In this document: positions 1 through 64,000 of the stretch, piece by piece
Position numbering within the stretch: position 1 is the stretch's first letter
How the letters are laid out: each line of letters starts with the position of its first letter
Source of the DNA: Antedon mediterranea
Lineage: Eukaryota; Echinodermata; Crinoidea; Comatulida; Antedonidae
NCBI RefSeq assembly: GCF_964355755.1
Contig: NC_092670.1
Coordinates: 2,319,001-2,383,000 of the forward strand
Direction: 5' to 3'
Length of the DNA: 64,000 bases
Translations under genes and position numbers: made by a program
Notes under the pieces: model-generated
What the model saw: the letters and a program-made list of their open reading frames with translations, nothing else
Databases searched by the model: none
What the model was told of the DNA's origin: nothing

Positions 1-317
1 ATGGGTACAGTAAAATATGCATCTTTGAGGTCGACTGACGTCATATATACACCTGGTGAAATTAGTGTCAATGCATTTCCAAACATTTCCATTTTGAAAT
101 GTTTGTATGTCACATATTCATTTAATGTAGAGAGGTCTAATATCATTCTGAACCCTCCATCATTCTTTGGCCTTGTAAAAATATTTGATACAAACTGGAC
201 CACCCCTTTTGATATCAATTTAACTATTTGATCATCAATAGCCTCCATATCCATGTTGCTGAGTTTGTATGGATGAGGTATTTTTCCTTTTAGGTGGTAG
301 GGTAAGGCTTTATTAAA
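1..317 (-). pseudogene. DIRS reverse transcriptase fragment (runs off window)
   Basis: Open minus-strand frame of 105 codons to the edge. It contains DDQIVKLISKGVVQFVSNIF, PKNDGGFRMILDLSTLN and the RT motif A region SVDLKDAYF with its first catalytic aspartate. It is in the same frame as the preceding gag-like ORF, with only TAG between them. Confidence 0.75.
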
Positions 318-2514
318 CTATATTTTATATCCTGAAACCGCATTTAGGATGTATGGATCCGAAGTATATTTTTTCCACCTATGTATATATGACCTGAGTC
401 GACCTCCTACTATGTCATCAAGGTTATCATGTTTGTTGACCTTATTGTTAGGAGAAATACTTCTATTATCAATCGACTCATACCTCTTCGGCTGTTGTTT
501 TAGGTCCTTTTTCCCCTGATAAAATTTGGTCTGGTTGTAGTTGTTTGTTGACCATTTGTGTCGCCGGGTTTGACCTAAAAAAGGTTTGCCATTTCTATTG
601 TATGGCTGGTATCTGTAGTTGTTGGACCTGGTCTTTGGTTGGTACGACTTAAAATTAAATAAGCCTGCCGTAGCCTTCCTTTCCTCATCCAGTTTTTTAA
701 CTGTAGTACTCAGGTCACCAAATAAATACTCTGCAGGCTTAATGCTGGGTTTACATAAATGAGTATATTTGGCATTTATTTCCGGTTTCAACATCTCCTT
801 ACGAAGTGCAAGTAACTCGAAGTTCGCATTGGCAAGTAGGCCGATTGTGTCCTGTGCTATCTCCGATGACTCATTTCCATCAACTAATTTAGCAAGGGCG
901 GTAATTCCCTTTATCAAAGGTTTTTGTACCTTTTGAAATTTTAGATCGTTAGACCGTGCCCTTGGTGTAATGGAATCCCAAATAGTTGGATTGACCTTTG
1001 GCACCATTAGGGCCTCTAGATTTTCCGGTATAGGATAGCTTTTGATCAGCTCGGTCATTACACTCTCACTCATATGCGAGTGCAATAAGTATGTTAGCGT
1101 GTACAGCCAACTCTTGGCTGACTGCTGGTGCCAATTCGTTAGAAACAGCAAATCTTGCTGCAAAACCCGGAGGAAGGGGGCCTTTGACCTTACTATTACT
1201 ATTAGTGGCTGGCCGCTCAGGATTTTCATCCTTCTTGGATAGTTGTGTACTACCTGTTACTTCCCCCTCCTCCAGGTCAGACACATCACGTTCGTACTGA
1301 TGATGCCTATCGTAAATGTTACTCGTGAGGCTAACCACCGAGCTACTGTCATCATATTCATTGTTGTGACATTGTGATGACATTTGTGTCATCAACTGAG
1401 ATAAAAGGTCGTGCGTTGACTCATTTATTTGTTGAGCAGCCTTCGTCTCTTTAACCTGCTGCTCAACCAACCGCTCAAGGTTTTCAACCCTAGCCTCATA
1501 GTTCAGGCCTACTCCGACCTGCTGATTAGGCTGCAGCACGTTAGTGCATGATGGCCCGGCGGCGATTTTTTTTTTTCGTACATAAGTTGGGGACCCCTCA
1601 TGAAACGTCACAAAATAAACATGAATAATTCATCAGTTAAATTTGTTGTTCCGTGTGCACCAAAGCGTATATAGCAACAAGAAGTGATTTACACAACTGC
1701 GATACGATACTTTCTACACTTAGGCCTAGGATTCACGTGATTGCCTTCGCGCACTCTTCTTCACACAAAATGTGTCGAGTCGAGGCTAATCGACAACTAG
1801 GCAAGACATTAAACTAAGTAGTAATTCATTGGTCATAGCCCAAAGAAAGCTTAGACCCACAAGAATAAAGAATGTGTATAACTTGTGTACTGTATTTTTT
1901 TAATTCTGCTATTTTATTATCAAACAATATGCATGTACTCAAAGGAACTTTAAAAATGCGCGTATATGAACACATGAGATGGGAAGTTTAGACGCACGAG
2001 AAAAAAAAATGTATTTTTGTGTAATGTTTATTGTTTAATTTTGCTGACTTGTTACTCGGATTGTGTCATACCTAACACACACACGTCACACACACCCACA
2101 CAGCTAATACTAGAATAGACATGGGTTTAGAGACTAATTAGGCCTAATAGTATTAATAGAAACTATAATTTTAACCCGTAATTCTTTAGTAATAAATTAT
2201 ATTAAAAACACCATAAACCATGGAGTAAATAAACTAAAGGCTGATTATTTCGACAATCCACACAAAACGCCGCTATTCTTCTATGAAATTGCACGCCGCA
2301 ACAACAGCGGAGATAGGCCTAGAATCGTACCGCACTTGTGTAATCGTTTCTTGTTGCTATACGCTTGGGTGCACACGGAACAAGAAAATGTAACTGATGA
2401 ATTATTCATGTTTATTTTGTGACGTTTCATGAGGGGGTCCCCAACTTATGTACGAAAAAAAAAATCGCCGCCCGCTGGCCATATTGCGCAATATCCGGGA
2501 CGGCCGCTGGCCAT
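318..2514 (-). pseudogene. DIRS gag-like gene, broken
   Basis: Likely start at 2514 (ATGGCCAGC). The coding sequence is split by the inserted MITE (1557-2475), then runs from 1556 to about 1080, shifts frame, and continues from about 1090 to the TAG at 318. The ATG-initiated 181-residue ORF ending at 1611 starts inside the inserted repeat, so its first 18 or so residues are not gag. Confidence 0.65.
1557..2475. mobile_element. 919-bp inverted-repeat MITE inside DIRS gag
   Basis: Arms of about 165 bp: GGCGGCGATTTTTTTTT near 1558 and its complement ending at 2472, both containing GTACATAAGTTGGGGACCCC and CATGAATAATTCAT. A 5-bp direct repeat, TGGCC, flanks it (1552-1556 and 2476-2480). No coding capacity. 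Removing it re-joins the gag reading frame. Confidence 0.75.
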
Positions 2515-3329
2515 AAAAAGGTACGCATACTGGCCAAACCTACCCAACCCTGTATAGACAAGTTCTATTTCCTCTGAAATATGATGTAAGAAGCATTTTT
2601 GGGTAGAAGCTGGGATCCACTTGATTTAGGATATTTCGACCTCGCTGATTACGAATATGGCGGATCCCAAGCGAAATTCGGCCATCTAAGCCCTTAATTT
2701 GCATAATTAAAAATGGCGGCCATTTTTTATAATTACCCTATATCACGAGAACCACTAGTCACAGATAATTAATTTTGGTGTCAACATGTTTTAAATATAT
2801 GTTTTTATATTCACTTTAGTGACACATTTTCTAAAAAAATGGATGCAAGTCTTATTTCTGACATTTTGACCTTTGACCTTGATTTATCGTATCTCAGTAA
2901 CCAATAATCGGAGAGACACGAAATAGGGCTCAAATTGTTCAGAAACTATACATTCATATTTATTATAATGAAATGTTTTTACAAAAAATGGCCGATTCTA
3001 CAACTATTGACCTTTGAACTATTAGTCAAATATAATAATATAACTCTGAAAATGTTGGTCTTATGACATTTTTTTTCTTTTTAAATTGTTTAAAACATGT
3101 GTGTTTCTATCCAGTCTAATGGCACATTTTGTACAAGAATGGCCGATAGTATGGTTATTGACCTTTGAACTACAGCATAGGCCTACTGTATAATAAATAT
3201 AATATAATTGCATAACTATGAAATTATTTATACACAATAATAATTAGTAAAATTATAAAATTCACTGCCATCAAATATGATGTATTATGATTTATATAGA
3301 TTTAATAAAAAAATGAACATGCAAGTTAC

Positions 3330-3800
3330 ATTTGGAAATTACCTGCCATCAGTATGACGGAGTATGATTATAGATTTTTAAAGATGTGAACATGTCAGCA
3401 ACATTTGGAAATTACCTGCCATCAATATGATGGATTATGATTATAGATTTAAAAAAGAATTTGAACACGTCAGCTACATTTGGAAATTTGGAAATTACCT
3501 GCTATCAATATAATGGATTATGATTGTAGGCCTATAGGTTTGAAAGAAAATGTGAACACGTTAGGTACATTTGAAAATTACCTGCCATCAATATGATGGA
3601 TTATGATTATAGATTTTTAAAGATGTGAACACGTAACCTACATTTAAAAATGACCTGCCATCAATATGATGGATTATGATTATAGATTTAAAAAAGAATT
3701 TGAACACGTCAGCTACATTTGGAAATTTCCTGCCATTAATATGATGGATTATGATTGTATAGGTTTGAAAGAAAATGTGAACACGTAAGCTACATTTGGA
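3330..3800. repeat. Tandem array of about 73-bp units (left arm)
   Basis: About seven imperfect units sharing ATTACCTGCCATCAATATGA, GATTATGATTATAG and GTGAACACGT. The mirrored array is at 5460-6180. Confidence 0.75.
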
Positions 3801-4209
3801 ATGAACATGTTAAGGGCATCAGTTTTGATCATTCATGCAAAGGTTTCCGTCATCGTTAGCGTTGTTACAGCAGCATAAAGCTGTACATGATAGTTTTGAC
3901 TTCTTGCACCTACATCTATATGGTTATGCATCGTGTCTTGCATCCACAATAAATCATCTCTAACGAAGCAGTAGGAATAGCTTCATTTTTCAGAAGCACT
4001 GGTTGAAGTTTACCATTAGATAGCTCCCAACCAAAATCTGTTGGTAATGGCAAGTGCTGGATTGGCGATACAGCTTTTTTCCATACGAGAGTGATTGGAA
4101 GTGTGCTCTTTTTATATGCTGGTGCACTGCATCGCTTGTTGGAGGTATGCCTCTGGTTTTTTTTTTTTTAAACATGGCATGCCTAACTTAAAACTGTCGA
4201 TAAAGGACA

Positions 4210-5300
4210 CCACCAGGCAAAGATGAACCAAAACAAAGCCAGCCAAATTGCTGGTCGAACTTTTTGGCATTACAAGAAAATAAAGCAGATCTGGCACGAT
4301 TTCTATCAGAGGAGTTGATTCGTCAAGCTCCTATAGACAAAGAAATTGTCACAGCTGGTGGATTTATGGAAGAATCAGTTGTTAAATCATCAAAAGTCTA
4401 CACGAATACGTTGTCTCTGGTAGGATATCATGAAGAAGCGGACACGCGACTTGTCATGCTGCCAATGTCCGATACGACACAGTTGTAGTTGCTTCTAGGG
4501 ATACAGGCGTACTAGTGATTCTAGTGTCTCACTACCAAAGCATGGTATCCAAATGGATGATGACAGGTACATCAAAAAAAAGAAAGTATCTATAAAGACA
4601 TTTTTCAAGACTTGCCGGATGGTTCTGCAAAAGCACTGATTCCATTCCACACTATTAGTGGATGCGATACTACCTGATTGATTGATTGATTGAATTTATT
4701 TGATGCTCAACATTAAAATAACAAACAGACAAAAGACAAAATAACGAGCATCAGGAACACCCATTAGGCCGGAAAAACCAGCCCATTTCCAATGGGGTCC
4801 AAATTGCACATAACAAACAAGAGAAAATACAACATTCATATCCAGGGAAGAGTTAAATTACATTAATACATACATACAGTAATTTAACTCTTCCCTGCTC
4901 ATATCTAAGTGGTCACTCAAAGGCATCGGCATGGGAAGTATTACAAAAAAATTATGAACTAATTAAAGACCTGGGAGAAAACCTATCAGTGACCAAGTTA
5001 TTATGAAATCGGAAAGATTCATTTGCTACGTTTACGGTGTTGGTCAAGTTAAAAGTACCAATGAAGTTAGGCATGCCATGTTTAAAAAAAACAAAAACCA
5101 GAGGCATTACCTCCAACAAGCGATGCAGTGCACCAACATATAAAAAGAGCACACTTCCAAGCACTCGTACGGAAAAAAGCTGTATCGCCAATCCAGCATT
5201 AATTGCCATCACCAACAGATTTTGGTTGGGAGCTATCTAATGGTAAACTTCAACCAGTGCTTCTGAAAAATTAAGCTATTCCTACTCCTTCGTTAGAGAT
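4210..5300 (+). pseudogene. Remnant of a multicopy invertebrate gene (HEEADTR / GCDTT family)
   Basis: Plus-strand pieces: NKADLARFLSEELIRQAP and GYHEEADTRLVM (4264-4488), VVVAS-DTGVLVILVSH (about 4480-4530), FHTISGCDTT (about 4645-4675), then after an inserted SINE/LINE tail SGHSKASAWEVLQKNYELIK (about 4905-4970), and GIPPTSDAVHQHIKRAHFQA-like and CGCKTRC segments (about 5100-5330). I know this motif string from high-copy, uncharacterised proteins in many invertebrate genomes; its biochemical role is not known to me. Frameshifts and the insertion make it non-functional. The 3' end is duplicated in inverted orientation at about 3900-4180. Confidence 0.55.
4676..4898 (-). mobile_element. Non-LTR retroelement 3' tail inserted in the transposon gene
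   Basis: On the minus strand it ends in (CAAT)n preceded by a GACCCCATTGGAAATGGGCT-like 3' UTR segment. It splits the GCDTT motif from its downstream continuation. The side at 4844-4896 is a perfect 17-bp-arm hairpin (AGGGAAGAGTTAAATTA). Confidence 0.5.
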
Positions 5301-5459
5301 GATTTATTGTGGATGCAAGACACGATGCATAACCATATAGATGTAGGTGCAAGAAGTCAAAACTACCATGTACAGCTTTATGCCGCTGTAACAACGCTAA
5401 AGATGACGGAAACCTTTGCATGATGAATGATCAAAACTGATGCCCTTAACATGTTCATT

Positions 5460-6180
5460 CCAAATGTAGCTTACGTGTTCACATTTTCTTTCAAACCTAT
5501 ACAATCATAATCCATCATATTGATGACAGGTAATTTCCAAATTTCCAAATGTAGCTGACGTGTTCAAATTCTTTTTTAAATCTATAATCATAATCCATCA
5601 TATTGATGGCAGGTAATTTTCAAATGTAGCTTACGTGTTCACATCTTTAAAAATCTATACAATCATAATCCATCATATTGATGGCAGGTAATTTCCAAAT
5701 TTCCAAATGTAGCTGACGTGTTCAAATTCTTTTTAAAATCTATAATCATAATCCATCATATTGATGGCAGGTAATTTTCATATGTAGCTTACGTGTTCAC
5801 ATTTTCTTTTAAATCTATACAATCATAATCCATCATATTGATGGCAGGTAATTTCCAAATTTCCAAATGTAGCTGACGTGTTACAATTCTTTTTTAAATC
5901 TATAATCATAATCCATCATATTGATGGCAGGTAATTTTCAAATGTAGCTTACGTGTTCAAATTCTTTTTTAAATCTATAATCATAATCCATCATATTGAT
6001 GGCAGGTAATTTCCAAATGTAGCTGACATGTTCAAATTAAAAAAAATCTATAATCATACTCCATCATATTGATGGCAGGTAATTTCAAATTTCGAATTTC
6101 AACAAATGTAACTTGCGTGCTCAAATTTTTTTTTAAATCTATATAAATCATAATACATCATATTTGATGGCAGTGAATTT
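5460..6180. repeat. Tandem array of about 73-bp units (right arm)
   Basis: About nine units, the reverse complement of the 3330-3800 array. Copy number differs between the arms, so they have diverged by slippage since the inversion. Confidence 0.75.
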
Positions 6181-6917
6181 TATAATTTTACTAATTATTA
6201 TTGTGTATAAATAATTTCATAGTTATGCAATTATATTATACTGTATTTAGTATACAGTAGGCCTATGCTGTATTTTAAAGGTCAATAATCATACTATCGG
6301 CCATTCTTGTACAAAATGTGCCATTAGACTGGATAGAAACACACATGTTTTAAACAATTTAAAAAGAAAAAAAAAATCATAAGACCACAATTTTCAAAGT
6401 TTTATTATTATTATATTATTATATTTGACTAATAGTTCAAAGGTCAATAGTTGTAGAATCGGCCATTTTTTGTAAAAACGTTTCATTATAATAAATATGA
6501 ATGTATAGTTTCTGAACAATTTGAGCCCTATTTCATGTCTCTCAGATTATTGGTTACTGAGATACGATAAATCAAGGTCAAAGGTCAAAATGTCAGAAAT
6601 AAGACTTGCATCCATTTTTTGAGAAAATGTGTCATTAAAGTGAATATAAAAACATACATTTAAAACAATTTGAGACCAAAATTAATTATCTGTGACTAGT
6701 GGTTCTCGAGATATAGGGTAATTATAAAAAATGGCCGCCATTTTTAATTATGCAAATTAAGGGCTTAGATGGCCGAATTTCGCTTGGGATCCGCCATATT
6801 CGTAATCAGCGAGGTCGAAATATCCTAAATCAAGTGGATCCCAGCTTCTACCCAAAAATGCTTCTTGATTCGTTTTCTAGGCCGTTTTTTGAGAAATGGA
6901 ACCTGTCTAGTAGCCAT

Positions 6918-8206
6918 GTCGGGATTATATTTAAGAGATAGAAAGCAATCAAACATTTTATAAGCAGAGGTCAGGTTTGAAATCACAAATTATCAGTGAT
7001 CGCATTTTAACATTTGTTTCCGTACCGGGTATGCTACAATATTGACAAATACTTAGCGTAGCAAATAAACAACCTACGTGGCAAAGTCCAGTGGTTGTCT
7101 ATAAGAATTTGCTTATTTATAGATTTGTAAAATATATGCCTAGGACCCAAAAATGGCTGTTTTTTGTCTTATTGAAATTAACAAACAATATTATTATTAT
7201 ATAAACGTAATTGTCATACGCTTCCCTCTTTATATTCTTAAAGCACACCTGCATAGACTCAGGTCATTTTATTGAAGAGGCTTGTGGGTTGATATCCAAT
7301 AGTCGTACTATTGAACTCTTACGTCAGAGTATTATTATTATTATTTGTATATTAATTTATTCATTTTGTAATTATTATGTCAAAGCGGGGAGAATGGTAC
7401 GAGTAATAGTTGTTGCGTGGTAATGGTAGTTCGGGCGCAACCAGTGATAAAATCCATAGGATGGGGGGGGGGGGGTAATGCATAATAACACTGCATGCCA
7501 TAAACGCTTGATTTGAATTGTTTTCAAACATTTCAGGTTTCCTTAGGGCCTATAGTGGCTTGACCTATCAGTTATTGAAGGAAGGGGAGTAACTTTCAAG
7601 GTCAAGAGTCTTCCTGTATAGTACAACCATTGCTGTGGCCAAATTTGAGGGCAGTATGTATATATCAGGTCAGTTTATATAAGCCTATTAGTAGAGTAGG
7701 AAATGGGGGTTCCCATGCACCCCTGAGGTATATTTTTTTAATGTGATTTTTTATAATCTCAAGTATGTCTAGTAACCAGATCAGGTTGTTAACATTTTCA
7801 AATCGTGTCCCATGGGGTTGTTTTTGACCCATTTAGTCGGCCATGTTGGTTTTAACAAATTAACATTTTTTCGCATTTCTCAGGAACCAAAGGTCGTAGA
7901 AATATAATTTTGGTACCAAAGTACTCAGTATATGTATGTTTGTATATGCTGTAATGAAAGTTTTTTGTATACAATTACGGGAAGTATGATTTTTTACCTA
8001 TGACCTTGCTTTTAAATGGTGTCCATATCTAAAAAACCGGTTGTCATAGAAACTTTATTTTAGTCTCAAATTATGCAGAATACCAACATTTATATTCATG
8101 GTAATGCAAAAGTTTGTCCGAAAATGATCGGAAATGATATTTTTGACCTTTGACATAATTTCATTTACATTTTTACACAATTTTGTCCATATTTGAGGGC
8201 AGGCTA
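6918..8206. other. Gene-free AT-rich stretch
   Basis: No gene seen. From 7640 it holds repeat-like sequence with TGACCTTTGAC words and GGTCGTAGAAATATA-like phrases resembling the arms of the foldback families. A long T tract lies at 8330-8385. Confidence 0.6.
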
Positions 8207-8352
8207 TAGGCGCTTGACCTTTGACAAGATCGCCTAAAATTTTTAAATTAAACTTACGATACTTATTATTGTATATTCAGGAATAGCCGCTCCATAATCT
8301 CTTTGCTTTTCTTCTTTATATCTATATTTTATTTTTTTTTTATTTATTTATT

Positions 8353-8391
<39 letters not shown>

Positions 8392-10020
8392 TACTAACAA
8401 ATATATTTTTATTAATATTATAATCATAACAATAAATATTTTAAAAATATATACAATATTATTTATCGCATAATATGCAGTGTAGGATAATTATTTAATA
8501 TACAAAATCATTACACCCAACCACGCCTACTATCTTCATCTCCTATATGCGGAACATCATTTGGATAATAGAACAAATCATACATCTACACATAATCAAG
8601 CATCGTATACTCTATCTCTAACAATATTTCAATCTTCTATCGACTAAAGCTGAAGTATAGTCGTTATCTCGGAACCGTCCTATGGTTACCACCAGGTAGG
8701 CTTGCTTCATCAAGGCTTCTATGAATGGATGTACTGGTTGGGAGCAGAAAATCTAGTAGACCATACCCAGTACCGTTTTGATTACGATCAATCGGGAATT
8801 TACCTCACAACGTTATATCTATATTTTTAATTTATACTAACAAATATCTTTTTATTAATATAATAATAATAATAATAATAACAATATATCAAACATTTAT
8901 TAAATAATATTTTTCGCATAATATGCAATCTACGATAATTGAATTAATTGATATAACAAATTTATTAAATACATAACATCATTTGAATAAAAAGAACAAA
9001 TCACATATCTACACATAATCATAACATCGTATGCTCTATCTCTAACAATTTATTCAATCTTCTATCGACTAAAGCCGAAGTATAGTCGTTATCTCGGGAC
9101 CGTTCTATGGCCACCACCAGGTAGGCTTACTTCATTAAAGCTTCTATGAATGGATGTACTGGTTGGGAGCAGAAAAACTAGTAGACCATACCCAGTACCG
9201 TTTTGATTACGATCAATCGGGAAATTACCTCACAATCGTAACGCGAGCATTTCATTCTATACGCATACGCACTTTATCGAACATAATTTTAAACCAAACC
9301 TAATCATACATCATACAACGATAAGACACCAACCGATTCAGTTCAAAACCAGTTATTAAGGTAAACTTTTTAAATTTAAATTAATTTTTTGTTCTATCCA
9401 CTCTACCATATTCATATAAAGATATTGTGGAACCACGTCAGGTCAAGTTCAATATTGAATATCGAAACGTGGTAGGCTGAAGGCGTTTGACCTTTGACAA
9501 GATCGCCTAAATTTGTAATATATTAACTTTACAATACTTAGTGTTGTATGTTCTGGTACAGCCGCTCCATAATCTCTTTGCTTTTCTTCCTTATATCTAT
9601 ATTTTTAATTTATACTAACAAATATCTTTTTATTAATATAATAATAATAATAATAATAATAACAATATATCAAACATTTATTAAATAATATTTTTCGCAT
9701 AATATGCAATCTACGATAATTGAATTAATTGATATAACAAATTTATTAAATACATAACATCATTTGAATAAAAAGAACAAATCACATATCTACACATAAT
9801 CATAACATCGTATGCTCTATCTCTAACAATTTATTCAATCTTCTATCGACTAAAGCCGAAGTATAGTCGTTATCTCGGGACCGTTCTATGGCCACCACCA
9901 GGTAGGCTTACTTCATTAAAGCTTCTATGAATGGATGTACTGGTTGGGAGCAGAAAAACTAGTAGACCATACCCAGTACCGTTTTGATTACGATCAATCG
10001 GGAAATTACCTCACAAAATT
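8207..10020. repeat. Three copies of an about 430-bp repeat
   Basis: The segment with CGACTAAAGC(C/T)GAAGTATAG and GGTTGGGAGCAGAAAA occurs at about 8385-8815, 8816-9240 and 9590-10017. The last two are nearly identical. A leader with GCCGCTCCATAATCTCTTTG precedes the first and third, at 8284 and 9558. No coding signal; apparent ORFs are not conserved between copies. Confidence 0.8.
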
Positions 10021-10129
10021 ATGTCATCAAGAGTTCAATGTGTATCCACACCAAAGATATTTAACAGATAACAATACGATTGTTCACTCAATAAACACAT
10101 TGATTGACTCAAATCGACATATAGCGTGA

Positions 10130-11672
10130 CAACCAAATATTACAATAGATCACACTTTCAGAAGATAATTGTCTGAACAAATTTGGAAGAAAAATCTGGA
10201 CACCATAGAAGCGCGCTGCGCGCTCTTTTAAATGTGTATAACTTTGACGAAAGATATGGAGTTAACTACTTGTTTAATTCTGCTGGCCATAACATAACGT
10301 CAAAACATCCGTAAGGCACAATTTTTAAACGAATTCATATCAACAATGCAGAATGCAATAAGTTATAAACATGGAAATCACTATAATTTTGAAGAGCTGT
10401 AATGTATTCAAATATGCGGTGTAGGTGAAAGTAGGCCTACGCGACCCACCCTCAAATTTGGCTGGCATAATTGGAATTTTTACAACTTCTTTTGCTTTAG
10501 ATTACAGTTTTTCAATCAAATGACAAGAATCTACTCAGATGTTTTAAAAATGACGTAAGCGCAAATTATAGATCTATAATTTGCGCTTACGTCATTGTGT
10601 TGTCTCTCTAGTGGAAACCCTGCATAAAGAACATGACATGAATATCATATGATCCAATCCTTCAATCAAATGACAAGAATCTACTCAGATGTTTAAAAAA
10701 AATAATAGCAGTGGTACTATAAAATAACGTAATAATACAACTATATTTTATTTATTTCATTTTGTAAATAATTGTATACAGAGAAGGCGTAAGGTTACAG
10801 ATAAAAAAGTTAAGTGCATTTCACTTAAAACAACAATGAAACCTTGTTAATATAATAAACTTTTAATTTAAGTACAATTTTATTAGAATTCACAATTAAA
10901 CAAACTATTTTGCAAACTGTCGTTGTTTCGTTTGCTTGATAACAAATACACATTTAAAAGAAAATCGTTTTTGTCACCATGTGTTTAGTATCAACGAAAT
11001 AGAAAATAAATTACAGTTTCAGTATATATATTTTCGTTATTTTTGCATGTTCGACTGTGAATAAAAGTAGTAACTTGAGTAGTAGTAATTTAAATACATA
11101 TTTCTTTTAACGAATCCACTCATTGAGAAATCTCCATGGTCCACTTTAAAACTGTAAAAATTGAATAATTTTGTCTTTAAGAAGAGCAATCATTCCTATA
11201 GGTTACGCACACATGTGACAATGAAAAACGCATTTCGTCCTATCAAACTGCCATACATGTTTAATTTAATTCCCCAATATTTTAGGGGGTGGGGTATAAG
11301 GACTTCCCCTTGCGTTCGTGGACATTAGTTGCTTGATTAATTATTAAGGGGTAGCAAGGGGTTATAGACGTCGTCGTCGAGAGGGCAGTAGGAGGAGGAG
11401 GTAGGAGGTCAGTTCGCATGGTTATCTAGTCACTGTCACCAACAACAAATCATGTTATCGGGAGTCACTGTGTACAGTTGACATAATGAACGATTTACAT
11501 TACACAATGATTGACTATAATTGACACATATCGTGATAGCAAAAACAATATAAATATTAATAAATAATATATTGCCAAAGGGACAGTAACCTATCTGTAC
11601 CAGTATGTTCCACGTCACAACATAGACCGCGCTAACCGGTTAAACGTAAGGGGCCAAGGGCATGAGCAGCCC
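10130..11672. other. Gene-free stretch with a long perfect palindrome
   Basis: No gene seen. It contains the 48-bp palindrome at 10549-10596 between 39-bp direct repeats (10511-10550 and 10661-10699). Confidence 0.6.
10549..10596. repeat. 48-bp perfect palindrome
   Basis: Two 24-nt arms meet at AGATCT with no spacer. Each outer arm has TGACGTAA, a CRE/ATF-like octamer. It could extrude as a cruciform, or be the fused ends of a small transposon. Confidence 0.9.
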
Positions 11673-12052
11673 ACGAAATTTTCTTTACTCGTCAGATAAG
11701 GCAGAAATCATGAATAATTCATTACCTTAATTATTTTCTATTACTGTATAAAGAATTGCAAGATAGCTGATCTACTTCCTAAATATACTAAACCTAACCC
11801 TCTAAATAATCTCTCTCGACTATTTAAAAAGAACATGTTCTTGAAAGACCTCGAACCGAGGGCTCCAGCGTAATAGGTTAAAGCCTTTACCACTAGACCA
11901 AACATTTCGGTTGGCAAACACTGTTTACACAAATTATTTAATATCTCTGCATGCTTATATAGCGCCCTCTTTAATGTGGCATATTATGTCATAATTATTC
12001 TAATGAATTATTCATGATTTCTCCCTTATCTGACGAGTAAAGAAAATTTCGC
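11673..12052. mobile_element. Mutator-like MITE (380 bp)
   Basis: Terminal inverted repeats of about 50 bp (CGAAATTTTCTTTACTCGTC...) and a 9-bp direct repeat, GAGCAGCCC, on both sides (11664-11672 and 12053-12061). A 9-bp duplication is typical of Mutator-like elements. The interior carries a tRNA-like sequence on the minus strand (about 11850-11915). Confidence 0.8.
11848..11918 (-). repeat. tRNA-derived sequence inside the MITE
   Basis: The minus strand has an A-box-like TGGTCTAGTGGT and a B-box-like GGTTCGAGGTC 32 nt later. The cloverleaf does not close well, so it is a SINE head or decayed tRNA copy rather than a functional tRNA. Confidence 0.4.
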
Positions 12053-12883
12053 GAGCAGCCCAATGCAACTACCCAGTTGGAAAGCACCTTAGGAGTACTA
12101 AACAACGAACCGCTCCCCCCCCCCCCCACCCGCCTCTCCCACAACTTGCGTTACGCCATTGTTAGTTCAGCTTGGTTCCCACAGGACGCAAGGCAAAGAC
12201 GTAGACGCAACGTATCGACTGAAATTGCTTAATGCTTGGTTCTAGAGACGCAATGCAATGACGTATACGGCAACGTTCATGCGAAACAGATTTTTACTGG
12301 CTTACGAAAACGAATACGTGTACGTGACGTACCCGTTATCGTATTCGTAGTGTGGAACCGGCCGTGTCGAAGCCACATATAAAACTTTTGATCTCTGGAT
12401 CTCAGCACCCTGTTAGATTGCATTAATAAAAACGCCTGTGACATTTTCTATGTAGGATATAACATATCAGCAGTGGTTATCATTAATCGAGTATTAAGTA
12501 AACTTGTTATACTTTATATTATTACTTTGTTGTAAAACATTATTTTCACCTGCGTATTTATGTTTTCATCTTCCAAATCCCTCTCTACGCATGCGTATAA
12601 GCTGACCTTTTAATTCCCGCAAATCCGCCTAGTGGAAAATCGGCTTCTTCACTAGGAGAATATAATCATGCAATAATGAAAAAACTGCACAAATAAAATA
12701 GCAATACTGAGTCGCCCACAAACCGTCGGCACCTCCAGTGAGACACGTCCCCTGTTGGAAAAGGGGGAAGTCCCATTTACTATCCTGACCCCTTGACGAC
12801 GGTTGTAAACAATGTTTCGTCAAGGGCACAATAAAGTGTTCACCACAGGAAAGGTAATTAAAAACACAGGAGAAACCCCGTTA

Positions 12884-13277
12884 AGGCCCATTTACACTAG
12901 GACGATAACGGTCGACGATAAATAGACAAATATGCATTTTGCATACACATGAAACATAAGAAATATAAAAACTTTTCATTCTAGAACTATAGAATACCAT
13001 AATAATATGCTTCCTTTGATGAAAATGATATTTTCAAACGTCCAATCAAATGACATCATGATTATTAAGAGCAATTATATCGTGAAAATACAACAATTTT
13101 ATTGTTTTTATGAATCATGACCTCATTTGATTGTAATTTTAAAAATATTATTATCAAATACAGCTTATCCTATAGTTCTAGAACGAAAACCTTTCGAATT
13201 TCTTTTGTTTTATGTAATAAAAATGCATGCATATTATATTTATCGTCAATATTTATCGTCCTAGTGTAAATGGGCCT
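12884..13277. mobile_element. PIF/Harbinger-like MITE (394 bp)
   Basis: Terminal inverted repeats start AGGCCCATTTACACTAGGAC, with weaker similarity extending to about 150 bp per arm. A TTA duplication flanks it (12881-12883 and 13278-13280), as for PIF/Harbinger. No ORF. Confidence 0.75.
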
Positions 13278-14620
13278 TTAGTCCACCGGAGGTCGTGATT
13301 GGTATAAAATGCCAATCACGAGCGACTCTTTTGAATTAATATATATTTTAAGATTCTTAGGTATGTATGTTTGGCGATTCTTAGTATGTACTCAATATCA
13401 TTTCTTTAATTTTAATTTTATAATGTTTTAGAGAACATTCATTGTAGGCCTATATTTGGTCCGTGAATATAGACATGACTCAACGTTTGGATAAAGGTGT
13501 AGGCCTACACATTTTTTATTTCAAAGATTTTTACATAAGGGTCATGAAACTATTGCATGTTTAACTTATTTATTAAAAATCGTAAGTTAAATTGTTCATA
13601 TGGAACATGTCTCTTTTTATTTGTCTAACCATTAGTGTATGTAAGTTGTGCGTCTTTTCAATATATGTTGGATATTCATTTCCACATACAACGTTTCCAT
13701 TTTGAAGATGTGGCAAGATAAGGGCGTTATTTATTTATTAGGCTAGTTGTGTAGAGAAAATGTTTTTTTAAATGTAAAATAAATTTTTTTGTATCATATC
13801 ATAACCGTCCCCAATTGTTATTGGTCAACGGCGTTGTGTCCTGGTAGTACTGTATGACCAAGGTATGATGGAACATCACTGTGCACCGAGCAAAAAACAT
13901 AGGCCACAGCCTCGCTAAATGGTTTGACTTACCATAGTTATAACAAAGTATCGATGATTTATTTTATAGATATTATTGTGATCAACTCATCAGTATTTAT
14001 TATACAACGTCATCTCTGAACCAGTACATCTTATTTCTACATATCGGATCGCACGTGCATTAAAATGCGAACGCCAGCTTATAAAGTAAACCAAACATGA
14101 CATGGATATAATTATATAAAATTTCGGTCTGTTACAGATTTTACGAGCCGCGTCTCAAACAGTTTAATTTATTTGCATATTACGAGGAAAGATTTCAGAT
14201 GTTTAAAATTGAATTATTAGATAAGATAATAAAAATAACTCAAGAGGTATAACGCTGTTTCATTAGGAGTCGCCAGATCGAAGACATTACCATTCTCATT
14301 AAAAGTCACTATATTTAATGAAATACCAAAACACAAATACATAATCAATTTAGTCAGTGTACCAATCTTTGAAATAAATACAATTAAAAGACAACTTTTG
14401 TTTCATTTTCTTTATTCATAACTAGAAGAAACTAAAACAATCTTCAAAATAATGTAAACGGATACTTATCTACAATATGATGTAATTCTACTCAGTTCAT
14501 TATTACAAAATAATAAAATGTATAAAAAATGTATATACCTTAAGCTTGGTTCTCACTAGAAACAACGCAACGACGTAAGATAAGGAATAACTCTCTATCA
14601 ATTTTGCATCCCCTCTCCCC
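13278..14620. other. Gene-free stretch
   Basis: No gene. A short hairpin with arms TCGTGATTGG / CCAATCACGA and a TATAAAATG loop sits at 13293-13321. The rest is AT-rich and unremarkable. Confidence 0.6.
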
Positions 14621-14621
14621 A

Positions 14622-16835
14622 CCCATGTGGCGGGCGTATTCCACATGGTGTTCTATTAGAGGGAATGGTGGCGTTTATTTGAGAGAGGCTTTTATTCAAA
14701 GCGGGTGTTAATTCGAATAAATACTCTAATTTTAATAATTATAATTCGTTTCTCAACTGATAAAAGGTACTTTACATGATTCGTTTTCTTCTTTATGCTT
14801 TTTAACGAAATGTTTCTGTCTTTTAGAATAAAAGTGACACTGTCATAGATAACATTAAATGGATCTTCTCTTCCAGGTGCCAGTATAATGATATAAAACA
14901 ATGACACATCATTATCATGACACAATTGCACTCATAATGGATCTTCATTCTATCATCTGTTTGTTTGTGACTACAATTTGACAACAATCTTTTGCATATT
15001 TTTAAATGCCAATACATAGCTTCATTACTATTGTACAATATGTCCAGCTTTCCTGAAAACACCCTTGTGTACTGTAGTACAGTGTTGTAGTATGATTTTA
15101 TCATGATAACTTCTGATGCTTTTATTGTCAATGAATTCAGTACCTAAAACATGTCAAAGTTTCTAGTGGTATTGGTAATAAATCTCCAGAAACATATTTT
15201 GTTTTATTATCTACACTGGGACCAGACGTGTATAATATACACCGACAAAACTTATACATATTATGTATAAGTTTTTTCGGTAACATTCAAAAATATTATG
15301 CAACAGTGTTACGGAATAATTATAATGAATTGGTCTATTATAGTTGTCTGTGATACCTTTTATTACATGATTGTACTTGCAACAGGATAGAATGAGGTTT
15401 AATCCAGTTATTATTCTTATATTAATTTTTTTTTTTTTTTATCTGGGGTGTATTTATTTGATTATACATGTTACCATTATTACACCCAAACAAAATAAAC
15501 GCCTTCCCTGAATAACTAAATGCCCGGACCTTTTATTCGGGTAACTATAGTAAGTTACTTCTAGCATTCTTAACTGTTGAGCTCGAGTATTTATTCGAAT
15601 TAACACCCGTTTTGAATAAAAGCCTCCATTCCCTCCAATAGAACATCATGTGGAATAAACGCTCCGCCACATGCATTTACCAAATAATTGTATCACAAAA
15701 CATTTCATTAATTACCATAATCTACAATTTACCAAGCATTTTGACATAATGTTATCATTTTTTTATATTAATTGTGCTGTATTTTTTTACATTTAGGTGG
15801 TATTTATTTGATTATACATGTTACCATATTATACCCCAAATAAAGATGCCTCCCCTCCCCCTAAAAACCCTTTTGAACAATAAATGCCCGGGGCGTTTAA
15901 TCGGATACACATGGCAAGTTACTTCTAGCATTCTGAAAAGAACTGTTGAGCTTGACGTTTATATCAAAATGTTCTCGTGGACAGCAATAACTAGTAGGCC
16001 TACTTGAAATTGAAACAATTTAAAGTATCATATTTGCATAACATTACTGTCTAAGGATAAGTTGTGTAGAGATATGTTTTTTGTTTGAAACATTAGTAAT
16101 AGTATTTTCTGTTCATCTTTTAACCACATTTTCTATTACAATGAATGTAAATATGTATATTTCGAACAATTTGATACCAAATTTAAGTTTCTACGACCAG
16201 TACTTACAGAGATATGAAGATGCCCTGGTATGTGGGTCAAAGGTCAGAAATGGCATTTCTGATAATTTTTTACTAAAATGTCCCATTAGACGGAATATAA
16301 ATGCATGCCTTCTGAACATTTTGAGACCAAAATTGACTTGCTGCGACCAGTGGTTGCCGAGATACAAGTACCTTTATTTATTTGTTTATATAACCCTTGA
16401 CCCTGACCCTTTGACGTTTTGTAACATTTTTCAAAATGTTTTTCATATAACAAAATATATATTTCGAACAATTTAAAACCAAATTCAAGTGTCTACGACC
16501 AGTAGTTACGGAGATAAATACATGCCCTGGGTTGTGGGTCAAAGGTCAGAAATGGCATTTCCGGTCATTTTAAACTAACATGTCCCATTAGACTGAATAT
16601 AAATGTATACCTTCTAATCAATTTGAGACCAAAATTACTTCGCTGTGACCAGTGGTTGTTCAGATTTAAGGACATATTGGTGTTTGGTCTTATGACCTTT
16701 CACCCTGACCTTTTGACCTTTCGCCACATTTTCAAAATGTGTAACCAAGCCAAAAATGATTGTTTGACCACCCTAAACCAATTTCTGAAGTCAAATTCTC
16801 TGGACCTCAAAGTGCATACGAAAGTTGATCTAGCT
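14622..16835. mobile_element. Truncated copy of the 3.4-kb foldback element
   Basis: Near-identical to the reverse complement of about 45353-47560. One outer arm is missing: the left side stops at GTGGCGGGCGTATTCCACAT. The right end has the element terminus (GATCTAGCTACTAGAG followed by TA). It contains DR1-like GGGTCAAAGGTCA at 16234-16246 and 16536-16548. ORFs of 60-130 codons here also recur in the other copy, but simply as DNA identity. Confidence 0.8.
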
Positions 16836-17133
16836 ACTAGAGTATTTGGGGTTTTCAGGGAATTTGTTAGTGTCGGAATTGATGAACGAAGATTCCTCGA
16901 ACCGTTCAATTATGATAGCCTAAGATTAAACTCTAGGCCATAGGCTATAGGTATTTTTTTCACTGGTTAAGAGTATTTCCTCCTTGGTACCTCCTTCCTC
17001 TTCCTATTATTTTTATACTCTATATTTTATCCTAATAATTTAAGATTTATTGAATTAATCAAATTGTTTCATTCATCGATTTTAATATTTTATTTATTAA
17101 TCTATGACTTTGCACTTATTTGTATAATCATAC

Positions 17134-17301
17134 CTGTGTTGGAGGCTTCACATCCCAATCTTCTTTGTTTTCTACTTCAATGTCCATATCAGTGTGCAAC
17201 AAATCTATATATTTGGGAATTTGTATAGGTATTTCCCCAAATAAGTGACTCTCTCTGAATACCTCCTGAAAGTAATGTATAGAAGGAAATCTAGATATAG
17301 T
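17134..17301 (-). CDS. Possible alternative or following exon of gene A
   Basis: A 168-nt open segment between a TTGTCTTCCAG acceptor and a GTATGA donor. It encodes SIHYFQEVFRESHLFGEIPI and an acidic tail (DMDIEVENKEDWDVKPPTQ). The FQEVF stretch looks like the continuation of UPA. However, the upstream UPA exon reaches a stop before any GT donor, so the join is unresolved. It could be an alternative C-terminus, a remnant after a frameshift, or part of a longer gene continuing below 17134, where I find no further exon. Confidence 0.4.
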
Positions 17302-17357
17302 CTGGAAGACAAGTGAGACTTTAGTAGATGTTTCATTGTATTACTTTTACTATTTTG

Positions 17358-18312
17358 TTAAAAATAAAATGATGTAAAAAAGCTAATATTCTGCAACCCA
17401 AGGGAGTTTGAAGGGTGGAAATCACTTTTCCAAGCTATAGAGACCATGCCAGGCTGTAGGCAGATTTCATCTACATCATCTAATTTTTTTGGATGCCACT
17501 TGCAGTATTTTTTTTCAATTTGTGCCCTTCTGGAAGAAGAGAGAGTCTGTAACAATGCTGGCTATAGGCTTTTATTGTAGGACAGTCAACTTACATTTAA
17601 AAGTAGATACATTTTTTTTAAAGTATAGTAGGTTTGACATTGATTTTCATGACTGAAGCAAATACTCTATTCATTGGGTGGTGACATATTATACAAATTT
17701 TCAATTGTATTATGTATTGAATTACAATCAAAATAATATACAGTATGACTTTTACAATAAACAAACAATAAATTACCTTTTCTCTATCAGTGTCCCAAGT
17801 TCTTACTCGAAGTTGATACTTGTTAATCAATACCTTTCCAAACACACCTAGCCTTGCTGTTTTTTTACAAGCACCTCTATTTGTTATTGTAGGCCTACCA
17901 GTAAGACCATATTTAGAAAAATGTTTTGAATGTACACAACACTGTCCATTGTTTAAAGAAAAGGTTATGTCATCATCTTCATTACTGTCCAGTTTTATTC
18001 TTCTCCATTCACCTTGACACGTTGTAACAAGTAAAGTGAATTCCCAACACTCTTCATCTACAGCATTATGTGGAAATGACAGCAAGCAGTGGTTTCTAAA
18101 GACTGTGCCTGGTGGTCCACATCTAACAACAGGTGAAAGTATTGTTTCAAGAGAATCTGATAACAAATCACTAGGGAATGAGGTATTTTCTAGTGAGACT
18201 TTAACATTCTTTCCTTCTTCAATTGCTCCAGGATTTATCACCAACTTTGTGTCTTTATCCTTAAGATAGAGAGTTTCGCCTTTGGAGTCCACAATTAACT
18301 CCACAATTTGGT
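17358..18312 (-). CDS. Gene A ZU5-UPA exons
   Basis: Exon 17777-18312 encodes a ZU5 domain: LVINPGAIEEGKNVKVSLEN, LSPVVRCGPPGTVFRNHCLL, SFPHNAVDE, and a C-terminal strand GRRTITN-like segment leading to LGVFGKVLINKYQLRVRTWD, which begins the UPA domain. Exon 17358-17546 (acceptor GTTACAG, phase 0) continues UPA with RRAQIEKKYCKWHPKKLDDV and CLQPGMVSIAWKSDF, and stops at 17358. ZU5-UPA tandems occur in UNC5, PIDD and ankyrins, where UPA can contact ZU5 or DEATH. I see no polyadenylation signal just after the stop. Confidence 0.85.
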
Positions 18313-21300
18313 CTGTGGAATCAAAATGCTTTATAAATTTAATATATGTTGTAATTATATGTGGTTTATTAATATAATAATAACACTAACACTAACAATA
18401 ATAATAATAATAATAATAATAATAATTGCCATGTATTTTTTTTTGTGTGCTGTCTTCTGTTCTATGATTTAGATGTTAAAATCTCTTAAAGGTGAAGCTT
18501 TAAAATTAGCACAGTACATTACGGAATAATTGTTAAGCAAATACACAAACATGGTAATTACACTTTTGTTATATAATTATAATTATTTTTCTTTTTCCTC
18601 ATCACCTGGTATATAATTAAAAATGTTTGTGTTTAACTCATAGTATCGCTAAAATATTTTGGCATTGAAAAGTCCATATTAATATGCACTCTAAAAGAAT
18701 AGCTTACAATACCTGGCTCTGATGCAAAAAAATGTAAACGGTTTTCGTTGTTTTTCAGTTGATTTATGGGAAGAACCTATTAAAAAATAAAATATGAACT
18801 ATAATACTAAACAAATTTTATTATCCTTAATATACTACATTTTGGAAAGCTGTCTATGAAGGTCCTTCTTCTAATTTCAGTTTCATAAATTATCAATTTG
18901 ATATGTTTGTAAAACTAAAAAAAGGAGTATGCACATATCAAAATTGGGATAGTTTCTCACAATATTTTTTAAAAGATGCTTTCACCTTCATTTTTAACAA
19001 ATCAACAAAAAATATGTAAAACAATTATTAACTTTAAAAAACTTTAAAATAATGTTATTTCAATTATAGGAATCATGCGTTATTCTATAAGTAAGGTATA
19101 CCTGCTAGTTGTATTTCATATCTTTTTTCAACAATATCTTTCTGAAACATATCAGCAAGATTGTTACTGCCATGTTGAATTAGTGCAATGCAAAATACTT
19201 CAAGTTGATTCCATTGGATATCAATATTGGTTCTCCAAAAATTCATCATTTCTTTGGTAGATGTAATTAGCTCACTTCCAAACTTTGTCACCGTTAATGA
19301 GCTAAGACCCAGATGAACACCAAACAATTTCCAGTTATGAATTTCTTCAGATACTTTTCTAATAATTTGATCATCCACGTACCCTATGATAGAAAAATTA
19401 GCTTTGACTTTGAATTATTGGCTATTCCTAAGTAAATTAACTTTTAAAATTTGCAATCCTTAGATTTTTAATGCCATAAAAAACCTACTAAATCTTACCT
19501 TCGTTATGAGATCGTGATGGTATAGCTATAAAAATAAATAAATAGATATAAATTTGTCAATCAGTATACATCTTTATAATATTACTAAAAACAATCTCAA
19601 AAACTGTATTCCAAATTTTTTTTAAATTCAACACTATTGGACCATACCAAACTAAAACTACTTACTTTCATCTTGAGATTTTAAAGTTTCTGTAACAGTA
19701 AATATATGTAAATTAATCAATAATGCAGGGTGAATCCAGTAACGTAAAGGATACTGGTACTAGAGGGTGTAATGTGGTCTGATTCCTGTAAAAGTTGGCT
19801 TGTGAGAGATCGGTCACCATTGCATAGAATGGAACACCAACTTTTCTGCGTAGAATAGACCTACTGTAGAACCGTTTTTTATTTGACTTGCAGGCCAGTT
19901 AGACAGCCTTTTTTTCCCCATTTCGAGTGGGGTTTGTCTGAAACAACTCAGATCCACCACTGATAATGTCAACACATTGTACTATGGGATACTGCAAAAT
20001 ATCAAAATATATGTGTATAACTTTAAATGCCTTGCCTTTTGGTAGCACAGCTTCCCCAAACAATTTACGGTAAAGTTTAACTTCCATTTGATTGCTTCCA
20101 CAAGGCAACACATCCTGGTCAAACTTGCGAATAAGATGCATATGAGCATTTTGAATGTTTGGACTAGATGCACACGGGATGTACATCCTTACTTCAAGAC
20201 CTCGGGCATCCTTCTGACTGAATACTTTTAACTCTTTTTGAAGGAAATGAAGAACCTAAAAAAATCCATGTATATTACTGCAGTATGTAGAAATAACACA
20301 TTAAAAAAATAAAATTTGTTATGCTAATTATTTTGGCAATTTTTTTTAAAATTCTGAACAGAAGTACTTATCACTGTCATATATTTAACTTTATTTATAA
20401 CAATCATACGAAAGCCCATTAATGCCATTTTAAGTATATGTTTTTCGAACGTAATCCGTTTTAACGAATTAGTAATTCGTTTGAACGGATTAATAATCTG
20501 TTCAAACGAATTAGTAATCCGTTCAAACGAATTGCAACATATACAACAAGTGCCATTTAAAGTATATGTTGTAATTCGTTTGAACGGATTACTAATCCGT
20601 TCAAACAAATTACTAATTTGTTCAAACGGATTACTAATTCGTTCAAACGAATTACTAATTTGTTTAAACGGATTAGTAATCCGTTCTAACGAATTACTAA
20701 TTCGTTTAACGAATTACTAATTCGTTTAAACAAATTAATAATTTGTTTAAACGGATTACTAATCTGTTTGAACAAATTAGTAATTCGTTTGAACGAATTA
20801 GTAATCCGTTTAAACAAATTATTAATTTGTTTAAACAAATTACTAATCCGTTTAAACGGATTCCTAATTCGTTTTAACAGATTATTAATCTGTTTAAACA
20901 AATTAGTAATTCGTTTGAACAGATTAGTAATCCGTTCAAACGAATTACAACATATTCTTTAAATGGCACTTGTTGTATATGTTGCAATTGGTTTGAACAG
21001 ATTACTAATTCGTTTGAACAGATTACTAATCCCTTCAAACGAATTACTAATTTGTTTAAACAGAGTATTAATCTGTTCAAACGAATTAGGAATCCGTCCA
21101 AACGGATTAGTAATTTGTTTAAACGGATTACTAATCTGTTTAAACGAATTAGTAATCCGTTTAAACAAATTATTAATTTGTTTAAACAAATTAATAATTT
21201 GTTTAAACAGATTACTAATTCGTTCAAACGGATTACTAATTCGTTCAAACGAATTACTAATTCGTTCAAACAGATTATTAATCCGTTTAAACAAATTATT

Positions 21301-24300
21301 AATTCGTTTAAACAAATTAGTAATCCGTTTAAACAAATTAGTAATCCGTTTAAACAAATTATTAATTTGTTTAAACAAATTACTAATTTGTTTAAACAGA
21401 TTACTAATTCGTTCAAACGAATTACTAATTCGTTAGAACGGATTACTAATCAGTTTAAACAAATTATTAATTCGTTTAAACAAATTAGTAATCCGTTTAA
21501 ACAAATTAGTAATTCGTTTGAACGAATTAGTAACTCGTTTGAACAAATTAGTAATCCGTTTAAACAAATTAGTAATTCGTTTGAACGGATTAGTAATCCG
21601 TTTAAACGAATTACAACTTATACTTTAAATGGCACTTGTTGTATATGTTGCAATTCGTTTGAACGGATTACTAATTCGTTTGAACAGATTATTAATCCGT
21701 TCAAACGAATTACTAATTCGTTAGAACGGATTACTAATCAGTTTAAACAAATTATTAATTCGTTTAAACAAATTAGTAATCCGTTTAAACAAATTAGTAA
21801 TTCGTTTGAACGAATTAGTAACTCGTTTGAACAAATTAGTAATCCGTTTAAACAAATTAGTAATTCGTTTGAACGGATTAGTAATCCGTTTAAACGAATT
21901 ACAACTTATACTTTAAATGGCACTTGTTGTATATGTTGCAATTCGTTTGAACGGATTACTAATTCGTTTGAACAGATTATTAATCCGTTCAAACGAATTA
22001 CTAATTCGTTAGAACGGATTACGTTCGAAAAACATATACTTAAAATGGCATTAATGGGCTTTCGTACAATCATAATAATTTTCCTTTACTGTGAGTATGT
22101 ACCCTAAGAGTCCCTTTGTGTTGTGCCAAACGGTACTCGTTTGTCTGTCCACAATGACAGTGTCTGACTTGTACACCAGGGTGGGGTAACCCCCTACTCT
22201 TCTGAAAGATGAACAGGGTTATTTATATTACTTGGATCTCCAGTTATAAGTCCTTATCCACAAAGACTTGTTCTCCCACCAGCACTATAGTTGAGGAGTG
22301 CATTGAATTTGTTGATTTTATGGCTGTGGTTTAATTGTTCCTGTATTATCACTTTCATATCTACTAGCCTACCTTCTTACAGACTTCAGGTAGTGGCTTA
22401 ATGTCGTCTTCTAGAGAACTATCAGCCTTGATGCTCTTTGTTCTGACTATTGTTGTCTGCAATATAAAATAATGAACCTTGTAGTTTGACACATTGTAAA
22501 TGGTAGTCTGTCTTGTATTTTTTTTAATGGATTGATGCTTGTTATTTCATTTGTCGGAGGTAAATAAATTTAACAGATTATAGCAATCCATACAACAGAC
22601 ATGGTCTTGATATATTATATTGTACAGATATATTTAAAATGTTTATGGGGTGAACATAGCCAAGGCAAACCTTTCATTTTTGTTTTTAATGTAGAAAATA
22701 TGTGATTAAAATTGTTTTAATGAAAGTTATTGGTTATTTTTGCTGTAGAATACTAAATTATAGGGATTAAAATTTAAACACTGATGACATGGCACTGGGC
22801 CCTTTAATTCAGCTTTTGCTACTATATATCAAGTATAAATTTTAAAAATTTACCTGTAACATACGGCAATGTTTGATGGTAGCTACATATAGAATGACCA
22901 GATGTTCAGCATCAATATTCAATTCTACATGCTCATACGATAGGCGAGGTTCAACATCTTCCATTTGAAATTTCTCAATGAATTTGGTTGCAGCACGTTG
23001 AAAGAGATCATCTGGAAGATAGCTACCAAAATCATGAAAAAGTGAAATTGCACGCTTGTCTTCAAATTGAGGCTGTGGTGGGGGTTCTGGTTTAAGACGC
23101 GAGAGAACGTAGAAAATGTGTTCATCCTTCTATAAAATGAAAAAGAATATATCTTATAGATTGATAGTTTTGTAAAGAAGATGAATTTAATACTTGAATG
23201 CATTCCTGGTTTCAATATCAATACCTTTTTACTAGCACACATTAAACCAAACTTTTCCATGAGAGACACAAAGAAGTTAAAAGTCTCATCAGAATCACAA
23301 AACTCTTTCCACAGATATCTCAACAAACCAACTTCTAAAATGCCAGTGTCCAGTCTTTGCCAAGCTTTCCACATTACTGGCTCCTATTAAAAAATAAATA
23401 AATATCAGTGTAGTTTTCAGTTAGTCAAATTATTTAGGAATATTTAATAAGGACATAAGTAAGAAGATGTTTTAGTAACTCTGAATATAATTAGGATATT
23501 GAGAATATTGATTCTTGTATTACTGTATACCTGTATATTTCATTTTACAGTTAGAATATACAGTATAAAAAATTTCACAAAATTGTTATTGTAATGATTG
23601 TACACTGTACCTATTTCCTAATAAGTATATTTTTTTTTATATTTTCATAAAAATTGTTTAAAAATAAAAATCTTACTTTTCGCTTTTTAGCATGATGCAT
23701 ACTGAATTTATATATATAGATACTAGAATAAGAATACATATTGGAGAGAGCAGTGTCAAAATATTTATTTGCTAACCATATTTTCAGGCTCTTTAACAGT
23801 AATGAATGTTTTTGACATGTCAACTAGTTTCATCAAATCTATAACTATTATATCTCTTAGTGCCTCATCATCTGGGTAGTAGAGAATCTCGCCAATGTCA
23901 TGTAAATACTCAAGCAGGAATCGCTGATTTTCTGTATCTTCACAGTCTTTTAGTAAAATGTGTACCTGTAAGAAAATAGTTTCATAATAAACATTTACAA
24001 TCTGAAATAACTCTAATGATTTTAATACCTTATTTTCATCATTTTTGTAATTAATTTCTGGATTGCATTTCACTAAATGTTCATGGAATTGTCATGATTC
24101 ATCTATTATACAGTATAAGCACTTATTAAATGTATAATATCATCAGTATATGACGATGCAACATTACAGTCAAGTCTATCCAAATACAGATCAAAATGGC
24201 AGTTAATTTTTTTTTAAAGCCAAGTAATATGAATTGTTTATAAAATACTTTGTTTTCCATATGGCAGTGATCATTTATAAAAATAATAATATTTGAATTT

Positions 24301-27300
24301 ACAGATGCATTTATTGCTTTTTTGCTTTTCAGTGTGTACCAATTTCTATATTATTATTACATCAGCATATTTTTAAAACGATTATTTTCCTGCTTGTATT
24401 TCACCTTAGAAACTTGTAAATAGATGTGCTCTTTTTTCAAGCTTTGGATTTCCTGCTGTCCTCGCAGCCATTTTATTGGCAAAGTGCGGATCATTTTCTT
24501 GGAAAATTCCAGTATATGTTTCATTATGACAGAAGCATTGCTCTGTGCAAATGGTACACTGTTTTCAATGGTAAAGATAGTTGAACACACCATAGCCGCA
24601 TATGGTTTGTCTTTTAGGGCTTGCCATATTCTTTCCTTTATCTTTGCAAGCTGTAATAAAGTGAATTATATATATCAGAGTGTATGATAAACCTTAACAG
24701 ATTGATTATCTAACATTTACTATTTCAAAATATAAAAATAAGGCTGTAAAAAGTTTAGTAAAACATTTACGGTGAACATTCTTTTTATCACCAGAACCAA
24801 TTCTTTAGGACTTTGTAATATAGATTCATTTTACCTTGCATTTCTTTTCTTCTTCAGTTCCTATAAGGCCATTTAAATGTGTACCTATCAGTAATACAGG
24901 AGGACAAGGCTGACCATTTATCTTTGCATCAGGTCTGCTGTTTGTGTATATGGAACGAATCCAAGAAAGAATAAACTCCAGATTTGTCATTCGATGTGGA
25001 TATGTTTGACCCTAAAAAATACAATAGCATCTCAATCTCTTGCCAAAGACTCAAGTTATTCATTGGTCAACTATTCTAATGTAGTAATACAGTTTTTTTA
25101 GTTTAATCTGCGAATAAACTTTTACCACATATCTTTGACAATCACACATTTGAAGCTTAGAAGCAAGTTCACCAGACGTGTCCAAGAGAGGTATTCAAAC
25201 ATTTTTCAAGAAATGAAATTAATAAAATAGTTTGTTTTATGAATTATATCATTGAGAATTCTTCTTAAAAGCTAATAGTATAAATACAGTATTGTGACCA
25301 AATTATAATTTAAAACAAACTTATTATGATGCTGCTTACAGATGTTGGATCCAAAACCTTAGCTGGGGCATCAAGATCATCACAAAGGTTGAATACTACA
25401 CAAATAACAGCAAAAGATACCATAAAGATCTGGGAGATCAATAAAACAGTGGCATTCAATGAATGGTGAATATTATACAGATTTTGACTGCTTAGAGGTT
25501 AAATATAAGATTTGACATCCCCGAGGGAATGATATTTTGTTCGAGGGAATATTTATAATTCCCGAAGCGCTAGCTGAGAGAAATATATCATTCATAATAA
25601 TCATTCCCTCGGGGTTGTCAAATCTTATATTTTACCGATATAAAAGGCGATATTTGTTATTACATAGCCAACAACAAGTTGAATATCTACTGCTGGGTCG
25701 GGTGTAGCTAGGCCTCCTTTGTAATAAGCCTGCCTAATTAGGCGTTGCATTCACCTTACCTTGCAAAGAATAATATACAGATAATTACTAATTAATGTTC
25801 CTTGGCAATAATATATTCATTAGGCCTAGGTCGTTTAAATTAACAGAAGAATTTCCATCAAAAAGCCTACATTAATAATAATAATATTATTATCAGGTAG
25901 GCAGAATAAATTATAATTCGTGTTGTTCGAGGAGCCAAATCACCGGATGTTCAGCGCGCCGCGCGTACCAGGTTACTACCGTGAGTATTAACCAATCACA
26001 AACGGTCTTTCATCACATCTAGGGAGGACTAATAACAAATGAGGGCGCTAATGTATGCATAGTTTAAATAGTTTAGTTGATTAATTTCTTCAAGCAAGTT
26101 GTGTGGCGCAACGGAAAAAACGTTGTCTTTTGATGATGTGACAAATCATGGTGAGTTCAAGTCCCAAGATGACTTTTGTTTATTTATCGCCAAACGCGAG
26201 TGTTGCCACACGAAAATTACACAGTCAATATCATCGTACTCGAGAATTTGCTGGATTTTATATGTTTAATGACAGAGACACGATAATTATGCGAAAATTA
26301 CTCAGTCAATATCATCGTGCTCGAGGATATATACGATTTATGATCCTCGCAGCGGTAGTCATGTGATGCAGTTTCAACCAATCATGTTCACGTATTTACA
26401 TAGGCTATGTAATATAAAAAAATATCTTTATTATCAATGAAATTTAAATTTTGAATTGTTAATGTAGTTTTTTTGTTTCAGTAGTTTTAATTTTTAGATT
26501 TAAGAATGTTGCGTCTATACTACTACTAAATTTATTACAGATTTGTGATAGAGATATTTGACCAATATAAAAATTATTACTTATTATTTTTTTAGTGTTG
26601 GCCTTTCCTAACTTTGTTTGTCTTATATTACAGGAGGAAGACCTGTGCAAGTAGAGCTAACCTGTTTCTCACAGAAATATGTGTTGGGAATATATGTGGA
26701 TAAACTAACTCCATGCTGGTATGACTTTCTGTCAGAATATGTCATGCAGGCATTGGGTAGAATAGTTGGTATATACCATACTTAATATTCCTGGCTGATT
26801 GATAGCTATATGCTGGTAACAATGCCAGCATCAATTCCAGCATTTTGTCTCCACTTTAGGTAATAAAATGTAACCACTTTACCCGCTGCATCACATGATA
26901 AATTGGTTGTCCTCCAAAATCTGAGATGTTCATCACAAACTTGTTGCTTGTCGTCTTGTCATCATTTCCTTCTTTCTGAAACTCAATTTCTATTAATTCT
27001 TCAATTTTTGAAGGAATCTTTGTCTGGTCATCACTTTCTTCTTTCTCAATCTTTGTCTGGTCTTCACTTCCTTCTTTCTGAAACTCAATCTGTATTAATT
27101 CTTCAATTTTTGAAGGAATCTTTGTCTGGTCATTACTTTCTTCTTTTTCAATCTCTATCTTTGAGGGAATCTTTGGCTGAAGGTTTTCTTGCTCTATATT
27201 TAAAAATGTTAAAAAATTGTACTAAATTCATTAAAATAAATTCATTAATTGACAAATAAAATATCCAATATTATGTTTCTGTATGTAATATATTATTTGA

Positions 27301-30300
27301 AGGTTTGCATGGCAAAATCAAATGTTGTTATAAAGTTTGCAGTACACCATGTATATTTAGTTCTGAAAGAACTGTTGGGTTTCTGTACATTTCGATCAGT
27401 ATACTTTGAGTGACATTCACTTCTGAGGACGATAAAAGTATATTGATCGAAACATTGAGAAACCCAACAGTTCTTTTCAGAACTATATATATGTGGTGTA
27501 CTGCAAACTTTCTGTATGTAATTTTTATAGGCCTTTTATTAAGATAATTTATTATAGGATTCTAATTATTTTATCAATGGTAATTAAAATTAATTAAGAA
27601 AAGTACATTGTCAGACAATTTAATTTTTAGAAATGAAAGTGGAAAAGGATCTACAGAATATCAACGTTTCCGATGATTTCAGGTCCTGAATTTGCTTCCC
27701 TAATGATTCTACGCGGCTTTTCCTTTCTTGATTGACAAGAAGAGTTGTGATAGTGACTTTTCAATTGCCATATATCTTGAAAGAAAACCTTATCAATTAG
27801 TAAGAGGAGAATTTGGCACATGCCTCTTAAGATTTTCCTATTTCATTGAGTTTGTTTTGAGCGCAAAGCAACATTTTTGATTACCCTCATCCATTTTGCT
27901 TTCTTTTGTTTTAGTTGATTGTGCTGGATTTTCCTTTGACTGTTCTTCTATTTTGTTTTCTTCCACATATTTCGTGGGAGCATTTTCATTGCCAAAAGCC
28001 TTTTTTACTGATGCTGTTGCACCTTCTTCTTGTATCATACTATTCTTGTTATCAGAAGCATTTTCTGTTGATGCTGCTGTTGTATTTTGTTTTTCTTTCA
28101 CTTGTTTCACCACTTCTCTGGCAACTGCTTCCTCATACATTTCAGAAGCTTCAGCATAAAAGAAGTGTAATTTGCTTTTGTATATTATTGTCATGCTTGT
28201 ATATATACACAGTATTATTTTAAGAATGTTACTATCTTTTTTAAATAGGATAAGAATGGAAAAGTCTGGGACAAGGTCTTTGCACTCAAACGCAGGATTG
28301 GCTAGCATGAATAGCTAAAGCAAAAACAAAAACAACCAATCCTGTGCCTCTCTCTCTTTGGTGCTAATTTGGTTACCAATTTTGTATTTTGCATTCTTTT
28401 TTATTCTCATGTTACTTACAAGTTTCTGGTGATTGTTCTTTCAAAATTGTTTCATTATCACCTTGAGTGTACACTGTTCTTGTTTCTGCTATACCATCAG
28501 TTACTTCATGGTTTGGATTAAAACTACAGAAAAAATTAATAAACTAAATAATGGCCATACAGTATTTTTTGTTTTATTGTTTTATTATCATTGTCTGCCT
28601 ATATTTTAACGATTAAATGTAGTGCCCCAATGCAACCAATTGGTTGCAATGGCATTTATGTCATTAGTAAATTCCCTTAAATCCGTAATAATAAAAATGG
28701 CTAAACTGAGAGGAAATTATGTTTTTAAATATGCATTTAAAAATGCATATTGAATCTAAAATTTACACAGATATATACCCCGGGATTGAAGATAGAGTTT
28801 CAACTCAAAACAATCTCATTATACTTTTCATCTCATTTTCTGTAGATTGTTTTAAACAACATTCAAATCAAATAAAAAATAACATTTATTTCCAAAATAG
28901 TGGCATCACCAATAAAGCAAATGCTTGTGTCAGGGCTGCCAATACAAAACAGACAAAAACAAACAAAATATATAAATCACATTTAAATAAATAAATGTCA
29001 AGGTTTTCTTACCGTTTCCTTAGTAAAGAGTTAATAGTAGAAGTTTTTCCTACTCCCTCTAGACCTACAAAAATAACTCTGCCCTGTTTAACTTCAGTTT
29101 TTCCTTCTTTCAGAGCTTCATTAAATGCATTAACTGCTTCTGGTCCTCGAGCCCATATCTCCACAGGTAAGTCTATATACAAATTAATTAGTATAAAAAT
29201 GAATATTTTATTTCGTTGAAGGGAGAGAATAATTTCATATAATGACCGATTGACAGATTCATTAAATTCAAAGAAAATTAGGACAGTCAGGCTTTTCTCC
29301 TCATTTAATGAATGAATACTTAATAATTAATTATTTGTTTTATTTTATTGTTATAAAGTAAATTGTTACAGTATATGAACTTTAATTTTGTGATCATCAT
29401 CATCAACTTCAACTTCATCTAGGCCAATATAAAAGGATACTACAGCTCACTATGTCGGTCGGTTGGTCGGTTGGTTGTAGGTCGATCGATAAACAATAAC
29501 TTGAGCATGTGACTGCAGCCATCTATATGGCCTTGTTATATTTAACAACACATTTAGGATTGGACATTTAGTGTTTTTACAATGAAAATAATATTCTCCA
29601 TTGAACAAATTAAAACAACAAACAAATTATAACTCAGATTTTGGCTGCACTGAATAAATTATACATGTCTACATGCTCTATATGTTTGTTTTTGGTGGTG
29701 CAAAATATGGCAAAAATATATATGTGTAATAAATGCATTGTGTTCACTGTATTGTATTGTAATATAATGTTGGGTTGTTGAGGTACTAATGAAGGACTCT
29801 GACTCGCTTGACTGTCGTAACACATATATTATTTATTCAGTATAATACTTCAGTACAATATACAACTATAAGTATAGATAAGGAACGGACGTCAATGATT
29901 GATGCTGTCAGTGAGGTGTGAAGTGTGTAGGTCTGCTGTGAGGTGTGTGCTCCGTGAGGTGGCTGTAAGGTGTGTGTTCCGTGGCGTGGTTGTAAGATGT
30001 GTGTTCCGTGGCGTGGTTGTAAGATGTGTCTGGGCCCTTCTGAAACTTGGGAGTATATTGGCTCAGTTCATTTGCATATGTCACTACGTAATATTAGAGG
30101 GTAACGATTGGTCCTAAGTTGGTCCAGGGGTGTTTAAGTGGGAGTGATTAACGGTATAATAAGGTATTTCTGTGATGGATGACACTGTCAAATCTGTACT
30201 TAAATAGTGTCGATCACTCGATGGGAAAGTCACAAAATTAAGCTAAGTGTTTTCTTTAGGGACTCTATTATAAACTAAATGGTCATTAAAACATCTGGAC

Positions 30301-33300
30301 AAACTCTCCTTCGGACTTTCTGGGTCAAGTTTGTGAACCTATTTAAATTCCGATACAAAGGTCAATTTCTTAAATATAACAGTATATCATTATATCACAT
30401 CCCTCTGTTTCCCTTTTTTTTTTTCTAATCTATTTAACATATAAAAATGGTTATAATAGTGGCATGCAAAATTAAAGTTATATAAAAGAAAAAAAACATT
30501 ATACATATATGCAAAAATTGAGTTAGCCAAAACCATTGACTCTGAAGTGTAACCTTATCACTTTCACTCTCTCTCTTCTCTCTCTTAAAAAAATGAAATT
30601 AAAAATGAATTTAGTATAAAAATTCCGGAATTTATATAAAATTTGAAACAAAAAATGTATATAAAAAAAACAAAAGTGTTCTTCAAGATCGACATAATTG
30701 TGGGTCCGTTGCTTTGGAGGCATGCTACACTCGGATTACCGAAATATAAACATCACAACGGTTGGGTTTCCCTAAAAAACATCGGTCAAGAAGTCGACTC
30801 TCGTTAATTATTTTAAATAGAAAAAAATTTATAAAGGATAAATTGAAATCAATCGGTGGGTTTATATAATAATCGATAAAAACGGAATGCACTCCACGGT
30901 ATGTCCAACATGTAGGTAGTGGTGTAAGGGATCTCATTCAAATATACCATACCGCAATTCAAGCATTGGTATTTCTTGTTGAGGGATATTTGTTGGCAAT
31001 TTTTGTGAAAAAATGTTCCGCAGCATTTGTTGATTGTACAGTCAGTATGAAAGTTTTTAATTTCGGGGTTACATTGACAAATTTGGCAGGGGGTATCTTG
31101 GTATTTATTTTCCAGGTACTGCATGTTACGAATGTGCGAATATAGTTTTTTCTTATATTTAGTTACAACATATCCAAATGGTGAGTGTTCGCTAGGTTTT
31201 AATTCGTCTTGGGGTATGATGCCTGTTTGTTGTCGGACTCTTGAAAAAAATGCTGTGCATTGTGGGGCTTTGATGTCTTTTGTAATTGCTAAGAGCAGGA
31301 GGGTCATAGAATAAATATGTTGTCTGTGAAATTCATGTGTGTTTGGTATACAAGTGGCGATGCCGTCTAGATTAATGGAAAGGTCGATTGTGGAAAAGTC
31401 AAGTAGGGCTGGTTCACTCTTATGCTTCCAAATGTAGTCTATAATGGGGGAGGACATTTTGTCGAAACAACATAAATAACTGTCAATGTGTAAAAGGGTA
31501 TTTAATTTGAGGTTAGTCAGTTGGTCTACTGGACGGATGTCGCAAAGGAATAATAAAACTCTTTTCAAGGAATCTAAAGTAAATGGCATCATTTTGGTAA
31601 TATGGAGAATTACGTTTTGTTCGCTTTGGTAAAGGATTATCTTCTTTATAAGGGCACATTCTGTGGACAGGGGCGTCATTTGAATTTTGTGTTTTAAGCA
31701 TAACTGTGTAACGTCAAGCTTTTCGGATTCCATTTTAGGGGGAAATTTGGAATTGACTAAAATTAAGATAAATAAAATTAAAATGTATTTAAAATAAACA
31801 ATATTAAACTAAATAAACGATATAAAACTCAAACAATAAAATTTCAAGTTCAACTATTATAACAATCTCACAAAAGTAAATTAACTTATAATTCGACAGT
31901 AAATACTGTATATTTGATACGCTCGTGCGACTTATTTATAGTCTGCCCATCCGGTTGTTTATATATATAGCTCGTAATTGACTCTACTCCGCCCGGGTCT
32001 TCCACCATGTAATATAATGTTGGGTTGTTGAGGTACTAATGAAGGACTCTGACTCGCTTGACTGTCGTAACACATATATTATTTATTCAGTATAATACTT
32101 CAGTACAATATACAACTATAAGTATAGATAAGGAACGGACGTCAATGATTGATGCTGTCAGTGAGGTGTGAAGTGTGTAGGTCTGCTGTGAGGTGTGTGC
32201 TCCGTGAGGTGGCTGTAAGGTGTGTGTTCCGTGGCGTGGTTGTAAGATGTGTGTTCCGTGGCGTGGTTGTAAGATGTGTCTGGGCCCTTCTGAAACTTGG
32301 GAGTATATTGGCTCAGTTCATTTGCATATGTCACTACGTAATATTAGAGGGTAACGATTGGTCCTAAGTTGGTCCAGGGGTGTTTAAGTGGGAGTGATTA
32401 ACGGTATAATAAGGTATTTCTGTGATGGATGACACTGTCAAATCTGTACTTAAATAGTGTCGATCACTCGATGGGAAAGTCACAAAATTAAGCTAAGTGT
32501 TTTCTTTAGGGACTCTATTATAAACTAAATGGTCATTAAAACATCTGGACAAACTCTCCTTCGGACTTTCTGGGTCAAGTTTGTGAACCTATTTAAATTC
32601 CGATACAAAGGTCAATTTCTTAAATATAACAGTATATCATTATATCACAGTATTATTCTTTCCTTTTTGGTAATGAATGTAAACAATTAAATTGGTCAAA
32701 AACTTAACAAAATAAAAATGCTTTACATAATTTCATTTTAGCTGTCAAATAGAAGAAAGCATGCTCCAAGTACAACACTCATAGATCCACCACAGAGGGA
32801 CACATTTCTTTAAAATATTGAAATTCTTTCAAATATTGGATTGTATATAAGGACAGTGACTACTTGTTTTGGTCTCTATGACCAAATGTTTTTTTTTTAT
32901 TTGTTTAGTCTATGTGCATATGTTAATGTGTGATTTTGGTCAAAATAAATGTTGACTTGAAATGAAATACATCCCTTGCTCATGCCACTGCTCCTCGGAA
33001 CTGTGCTTTTCAATATAATAATATTTTTATTACAATACATTGCCTGTTAGATTTAAATTTAGTATGTCAAGTATCAACAGTCTGAAAATAATAAATATAA
33101 CATAAATAATCACAATAACTTACTATCAATATTGCTTTGCCCTGGTAATTGTAATCCTCCTCCATCGTGGAAAAACGATATGTTTCTAATTGAACACTTT
33201 TCGGAAACATGGCGGATGCTGTCAGCTGATAGATTGCAATCCATCGTAAGCGTCCTCAGCTTAGGAGACATATTGAGTAATGAACTCAGTGAAGTAACAT

Positions 33301-36029
33301 CAAGGTTGTGAAGGTTACTACCAGAGATATCGAGATGATATAATTGTAATTGAACTTGTTTGAGGGAACATTCTGAGACAAAGTCATAAAATACATCACG
33401 TGATAGATTATGAATCCAAACACCGTCACATCTATCTTGAATGCCTAAAATGTGTGCAATAACTCTTCCCTTTCGCTCAAATGCCATCTTACTACAAAAG
33501 TAACTGATACCAAAATCATCATATTGCATACAATACAATTGCATAATTAGACGTATGAAATGCCCGTCACATTGTACACCTGGACTAATGTAATCAATGA
33601 ACATTCTTATGGAGGTAGATATATCATCCAAATGATTATTTATTTCTAAATCTTTACTTGTCATGTAATTTATTAATTCATTCATAACAGCATCTTTATG
33701 TTGTTTTTTAACAACGTTTAAATAACTTGGCAGATAGCAATATGTTGACAAACGATTTGTAACCCAGTGCTTCAGGAAACCACCAGCTTTATCACCAAGG
33801 AAACCAATTGCAAATTCTCTTGCTCTGTGTAAATGATCACTCTCTCGTATCACCTCCCACTCATCATCATCCAATGGTGTTAGTAATCGTCTTACATCTT
33901 CTGTATTCTCCTTACCTTCACTTTCACATAATTTGCACAAGTAAAATCCCACCAATGACTCTACTATCAACTTGTGAGGAGGCATGAAAATATTTTCAAA
34001 GTTAGATTTTGAAATTGGTGCTTCTTCATAAACAAATCCGAGTTTCACGGACATATCAACCAAATCTTTTTTCGTATGTTTATCATTCAAATCTCTCATG
34101 TTTATTGAAAGTTGATTCACTTTCAAGCGATCATACATACATTTTCCTAGCAATATCATAGCATTTACATACTTTGCTGGTGGGTTTTCAAATTTAGAAA
34201 GCTTTGCGAATTGTTCATGTTTGTTGAACTGATTTAAAATGTTACGAAATATTTCTTTAAAAAGTTCAGCTTTATCTGTAGGAAGGTTTTGGCTGTCTTG
34301 CCATAGCAAACAGATTGAACAAAGCAGCATTGGATTTTTGCACATTGAATATACGTCTTCATGTTTACGTTCTCGCCTATACCTATGCTGAGTATCGCCT
34401 ATGAAAATATCCAATTCCTTTTTTAAGGATTTTCCCAATTGTGGTTCTTCAAAATATTCGAAGTGTTTGTCAATATACTTTCCTATGCTCTCGTTGTTAA
34501 ATCCCTTAACTCTTACATGTACGTTACTCTCTTTTACAAATTCATCTATGTTTTCTGATCGTGAAGTAAGTATCACGGTACTTTCTTCTAGGTTTTTCTT
34601 TTTGAACAGACTAATTACGCTTGGATTATTAAATCTCAATTCGTCTAACCCATCTAGTAGCAACACCACTTTATCATCATGGGTTATTAGAAAATCTTGA
34701 ATTAACCGTGGGTCCTCTGGGAGATCTGTATCTAAATTAAAATCTTCCATATCAATTTGCTTTACAATTTGATCGAAAATGTTGTCATCCTTTTCTAAAT
34801 CCCTTACACTTAAAAGAAATACAATTTTACCTTCAAATAATTTAATTGATTGAGTAGCCGTAGCCCAGGTGTATGATAAATGCCTTAATATGGTAGTTTT
34901 ACCTATCCCACCCTCTCCATCTATAAGAGCTCTACATCCAGGTGTGGAGCTGATTACATCTACCACTTCTGTTAATGTTGTTGGTTTGCTTCCTTTATTC
35001 TTTTTAGCTTCTTTACGTAGTTCCATATCGGTAAACATCTGTGAAATGTCAACATTGTATCTCTCACGCATTATTGCTGGTGTAAATCTACTGGCCTGAC
35101 TGCACAGTCTCTTTTGTCTTTGAAGCAGATATTCTTCTATCTTTTCTAAATATAAAGATTTTTAGCTTGATTAAACTATATAAAGTTTTATTAATATATT
35201 ATTACATTTATTTATTATGTGGTATTTCATAAAATTGTTGAATGTTTTGCATTCCTCTAATTATTTTTATGTTTTATTTTTGTATTAATTAAAATTATCT
35301 AACTTTATTGTTATAATGGTTTTTGTCACGCAATCATAATTAAGCTTCATATAGTGAGTGTGACCCAATATAATTTATGATAGATTATGGTAATAATTTT
35401 CAGAATATGAAACTTTAATTTGAAAAATATGCTCAACAGAGGGCAGCAAACAGAAAAATATAATTATCACAAAGGATTTTTATGACAATAGAAATTAAGT
35501 TGCACTTAGTTTTAAAGTAAAAAAATAAAATAACATCCAATACTGATAAAATAGTTCAGAAACCTTATAATTGTGTACAAAGCAATTATTGTAGCAGCTT
35601 GATTGGCCGGCTTAGAAATTCAATGATTATATTGTATAATTATTGTTGCAGTTGATTTATTTTTGACAATCAGGGGATTCAATAACTGAATTATAAAATG
35701 GATCTGATTTGCATTATTATGGTAAACATTACAAGTAAACTCACCTGTTTCTGATTTAACCTCTTTGTTCATTGGTATCACTGGCTTTGAGTCTGTTTAA
35801 TAAGCAAATGACAAGAACTGAATTTTTACAATTCTACAGTACCTCAAGAAAACCAATGCTTATAAAGGCATAAATTAAGCATAAAAGTTAAGAAATATAA
35901 TTCAATAATGTATGTGCAATATAAATGATAGTTTGTGTGAATAGTACATAATGAATAGTAAATCTTATTCATCTCCAAAAATTTATTTTAAAACTTGAAA
36001 TAGTAAATTTATTTTCTCTTACCTGCCAT
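17358..36029 (-). CDS. Gene A: predicted NACHT-Roc-COR-DEATH-ZU5-UPA protein (spliced)
   Basis: Predicted multi-exon gene joined by me from splice sites: 36023-36029, 35745-35792, 33124-35145, 29013-29172, 28420-28523, 27885-28148, 26883-27193, 25340-25429, 24835-25011, 24405-24650, 23777-23965, 23225-23383, 22854-23129, 22373-22456, 20036-20255, 19666-19689, 19499-19525, 19102-19383, 17777-18312 and 17358-17546. The phases agree at every junction and the sum is 5415 nt, about 1804 residues. Order: NACHT (P-loop about residues 95-103, Walker B 178-188), short LRR-like stretch, Roc (P-loop GLEGVGKTS 729-737, DFGGQ 960-964), COR (about 1130-1450), DEATH (1470-1563), ZU5 (1564-1715), UPA (to the end). 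NACHT and Roc are both signalling NTPases; DEATH and ZU5-UPA are adaptor modules, so an intracellular sensor or scaffold role is inferred. The ATG at 36029 has an A at -3 and a G at +4 and follows an in-frame stop. The alternative is two genes, an NLR ending at 33110 and a Roco gene. Confidence 0.6.
18387..18425. repeat. (AAT)n microsatellite
   Basis: A run of about nine AAT/ATA triplets in a gene A intron. Confidence 0.8.
18713..18776 (-). CDS. Possible cassette exon between DEATH and ZU5
   Basis: A 64-nt segment with TTTTTTAATAG acceptor and GTATTG donor. Its phase fits the ZU5 exon only if it is entered in phase 0, while the DEATH exon leaves in phase 1. DEATH joined directly to ZU5 is in frame. 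This segment is therefore probably unused, alternatively spliced or decayed. Confidence 0.3.
19102..19383 (-). CDS. Gene A DEATH-domain exon
   Basis: One phase-1 exon of 282 nt. It encodes a DEATH-fold: GYVDDQIIRKVSEEIHNWKL, then FGVHLGLSSLTV, a helix with MMNFWRTN, and LEVFCIALIQHGSNNLADMF. The W and LGL positions and the late FCxALxxxG helix fit DEATH domains, which form homotypic complexes. It is about 50% similar to the first DEATH exon of gene B (56984-57289). Confidence 0.85.
19499..19689 (-). CDS. Gene A two micro-exons (24 and 27 nt)
   Basis: 19666-19689 (TGTTACAG acceptor, GTAAGT donor; encodes ETLKSQDE) and 19499-19525 (TTTATAG acceptor, GTAAGA donor; encodes about TIPSRSHNE). Both are phase 1 in and out and form a short polar hinge between the COR-side segment and DEATH. 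Gene B has micro-exons of the same two lengths at 57769-57792 and 57449-57475, which supports them as real. Confidence 0.65.
20036..23965 (-). CDS. Gene A COR domain and linker exons
   Basis: Exons 23777-23965, 23225-23383, 22854-23129, 22373-22456 and 20036-20255. The first carries the COR hallmark FLLEYLHDIGEILYYPDDEA followed by LRDIIVIDLMKLVDM. The second has LEVGLLRYLWKEF and LMEKFGLMCASKK. The third has the COR-B-like LFHDFGSYLPDDLFQRAATK. The fourth is a polar linker (TKSIKADSSLEDDIKPLPEV). The fifth (VLHFLQKELKVFSQKDARGL and onward) is a conserved segment before the DEATH region. COR mediates dimerisation and couples to Roc in Roco proteins. All five have near-identical counterparts in gene B (63903-64000, 63529-63804, 63055-63138 and 61520-61739 for the last four). 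The last exon ends at a GC donor (AAAAG|GCAAGG), where gene B has GT. The intron between the fourth and fifth exons holds the 21-bp-repeat transposon. Confidence 0.85.
20408..22065. mobile_element. 1.66-kb transposon filled with 21-bp near-palindromic repeats
   Basis: Terminal inverted repeats of about 58 bp begin ACGAAAGCCCATTAATGCCA at 20408 and end with the complement at 22065. An exact 8-bp duplication, ACAATCAT, flanks the element (20400-20407 and 22066-22073), as for hAT- or P-type transposition. Almost all the interior is 21-bp units of the form ATTAGTAATCCGTTTAAACA, with a GTTTRAAC core. It is punctuated four times by a block of about 45 bp with ACTTTAAATGGCACTTGTTG. Because 21 is divisible by 3, several frames on both strands stay open for up to 351 codons; these are not credible genes. 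It lies in a gene A intron. Confidence 0.9.
24405..29172 (-). CDS. Gene A Roc GTPase exons
   Basis: Seven exons (29013-29172, 28420-28523, 27885-28148, 26883-27193, 25340-25429, 24835-25011, 24405-24650) build a Ras-of-complex-proteins GTPase. Visible motifs are P-loop GLEGVGKTS, G3 DFGGQPIYH (the DFGGQ form typical of Roco proteins), a hydrophobic strand SFAVICVVFNLCDDLD, and LIGTHLN at the G4 position, where THxD is usual, so the G4 aspartate is replaced. Between the switch region and DFGGQ lies an insertion of about 180 residues, rich in K/E/S/T, encoded by 27885-28148 and most of 26883-27193, with repeats of a TKIPSKIEELI-like unit. The Roc domain binds GTP and controls the adjacent COR dimerisation domain in LRRK2- and MFHAS1-type proteins. 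The exon at 29172 starts in phase 1 with no ATG, so it needs an upstream exon. Confidence 0.85.
25497..25640. mobile_element. Small MITE in a Roc intron
   Basis: Inverted termini AAATATAAGATTTGACA then CCCCGAGGGAATGAT, about 33 bp per arm. No clear duplication. Lies between the exons at 25340-25429 and 26883-27193. Confidence 0.7.
26098..26165 (+). repeat. Possible tRNA-derived SINE head
   Basis: A-box-like TGGCGCAACGG and B-box-like GAGTTCAAGTCCC 39 nt downstream. The rest of the unit is not defined. Confidence 0.3.
27332..27511. mobile_element. 180-bp foldback MITE in a Roc intron
   Basis: Arms of about 75 bp starting AAAGTTTGCAGTACACCA, with a spacer of about 30 bp. They include GAACTGTTGGGTTTCT and its complement. 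No ORF. Confidence 0.75.
29758..30399 (-). repeat. LTR (3' in element orientation)
   Basis: 642 bp, TG...CA. Contains GTGTGTTCCGTGGCGTGGTT-type subrepeats of about 26 bp in tandem (29968-30020). It looks identical to 32008-32649. Confidence 0.9.
30849..31733 (-). CDS. ORF in LTR element, RING/PHD-like zinc finger protein
   Basis: 294 residues, in the same orientation as the retroelement. The N-terminal 220 residues are mostly helical-looking with no family I recognise. The C-terminus has a cysteine/histidine cluster: CQIC, then HTDCTINKCC, then HKNC, then CLNC at about residues 216-262. This C2-..-HC-CC-HC-C2 spacing suggests a RING, FANCL-like or PHD treble-clef zinc fold. If it is RING-like, ubiquitin ligase activity is possible. 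It may be a captured host gene or a divergent accessory gene. No retroviral Gag motif such as a CCHC knuckle is seen. Confidence 0.7.
   Translation of the reverse strand: MESEKLDVTQLCLKHKIQMTPLSTECALIKKIILYQSEQNVILHITKMMPFTLDSLKRVLLFLCDIRPVDQLTNLKLNTLLHIDSYLCCFDKMSSPIIDYIWKHKSEPALLDFSTIDLSINLDGIATCIPNTHEFHRQHIYSMTLLLLAITKDIKAPQCTAFFSRVRQQTGIIPQDELKPSEHSPFGYVVTKYKKKLYSHIRNMQYLENKYQDTPCQICQCNPEIKNFHTDCTINKCCGTFFHKNCQQISLNKKYQCLNCGMVYLNEIPYTTTYMLDIPWSAFRFYRLLYKPTD
32008..32649 (-). repeat. LTR (5' in element orientation)
   Basis: 642 bp, TG...CA, adjoining the primer-binding site at 31990-32007. Followed by the GTAT target duplication. Confidence 0.9.
33024..33034 (-). promoter_or_regulatory. 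Candidate polyadenylation signal after the NACHT exon
   Basis: AATAAA on the minus strand (GTAATAAAAATAT), about 80 nt after the stop at 33110. If used, the NACHT exon would end a shorter transcript of about 696 residues, an alternative to splicing into the Roc exon. Confidence 0.35.
33110..35145 (-). CDS. NACHT-domain (NLR-type) exon
   Basis: A single large exon with a good acceptor (TTTAG before 35145) and an open frame to a stop at 33110. The Walker A motif is GEGGIGKTT and the Walker B motif is VVLLLDGLDEL, which are classic NACHT signatures. An N-terminal helical segment (EKIEEYLLQRQKRL, then a conserved-looking YNVDISQMF) resembles the linker before NACHT in invertebrate NLRs. The last 90 residues (HLDISGSNLHNLDVTSLSSL and onward) look like two or three degenerate leucine-rich repeats. 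A strong donor, GTAAGT, lies at 33123, 13 nt before the stop. If it is used, the reading frame passes into the Roc exon at 29172. If it is not, the protein ends with DSKLL. A mini-intron to 33081 would also end at once (NC, then stop). NACHT ATPases oligomerise as innate-immune sensors; the ligand is unknown. Confidence 0.9.
35745..35792 (-). CDS. Gene A coding exon 2 (16 codons)
   Basis: Flanked by TTAAACAG acceptor and GTGAGT donor, phase 1 in and out. It encodes DSKPVIPMNKEVKSET, a hydrophilic linker with no recognised fold. It joins the 7-nt coding end of the upstream exon (ATGGCAG, 36029-36023) to the NACHT exon without shifting frame. Confidence 0.65.
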
Positions 36030-36055
36030 GTTGTCAACTTTTTAGGTCTTTGTTT
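36023..36055 (-). CDS. Gene A first coding exon with start codon
   Basis: A 33-nt exon between a pyrimidine-rich acceptor (CTTGTTTTTAG) and a GTAAGAG donor. Only the last 7 nt are coding (ATGGCAG, ATG at 36029). In phase with an upstream coding exon it would hit a TAA before the ATG, which favours it being the start exon with a spliced 5' UTR rather than an internal coding exon. The promoter and upstream UTR exon were not found. Confidence 0.5.
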
Positions 36056-36059
36056 CTAA

Positions 36060-37290
36060 AAACAAGTATTAGAGGATTAAAAAAAAAACAACTTAATTAT
36101 AAAGTCACATATTTTGCATTCCCAAAATTAATTAAAAAGATGAAAGGGGTGTGAACTTGAACATAATTAATAATATTGAAAAATAGCCAGGACAAGTTTT
36201 TAAATTGATAGTTGAATTATTTGTAAATATGTCAATATAATATATATATATATCAATACTTGCACTGATGAAGTGCTAGTGTTGCCCGAAAGCTCTGCTA
36301 ACTTTTCTGGCTGTTTACTTTATCGTTTTGATTTAGCTTTTCGCTTTTTATTTTTGTATCTCCATTGAGATCCAGCCACTGATACCCACAGCATTGTCAT
36401 TTTTTTCAGTAATTTGCCTTTGGATTTATATATCAATACTAATATATTAAATGAAGAACACACATCACCAACTATTTTAATACAAGCCCGGATAGCCAGG
36501 ATTTTTACAGGGGATTCTTTTTTCCACAAAATAAGCCAAAATGGTTTTGAGGTAAGCTATAGTTAGGTCTATTTATACTGTTGATCTCTAGTTTTAAAAG
36601 GCCAGCTTTCACATCAAAACCTCAAACACCTCCACCTACGGGATTGCAATACTGAATTGTTCATTCAAATTTCATTATATCAATAGTACAGGATAAATCA
36701 TGCAATTAAAAATATCTTTTTAACAAACAATTATATAGATAAATAGATCTCAAAAAAGCTCATTTAATTAATTGAAATATAAAAATTAATGCAGACAGGT
36801 ATGCCTTCTTTTATAATCATGCTCAAGAAATAACATAATTTTTGAATAAAAATGAATTTTATCTAGAGTAGCTGAGCAAAAACTAAAAGTATATTAGAAA
36901 TTTAAAATAAAAAAACAAATAAAAATTGTGTAACTACCCTTAATTTCTTTGTATAGGCTACTACCAGAGCGTAATAATAACCTACTTCAGGGTGCTTTAT
37001 GGCTACCATTCAAATGCATATTTACACAAAACACAAAGTCAATATGATGTTCAAACATAAAATTGCCAAACTACATTAGTGATTATGTATGAAACTAAAG
37101 TCAAATCCATTGGAATTATTAAAAGACAGTAGTTTTTGTTAATCAGTCACATTTATTTATTATTTAATTATTAGTGATGTGGATGCGACTCCTTTCTCCC
37201 ACGTCCCACCTTTGAATAGTGGAAAAGAAAGAACAAAAAAATCAAACAAAAATGTATTATCGCTTGAAAATCTGTCTATTGTCCTCGCTG
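36060..37290. other. Gene-free spacer upstream of gene A
   Basis: AT-rich with an (AT)n run at 36240. It would include the promoter of gene A, but I cannot identify a core promoter or regulatory motif with confidence. Confidence 0.5.
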
Positions 37291-37291
37291 G

Positions 37292-37633
37292 TAAAGATGT
37301 ACGTATTGTCCCCCAAAAACATGAAAAATGAAGATTAATTAAATCAGACTTTGAATGATGTTATTTTGTAGTTTTAATAAAATTCACTTCCGTAGGAAAA
37401 AAAACGGAAAAAAATAATGTTTTCACTTATAAAATGACAAAAATAAATGGTTAAATTCAACCAAAAACTGCAGCCAATTTTAACATATTTTGGCTTTAAA
37501 TTACAGTTTTTTCAGGTAAATATATTTTTTTTCGATCCAGTTTTTGGTCAAAGTGAATAACTTTTATGTTACATTAAAATGGCATATTCAATAAAAAATT
37601 TGTTAAGAGTTATTTTTCATAATACATCTTTAA
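37292..37633. mobile_element. Deletion derivative of the 2.6-kb TTGTCCCCC foldback element
   Basis: Ends AAAGATGTACGTATTGTCCC and AATACATCTTTAA. The interior matches the outer arms of 52226-54840 only, so it is an internally deleted copy. Confidence 0.65.
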
Positions 37634-38689
37634 TAGGTCAATGGTTCAGGATATTAAATATTGCATACAAATTATAATGTCCATGTGCATTTCCTATATG
37701 TTATTCATTGGGTACCAAAGATTCAGTCAATTGATTGACTTTGTAGTGCATTATATGATTTTAAAACCAAAATAATAAATGCGTTGATTGTTTAATGTTT
37801 GTTTTTTGTTTCATTTCAGAGAGAAATAACGATGCAAATAAAATAAAAAACTATGAAAATACTTTTTTAAAAAGGGCCTAAACATTGCCGAAAATTATCA
37901 TTTTTTTGCCATGTGAACAAATGTCAACAAAAATACAACCTCTGTTGGTGAATGCATAAATTACAAATATTTTCAAAATAATAATTGCATATAATTACGT
38001 GTATAATAATAATAATAATCATAATGTATGATTAAAATATAAACCAAACTTGAATTTACCTACTCCCCTCATCATCTTTAAACACTGTGTGCCATGGTTT
38101 GTAATAAAAACCACTAATAGCTTATTCAATTAAGTATTTAAATATATTGTTGTAGATAATGCTATTCTTATGATCAAAGATTGATTTGAATAAAAACGAA
38201 AATAGACTTCCTTTTGTAGGCCTATATCAAATAGTGCAACTAGTTACATCACATCATCAAAAACAGTGTATCATAAAATAACTACTAAAAAATCATTTTA
38301 ACATTTTAGTAACTAACCTTAATTTCTTTGTGGTATTACAGAGAAATTAGTACCTGTTTCCTCCTAATGGAAGGGTCAGTCAGTCATATACTGTAAGGTG
38401 ATATAAGGTGTGGCTGCAGACTATGCATATTGATTTTATTCAATTTTTTGATGCCTAAAATCACTCAGCCATGAACTTAGTTATAATAACAATACAATGC
38501 TGTTTATATACAATTTCTATTGGACCCTGCAAATATGAACTGCCAGAGAAGTATTAATTTATAAGAAATTTACTGCTGAACTAATAAATTCCAATTTCAT
38601 CAAAAGAAGCTGTTTTGTTTTTTAAATGTTTCCTCAGTTTATGCTATATTATCTCAGCCTATTATGTCTAAATTAGAAAGAACAAGTTA

Positions 38690-39390
38690 TGGTATCCATG
38701 AATGAGGTTCTTTCCAATGCAAACTTTATAACTGTACAAATAACGTAGTCAATGGTTACAAGCATTTGATATTGTATTGTTAATAATAGAACCATCCAAG
38801 CGATATCATGGACCTGGTTATATGAACAAAAAACAAGTATGAAACGCCAAAGAATTAAACAGAATTGATTACAAGAAGCACACTGTTAAACCATGGATGT
38901 ATACATTATAGGTCCATGGTTTAACTGTGTGCTAAAAATCTAAAAAGTATATGTTTTTTATAAGGAGTAAAAGTAATGTTACTCAAAAGTTTGCTATATT
39001 GTTTATTTATGATTTAGTTCTTGATCATAAAAACTTGGTAGTATGAACAGTATGCTTTATGCTATCATTCTAAATTAAGAGATTAACAGTTACGGTATCG
39101 GGGTACAACCAATGCATATGAATGATGCATTCTATCTATTGATATCAATTGTATTGTTAATAATAGAATGATTCTAGCAATGTTTTATGAACAAAGAACA
39201 AGCATGAAACACCAAAGAATTAAAAAGAATTTATTTACAAGCACACTGTTAACTGTGTACTAAAAATCAAGTATGTTTTTTTTGAGGAGTAATAAAAAAC
39301 AAGCCCCAAAAGTTTGGTATCAGTTCATTTATTGTTAGTTCTTGATAGTTAAACCTTGGTATGATCAATATGCTTTATTAATCAGGCCGC
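38690..39390. repeat. Imperfect tandem duplication with hairpin
   Basis: Two copies of about 350 bp share GTATTGTTAATAATAGAA, CAAAGAATTAAA and AAGCACACTGTTAA. The first copy has a hairpin with 21-nt arms (38878-38898 and 38912-38932, AGCACACTGTTAAACCATGG, one mismatch). Confidence 0.65.
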
Positions 39391-39399
39391 TCCTGTTTA

Positions 39400-41600
39400 A
39401 CAAAGTGAATTCATTTTTTCTACCATTCCATATAATACAAAGTTTTCCCAAACTAGCTGAATTATTGAAAGTTGAATGATAATTTTAATTATAGGCTATA
39501 CAGTTTGAAATAGAACATTATTTTTTTTAGTACAAGTTTAGGCTGCAGTATTCAGAATTGTTGTTTTCAAAATAGCACTAATCGTGTTTTTTATTTTTGT
39601 ATTCATTCTTCCTCACATCTCAAATGTGCAATAAAAATATACTGATTTTGTTAAGTGGTACTAGGTTTGACTAATCAATTTGAGATTTTTTTTCAAACAA
39701 TGGCCATTTTTTTTCTTCAAACAATGGCCATTTTTTCAATTTTTGCATTTTTTGGTGTTGAGGTGTTTTTTGTATAATGTTCTTCGGTTTTTTTAAAACT
39801 CTATACAGCTTATTTGTGTAAAACAGGTGCTTTTGTTTGGGACTTTAAAATGTACGTCAATGACTGGTTTTCCTAATTATTAGTATTAGAAATAGCCCCA
39901 ATCAAAATTCCTTGCACACGCTTTCTTGTACCATGGAGGAAATATATATTTCTTCCATGCTGAATTGTACTCAGCTTTTTTCCTTTTGTTGTACCATATA
40001 TTTGTGTAATACCTGTTTGATTACAGTATACTATTTAGAATTGGTATTGTGGTACAGGAGACATTCATAGTTGGTGATATTGTGTTCTTTCAACCAGTTA
40101 ACAAAAGTGTGTAAAATCGTACGATGCTTGAAATCCATTATGGTTATAATGAATTTTCCTTTCTTCCTTTCAACTCAACTATGAAAACAACTAACTTGTA
40201 TGAAACGCCACCGAACTGTATTGTAGAACTATCCTAAAAATATTGTGTGGAGGCAAAACTCAGTTTTATATCAGAGAGATCTGTTTTTTAATAAAGTTAT
40301 ATTTGTATAATTATTTTGAATAGAAACCTTTTATTTTCATTAAATTTATTCTCTAATTATCATTGATAAAAAAAAAACAATTGAGTTTTGGTACTGTAGA
40401 ATTGAAAGTAGAATATCCCATTTGTATGTGAGATGCAATAGTGACATTAGAGATTGATATGGTATCCTACAATTCAAGGAGTTTTTTATTATATACAATA
40501 GGCCTAATTTAATTTCTTAATTTAATCACTTAATTATTAACTATTTTTAATGATATAATGTTTATTGTTCAAATAATTGTTCAAATCATTGTTCAAATCA
40601 TTGTTTAAATCAATTTTAGGGGTTTTTATGTTTACTTTATTGTTTGTAATATTATGTTTCTTCATAAGAGATGTATACGACATTATTCTACAGAGAGAAA
40701 ATAAAGGTAGGAAATAATTGAGCATAATAAACCACCAATAGCTGATTAAGGAAATGTCCAGCTTCCTCTACCTATTTTTTAAAGGATGAAAAAAAGAAAA
40801 GAATAAAAAAGCTAACAGAAAGATTTTGGGGGTGGGGGGTGGGGTTTTGATAGAGGGCGAGATGGGGTTCTTGATCCCACTAAGAGTTAAAAAAAACACT
40901 TTAGTAATACAGAGGGGTAAAGTATAGTGGGAGGAATTGAGGTCAGCCTTACAAAATTAAAAATGATTATTGTAATGAAAATTCATCTTCATATTCATGC
41001 ATCTAGCTATTCCTACAATTTTACACACTTTTTAGACTGATTTAGACCAGGGTGTGAAAGTTCTGCCTTTTTTTTTGCTGTTAATTAGGTCAATGTGTCT
41101 AGATATGCAAGTTGTCTGTATGTGTGTCTGTGTGCATCATTATCATAGTATGTGCAATGGTTTAAGAGTGTACATGTAACAGTTTGTCTTTAGTATCAGG
41201 CGAAAAATGATTATTAAAATATTTGCAACAAATGCTATATTATATACCTATACTGCCATCAAGTCTTTTATAAAGTTATTTTCAACAGCGCCACCAATGA
41301 TTTGTAATATACAGTAACTTTGTGTTGTATCTTCTAGTTGTGTTCCCTTTCAATGTTTGTTTATTTGTATTTTACATCCTTCTATGCTTGATAACTAATT
41401 GTCATAAATATTATGATGAAATATATTAGATATAAAAGAAGAATTAATGACAAAAAAAAACTGTAAATATACATTATTTCAACTAATCATTGTCAATGTT
41501 GTCATAAGTTATCAGAGGTGATTTTGTGTAACTTTTCATATGATAGCAAGTGGTCTCAATATTTGAATATTATATCTTGTAAATAAATTATACAATTGAT
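39400..41600. other. Gene-free spacer
   Basis: No gene or clear repeat family; AT-rich with short homopolymer runs. The ATTGTTCAAAT unit repeats at 40565-40610. Confidence 0.5.
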
Positions 41601-41609
41601 ATATCTATA

Positions 41610-42065
41610 TATAAATTTACACATTAGACAAAGAACAATAATTCTAAACCGCCCGGTGATATACTGAAATTTAATTAATTAATTTGAAACGATATAGATG
41701 AGGAAATCTGTGAGAATGAGAAAAAGTTGCCCCAACTGAGACTCGAACTCGGACCGCCTGCTTGATATGCAGTTGTCCTAACCATTAAACCACTGGGGCT
41801 TTCATGGTATTGTTCAAACTCGATTGGATAGCGACTCTATAACATTCTCGGCGTGGTATGGCGGAACAGCACTAGTCCTCAGTTGTACGCACGCGCACCA
41901 GAGATCAAATTGATACGCCCTCATCTAATCAGTATTTTTGTTCACGTATATATATAAACACATTAGGCAAAGAACAGTAATTCTAAACCGCCCGGTGATA
42001 TACTGAAATTGAATTAATTAATTTTAAACGATATAGATGAGGAAATCTGTGAGAATGAGAAAAAT
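41610..42065. repeat. Direct repeats around the tRNA-like sequence
   Basis: About 115 bp (AAACCGCCCGGTGATATACT... GAGGAAATCTGTGAGAATGA) occurs at about 41612-41725 and again at 41952-42063. Either an incomplete tandem array of a tRNA-derived unit or a very long flanking duplication. Confidence 0.6.
41728..41799 (-). tRNA. tRNA-like gene, anticodon AUC by position (possible pseudogene)
   Basis: The 72-nt minus-strand sequence folds as a cloverleaf: acceptor GCCCCAG paired with the 3' TTGGGGC, D arm, anticodon stem CTGC/GCAG with loop ATATCAA, T loop TTCGAGT, discriminator A. There are two mismatches (27-43 and one in the T stem). The loop places AUC at 34-36, which would read the Asp codon GAU. 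That is an unusual anticodon, so a tRNA-derived SINE or pseudogene is at least as likely. A 115-bp sequence to its right-hand side in tRNA orientation is repeated at 41945-42065. Confidence 0.45.
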
Positions 42066-42545
42066 TTATTTATAAATTTATAAATATAAATTTATATATA
42101 TAATCTGTGTAGTTTTCTCATCTCATCTAAAAACCACAGGAATGTTCTTCACAGAAATGTTTTTAAAACCGCTTCGAAATAAAGCACAATAAGTATAAAA
42201 ATTGTATTTTGGTTGTCAAAATTCAATACAAATTTTTTGGGTGACCGCTTTGTGGAGGTAATTTACCATACAAAAAATCTAATTTTTAGTAAAAATAAGT
42301 GGCCGTGGCCGTTTACTAGAGGTTCAACTGTATTTAATTAATATTTAATAATTAATTTTTTATAACTCAACTATCAATTAATTTCTTAGCTTCCATTGTT
42401 GCATACAATTTACTGTATTTTTTAGTTATATAATGATATGTCATACAAAACCGTGATAAAACATAAGCAAAATGTATTCATTTTTTCACTTTTTTTTACA
42501 AAAATATAACTTTGTTATAACTTTGTTATCCTTATTTATCTCAAC

Positions 42546-43430
42546 GTATCGGTTTCTATTCTAGTCAGTCTTTTTCTAGCCTAGAATAACGGCTTGAAAC
42601 GTATCTCTTAATTTCTATTTTAGAGAACACCCTAAAATATCGATTTTCAACGAATCCTTGATAGCAAAGCCTGTACTAATTCAAGTATTTCACTAGCGTG
42701 ATAACAGAGTACGACACTTAGCTTTGTTATCTTTGTTTTCTTAGTAGTCCAACTGAGGAATTCCAGGAACATTGCTTTCTATTCTAGTCTTTTTCTAGCC
42801 TAGAATAACGGTTTGAAACGTATCTCTTAATTTCTATTATAGGGAACACCCTAAAATATCGATTTTCAACGAATCCTTGATAGCAAAGCCTGTACTAATT
42901 CGCATATTTCACTAGCGTGATAACAGAGTACGCCACTTAGCTTTGTTATCTTTGTTTCTTAGTAGTTCCGATGGGGAATTCTAGGAAAGTATCGGTTTCT
43001 ATTCTAGTCAGTCTTTTTCTAGCCCAGAATAACGGCTTGAAACGTATCTCTTAATTTCTATTTTAGGGAACACCCTCAAATATCGATTTTCAACGAATCA
43101 CTGATAGCAAAGCCTGTACTAATTCACGTATTTCACTAGCGTGATAACAGAGTACGACACTTAGCTTTGTTATCTTTGTTTTTTTAGTAGTTCCATTCAT
43201 GAATTCTAGGAACGTATCGGTTTCTATTCTAGTTAGTCTTCTTCTAGCCTAGAATAACGGCTTGAAACATATCTCTTAATTTTTATTTTAGGGAACACCA
43301 TAAAATATTGATTTTCAACGAATCACTGATAGCAAAGCCTGTACTTATCACATATTTTTACTAGCGTGATACAGAGTTTGACACTTCGCTTCATTATCTT
43401 ATTTTTTTTCCACTCAGGAATTCTTCAGTT
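42546..43430. repeat. Tandem satellite, about 222-bp unit, four copies
   Basis: Units start near 42546, 42770, 42990 and 43214. Each carries CGGTTTCTATTCTAGT, AATAACGGCTTGAAAC and ATCGATTTTCAACGAATC. Copies differ by a few per cent. Confidence 0.85.
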
Positions 43431-43610
43431 CGTTTCTTGTTGACGTACACACACAACAGTGTTAAAAGAAATGACAATCTGAGGTAGGTGTGTCTCATTA
43501 GAGTGCAATGCTGAATGAACTATACCCTAATAGGGGTTGCTATGGTTATTTATGTTAAAATTCTTGTAATATTTTCCACTCTTCGGGGAGAGAGGGGCTA
43601 TCCAGGTAAG

Positions 43611-43804
43611 CAGTGGCATAATGCAGAGGGCTGAGGCCCCTGGTTTAGGAAACCTAAGTGGTCCTCGGCCAAGTTCCAAAGCTGGAGGCCTTGGACGTTT
43701 TAAGCCTTTTTGGCATATTTTAATGCCCATTTTTCCTATGGGCCCATATAAGCTCCAGGGACCCTGGGTTTACCCAGTGAGCACTCACAGCCATTACGCC
43801 ACTG
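43611..43804. mobile_element. hAT-like MITE (194 bp)
   Basis: Termini CAGTGGCATAATG and CATTACGCCACTG. An exact 8-bp duplication, CAGGTAAG (43603-43610 and 43805-43812), as expected for hAT. No coding capacity. Confidence 0.88.
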
Positions 43805-43964
43805 CAGGTAAGTTGCACTCATAGACTACCAACACCACAGTTGATTTGTGTAGTCTAACTTGGGTCATTGAGGGAATGGAAATAAATTATCTAAACTCGT
43901 CAATGCATTAACTTCATTAATCATTTTCTTTTCATCAAGTTTCTTAAATTCTGAATTCTTGAAT

Positions 43965-44056
43965 TCATTCATCTTGTCTCCTACTCTTGAACTTGAGCTC
44001 GCTGATTGCCATTTTGTTTAGATTTCCTTGGGCATGTTCGTTACACCATTCAGGTA
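43965..44056 (-). CDS. Gene B terminal coding exon
   Basis: Acceptor GTTAACAG, phase 1; it fits directly after 45214-45258. It encodes PEWCNEHAQGNLNKMAISEL and a basic end (KFKSRRQDE) before TGA at 43965-43967. No known domain. The assignment rests on phase agreement and position only. Confidence 0.4.
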
Positions 44057-47000
44057 CTGTTAACAATCCATGTTGATAATTCTACAAGAAAGTAAATACA
44101 AATTGCTATGTTTTTGGTTTTATATATATAAATTTATATAAATTTGAAAAATATAAGAAATAGAAAAAAGTTTTTATTAAAATACCATAACAATAATTCA
44201 ATTTTTTAATTCAGTAATTCAATTTTTTATTTCAATAATTTAATTTCGCCATGATTTTTATTGCTGGCCTAGGTACTTTCACTTGTGCGCTCGCATCGTG
44301 CGGTTTATAGCGTAAGCCTGCCTGGAGGAGGCGTAGAATGTAAGACCACAGCGTTGATAGTCTGATTTGCAATAAGTTTATTGTTAAATTTTTAATCATG
44401 TTTTATGGCGTTCTCTTCCTGTTTTGTAATTTTTTACCTTTTGTATTGTTACATATTTTTATATATCTGTAAAACGAGCAATGAATTTCCGAAAGGATTA
44501 GTGAAAGATAATTTGAATTTGAATTTTTATTAAGCCAGTGGTTTCATCTTGGGCTTAAGTCTAGGCTTACGACCTTTATTATAATCTGCCCCTCGTATTT
44601 TCACCCATGAGTTAGATGTATATATACCATACTGTAAATAGAAAATTCCTCAATACAATCAAATAAGAACTGTAACTCACAATTAATAAATATTAATGTG
44701 AACTAGGAATTACAATTCTGCAATAATAGAACCCCCAACTCTATTGAAATAAAACATACTTTCTGCATTGCTTTATGGTCCAGCTTCACTTCTTGATCGT
44801 TTACCTAAAAAGAAAGAATTTTAGGACAGTAATTACAATATCCATGTTGATGAATACTATTACTATATAACATTTTATTTAAACTTCCAAGAGACATTTT
44901 GAATTAATCAACAACATAAAATATTAAGATTTAACTTGTTATTTTGTGTTACTTTTTGGTAACTTTATACAACCAAACTACAATACAAGTTGCAAAATGA
45001 CATTGAAATCATTCGCTAAAGTACCACGTCAGAACATAAGTCAAACTGCACCTGATTAAACTTTAGTTATATAGCAGTTTAATAAGTTAAATTTGACTAC
45101 TATACAGTAATACTCATTTGGGTATTCATGCTTTAAAATAAAAAATAACAATGACCGAAAATTTGTTCAAATAGAATCATCATGGCACTAAAGAAAAGAA
45201 AAAAAAGACATACTTTTTGGAGGACTTGATGGTTCAGCTTTTCTTTTTGATCGTTTACCTGTAAAAAAAGTGGTTTAAACAGTTTTGTTTTTTCCTATAG
45301 ACCTATCTCAAGTGTGATATACTGTAAAACTTTTTTTTTCTTCTTTCTAATCCATATACTCTAGTAGCCAGATCAACTTTCGTATGCACTTTGAGGTCCA
45401 GAGAATTTGACTTCAGAAATTGGTTTAGGGTGGTCAAACAATCATTTTTGGCTTGGTTACACATTTTGAAAATGTGGTGAAAGGTCAAAAGGTCAGGGTG
45501 AAAGGTCATAAGACCAAACACCAATATGTCCTTAAATCTGAACAACCACTGGTCACAGCGAAGTAATTTTGGTCTCAAATTGATCAGAAGGTATACATTT
45601 ATATTCAGTCTAATGGGACATTTTAGTTTAAAATGACCGGAAATGCCATTTCTGACCTTTGACCCACAACCCAGGGCATATATTTATCTCCGTAACTACT
45701 GGTCGTAGACACTTGAATTTGGTTTTAAATTGTTCGAAATATATATTTTGTTATATGAAAAACATTTTGAAAAATGTTACAAAACGTCAAAGGGTCAGGG
45801 TCAAGGGTTATATAAACAAATAAATAAAGGTACTTGTATCTCGGCAACCACTGGTCGCAGCAAGTCAATTTTGGTCTCAAAATGTTCAGAATGCATGCAT
45901 TCATATTCCGTCTAATGGGGCATTTTAGTAAAAAATGATCAGAAATGCCATTTCTGACCTTTGACCCACATACCAGGGCATCTTCATATCTCTGTAAGTA
46001 CTGGTCGTAGAAACTTAAATTTGGTATCAAATTGTTTGAAATATACATATTTACATTCATTGTAATAGAAAATGTGGTTAAAAGATGAACAGAAAATACT
46101 ATTACTAATGTTTCAAACAAAAAACATATCTCTACACAACTTTTCACAATATGATACTTTAAATTGTTTCAATTTCAAGTAGGCCTACTAGTTATTGCTG
46201 TCCACGAGAACATTTTGATATAAACGTCAAGCTCAACAGTTCTTTTCAGAATGCTAGAAGTAACTTGCCATGTGTATCCGATTAAACGCCCCGGGCATTT
46301 ATTGTTCAAAAGGGTTTTTAGGGGGAGGAGAGGCATCTTTATTTGGGGTATAATATGGTAACATGTATAATCAAATAAATACCACCTAGATGTAAAAAAA
46401 TACAGCACAATTAATATAAAAAAATGATAACATTATGTCAAAATGCTTGGTAAATTGTAGATTATGGTAATTAATGAAATGTGTTGTGATACAATTATTT
46501 TGTAAATGCATGTGGCGGAGCGTTTATTCCACATGATGTTCTATTGGAGGGAATGGAGGCTTTTATTCAAAGCGGGTGTTAATTCGAATAAATACTCGAG
46601 CTCAACAGTTAAGAATGCTAGAAGTAACTTACTATAGTTACCCGAATAAAAGGTCCGGGTATTTAGTTATTCAGGGAAGGCGTTTATTTTGTTTGGGTGT
46701 AATAATGGTAACATGTATAATCAAATAAATACACCCCAGATAAAAAAAAAAAAAAATTAATATAATAAGAATAATAACTGGATTAAACCTCATTCTATCC
46801 TGTTGCAAGTACAATCATGTAATAAAAGGTATCACAGACAACTATAATAGACCAATTCATTGTCATTATTCCGTAACACTGTTGCATAATATTTTTGAAT
46901 GTTACCGACAAAACTTATAATATGTATAAGTTTTGTCGGTGTATATTATACACGTCTGTTCCCAGTGTAGATAATAAAACAATATATGTTTCTGGAGATT

Positions 47001-50000
47001 TATTATCAATACCACTAGAAACTTTGACATGTTTTAGGTACTGAATTCATTGATAATAAAAGCATCAGAAGTTATCATGATAAAATCATACTACAACACT
47101 GTACTACAGTACACAAGGGTGTTTTCAGGAAAGCTGGACATATTGTACAATAGTAATGAAGCTATGTATTGGCATTTAAAAATATGCAAAAGATTGTTGT
47201 CAAATTGTAGTCACAAACAAACAGATGATAGAATGAAGATCCATTATGAGTGCAATTGTGTCAGGATAATGATGTGTCATTGTTTTATATCATTATACTG
47301 GCACCTGGAAGAGAAGATCCATTTAATGTTATCTATGACAGTGTCACTTTTATTCTAAAAGACAGAAACATTTCGTTAAAAAGCATAAAGAAAACAACGA
47401 ATCATGTAAAGTACCTTTTATCAGTTGAGAAACGAATTATAATTATTAAAATTAGAGTATTTATTCGAATTAACACTGCACCCGCTTTGAATAAAAGCCT
47501 CTCTCAAATAAACGCCACCATTCCCTCTAATAGAACACCATGTGGAATACGCCCGCCACATGCATTTACACAATAATTGTATCACAACACATTACATTAA
47601 CTACCATAATCTACAATTTACCAAGCATTTTTTTCACTTTTTGATATTAATTGTGCTGTATTTTTTTTTTACATCTAGGTGGTATTTATTTGATTATACA
47701 TATTACCATATTATACCACAAATAAAGATGCCTCCCCTGCCCCTAAAAACCCCTTTGAACAATAAATGCCCGGGGAGTTTAATCGGATACACATGGCAAG
47801 TTACTTCTAGCATTCTGAAAAGAACTGTTGAGCTTGACGTTTCTATCAATGTTCTTGGGGTCAGCAATAACTAGTACTTGAAATTGAAACAATTTAAGTA
47901 TCAGTTATTGCATAACATTACTGTCTAAGGATAAGTTATGTAGAGATATGTTTTTTGTTTGAAACATTAGTAATAGTATTTCTGTTCATTTTTTAACCAC
48001 ATTTTCTATTAAAATGAATGTAAATATGTATATTTCGAACAATTTGATACCAAATTTAAGTTTCTACGACCAGTACTTACAGAGATATGAAGATGCCATG
48101 ATATGTGGGTCAAAGGTCAGAAATGGCATTTCTGATAATTTTTGACTGAAATGTCCCATTAGATTGAATATGAAAGCATGCCTTCTGAACATTTTGAGAC
48201 TAAAATTGACTTGCTGCGACGAGTGGTTGCCGAGATACAAGTATCTATTTTTATTTGTTCATATAACCTCTGACCTTGACCCTTTGACCTTTTGTAACAT
48301 TTTTAAAAATGTGCTACAAATAATAAATATTTATTTCAAACAATTTAAGACCAAATTTAAGTGTCTACGATCAGTAGTTACGGAGATACATACATGCCCT
48401 GAGGTGTGGGCCAAAGGTCAGAAATGGCATTTCCGGTCATTTTTGACTAAAATGTCCCATTAGACTGAATATAAATGTATACCTTCTGATCAATTTGAGA
48501 CCAAAATTACTTCGCTGTGACCAGTAGTTGTTGAGATTTAAGGACATATTGGTGTTTGGTCTTATGACCTTTCACCCTGACCTTTTGACCTTTCGCCACA
48601 TTTTCAAAATGTGTAACCAAGCCAAAAATGATTGTTTGACCACCCTAAACTAATTTCTGAAGTCAAATTCTCTGGACCTCAAAGTGCATACGAAAGTTGA
48701 TCTAGCTACTAGAGTAATAGGAATACTATATTTATTTTTCTGATGTACATGATCCCAAAGATGTTTGTGCACTATAATTATTGATCAGTATTAGAAGAAA
48801 TGTTATAAAATATTAAAGACATTTTTCCTTTAATTTTGGACGTTTTGTTAGAATATTGCGTATTAATGTATTACTTCAAAAATATTAAACTAGATCATTT
48901 CCTGTCTTAAATGTATGTTATTTGGTTAATTATGATGAAAAGAGAAAAAACAATGCACTTAAGCTAAGTAGCTAGGGGGAACAGACGATCGGGACCACGG
49001 ACGATTGGGCCCAAGACAATCGTGCCCACATTTTGCGGTCCCGAACGTCTTATGTGTTGGGCCCGATCGTCTTACTAGTTGGTCCCGATCGTCCAGTATT
49101 TTCAGAACCACGTTGGGCCCGATCGTCTTACAAGTTGGTCCCGATCGTCTTAGCGTTGGGCCCGATAGTCTTTTGTGTTATATAAAATAATGTGCCACAT
49201 TTCATTCCTAGTGCTTAGTGTCAACGTGCTTTTCTTGCGTAAATTAGATTTTAATTAAAAAGGTTAATTAGATTTTTCTGATTTTATCATAATTTTCCCC
49301 TAATTAACACTACTGGTTTTAAGAATTTCTTACCAAATATTTATGATAAATGTGATTGATTGTGATAATATTATTGTGTTGTATGTAGGCCTAGGCTAGG
49401 CCTATTCCCGTATTTAATTTTTGCTCTATACAGTGTGATATAACTTGACTTCTCTCTCGCGACAAAATTAATAGGACATGTGTGAAACCTAATTCGGTAA
49501 TGTACATATTTTCATATTTTTCTGACTTTTAAATCAAATAATTATTTTTTTCTAATTTTTGAGAATGTTTTGGGTCTGATCGTTTTATTCATTGGGCCCG
49601 ATCGTCTCTGGTCCCGATCGTCTTTCACCCTTGATGGGCCCGATCGTCTTTCACCCTTGATGGGGCCGATCGTCTGGGCCCGATCGTCTCTGGTCCCGAT
49701 CGTCTTTCACCCTTGATGGGCCCGATCGTCTTTCACCCTTGATGGGGCCGATCGTTTCACGATTTGGGCCCAATCGTCTTGAAGTGGGCCTGATCGTCTG
49801 GGCCCAATCGTCTGTGGTCCCAATCGTCTGATAACTGTAGCTAGCGTCAAGTGCCCTCACTTGGGCCTAGTCTATTTAGGCATGGTTTTGTAGGCCTAGC
49901 TGGTAAACAGCGGTAATATATGAACATTGTACGCTAGCTATAGGCCTATGCTGGCCTTGTCTCCTTGCTGAATTAATTGTCTTTCTTTTTTTGGAAGAAT

Positions 50001-53000
50001 CCTTTTGGAAATTGGGGAAAACCCTGAGTACGACACTTTCTTTGTTTTCTTAGTAGTTCAACTGAGGAATTCTAAGAACGTATCGGTTTCTATTCGAGTT
50101 AGTCTTTTTCTAGCCTAGAATAACGGCTTGAAAATTACGTATCTCTTAATTTCTATTTTAGGAAACACTCTCAAATATCGATTTTCAACGAATCACTGAT
50201 AGCAAAGCCTGTACAATTCACATATTTCACTAGTGTGATAACTGAGTACGACACTTAGTTATCTTTGTTTTTTTTAAGTAGTTCCATTCAGGAATTCCAG
50301 GAATTCTTCAATTTTTTCAATTCATTACACACATAAACAGTGTTACGAAAAGGAGTAATGACGATTTTAGGTTTTAGGTACGTTGAACAGACTATACCAT
50401 TATCCCGGAGAAGGAAATTGTAACAGTTTTCTACAATGATCTGAAAAGTTCGTAATTGGAACATCTTTGAATGTTGGTAAATACCATTGTGGCTTAATAA
50501 CGCTTTCTACATCCAGATAATTTAATAACTTAAATGAGAACACGTATTTGTATTTAAAAGGGAGAAAAAATAGGTATTCTTCGTAAAATAATCAATGAAT
50601 GACAATACAGGACTAATCAATTTTATATAGGGCTATTTAAATGATCAATAATTAGTATAGCGAGTTGCACGGCTTAATATTATTGTGTGTGCCGCTTTTG
50701 GAGATTCGTACCTATGCTAAAGTTCTGTTATTTTTATAAAATGAAAAAATGTTATTCTTAATTTTTAAAGGAAGGGGGTTGTACAGAGGGTTCCCCACAT
50801 CTTCGTATATTATCGACTGAATACTGTATTCAACATTGCGTTGAATTTCATGTTTTAATTATTACCATTTGTTTGACAGTGCATGTATAGGCTATATATA
50901 GTATGCATTGAACGCAAGTCAAAACAAAAATGCGCCACTCTGTGTGAAGAACGATCAAACAATCGGCGGTTCCCACACAGAACATGCGCATCTAATATAT
51001 GCAAAAAATGTTATGTCACCTGTGTTTACCAGATAGTTTTGCTGATTTCTGTGCGATACATGGAAGTGTTATTTCCGGGCCAACTAGAAGTGCCATTTAT
51101 CATTAAATTTATGTGCAAGAGTACCATTTCCGACCATCTAGGGGTGTCATTTTTACCTAAATTCGCTTCGCAAATACTTAGTATCTGCTCCCTAAAATAA
51201 CCCTGAAATTGGCATCACTGAGAAAAAAGTAAGACTTGTTTAAGGGGTTTTTTTACCTTCTAGTTCATCAACAATATGCATTTTTTCCATTTCTTTCAAG
51301 ATTTCTCTTATTTTCTCCCACTGGTCTAAACTGCTTTCCTGGTTTTCTCGCCATTGTACCAGTGCTTCAATTGTTGATTCTACAATTTCTTTTGGAAACT
51401 TTGCTTCAATCTGGTGTAATTCTGCATTGTCAATAGAAAGCCTGCAACAAAAATCTTTCCAGCGCTCGTCCATTTTTTCAGAAATCATTAAGCATCCTAA
51501 GTCTGTTATCCTTCCTGTGGAATTAAATATTTATGTCATAATATTACAGTCTACAATTTAAAATTTTAACTAGATTTGAACTCGTCACGTTGACGAGTTA
51601 GACTATCGCCCAACGCATCGTAACACGCACATGTTATTTATTATGCTTAGTCTACAATAGGCTGCACTACAACGATTGTAAAGAACAGCTGGAATACATC
51701 AAAATCGTTTAATAAGTGTCAACAGTTGACGGTATTAGCATTGTAAACGGTTTAGTTGACGGTTATTTTTTATTTTACACCACTCACGTTTATTCAATTT
51801 TTTGAAAATGATGACCTTTTCAAATTAAAAAAAAAAGTTCATAAGTCTAAAAAGGAATTATTTTAGTAATAAAATATTGAAAATTGGAAGAAAATTGATA
51901 ACGTTTACGCGGTATGCGCTCTATTGAATGTGACGAACTGTGTCGAAAGAGACAAAATCCCTATATTTTACATTTGTGTGGCCATACGATGACGTCACAA
52001 CAGCCCAGAGGTAAACATTTTGCATGAATTCATATCTACAATATATCTGCTTACATATTAGGTTAAAAAAATTGGGGGTCACCAGACATCCCGGAGAGCT
52101 ATAATCGATTCAAAATAGGCATATTTTTACACAAATTTGCATAAAATTACCAATTTTCAAGCGCACGATTTTTAAAGTTTGACGTGCACGTGTGTCATTA
52201 TTTTGCATTCATAATTCATCAAATATTAAAGTTGTATTGTCCCCCAAAACATGAAAAATGAAGATCAATTAAATCAAATTTTGAATAGACCATATTGTAG
52301 CTATAATAAAGTTGTTCACTTTCGCCGAAAAAAAATCCGAAAAAAATTATTAATTTCGCTAAGAAAAAAGCAAAATAAGTTAATCAATTTTCCCAACTTG
52401 TCAGCTCAAAATGTAGGCCGATAGAGCTAACTCATAAATATGCATGATATGTTAATGAGCATCGACACAGCTGGGATCTGATCTAACAAACATGGATGAT
52501 GCACGTTGTGTACACAACACCCACAGATCGACGCGACTCGACTGGGGGTTTCCCCTGATCGTATGTAAAGCTAAGCTGTTAATTTGTCGGTAAGTAGGCC
52601 TAGACGGTTATTTTAAATATAATAATTATATATATAACGCAAACTAGACAGACGTTTGTAATAACAGGAAGGTAATTAATTAATTAACTTAGCCTGGGAT
52701 TTTTTCAGGGCTAGGCCTAGAATAATACATGCATAGGCCTAGGCTAGTAGTAGTAGTAGTAGAGGAGGCAGGCTGCTGGGACAATCGGGTCTCTGCAGAA
52801 AATGCCCAGCTAGGCCCTATACATTGTACTCTTCATAGACTGGCCTAGGCTAGGCCATCAATCCGAAAATACAGCCAGCCTGCTGTACCATATACATAAT
52901 TTACAGTTGAATCTTGTTTAACTAGTTTTTATGATAAAAATAAAACAAACATTTTTTCAGGGAAAATGGTTACAATACAACTTACAAGCCTGAAGTTGAG

Positions 53001-56000
53001 AACCTTCCTCCAGCAGCACTGTACAAGTAGACAGAGGGGAAAAGCCAGCTTAGCCATTTTACCACACAAACTACTGTTCTTTACCATGTAACTCTGTACT
53101 GTAGTAAGTCAAATATTTGTTTTCTCTTTATTAAGTCTTAGTTGTAATGTGTTTTACCATAGAAAGTTAGTGTACTTATTTGTCAAAGCAAGCAATTTCA
53201 CTAGCCCACATTTTGCACTAAATGTGCATGATCTAGACCTATTTATAAATACCAAATTCCAGGTTTTCGTACTTTGCCGAAATTAAAAACTTTAGATTTT
53301 GTGAAATATTTAACTTATTTATACATCATTATTTAAACATTTTTATTTAAAGACGTTGAGCTGATGAAGACTGGAACAGAGGTCACATTTGTACTTCATA
53401 AAGACAACTGATGATAGACTCTGTATATGATTGGATATTGCAAGAAAAATATTTGTGATGCTGCATTCGGCCAATATGTTCCTGTTCAGCTTGTAAAATG
53501 TTGTACAGTATAATTTTTTTTATAAAGCAATAATATTTGTACAGTATATTATTTTGTAAACATAACATTCAATAAATAAAAAATACTACTACAACAGTAC
53601 ACAGAATAAATTCTTCAATTTTACTTACACTTCATAATGTTACTGTAAATATTACATTGCAAAAGGAGTTAATAAAAAATATATATAGGCCTAGGCCTAT
53701 ATACAGTTACAGTATATCTTATTGAATTCCTGTATTGTTTTTTGTGTCAATTTGTCTACTAATATCAATGTGTTGATTGTGGCAGTAATTACGGCAGCTA
53801 TAGTCTTCTAAGATCGCTCATATCCATTACAAAGTGTCATTTTAATAGTAAGAAATGTTTCAATAAATTGTGAATGTTGCCGATACATTTTGTGTTTCTC
53901 ACTACTTCACTTGCTCTTATTGTTCAATCAATGTTAATACCTGAAAAAAAAGAAGAAAATTGTGTCAAATATCTGCATAAAATGGTTAATTGTGCAAATG
54001 TTGATTTGAACCTATTGCATTTGATGCAGAAAATATTTTTAAAATACTGTACAGTAAACATTCAAAACAATATTTAGATTTATTTGGTAATTTTCTCTGC
54101 AGAATAGATAGTTGAAATCCTAACAAATTAAACCAATTTATCAGGATGCCAAACAAAATTATAAAAAAAAAATACATCCCTCCTGGTGGTGGTCTAGCCC
54201 TAGCTAGTAGTGTACTGCCTAGCCTAGGCCTACTACCTCTACTTATAGAAACAGGAGGCAGCAGTAAGGCTACTCGAGACTGCCTGCCATGTGGTTGTGC
54301 TAGTTAGTACTAGGCCTACTAGTATGTAGTAGACTAGTATACAGTAGCAGAAAACTCGGGCCTAGGGCCTAGGCCTAGCTAGGCCTCTCCTGCTAGCGAA
54401 ACAAAAACTCACCTAAATGAATAAGATTCAACATCAAAGTTACCAACTGCAGTTCTACTTAGTATTCTGCTAGCTATAGTTTTCGTGTTTTCTTCAAGAT
54501 CGTCTCGCGTCACTACTCGACTCTCTCTATGCATTGCTATCGTCGCGTTGTTGGCTGTTTGTTGAGAGAACCATCATCCACAAGATGTATCCATACAATA
54601 TGAATATTTATGAGCTAACTCAGGTCAAGGGTTAAATTAAACCGGAACACGTTTGTCTTCCAGACAAATAGCTTCCGGTTGGTTAATTTTTGCTTTAAAT
54701 TACGATTTTCTCGAGTAAAACATTTTTTTTTTCGATCCAATTTCAGTTCAAAGTGAATAACTTTTATGTGCAATTAAAATGGCCTATTCAACAAAAATAT
54801 TTAAAAAAAAAATGTTTTCAGGGGGACAATACATCTTTAAAGAAATATATCATAAAACTATGAAAAACAATAATCAAGCGCAAAAACGGGCTTTCTAGGC
54901 TGCGTACGAGCGAAGTGCGCAATAGCGCGCGCGCAACGCAAATTTTTTTGAAAAATGTGAAATGCTTAAAATGTCCTGAAACGTGTAGAAAGTTGATTAG
55001 AAATTGATTTTGAGCATTTTTAACTTTCAAAGCGCGCGTACGCGCGATTTGACCAATGTTCAAAATTTTGCTGATGATACAGGAAGATGACCCTTGACAT
55101 GAAGCATACGTGTGTTAAGTGGTATTTAAAAATAGCTATTGGTTTTCAAGTTATAGTCAATCTAAGAATTTTAGAAAATCGTGCGTAGTTACGCTACGCG
55201 ACCATATTTTCATTAAACCAAAGTTTGTTGCACAACTACATATATACGTGCATCTGCTGGCCAAGTTACAACATAACTGCTACCGCCGTTTTTGAGATCT
55301 GCGTGACACAAAAATTGAGCAGAAAAAATGAAATTTGTGACAATAACAATAGGCTATCGCTCTACAGAGAGCGATAGCCTAAAAAGTAAAAAAAGGCAGT
55401 CAATCGAACTAGTTAAAACTAGAATTTTGTTTGAAAACATAAACATTAAGGTTGATACTATAAAAAGCTGACAACGTTACCCCTAGGCTAAACAAACAGA
55501 TGCAGCAGTAACCAACCTTCTTTTAATTGTTCTGTAAATACAATGACTTTTCCTTCTTTATGTTGATAGACATGTCTTGTACACAGGTCATTGCTGAGTT
55601 TGACAAGTTTTTGTTGTCTTAATGCATCGACCATTTTAGTTATCTGGTTTTCACTATTTCTATCTCTCCAGCCAACCAGTGCATCCATCATGCTATCTTT
55701 AATGTCCTTGTTATTATCTCTGATATTGTTAAGATCAAACCATTGAATTCCAAGTCGCACTGTTAGCCTTGTCCATCTTGAGTCTAACTTATCGCAGATA
55801 AATAACATGTCTTGATCATCAAAGGAATCTAGATAGTGAATATAGAATTGGGCAAGTAATAATGAGGCTATTTTCATTTTTTAGGCAAATTGCCAAGGAT
55901 AACCACAAGTGAATTCATTCACTCACTATCCTTCTCAAAGGTGGAAATCCCATTCACAAGACAAACATATACACAAGATGCTCTACATAGACATTGACAA

Positions 56001-59000
56001 AGACTTATTATTACAAGTCTTTGGGAGTGGAGTTACAAATTGTCATGAGAAAAAATCCTGACATATGACAGGACTTGAACCCTTTTAATAATGATACAGC
56101 TCAAAAACTTCATAAGCATGGTGCTGATAATATCCCATAATAGGTACACAAATGATTGTGGGTGGGTGCTATAAAATGTCATTTCCCCTTCATAATATTC
56201 ATTCATTCATTCATTCATTCATTCATTCAATCTTTTATTTCGGAAACTCTGGTCCATAGAAAGTAAATTACATATAAATGAAATAAATAAATAATGAAAT
56301 AAACAAAATTACTACTACTCATCTCAGGATGGCATTCCATCTGGAGAGTATCTTCGACTTAACTAAGATGTTGCTTGTATCCGTAGGCAAGATAATTTAC
56401 TTACGTTTGCCTCTCTCCAGGTGTATAAATGGGTACCCGGTTAGATCAAGAGACAACTTTGCGCTGATTACTAGCTGCATTATGGTAGTATGTTTCCATA
56501 CGTGTTTGATCCAAAAAAATGACTGAAGTAATAATGTTCAGCGCTTAGAGGTTTCACAACATTAGGCGCTATATAAATCCAGGATATTATTATTATATAT
56601 AAATGTTCATTAGAATCCAATTAAACTGTTACAGTCATTGTCACTGTCTGTCCTTGTTTGTCCAACCATCTTTTTTAGTTGTTTTAACAAGTTTTCTGAC
56701 GTGCCATCAAACTACCACTATGATAACCCTGTAAAATTAGTATTAGGGTCTGTTCTATACAACAACCTAATTTAACATCGGTTGGTGTATAGTATAAACA
56801 TAACAGAAAGAGAAAGGGATTTAAAAGGGTTAAAATTCATGTATGAACAGTTTGTGTAAAGTAAGAAAGGTGTTGAGAAAGCCAAATATGATTTCGTCCT
56901 GCAGTGGAAAGAAATAGGTTAAGAAGAAGAATAAGAAGAGATGTGGAATTAGTTTATGGTGGGAATAATAATTTGTATTGTACCTGCTTGTTTTTTTTCC
57001 TCATCTCTTTTGTCCTCCATTTCCCTTAACTGCAAATGTTTTCTATTACTATTAGCAAGATCATCTCGTCCATGTTGCACTAAGGCTCTACAAAATTCTT
57101 CAAGTTGAATCAGGTTTCTGTTGTTGGTCCTCCAATACATCATCATTTCTTCTGCAGATTTATTTGTTGTCATTTCACTACCAAACCTATTTTTCACTTC
57201 ACACCAACCAAGCCCCAAACGAACACCAAATTGTTTCCAGCCAAGGATTTTCTCTGACACTTCTTTAATAGTTTGATCATCCACATAACCTACATAATGA
57301 TTTGTATCAAATATGCATAACTTGAAAATAGACAAATTTATTTTATATAAAATAAAGATATATTTATAATTTAAAAAATTGTTAAACTACTCAAATTCAC
57401 CATTTTTGGATTTTATACCCTAGAAATGTTAAATTTAAAACAGTTTACCTTCATTGTGAGACTTTGATGACAGGGCTAAAAGGTAAATAAACAAATGTAT
57501 CAACCAAATGTGCACATATTTATTTATTTGTTTATTATTTATTTATGTTATTGGTCACATGTAAACATAGCTTGTGTTACAATACATATTTATGCAAAAC
57601 ATTGCCTAAAATTTCACTTATCAGAAAAACAATGAAATTCATCTGATTAATATAAATTTTACATTTTACTTAAATGCTAACATATATATACTGTACAATT
57701 GTATGTAACATAATATATACAACAATATGTATACAATTTTGTTGTTTTCATATTTATATTACACATACCTTCTTCCTGAGACTGTTGGTTAGCTATAAAA
57801 ATAATAATAATAATAGATTTAATTGCATATTGTTATACTATGAGTATTAAATATAAGAGAAAGGCATGAATTTCAGATATAAAATTTGGTTAAATAATAC
57901 TGATAGATAAATTAAAAACATGCAGCAGAAATAACACCGAAAAAAACATGACGTAGGTATGCCTATAGGATGGATTCATTTTTGATATGCATGAAATTAA
58001 AAATCGAATATAGAAATGCATGATAGACATTTTTTGGCCGCACCTTTCAATGTGTGAATCTGATACTGCCAGGGTATTTCTTTTGTTATGTCGTTTGCCT
58101 TATTGCGTCCACTTTTCAAAACGAAACGAGCTACCGTATCAAGTTTACCACCACCCCGGTGCCTGGGACGAAATGACACAACACGGATCCCGAGACAACA
58201 TTTCAAACCTTATATACAGAAGGGCACAATAGTCACGGTCCAAGCACTGACACGAATCTACAATGTTCCAGAATGGAGGTGCTCTCCACAATTCTGCTTG
58301 GCCTACGAAGAGGAGACTGGGCAGCCTCAATAGATCTCAAGGATGCGTACTTCCACGTACACATCTACGAGGCTGATCGACAGGGTGAAATTCGGGCGCT
58401 GGCAGCATTTCTGCATCGACACGGCATCCGAGTACACATGTACCTCGACGATTGGTGGGTTGTAGCCCAGTCCAGCTACTTAAATTTCGTCCTTGACGCA
58501 ACAGTAGGTTTCTTAATAAATCGGGACAAGTCGTGCCTGCTGCCGACCATGGAATAAGGAATAGAAGGATATGCATCAGTTTGAGATCAAAGCTTTCATG
58601 ACTCTAGCCAACAGAGCGTGGACCGCCCACAATGTTACAAAATAAACACAGTTTAATTAGCCGTCGTTAACAACGAAACGTGCCTAATGTATTGTTTACT
58701 GCACATGCTCAACAACCTTTAACCTTGTTGGCTATGCTTTCGCGCGCTCTTATTTTGGTAGCGTGATTAATATTTTATATATTTAGCGCTAGCTGCTATG
58801 GCGACGAATTTTATATAACTTTTCTGAATCCGAATTAAAAGGTCTCCCAGAAATATTATAAGAGTATTTAATAAATGTAATTACAAGATTAAATACAAAT
58901 TGTTTGTAAATTGTAGTACCCTTTGGGTTTAAAAAAAAATTATTTTGCCATGTTCGAAATCTGCCGCGATTGATCTACGCTAATGTTTTTATGACCTTAA

Positions 59001-62000
59001 AGTAGCATTTTATGACCTGTAGTATAGCCCTAAATCTGAGACAACAACTAGTTGTTTTCTCAGCCTACATGTAAAATTACAAAATCAGCAAGGATACTAG
59101 GCCCAGGCCTTCTAGGTTTACTAGTAAACCCTATGATTTGCGGGACATTGATATAGGCCTAGGTAGGCCTATTGGTAGGCTAATCGTAAGTGTAGTAGCT
59201 ACAACGTGTAATCATGATCTATATACTCATCGTTGTCTACTTCGTGTGGGAATAATAATACAGTAATAAAAGACAAGGTAGGCCTACTTTTATGCTTCGT
59301 TTGTTCATGGTTAAGTTTGCCTTGCGTCCACTTTTCAAAACGAAACGAGCGCTAGAGAGTAGTAGAGTTAGTGGTGACGTATCGCTACTATACATAGACA
59401 GCCAATCCCGGATCAGGGATCGCAGTTTTCACTCAATTAGGCCCAGTGATTGGATGTGATGTGGGTGACATAACCACTAGTCAATCACCAGGCACTACAA
59501 TTTAAATATAATCACATCGATAATTAAAGAGATTTATGAAGAAACCACTGCTTAGCCATATATTAAAAACACGATTGTTTTATGTGTGAACACCGGCCAC
59601 GCTAACAACATACATGGTCAAATGCATAATTTAATATTCTATAGATTAACGCACTTTTTAATGGCAGGAGGTGGAAGGCCAATATGATAATTCAAATATA
59701 AAAATTGCATATTTTATTAATATTACCAACTACTTAAAATTACCGGTCGTAAGAAAGTGAACTTTTCGTTGTTCAGCAATATATTGTTGTTGTCAATTAA
59801 TCATCGACGCAGACATGTCAATAGAACAATCAGACTGCGCATACGATTTCTACATGGCTACGTTTTGATCTCAGCGTTCTATAGAGGGCCGCGGTTAGAG
59901 ACACAGAGTTCAATGAGCGTGTTTGTTTGATTGGTAGCAGTGCTTTAGTATAGGCAAGCGTGTTGGAAAATCGTTTGATGTCACTGTCGATGCATATCCT
60001 TCTATTCTTTAATCTATGTGCCGACTCAGTACCTGTAATACCTTGGAGCCCGGATCGACCTGAACATATGCATGACTCGCCTGACCGAAGTGCGAGTAGC
60101 CTCGGCGCAGGCAGCTCTGACCGGCCTGCTCGCGAGTTTAGCCCCAACGGTATTCAACTGGATCGAGCAGGACTCTGGGCTTCCTCAGCAGCTTCGTCGA
60201 CCTACTTCCGTTCTGCCGGTTTAGAATAAGACCGTTGCAACTTCATCTTCTGGCGTTATATCGCCCCACTTCAGACAAAGTGTTGCCAATGTCCCCATTC
60301 GTTGCGACACACAAAAACACTGCCGGCCGTTCATTCCTGAGGTTCACGTCAGACATACGAATTACGACCGATGCCTCCGAAATTGGATGGAAAGGGCACT
60401 CGGATATACAGCACACTTCCGGCTTCTGGTGCAGTGCAGTGCACGCTAATGGCCCTCGTATCACTCAGTACGATTTTTAGATTTATAAAATGTAAAAATG
60501 TTTAGTATAGATAGTGACAACTTGTTTATATAGGTATATGCTGTGTAAAGCCACACTGTCAAACTTTATGTGACAAAAAAATGTGATGTGACAAAAAGAT
60601 GTGATGTGATTTGATGCCCATATAGAGACTTGATGATGTCATATCACTACCATATTTGACCATATACTACTATATGGGCGCATCATACTTTTTAAAATTT
60701 GATAGTGTAGACAAGACTTGAGTAACATTTAATTTTTTTGTTGTGCGCGAAACTATGAAAAACTCATAATTGGGTTACTTTTATTGTACTGTTACGATTT
60801 ACATATTGTAATTTGAAAAATGTTCTTGGTACCATATATACTAAACATACATAGTTTCAATCAGCTTAGTATTAAAACATTGAAATTGACTAAAAATGCT
60901 GGCAGTGGCAGTTTCTAACGGGAAAAATCTCTGGCAGTCAAAGTGTTAACATAATACTAATAACATTAATAAATCTAGTCAACTGTACTAAACTTGTTAG
61001 GCTGTGAAACGTTGCTTTTATTATCAGTCCGAATGATGGTATTGTGACAATTGGCCTGTGACGGGATCGAGGAGCTATTTAAAACGATTAAATGATTAGA
61101 ATCGACTTATATTTCACATTTTTACCGTTTAAAGACGAAAACAATTATTACATTAGGCCCATGGTATTTAACTTGACATAAAATGCAGTTTGTGAGCTTA
61201 AATTATTAAAAAAAACTATGTAGTTAAGGAAAACATAGTATATAATTGTAGATTGTCTTCAAATTAATAACAAATTTTTGATAGCATACTTCTATGGTTA
61301 TAGAAATTAAAGTAGGTGATCTGTTAAAGGATCCAGAACATGCAGATGCCAGGATGACCCAACAATGAGATTTTAATTTAGAAAATCCTATTAAAATATT
61401 CTTATCCTCATTTTGAGATTATAATGTAGCTATCAAAATAAATGAAGTTTAATGTATCAACAAAGTAATTGATTACTGCAAGTAAAAACAATTGATAAAT
61501 AAACAAGAATTCCATTTACCTTTTGGTAATACATCTTCACCAAACAATTTACGGTAAAGTTTAACTTCCATTTTATTGCTTCCACAAGGTAACTCATCTT
61601 TGTCAAACTTGCGAATAAGATGCATATGAGCATTTTCAATGTTTGTACTAAATGCACAAGGGATGTACATCCTTTCTTCAAGACCTCGAGCATCCTTCTG
61701 ACTGAATACTTTCAACTCTTCTTTAAGGAAATGAAGAACCTAAAGAATATTAGGAAGTCCATAATAAAATAACACAATTTTATATGCTAATTATTTTGGT
61801 ACTGATGACCTATAAATGTATTTTTGATATTTTTAAAATTCTAAACAAAAATACCTATCACTGTCATAGATTTATTTAGACATTTCAATTTTATCATATT
61901 AAGTTCAGTAAAATTTAATTCAGTGCAAACTTCAGTGCGCGCAGCTTTCACGCTCCAGAAATTTCACTGCAGACTTTCAGTTGTTTGGACGCTTCCATTA

Positions 62001-64000
62001 TTGATAGGGTAGTCACATTATAGTTTCTTCAATATTTGGACTTATATGATATGTAATTTTAAATGTATATTTATATGTGATAGTTGTATAGCTAATTTAC
62101 AATCTGGTTGCAAGACGGACGACGGACACGGAATATAATTTTCCTATCCTTTCTACAGGCTTCTAAAATCATGTTCATAATCATTTATACAAAAAACAAA
62201 AAAAATTTTTCCGACGTCATTTTTCAACCAATAGAAATAAGTTTTATATAATTTTCATGAATATTCATTTAGAAATCTAATTCCGCTTGAACCAGTGAAA
62301 TCCTAACAGTAGTTTTCAAACTACAATGGGTTTAAGTGCATGGACCACAAAGTACGGGTGGCTACACTGTAAAACTGGATTTAACACATATTTAAGTAAT
62401 TTATGAAATAATATGAAGCTTCCATTTCTACTTATTTTACCGTTTGAACCATTTAAATCCGACGATTATTAGCGGAGAAAACTAAAAAAACTGAAAAATG
62501 GTGATTTTTGCACATGTCGCTTATTTAAAAGGTAAAGGTGAGTCCCGTGTTCTCTGAACGTAGGGGAATGAGCTGTTAGGAGCTCATTGTACTAAGCCTC
62601 GGCATTATGTGGTAGGGTGGCCAGGTACTCATTTTACAGCTGAGTGGACTGGGAGTTGTCGGGCATTGAACCCGGGTCTATCTGTACGACAGTCGAGTGT
62701 CCTAACCACTCGGCTATCCAACTCCTCTAAAGGATTAAAATTGATATGAAAAACTCATCATTTTCCTTTACTGTGAGTATGTACCCTAAGAGGCCTTTTG
62801 TGTTGCAATGCAATGACAGTGTCTGAGATGGACTTGTACACTGGGGTGGGTAACTCACTCTTCCGAAAGATCAACATGGTTTATTTATGTGTTTATGTGT
62901 TTATTACGCTGGATCTCCAAGAAGACTCTCCCACCAGGACTATAGTCAAGGAGTGCCTTGAATTTGTTGATTTTATGGCTGTGGTTTATGGCTCCCTTGC
63001 CAATCAACAACTGAATTTGTTCCTGTATTATCACTTTCATATCTACTAGCCTACCTTCTTACAGACTTCAGGTAGTGGCTTAATGTCATCTTCTAGAGAA
63101 CTATCGGCATTGATGCTCTTTGTTCTGACTATTGTTGTCTGAAATATAAAAAATGAACCTTGTAAATCGTAGTTTGACACACTGTCTTGTATTTTTTATA
63201 ATGGATTGATGCTTGTTATTTCATTTGTCTGAGGTGAATACATTTAACAGATTATAGCAATCCATACAACAGACATGATCTTGATATATTATATTGTACA
63301 GATATATTTTAAATGTTTATGGGGTGAACATAGCCAAGGCAAACCTTTCATTTGTGTTTTTAATGTAGAAGATATGTGATTAAAATTGTTTTAATGAAAG
63401 TTATTGGTTATTTTTGCTGTAGAATACTAAATTATAGGGATTAAAATTTAAAAATGTATGACATAGCACTGGGTCTTTTATTTCTAGCTTTTGCTACTAT
63501 ATATCAAGTATGCATTTCAAAAATTTACCTGTAACATACGGCAATGTTTGATGGTAGCGACATATAGAATGACTAGATGTTCAGCATCAATATTCAATTC
63601 TACATGCTCATACGATACAAGAGGTTCAACATCTTCCATTTGGAATTTCTCAATGAATTTGGTTGCAGCACGTTGAAAGAGATCATCTGGAAGATAGCTA
63701 CCAAAATCATGAAAGAGTGAAATTGCCCGCTTGTCTTCAAATTGAGGCGGTGGTGAGGCTTCTGGTTTAAGACGTGAGAGAACGTAGAAAATGTTTTCGT
63801 CATTCTATAAAATGGAGAAAAAAAATATATCTAGTAGATGGATATTTTTTTTAAGAAGATGAATTTAATACTTGAATGCATTCCTGGTTTCAATATCAAT
63901 ACCTTTTTACTAGCACACATTAAACCAAACTTTTCCATGAGAGACACAAAGAAGTTAAAAGTCTCATCAGAATCACAAAACTCTTTCCACAGATATTTTA
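43965..64000 (-). CDS. Gene B: Roco paralogue, COR-DEATH-DEATH-DEATH-basic tail (5' partial)
   Basis: Exons inferred: 63903-64000 (runs off the window), 63529-63804, 63055-63138, 61520-61739, 57769-57792, 57449-57475, 56984-57289, 55517-55828, 51257-51514, 45214-45258 and 43965-44056 (stop at 43965). From 61520 onward every junction is phase 1, so all modules can be exchanged without frameshift. It encodes the C-terminal half of COR (LWKEFCDSDETFNFF and LFHDFGSYLPDDLFQRAATK), a linker, two micro-exons, three DEATH-like domains, a basic GKRSKRKAEP segment that looks like a nuclear localisation signal, and a short C-terminus. Roc and upstream parts must lie beyond 64000. A DEATH-based signalling scaffold is inferred. 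The very large introns contain several transposons. Exon joins are predictions without transcript support. Confidence 0.65.
44760..44804 (-). pseudogene. Degenerate duplicate of the basic exon
   Basis: Same 45-nt length, same first 14 bases after the acceptor (GTAAACGATCAA...) and a GT donor. In the phase used by its neighbours it reads GKRSRSEAGP and then stops. It is either a dead exon copy or an alternative exon that would truncate the protein. Confidence 0.45.
45214..45258 (-). CDS. Gene B basic exon (possible nuclear localisation signal)
   Basis: A 45-nt exon, TTTTTTACAG acceptor, GTATGT donor, phase 1 in and out. It encodes GKRSKRKAEPSSPPK. The KRSKRK cluster followed by proline and serine is a plausible nuclear localisation signal. 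A degenerate duplicate lies at 44760-44804. Confidence 0.5.
45353..48715. mobile_element. Complete 3.4-kb foldback element, TA target
   Basis: Arms of about 1.2 kb (about 45353-46560 and 47500-48715) in inverted orientation around a 0.9-kb centre. Termini read CTCTAGTAGC(C/T)AGATCAACTT, with TA at each outer flank, consistent with a TA target. The centre holds a near-perfect hairpin (46905-46941, ACCGACAAAACTTATA). Arms carry repeated paragraphs with GGGTCAAAGGTCA (DR1): 45653-45665, 45955-45967, 48107-48119. No transposase seen, so non-autonomous. It lies in a gene B intron. Confidence 0.8.
48975..49165. repeat. CCCGATCGTC repeat cluster 1
   Basis: Nine or so copies of G(G/T)CCCGATCGTCTT or its complement, alternating GGGCCC and GGTCCC versions, spaced 15-35 bp apart. 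GC-rich and CpG-containing against an AT-rich background. Confidence 0.75.
49570..49835. repeat. CCCGATCGTC repeat cluster 2
   Basis: About a dozen copies of GGGCCCGATCGTCT or GGTCCCGATCGTCT, including a tandem unit with TTTCACCCTTGATGGG. Separated from cluster 1 by 400 bp of ordinary AT-rich DNA. Confidence 0.75.
50025..50310. repeat. Isolated copy of the 222-bp satellite unit
   Basis: Same landmarks as the array at 42546-43430, about 6.6 kb away and in the same orientation. Confidence 0.8.
50320..51240. other. Intron stretch, nothing recognised
   Basis: Gene B intron sequence just downstream of DEATH 3. No gene, no clear repeat. Confidence 0.4.
51257..51514 (-). CDS. Gene B DEATH domain 3 exon
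   Basis: 258 nt, phase 1, acceptor AATTCCACAG, donor GTAAAA. It encodes MISEKMDERWKDFCCRLSI, a helix ending in STIEALVQWRENQ, and WEKIREILKEMEKMHIVDEL, a DEATH-like domain distinct from the first two. The exon lies about 4 kb from DEATH 2, the intron being filled by a 2.6-kb foldback element. Confidence 0.8.
52226..54840. mobile_element. 2.6-kb foldback element with TTGTCCCCC ends
   Basis: Termini TTAAAGTTGTATTGTCCCCC and complement (GGGGGACAATACATCTTTAA). Arms of about 230 bp include GTTCACTTT, TTGAATAG and an inner TTAGCTCATAAATAT box. The interior (52500-54590) has no recognised transposase and several TAGGCCTAGG words. It fills the intron between DEATH 2 and DEATH 3 of gene B. Confidence 0.65.
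55351..55380. repeat. Perfect 13-bp hairpin
   Basis: AGGCTATCGCTCT, a 4-nt loop (ACAG), then the exact complement. It stands near the edge of a CG-rich repeat-like block (54890-55380) with CGCGCGCGC and GCGCGCGTACGCGCG words. Confidence 0.7.
55517..55828 (-). CDS. Gene B DEATH domain 2 exon
   Basis: 312 nt, phase 1, acceptor CACTATCTAG, donor GTTGGT. It encodes a second DEATH-like fold: DDQDMLFICDKLDSRWTRLT, VRLGIQWFDLNNI, MMDALVGWRDRN, MVDALRQQKLVKLSNDL, then a tail. The order of W-to-GW helices fits the family. It has no counterpart in gene A. Confidence 0.8.
56190..56290 (-). mobile_element. Non-LTR retroelement 3' tail, (GAAT)n
   Basis: Minus strand: GGACCAGAGTTTCCGAAATA, then AAAGATTGAATGAATGAATG. 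The tandem GAAT tail at the 3' end is typical of a short CR1/L2-type or SINE insertion. Confidence 0.5.
56330..56600 (+). mobile_element. SINE with L2/CR1-like tail
   Basis: Contains CCAGGTGTATAAATGGGTAC in the body and a 3' end AGCGCTTAGAGGTT..., then GGCGCTATATAAATCCAG followed by TATTATTATTAT. The GCGCTATATAAAT(n)ATTATT tail is shared by many marine-animal SINEs and their LINE partners. Confidence 0.7.
56984..57289 (-). CDS. Gene B DEATH domain 1 exon
   Basis: 306 nt, phase 1. It encodes GYVDDQTIKEVSEKILGWKQ, FGVRLGLGW, MMMYWRTNN, LEEFCRALVQHGRDDLANSN and a charged tail. It is a clear paralogue of the gene A DEATH exon (19102-19383), with a one-for-one match of the W, LGL and FCxALxxHG features. 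Confidence 0.85.
57449..57792 (-). CDS. Gene B two micro-exons
   Basis: 57769-57792 (24 nt, ANQQSQEE) and 57449-57475 (27 nt, ALSSKSHNE). Both are phase 1 with TTTATAG or TTTTTAG-type acceptors and GTATGT or GTAAAC donors, matching the pair at 19666-19689 and 19499-19525 in gene A. Confidence 0.6.
58250..60480 (+). pseudogene. DIRS-like pol fragments (RT and RNase H), plus strand
   Basis: 58273-58557 encodes GLRRGDWAASIDLKDAYFHV (RT motif A region) and HRHGIRVHMYLDD (YLDD catalytic motif). The RT stretch between them is missing, so the enzyme is broken. 60350-60410 encodes RITTDASEIGWKGH, an RNase H-like motif. Between them lie about 1.4 kb of unrelated sequence and a 29-bp direct repeat (TTGCGTCCACTTTTCAAAAC at 58104 and 59323). 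Antisense within a gene B intron. Confidence 0.6.
60490..61500. other. Gene B intron, decayed micro-exon
   Basis: No gene. Around 61395-61425 the minus strand resembles the gene A micro-exon at 19666-19689 (TCTCAAAATGAGGATAAG), but both the acceptor and GT donor are lost. Confidence 0.35.
61520..61739 (-). CDS. Gene B post-COR exon
   Basis: 220 nt, the same length as its gene A counterpart at 20036-20255. It encodes VLHFLKEELKVFSQKDARGL and then YIPCAFSTNIENAHMHLIRK, KMEVKLYRKLFGEDVLPK. TTCTTTAG acceptor; canonical GTAAAT donor where gene A has GC. No assigned fold; it sits between COR and the DEATH region. Confidence 0.75.
62525..62727 (-). mobile_element. tRNA-derived SINE
   Basis: The minus strand begins GGAGTTGGATAGCCGAGTGG, with a clear A box (TAGCCGAGTGG) and B box (GGTTCAATGCC). 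The GGAGTTG/CAACTCC acceptor still pairs. It is followed by a SINE body CTGTAAAATGAGTACCTGG. Lies in a gene B intron. Confidence 0.75.
63055..64000 (-). CDS. Gene B COR exons (partial) and linker
   Basis: 63903-64000 is the 3' part of the exon matching 23225-23383 of gene A. 63529-63804 matches 22854-23129 (NDENIFYVLSRLKPEASPPP, then LFHDFGSYLPDDLFQ). 63055-63138 matches 22373-22456. Lengths (276 and 84 nt) and splice sites are the same as in gene A. Intron sequence is also similar, so the duplication is fairly recent. Confidence 0.8.

Follow-up and report, generated by a model that had tools for sequence, protein, structure and literature searches.

A probable fusion of a NACHT-LRR-like gene to a Roc-COR-ZU5 gene in Antedon mediterranea, within a family that appears to swap its front end

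Background

Do a NACHT exon and a Roc exon that lie almost 4 kb apart on the same strand belong to a single gene? The question is raised by a locus of Antedon mediterranea (genome size 354 Mb) contained in the 64,000-nucleotide stretch analysed here, which we call the window (C1:2319001-2383000, where C1 is contig NC_092670.1). The initial annotation proposed a fusion of a NACHT ATPase to a Roc-COR GTPase, a Death domain and a ZU5-UPA module. If this is correct, two large families of NTPase switches from immunity and cell death are joined in one polypeptide, and ATP-driven assembly and GTP-driven dimer steps could be studied in one molecule. The family would also supply a natural set of front modules attached to a common stem, so that their individual roles could be compared directly.

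Results and discussion

Gene model and reading frame

The gene model lies on the minus strand, and coordinates without a contig or locus name are those of the window. E1 (36023-36029) consists of seven nucleotides, ATGGCAG, with the start codon and a phase-1 donor. It is followed by E2 (35745-35792), a 48-nt linker exon in phase 1 at both ends; both are present in a sister copy of the locus (C1:2,688,888-2,672,294). The NACHT exon, E3 (33124-35145), has an LRR-like tail. E4 (29013-29172) carries the Roc P-loop (GLEGVGKTS) and E5 (28420-28523) continues Roc past it. A Lys/Glu-rich insert inside Roc occupies E6 (27885-28148), further Lys/Glu-rich repeats precede DFGGQ in E7 (26883-27193), and Roc ends in E8 and E9 (25429-25340 and 25011-24835). 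The COR region (22373-24650) is encoded by E10 to E14 (24650-24405, 23965-23777, 23383-23225, 23129-22854 and 22456-22373). In the intron between E14 and E15, a palindrome-like unit of 21 bp is repeated in tandem over approximately 1.6 kb (20451-22022), and this repeat is open in several frames.

For E15 (20036-20255), an end at a stop at 19899 was rejected in favour of a GC donor at 20036 after comparison with locus L023, where a GT donor aligns with it. Two short phase-1 linkers, E16 and E17 (19689-19666 and 19525-19499), lead to a Death-like exon, E18 (19102-19383). The linker exon E19 (18713-18776) is followed by the ZU5 exon, E20 (17777-18312), and by E21 (17134-17265), which is conserved in relatives and is the 3'-most exon found.

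When E1 to E18, E20 and E21 are joined they form a single stop-free frame of 1,786 codons. The initial annotation had proposed a single frame of about 1804 codons over all its exons. E19 has 64 nt in the window, one T more than the 63 nt of its counterpart in the sister copy, and disrupts the frame unless it is skipped; it was therefore left out of the open model. The sister copy retains all 21 exons with 1,837 open codons and no stop, and its donors are GT throughout with the exception of one GC.

The proposed last exon, a UPA exon at 17561-17358, was discarded as non-coding: its frame differs among three near-identical copies as a result of 1-bp indels. The conserved exon that follows ZU5 is E21 instead, and the next (UPA) exon of the relatives was not found in the 17.4 kb of the window that lie downstream. 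This absence, the extra T in E19 and an LTR insertion in an intron (see below) are what would be expected if the window copy were in decay and the working copies were others, the sister among them. The remaining exons are nevertheless open, their splice sites are kept and E19 can be skipped in frame, and we consider decay unlikely.

Domains

Four domains of the model exceed the Pfam cut-offs: NACHT (1.4e-20), Roc (1.7e-10), COR-A (8.7e-13) and ZU5 (7.7e-16). The Death match of E18 (0.014) is below the cut-off, Pfam UPA gave no match over E18 to E21, and no final Death domain was found.

Walker A (GEGGIGKTT) and Walker B (LLLDGLDEL) motifs can be read in the E3 translation. Its LRR-like tail shows beta-alpha repeats at residues 575-658 in a structure model (pLDDT of approximately 54-75 in this block; model mean 48) and gave no Pfam LRR match. 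Beyond this repeat pattern the E3 model was set aside as too uncertain at a pLDDT of 48. No N-terminal effector domain is present, since E1 and E2 together encode only 18 residues and Pfam reports no domain before NACHT. In Roc, G1 and DFGGQ are present and G4 reads THLN by eye; the GTPase G4 motif is THxD. The E18 model has six helices (pLDDT 58), and a fold search of it against the PDB returned FADD chains among its matches, none at an E value of 0.001 or better. The ZU5 exon contains HFS (read by eye), which we take to be the self-cleavage motif.

Elsewhere in the genome, open frames are arrayed on contig C11 (4.57-4.65, 17.55-17.60 and 19.24 Mb). Many of them are 945-993 codons long, and the match to the Roc profile is split into two pieces that lie apart.

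The NACHT-Roc junction

The NACHT and Roc exons of the window are real. The sequence bears out that the former (35145-33124) ends at a GTAAGT donor in phase 1 and that the latter (29172-29013) has an AG acceptor in phase 1 and no start codon. The lack of a start codon is not peculiar to this locus, as AG and phase 1 precede the Roc exon in all 14 paralogous loci for which the boundary was printed (by eye).

In the window, the E3-E4 intron measures 3,951 bp, most of which is an LTR element on the minus strand (32649-29758). The element is young, with a pair of identical 642-bp LTRs, and is flanked by a 4-bp target duplication, ATAC. Its internal frame has a Cys-rich cluster and matches no Pfam family above the cut-off. 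At 318-1629 (minus strand), a 312-codon frame and a 187-codon frame overlap and, by eye, also look like a piece of a mobile element. The corresponding intron is 972 bp in the sister copy, and 660, 264 and 263 bp at three further loci with the same arrangement.

These introns bear on whether the window might contain two adjacent genes, a NACHT gene that stops shortly after E3 (..NIDSKLL, 33110) and a Roc gene with a first exon of its own, either within the intron or more distant. Three of the five fused copies (window, sister and L007) do have a stop within five codons of the NACHT donor, so that an unspliced NACHT protein could be made. We also searched the introns for candidate first exons, that is, ATG exons, and took the mean of 200 shuffles as the expectation. 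The window intron has seven against 5.1 with the LTR element and three against 2.2 without it. The sister copy has one against 1.8, L007 none against 0.8, L003 one against 0.27 and L014 one against 0.2. The view that no separate first exon of Roc is visible thus largely holds but is unproven: candidates are about as many as the shuffles predict, and one candidate with a phase-1 donor (29508-29451) is common to the window and its sister. A 7-nt candidate is common to L003 and L014. Both shared candidates would suit two genes. Against two genes, introns of 263-264 bp leave scant space for a second promoter, the numbers of candidates are close to those in shuffled sequence, and four kinds of module lie upstream of Roc exons on the same strand and, among the matches listed, none of 136 on the opposite strand (see below). 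Two separate genes are accordingly improbable in our judgement.

A third arrangement would combine the E1-E2-E3-E4 fusion with shorter forms, NACHT alone or E2 joined directly to E4, generated by alternative splicing or starts. The joining of E2 to E4 would also be in frame because E2 and E3 are both in phase 1-1, and the stop just past the donor would yield the NACHT-only form. On the other hand, weak, short E2 matches also occur upstream of NACHT copies without Roc. Such a combination is a possibility that we hold tentatively, and it is compatible with the explanation that we prefer, a single fused gene.

Fused and unfused copies

The same order, NACHT exon, phase-1 donor and phase-1 Roc acceptor, is found on the same strand at no fewer than five loci on C1. 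Besides the window and its sister these are three: at C1:2.50 Mb there are matches to E3-E15 and E18; at C1:2.45 Mb E2-E13 are matched and about 0.7 kb of sequence beyond was covered; and at C1:3.44 Mb the NACHT and first Roc exons were read, and farther downstream the same strand has matches to the Roc part and to the Death-like exon. The window itself also contains the 3' part of a second Roc gene (57030-63807, minus strand), in which a Death-like exon is present and E13 and E15 are matched; outside the window, at C1:2,389,247, lies a first Roc exon.

All five fused copies have a NACHT exon that is stop-free up to the donor. Seven NACHT copies that have no match to the first Roc exon in their neighbourhood were read at the 3' end. 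Six of them close with a stop codon, in L018 within a repeat unit, and the end of the seventh, L017, resembles a donor. (These seven, and the 15 unfused copies in the tree described below, were picked by hand from the genome list of NACHT matches and are mostly high-ranking.) No Roc exon was found within 4.7 kb of L017. This counts against the use of a donor as proof of fusion and is a further point for two separate genes. Conversely, the Roc gene does not need NACHT: at ten Roc loci no NACHT was found in the 2.5-8.8 kb of upstream sequence covered.

The missing NACHT stop, the five loci in the same order, the introns of 263-264 bp and the open frame of the sister copy together support the fusion. 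We conclude that the window locus is very probably one gene formed from two neighbours; we infer the transcript in which E3 and E4 are spliced together, as well as the function outlined below. What stands of the order originally proposed is NACHT-Roc-COR-(Death-like)-ZU5, without UPA and without a confident Death domain.

The NACHT exons of the fused copies are not grouped in a single clade. The five fused rows of a 20-row tree require five changes, against a mean of 4.6 for shuffled labels, and the starred branches require at least three. A single origin is therefore unsupported by this tree; the scatter fits the mosaic pattern described below.

A mosaic NACHT core

Identity between the window and its sister, taken in 100-bp steps, drops to 63-86% over 800 bp inside the NACHT exon. 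It is 92-100% in the preceding 1.2 kb and the following 0.7 kb, and 87-88% in the exon tail. Synonymous divergence follows the same course: dS is 0.03 for residues 1-115, 0.92 for 116-381, 0.10 for 382-600 and 0.02 for E4-E18. A stretch within the window tract (34000-34800, minus strand) is 90% identical to C4:15,744,448 and 75% to the sister copy; for the tract of the sister, a site on C3 reaches 87% identity. L003 and L014 give a similar picture on one side, with 67-85% identity over most of the NACHT exon and 93-100% from the exon end onward. We read this mosaic as probable ectopic gene conversion or recombination. In the zebrafish NLR-B30.2 genes, according to the parts of PMC4852459 consulted, gene conversion acts on parts of genes and the family itself was born of a fusion.

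Positive selection was considered as a cause of the divergence at residues 116-381 and rejected, given the dS of 0.92 and a dN/dS of 0.21. Two other segments were not used as evidence of selection: residues 1-115, where a dN/dS of 1.07 reflects few changes, and residues 601-673 (dN 0.16, dS 0.02), a segment containing a linker that aligns poorly. Between window and sister, dN/dS is 0.39 for the NACHT exon and 0.59 for E4-E18.

The first Roc exon as a joint

The Roc-COR-(Death-like)-ZU5 family is large in the A. mediterranea genome, and we took a census of the modules that precede its first Roc exon. Genome searches scored the best candidates of each kind: 150 of 152 Roc exons, 150 of 179 Death, 150 of 359 DED and 66 of 594 NACHT candidates. 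The census used all 136 Roc first-exon matches, all 149 Death matches, 25 of 33 caspase and 40 of 90 DED matches, and 42 of 96 NACHT matches together with one place from an identity search with the window tract. The remaining matches were compared with the Roc list by eye and none was within 5 kb upstream.

At least 27 of the 136 Roc exons have a module no more than 5 kb upstream on the same strand, 24 of these within 1.5 kb. The split, in which each count is a lower bound, is Death 17, NACHT 5, DED 4 (only one over the family cut-off) and caspase 1. The other 109 have no listed module within 5 kb. Among the matches listed, there were none upstream on the opposite strand (0/136) and none downstream (0/136); the latter is a weak control, since 5 kb downstream of the exon one is still within the Roc gene. 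Among the 17 Death cases, many seem to be near-copies of one another, and the events are thus fewer than the cases.

Individual loci that lack NACHT were examined at the level of the frame. Upstream of the Roc exon, Pfam identifies a caspase in L008 (1.4e-43) and a Death domain in L012 (1.7e-11), and both modules end in phase-1 donors. DED matches in L005 (0.00035) and L010 (3.4e-6) are under the cut-off, and the L009 frame is DED-like by eye with no Pfam DED match. L009 and L010 have candidate phase-1 donors where the module ends; in L005 a donor scan found none at the frame end. L005 has four similar frames in tandem before its Roc exon, spaced by about 1.3 kb (L005 3386-7918, reverse-complement coordinates); two were scanned and both match DED under the cut-off. 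The caspase-like exon (L008:614-1225, minus strand) lies 330 bp upstream of the Roc exon. It reads QASR, by eye, at the position of the active-site motif, where an active caspase has Cys (QAC motif). Eight caspase matches, this one among them, are clustered on C5 (22.03-22.14 Mb).

Other cell-death modules occupy this joint in Roc relatives, which suggests that front ends are swapped within the family. A broader reading, to which we incline by a little, is that the Roc-COR half would be a general signalling stem whose phase-1 joint has repeatedly taken NACHT-LRR, Death, DED and inactive caspase modules, with conversion exchanging the NACHT core. The products would be germline-encoded receptors with a constant stem and a variable head and, in the NACHT case, a double NTPase switch.

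Proposed origin and mechanism

The single fused gene can be described in two parts. E1-E3 would derive from a NACHT-LRR gene in which the stop of the last exon was replaced by a phase-1 splice donor. E4 onward would be a Roc-COR-(Death-like)-ZU5 gene, with a first Roc exon to which varied front modules can be joined in phase 1.

How the protein might work is more speculative, and we put forward the following scheme as something short of an even prospect. The NACHT-LRR part would sense a ligand and form a nucleotide-bound, ATP-driven oligomer. This would cluster the Roc-COR part, which would act as a GTP-dependent dimer switch, and the Death-like and ZU5 part, with its HFS self-cleavage motif, would then recruit or release cell-death or NF-kB signalling. 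Gene conversion would renew the NACHT core and leave the signalling half unchanged.

Comparison with known systems

The window gene resembles the NLR (NACHT-LRR) families of fish and invertebrates in its NACHT domain with Walker motifs, its putatively LRR-like tail and its many copies. It differs in that its C-terminal partner is a second NTPase, Roc-COR, and that no Death, CARD or Pyrin domain precedes NACHT.

Roco proteins include LRRK, DAPK and MASL1 and, in invertebrates, TIR-Roco and LRR-Roc-COR-TIR proteins. The Roc-COR tandem with a Death-like part is common to them and the window gene. Here, however, the N-terminus is NACHT instead of LRR, ankyrin or kinase, and a long Lys/Glu-rich insert separates the P-loop from DFGGQ. 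PIDD1 and UNC5CL have the order ZU5-UPA-Death. They share with the window gene a ZU5 domain with an HFS motif, whereas UPA was undetected and a final Death domain was not found in the window gene.

Unusual partners of Roc-COR are described in Aplysia (PMC9334734) and in sea anemones (PMC5094078), in the portions of these papers seen. The brown algal ROCO genes (PMC11378527) are proposed immune receptors that undergo exon shuffling and, as here, have changeable exons on Roc-COR; in the family of the window it is whole NACHT, Death, DED and caspase-like modules that stand at the joint. In the part consulted, PMC7159879 treats Roc-COR and NACHT as separate domains. No NACHT-Roc protein was found in the literature covered, and an earlier report may exist in the table of amphioxus NACHT partners (PMC2575513, Additional file 4). 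The association of Roc-COR with unusual partners is thus known already, and NACHT as that partner appears to be new.
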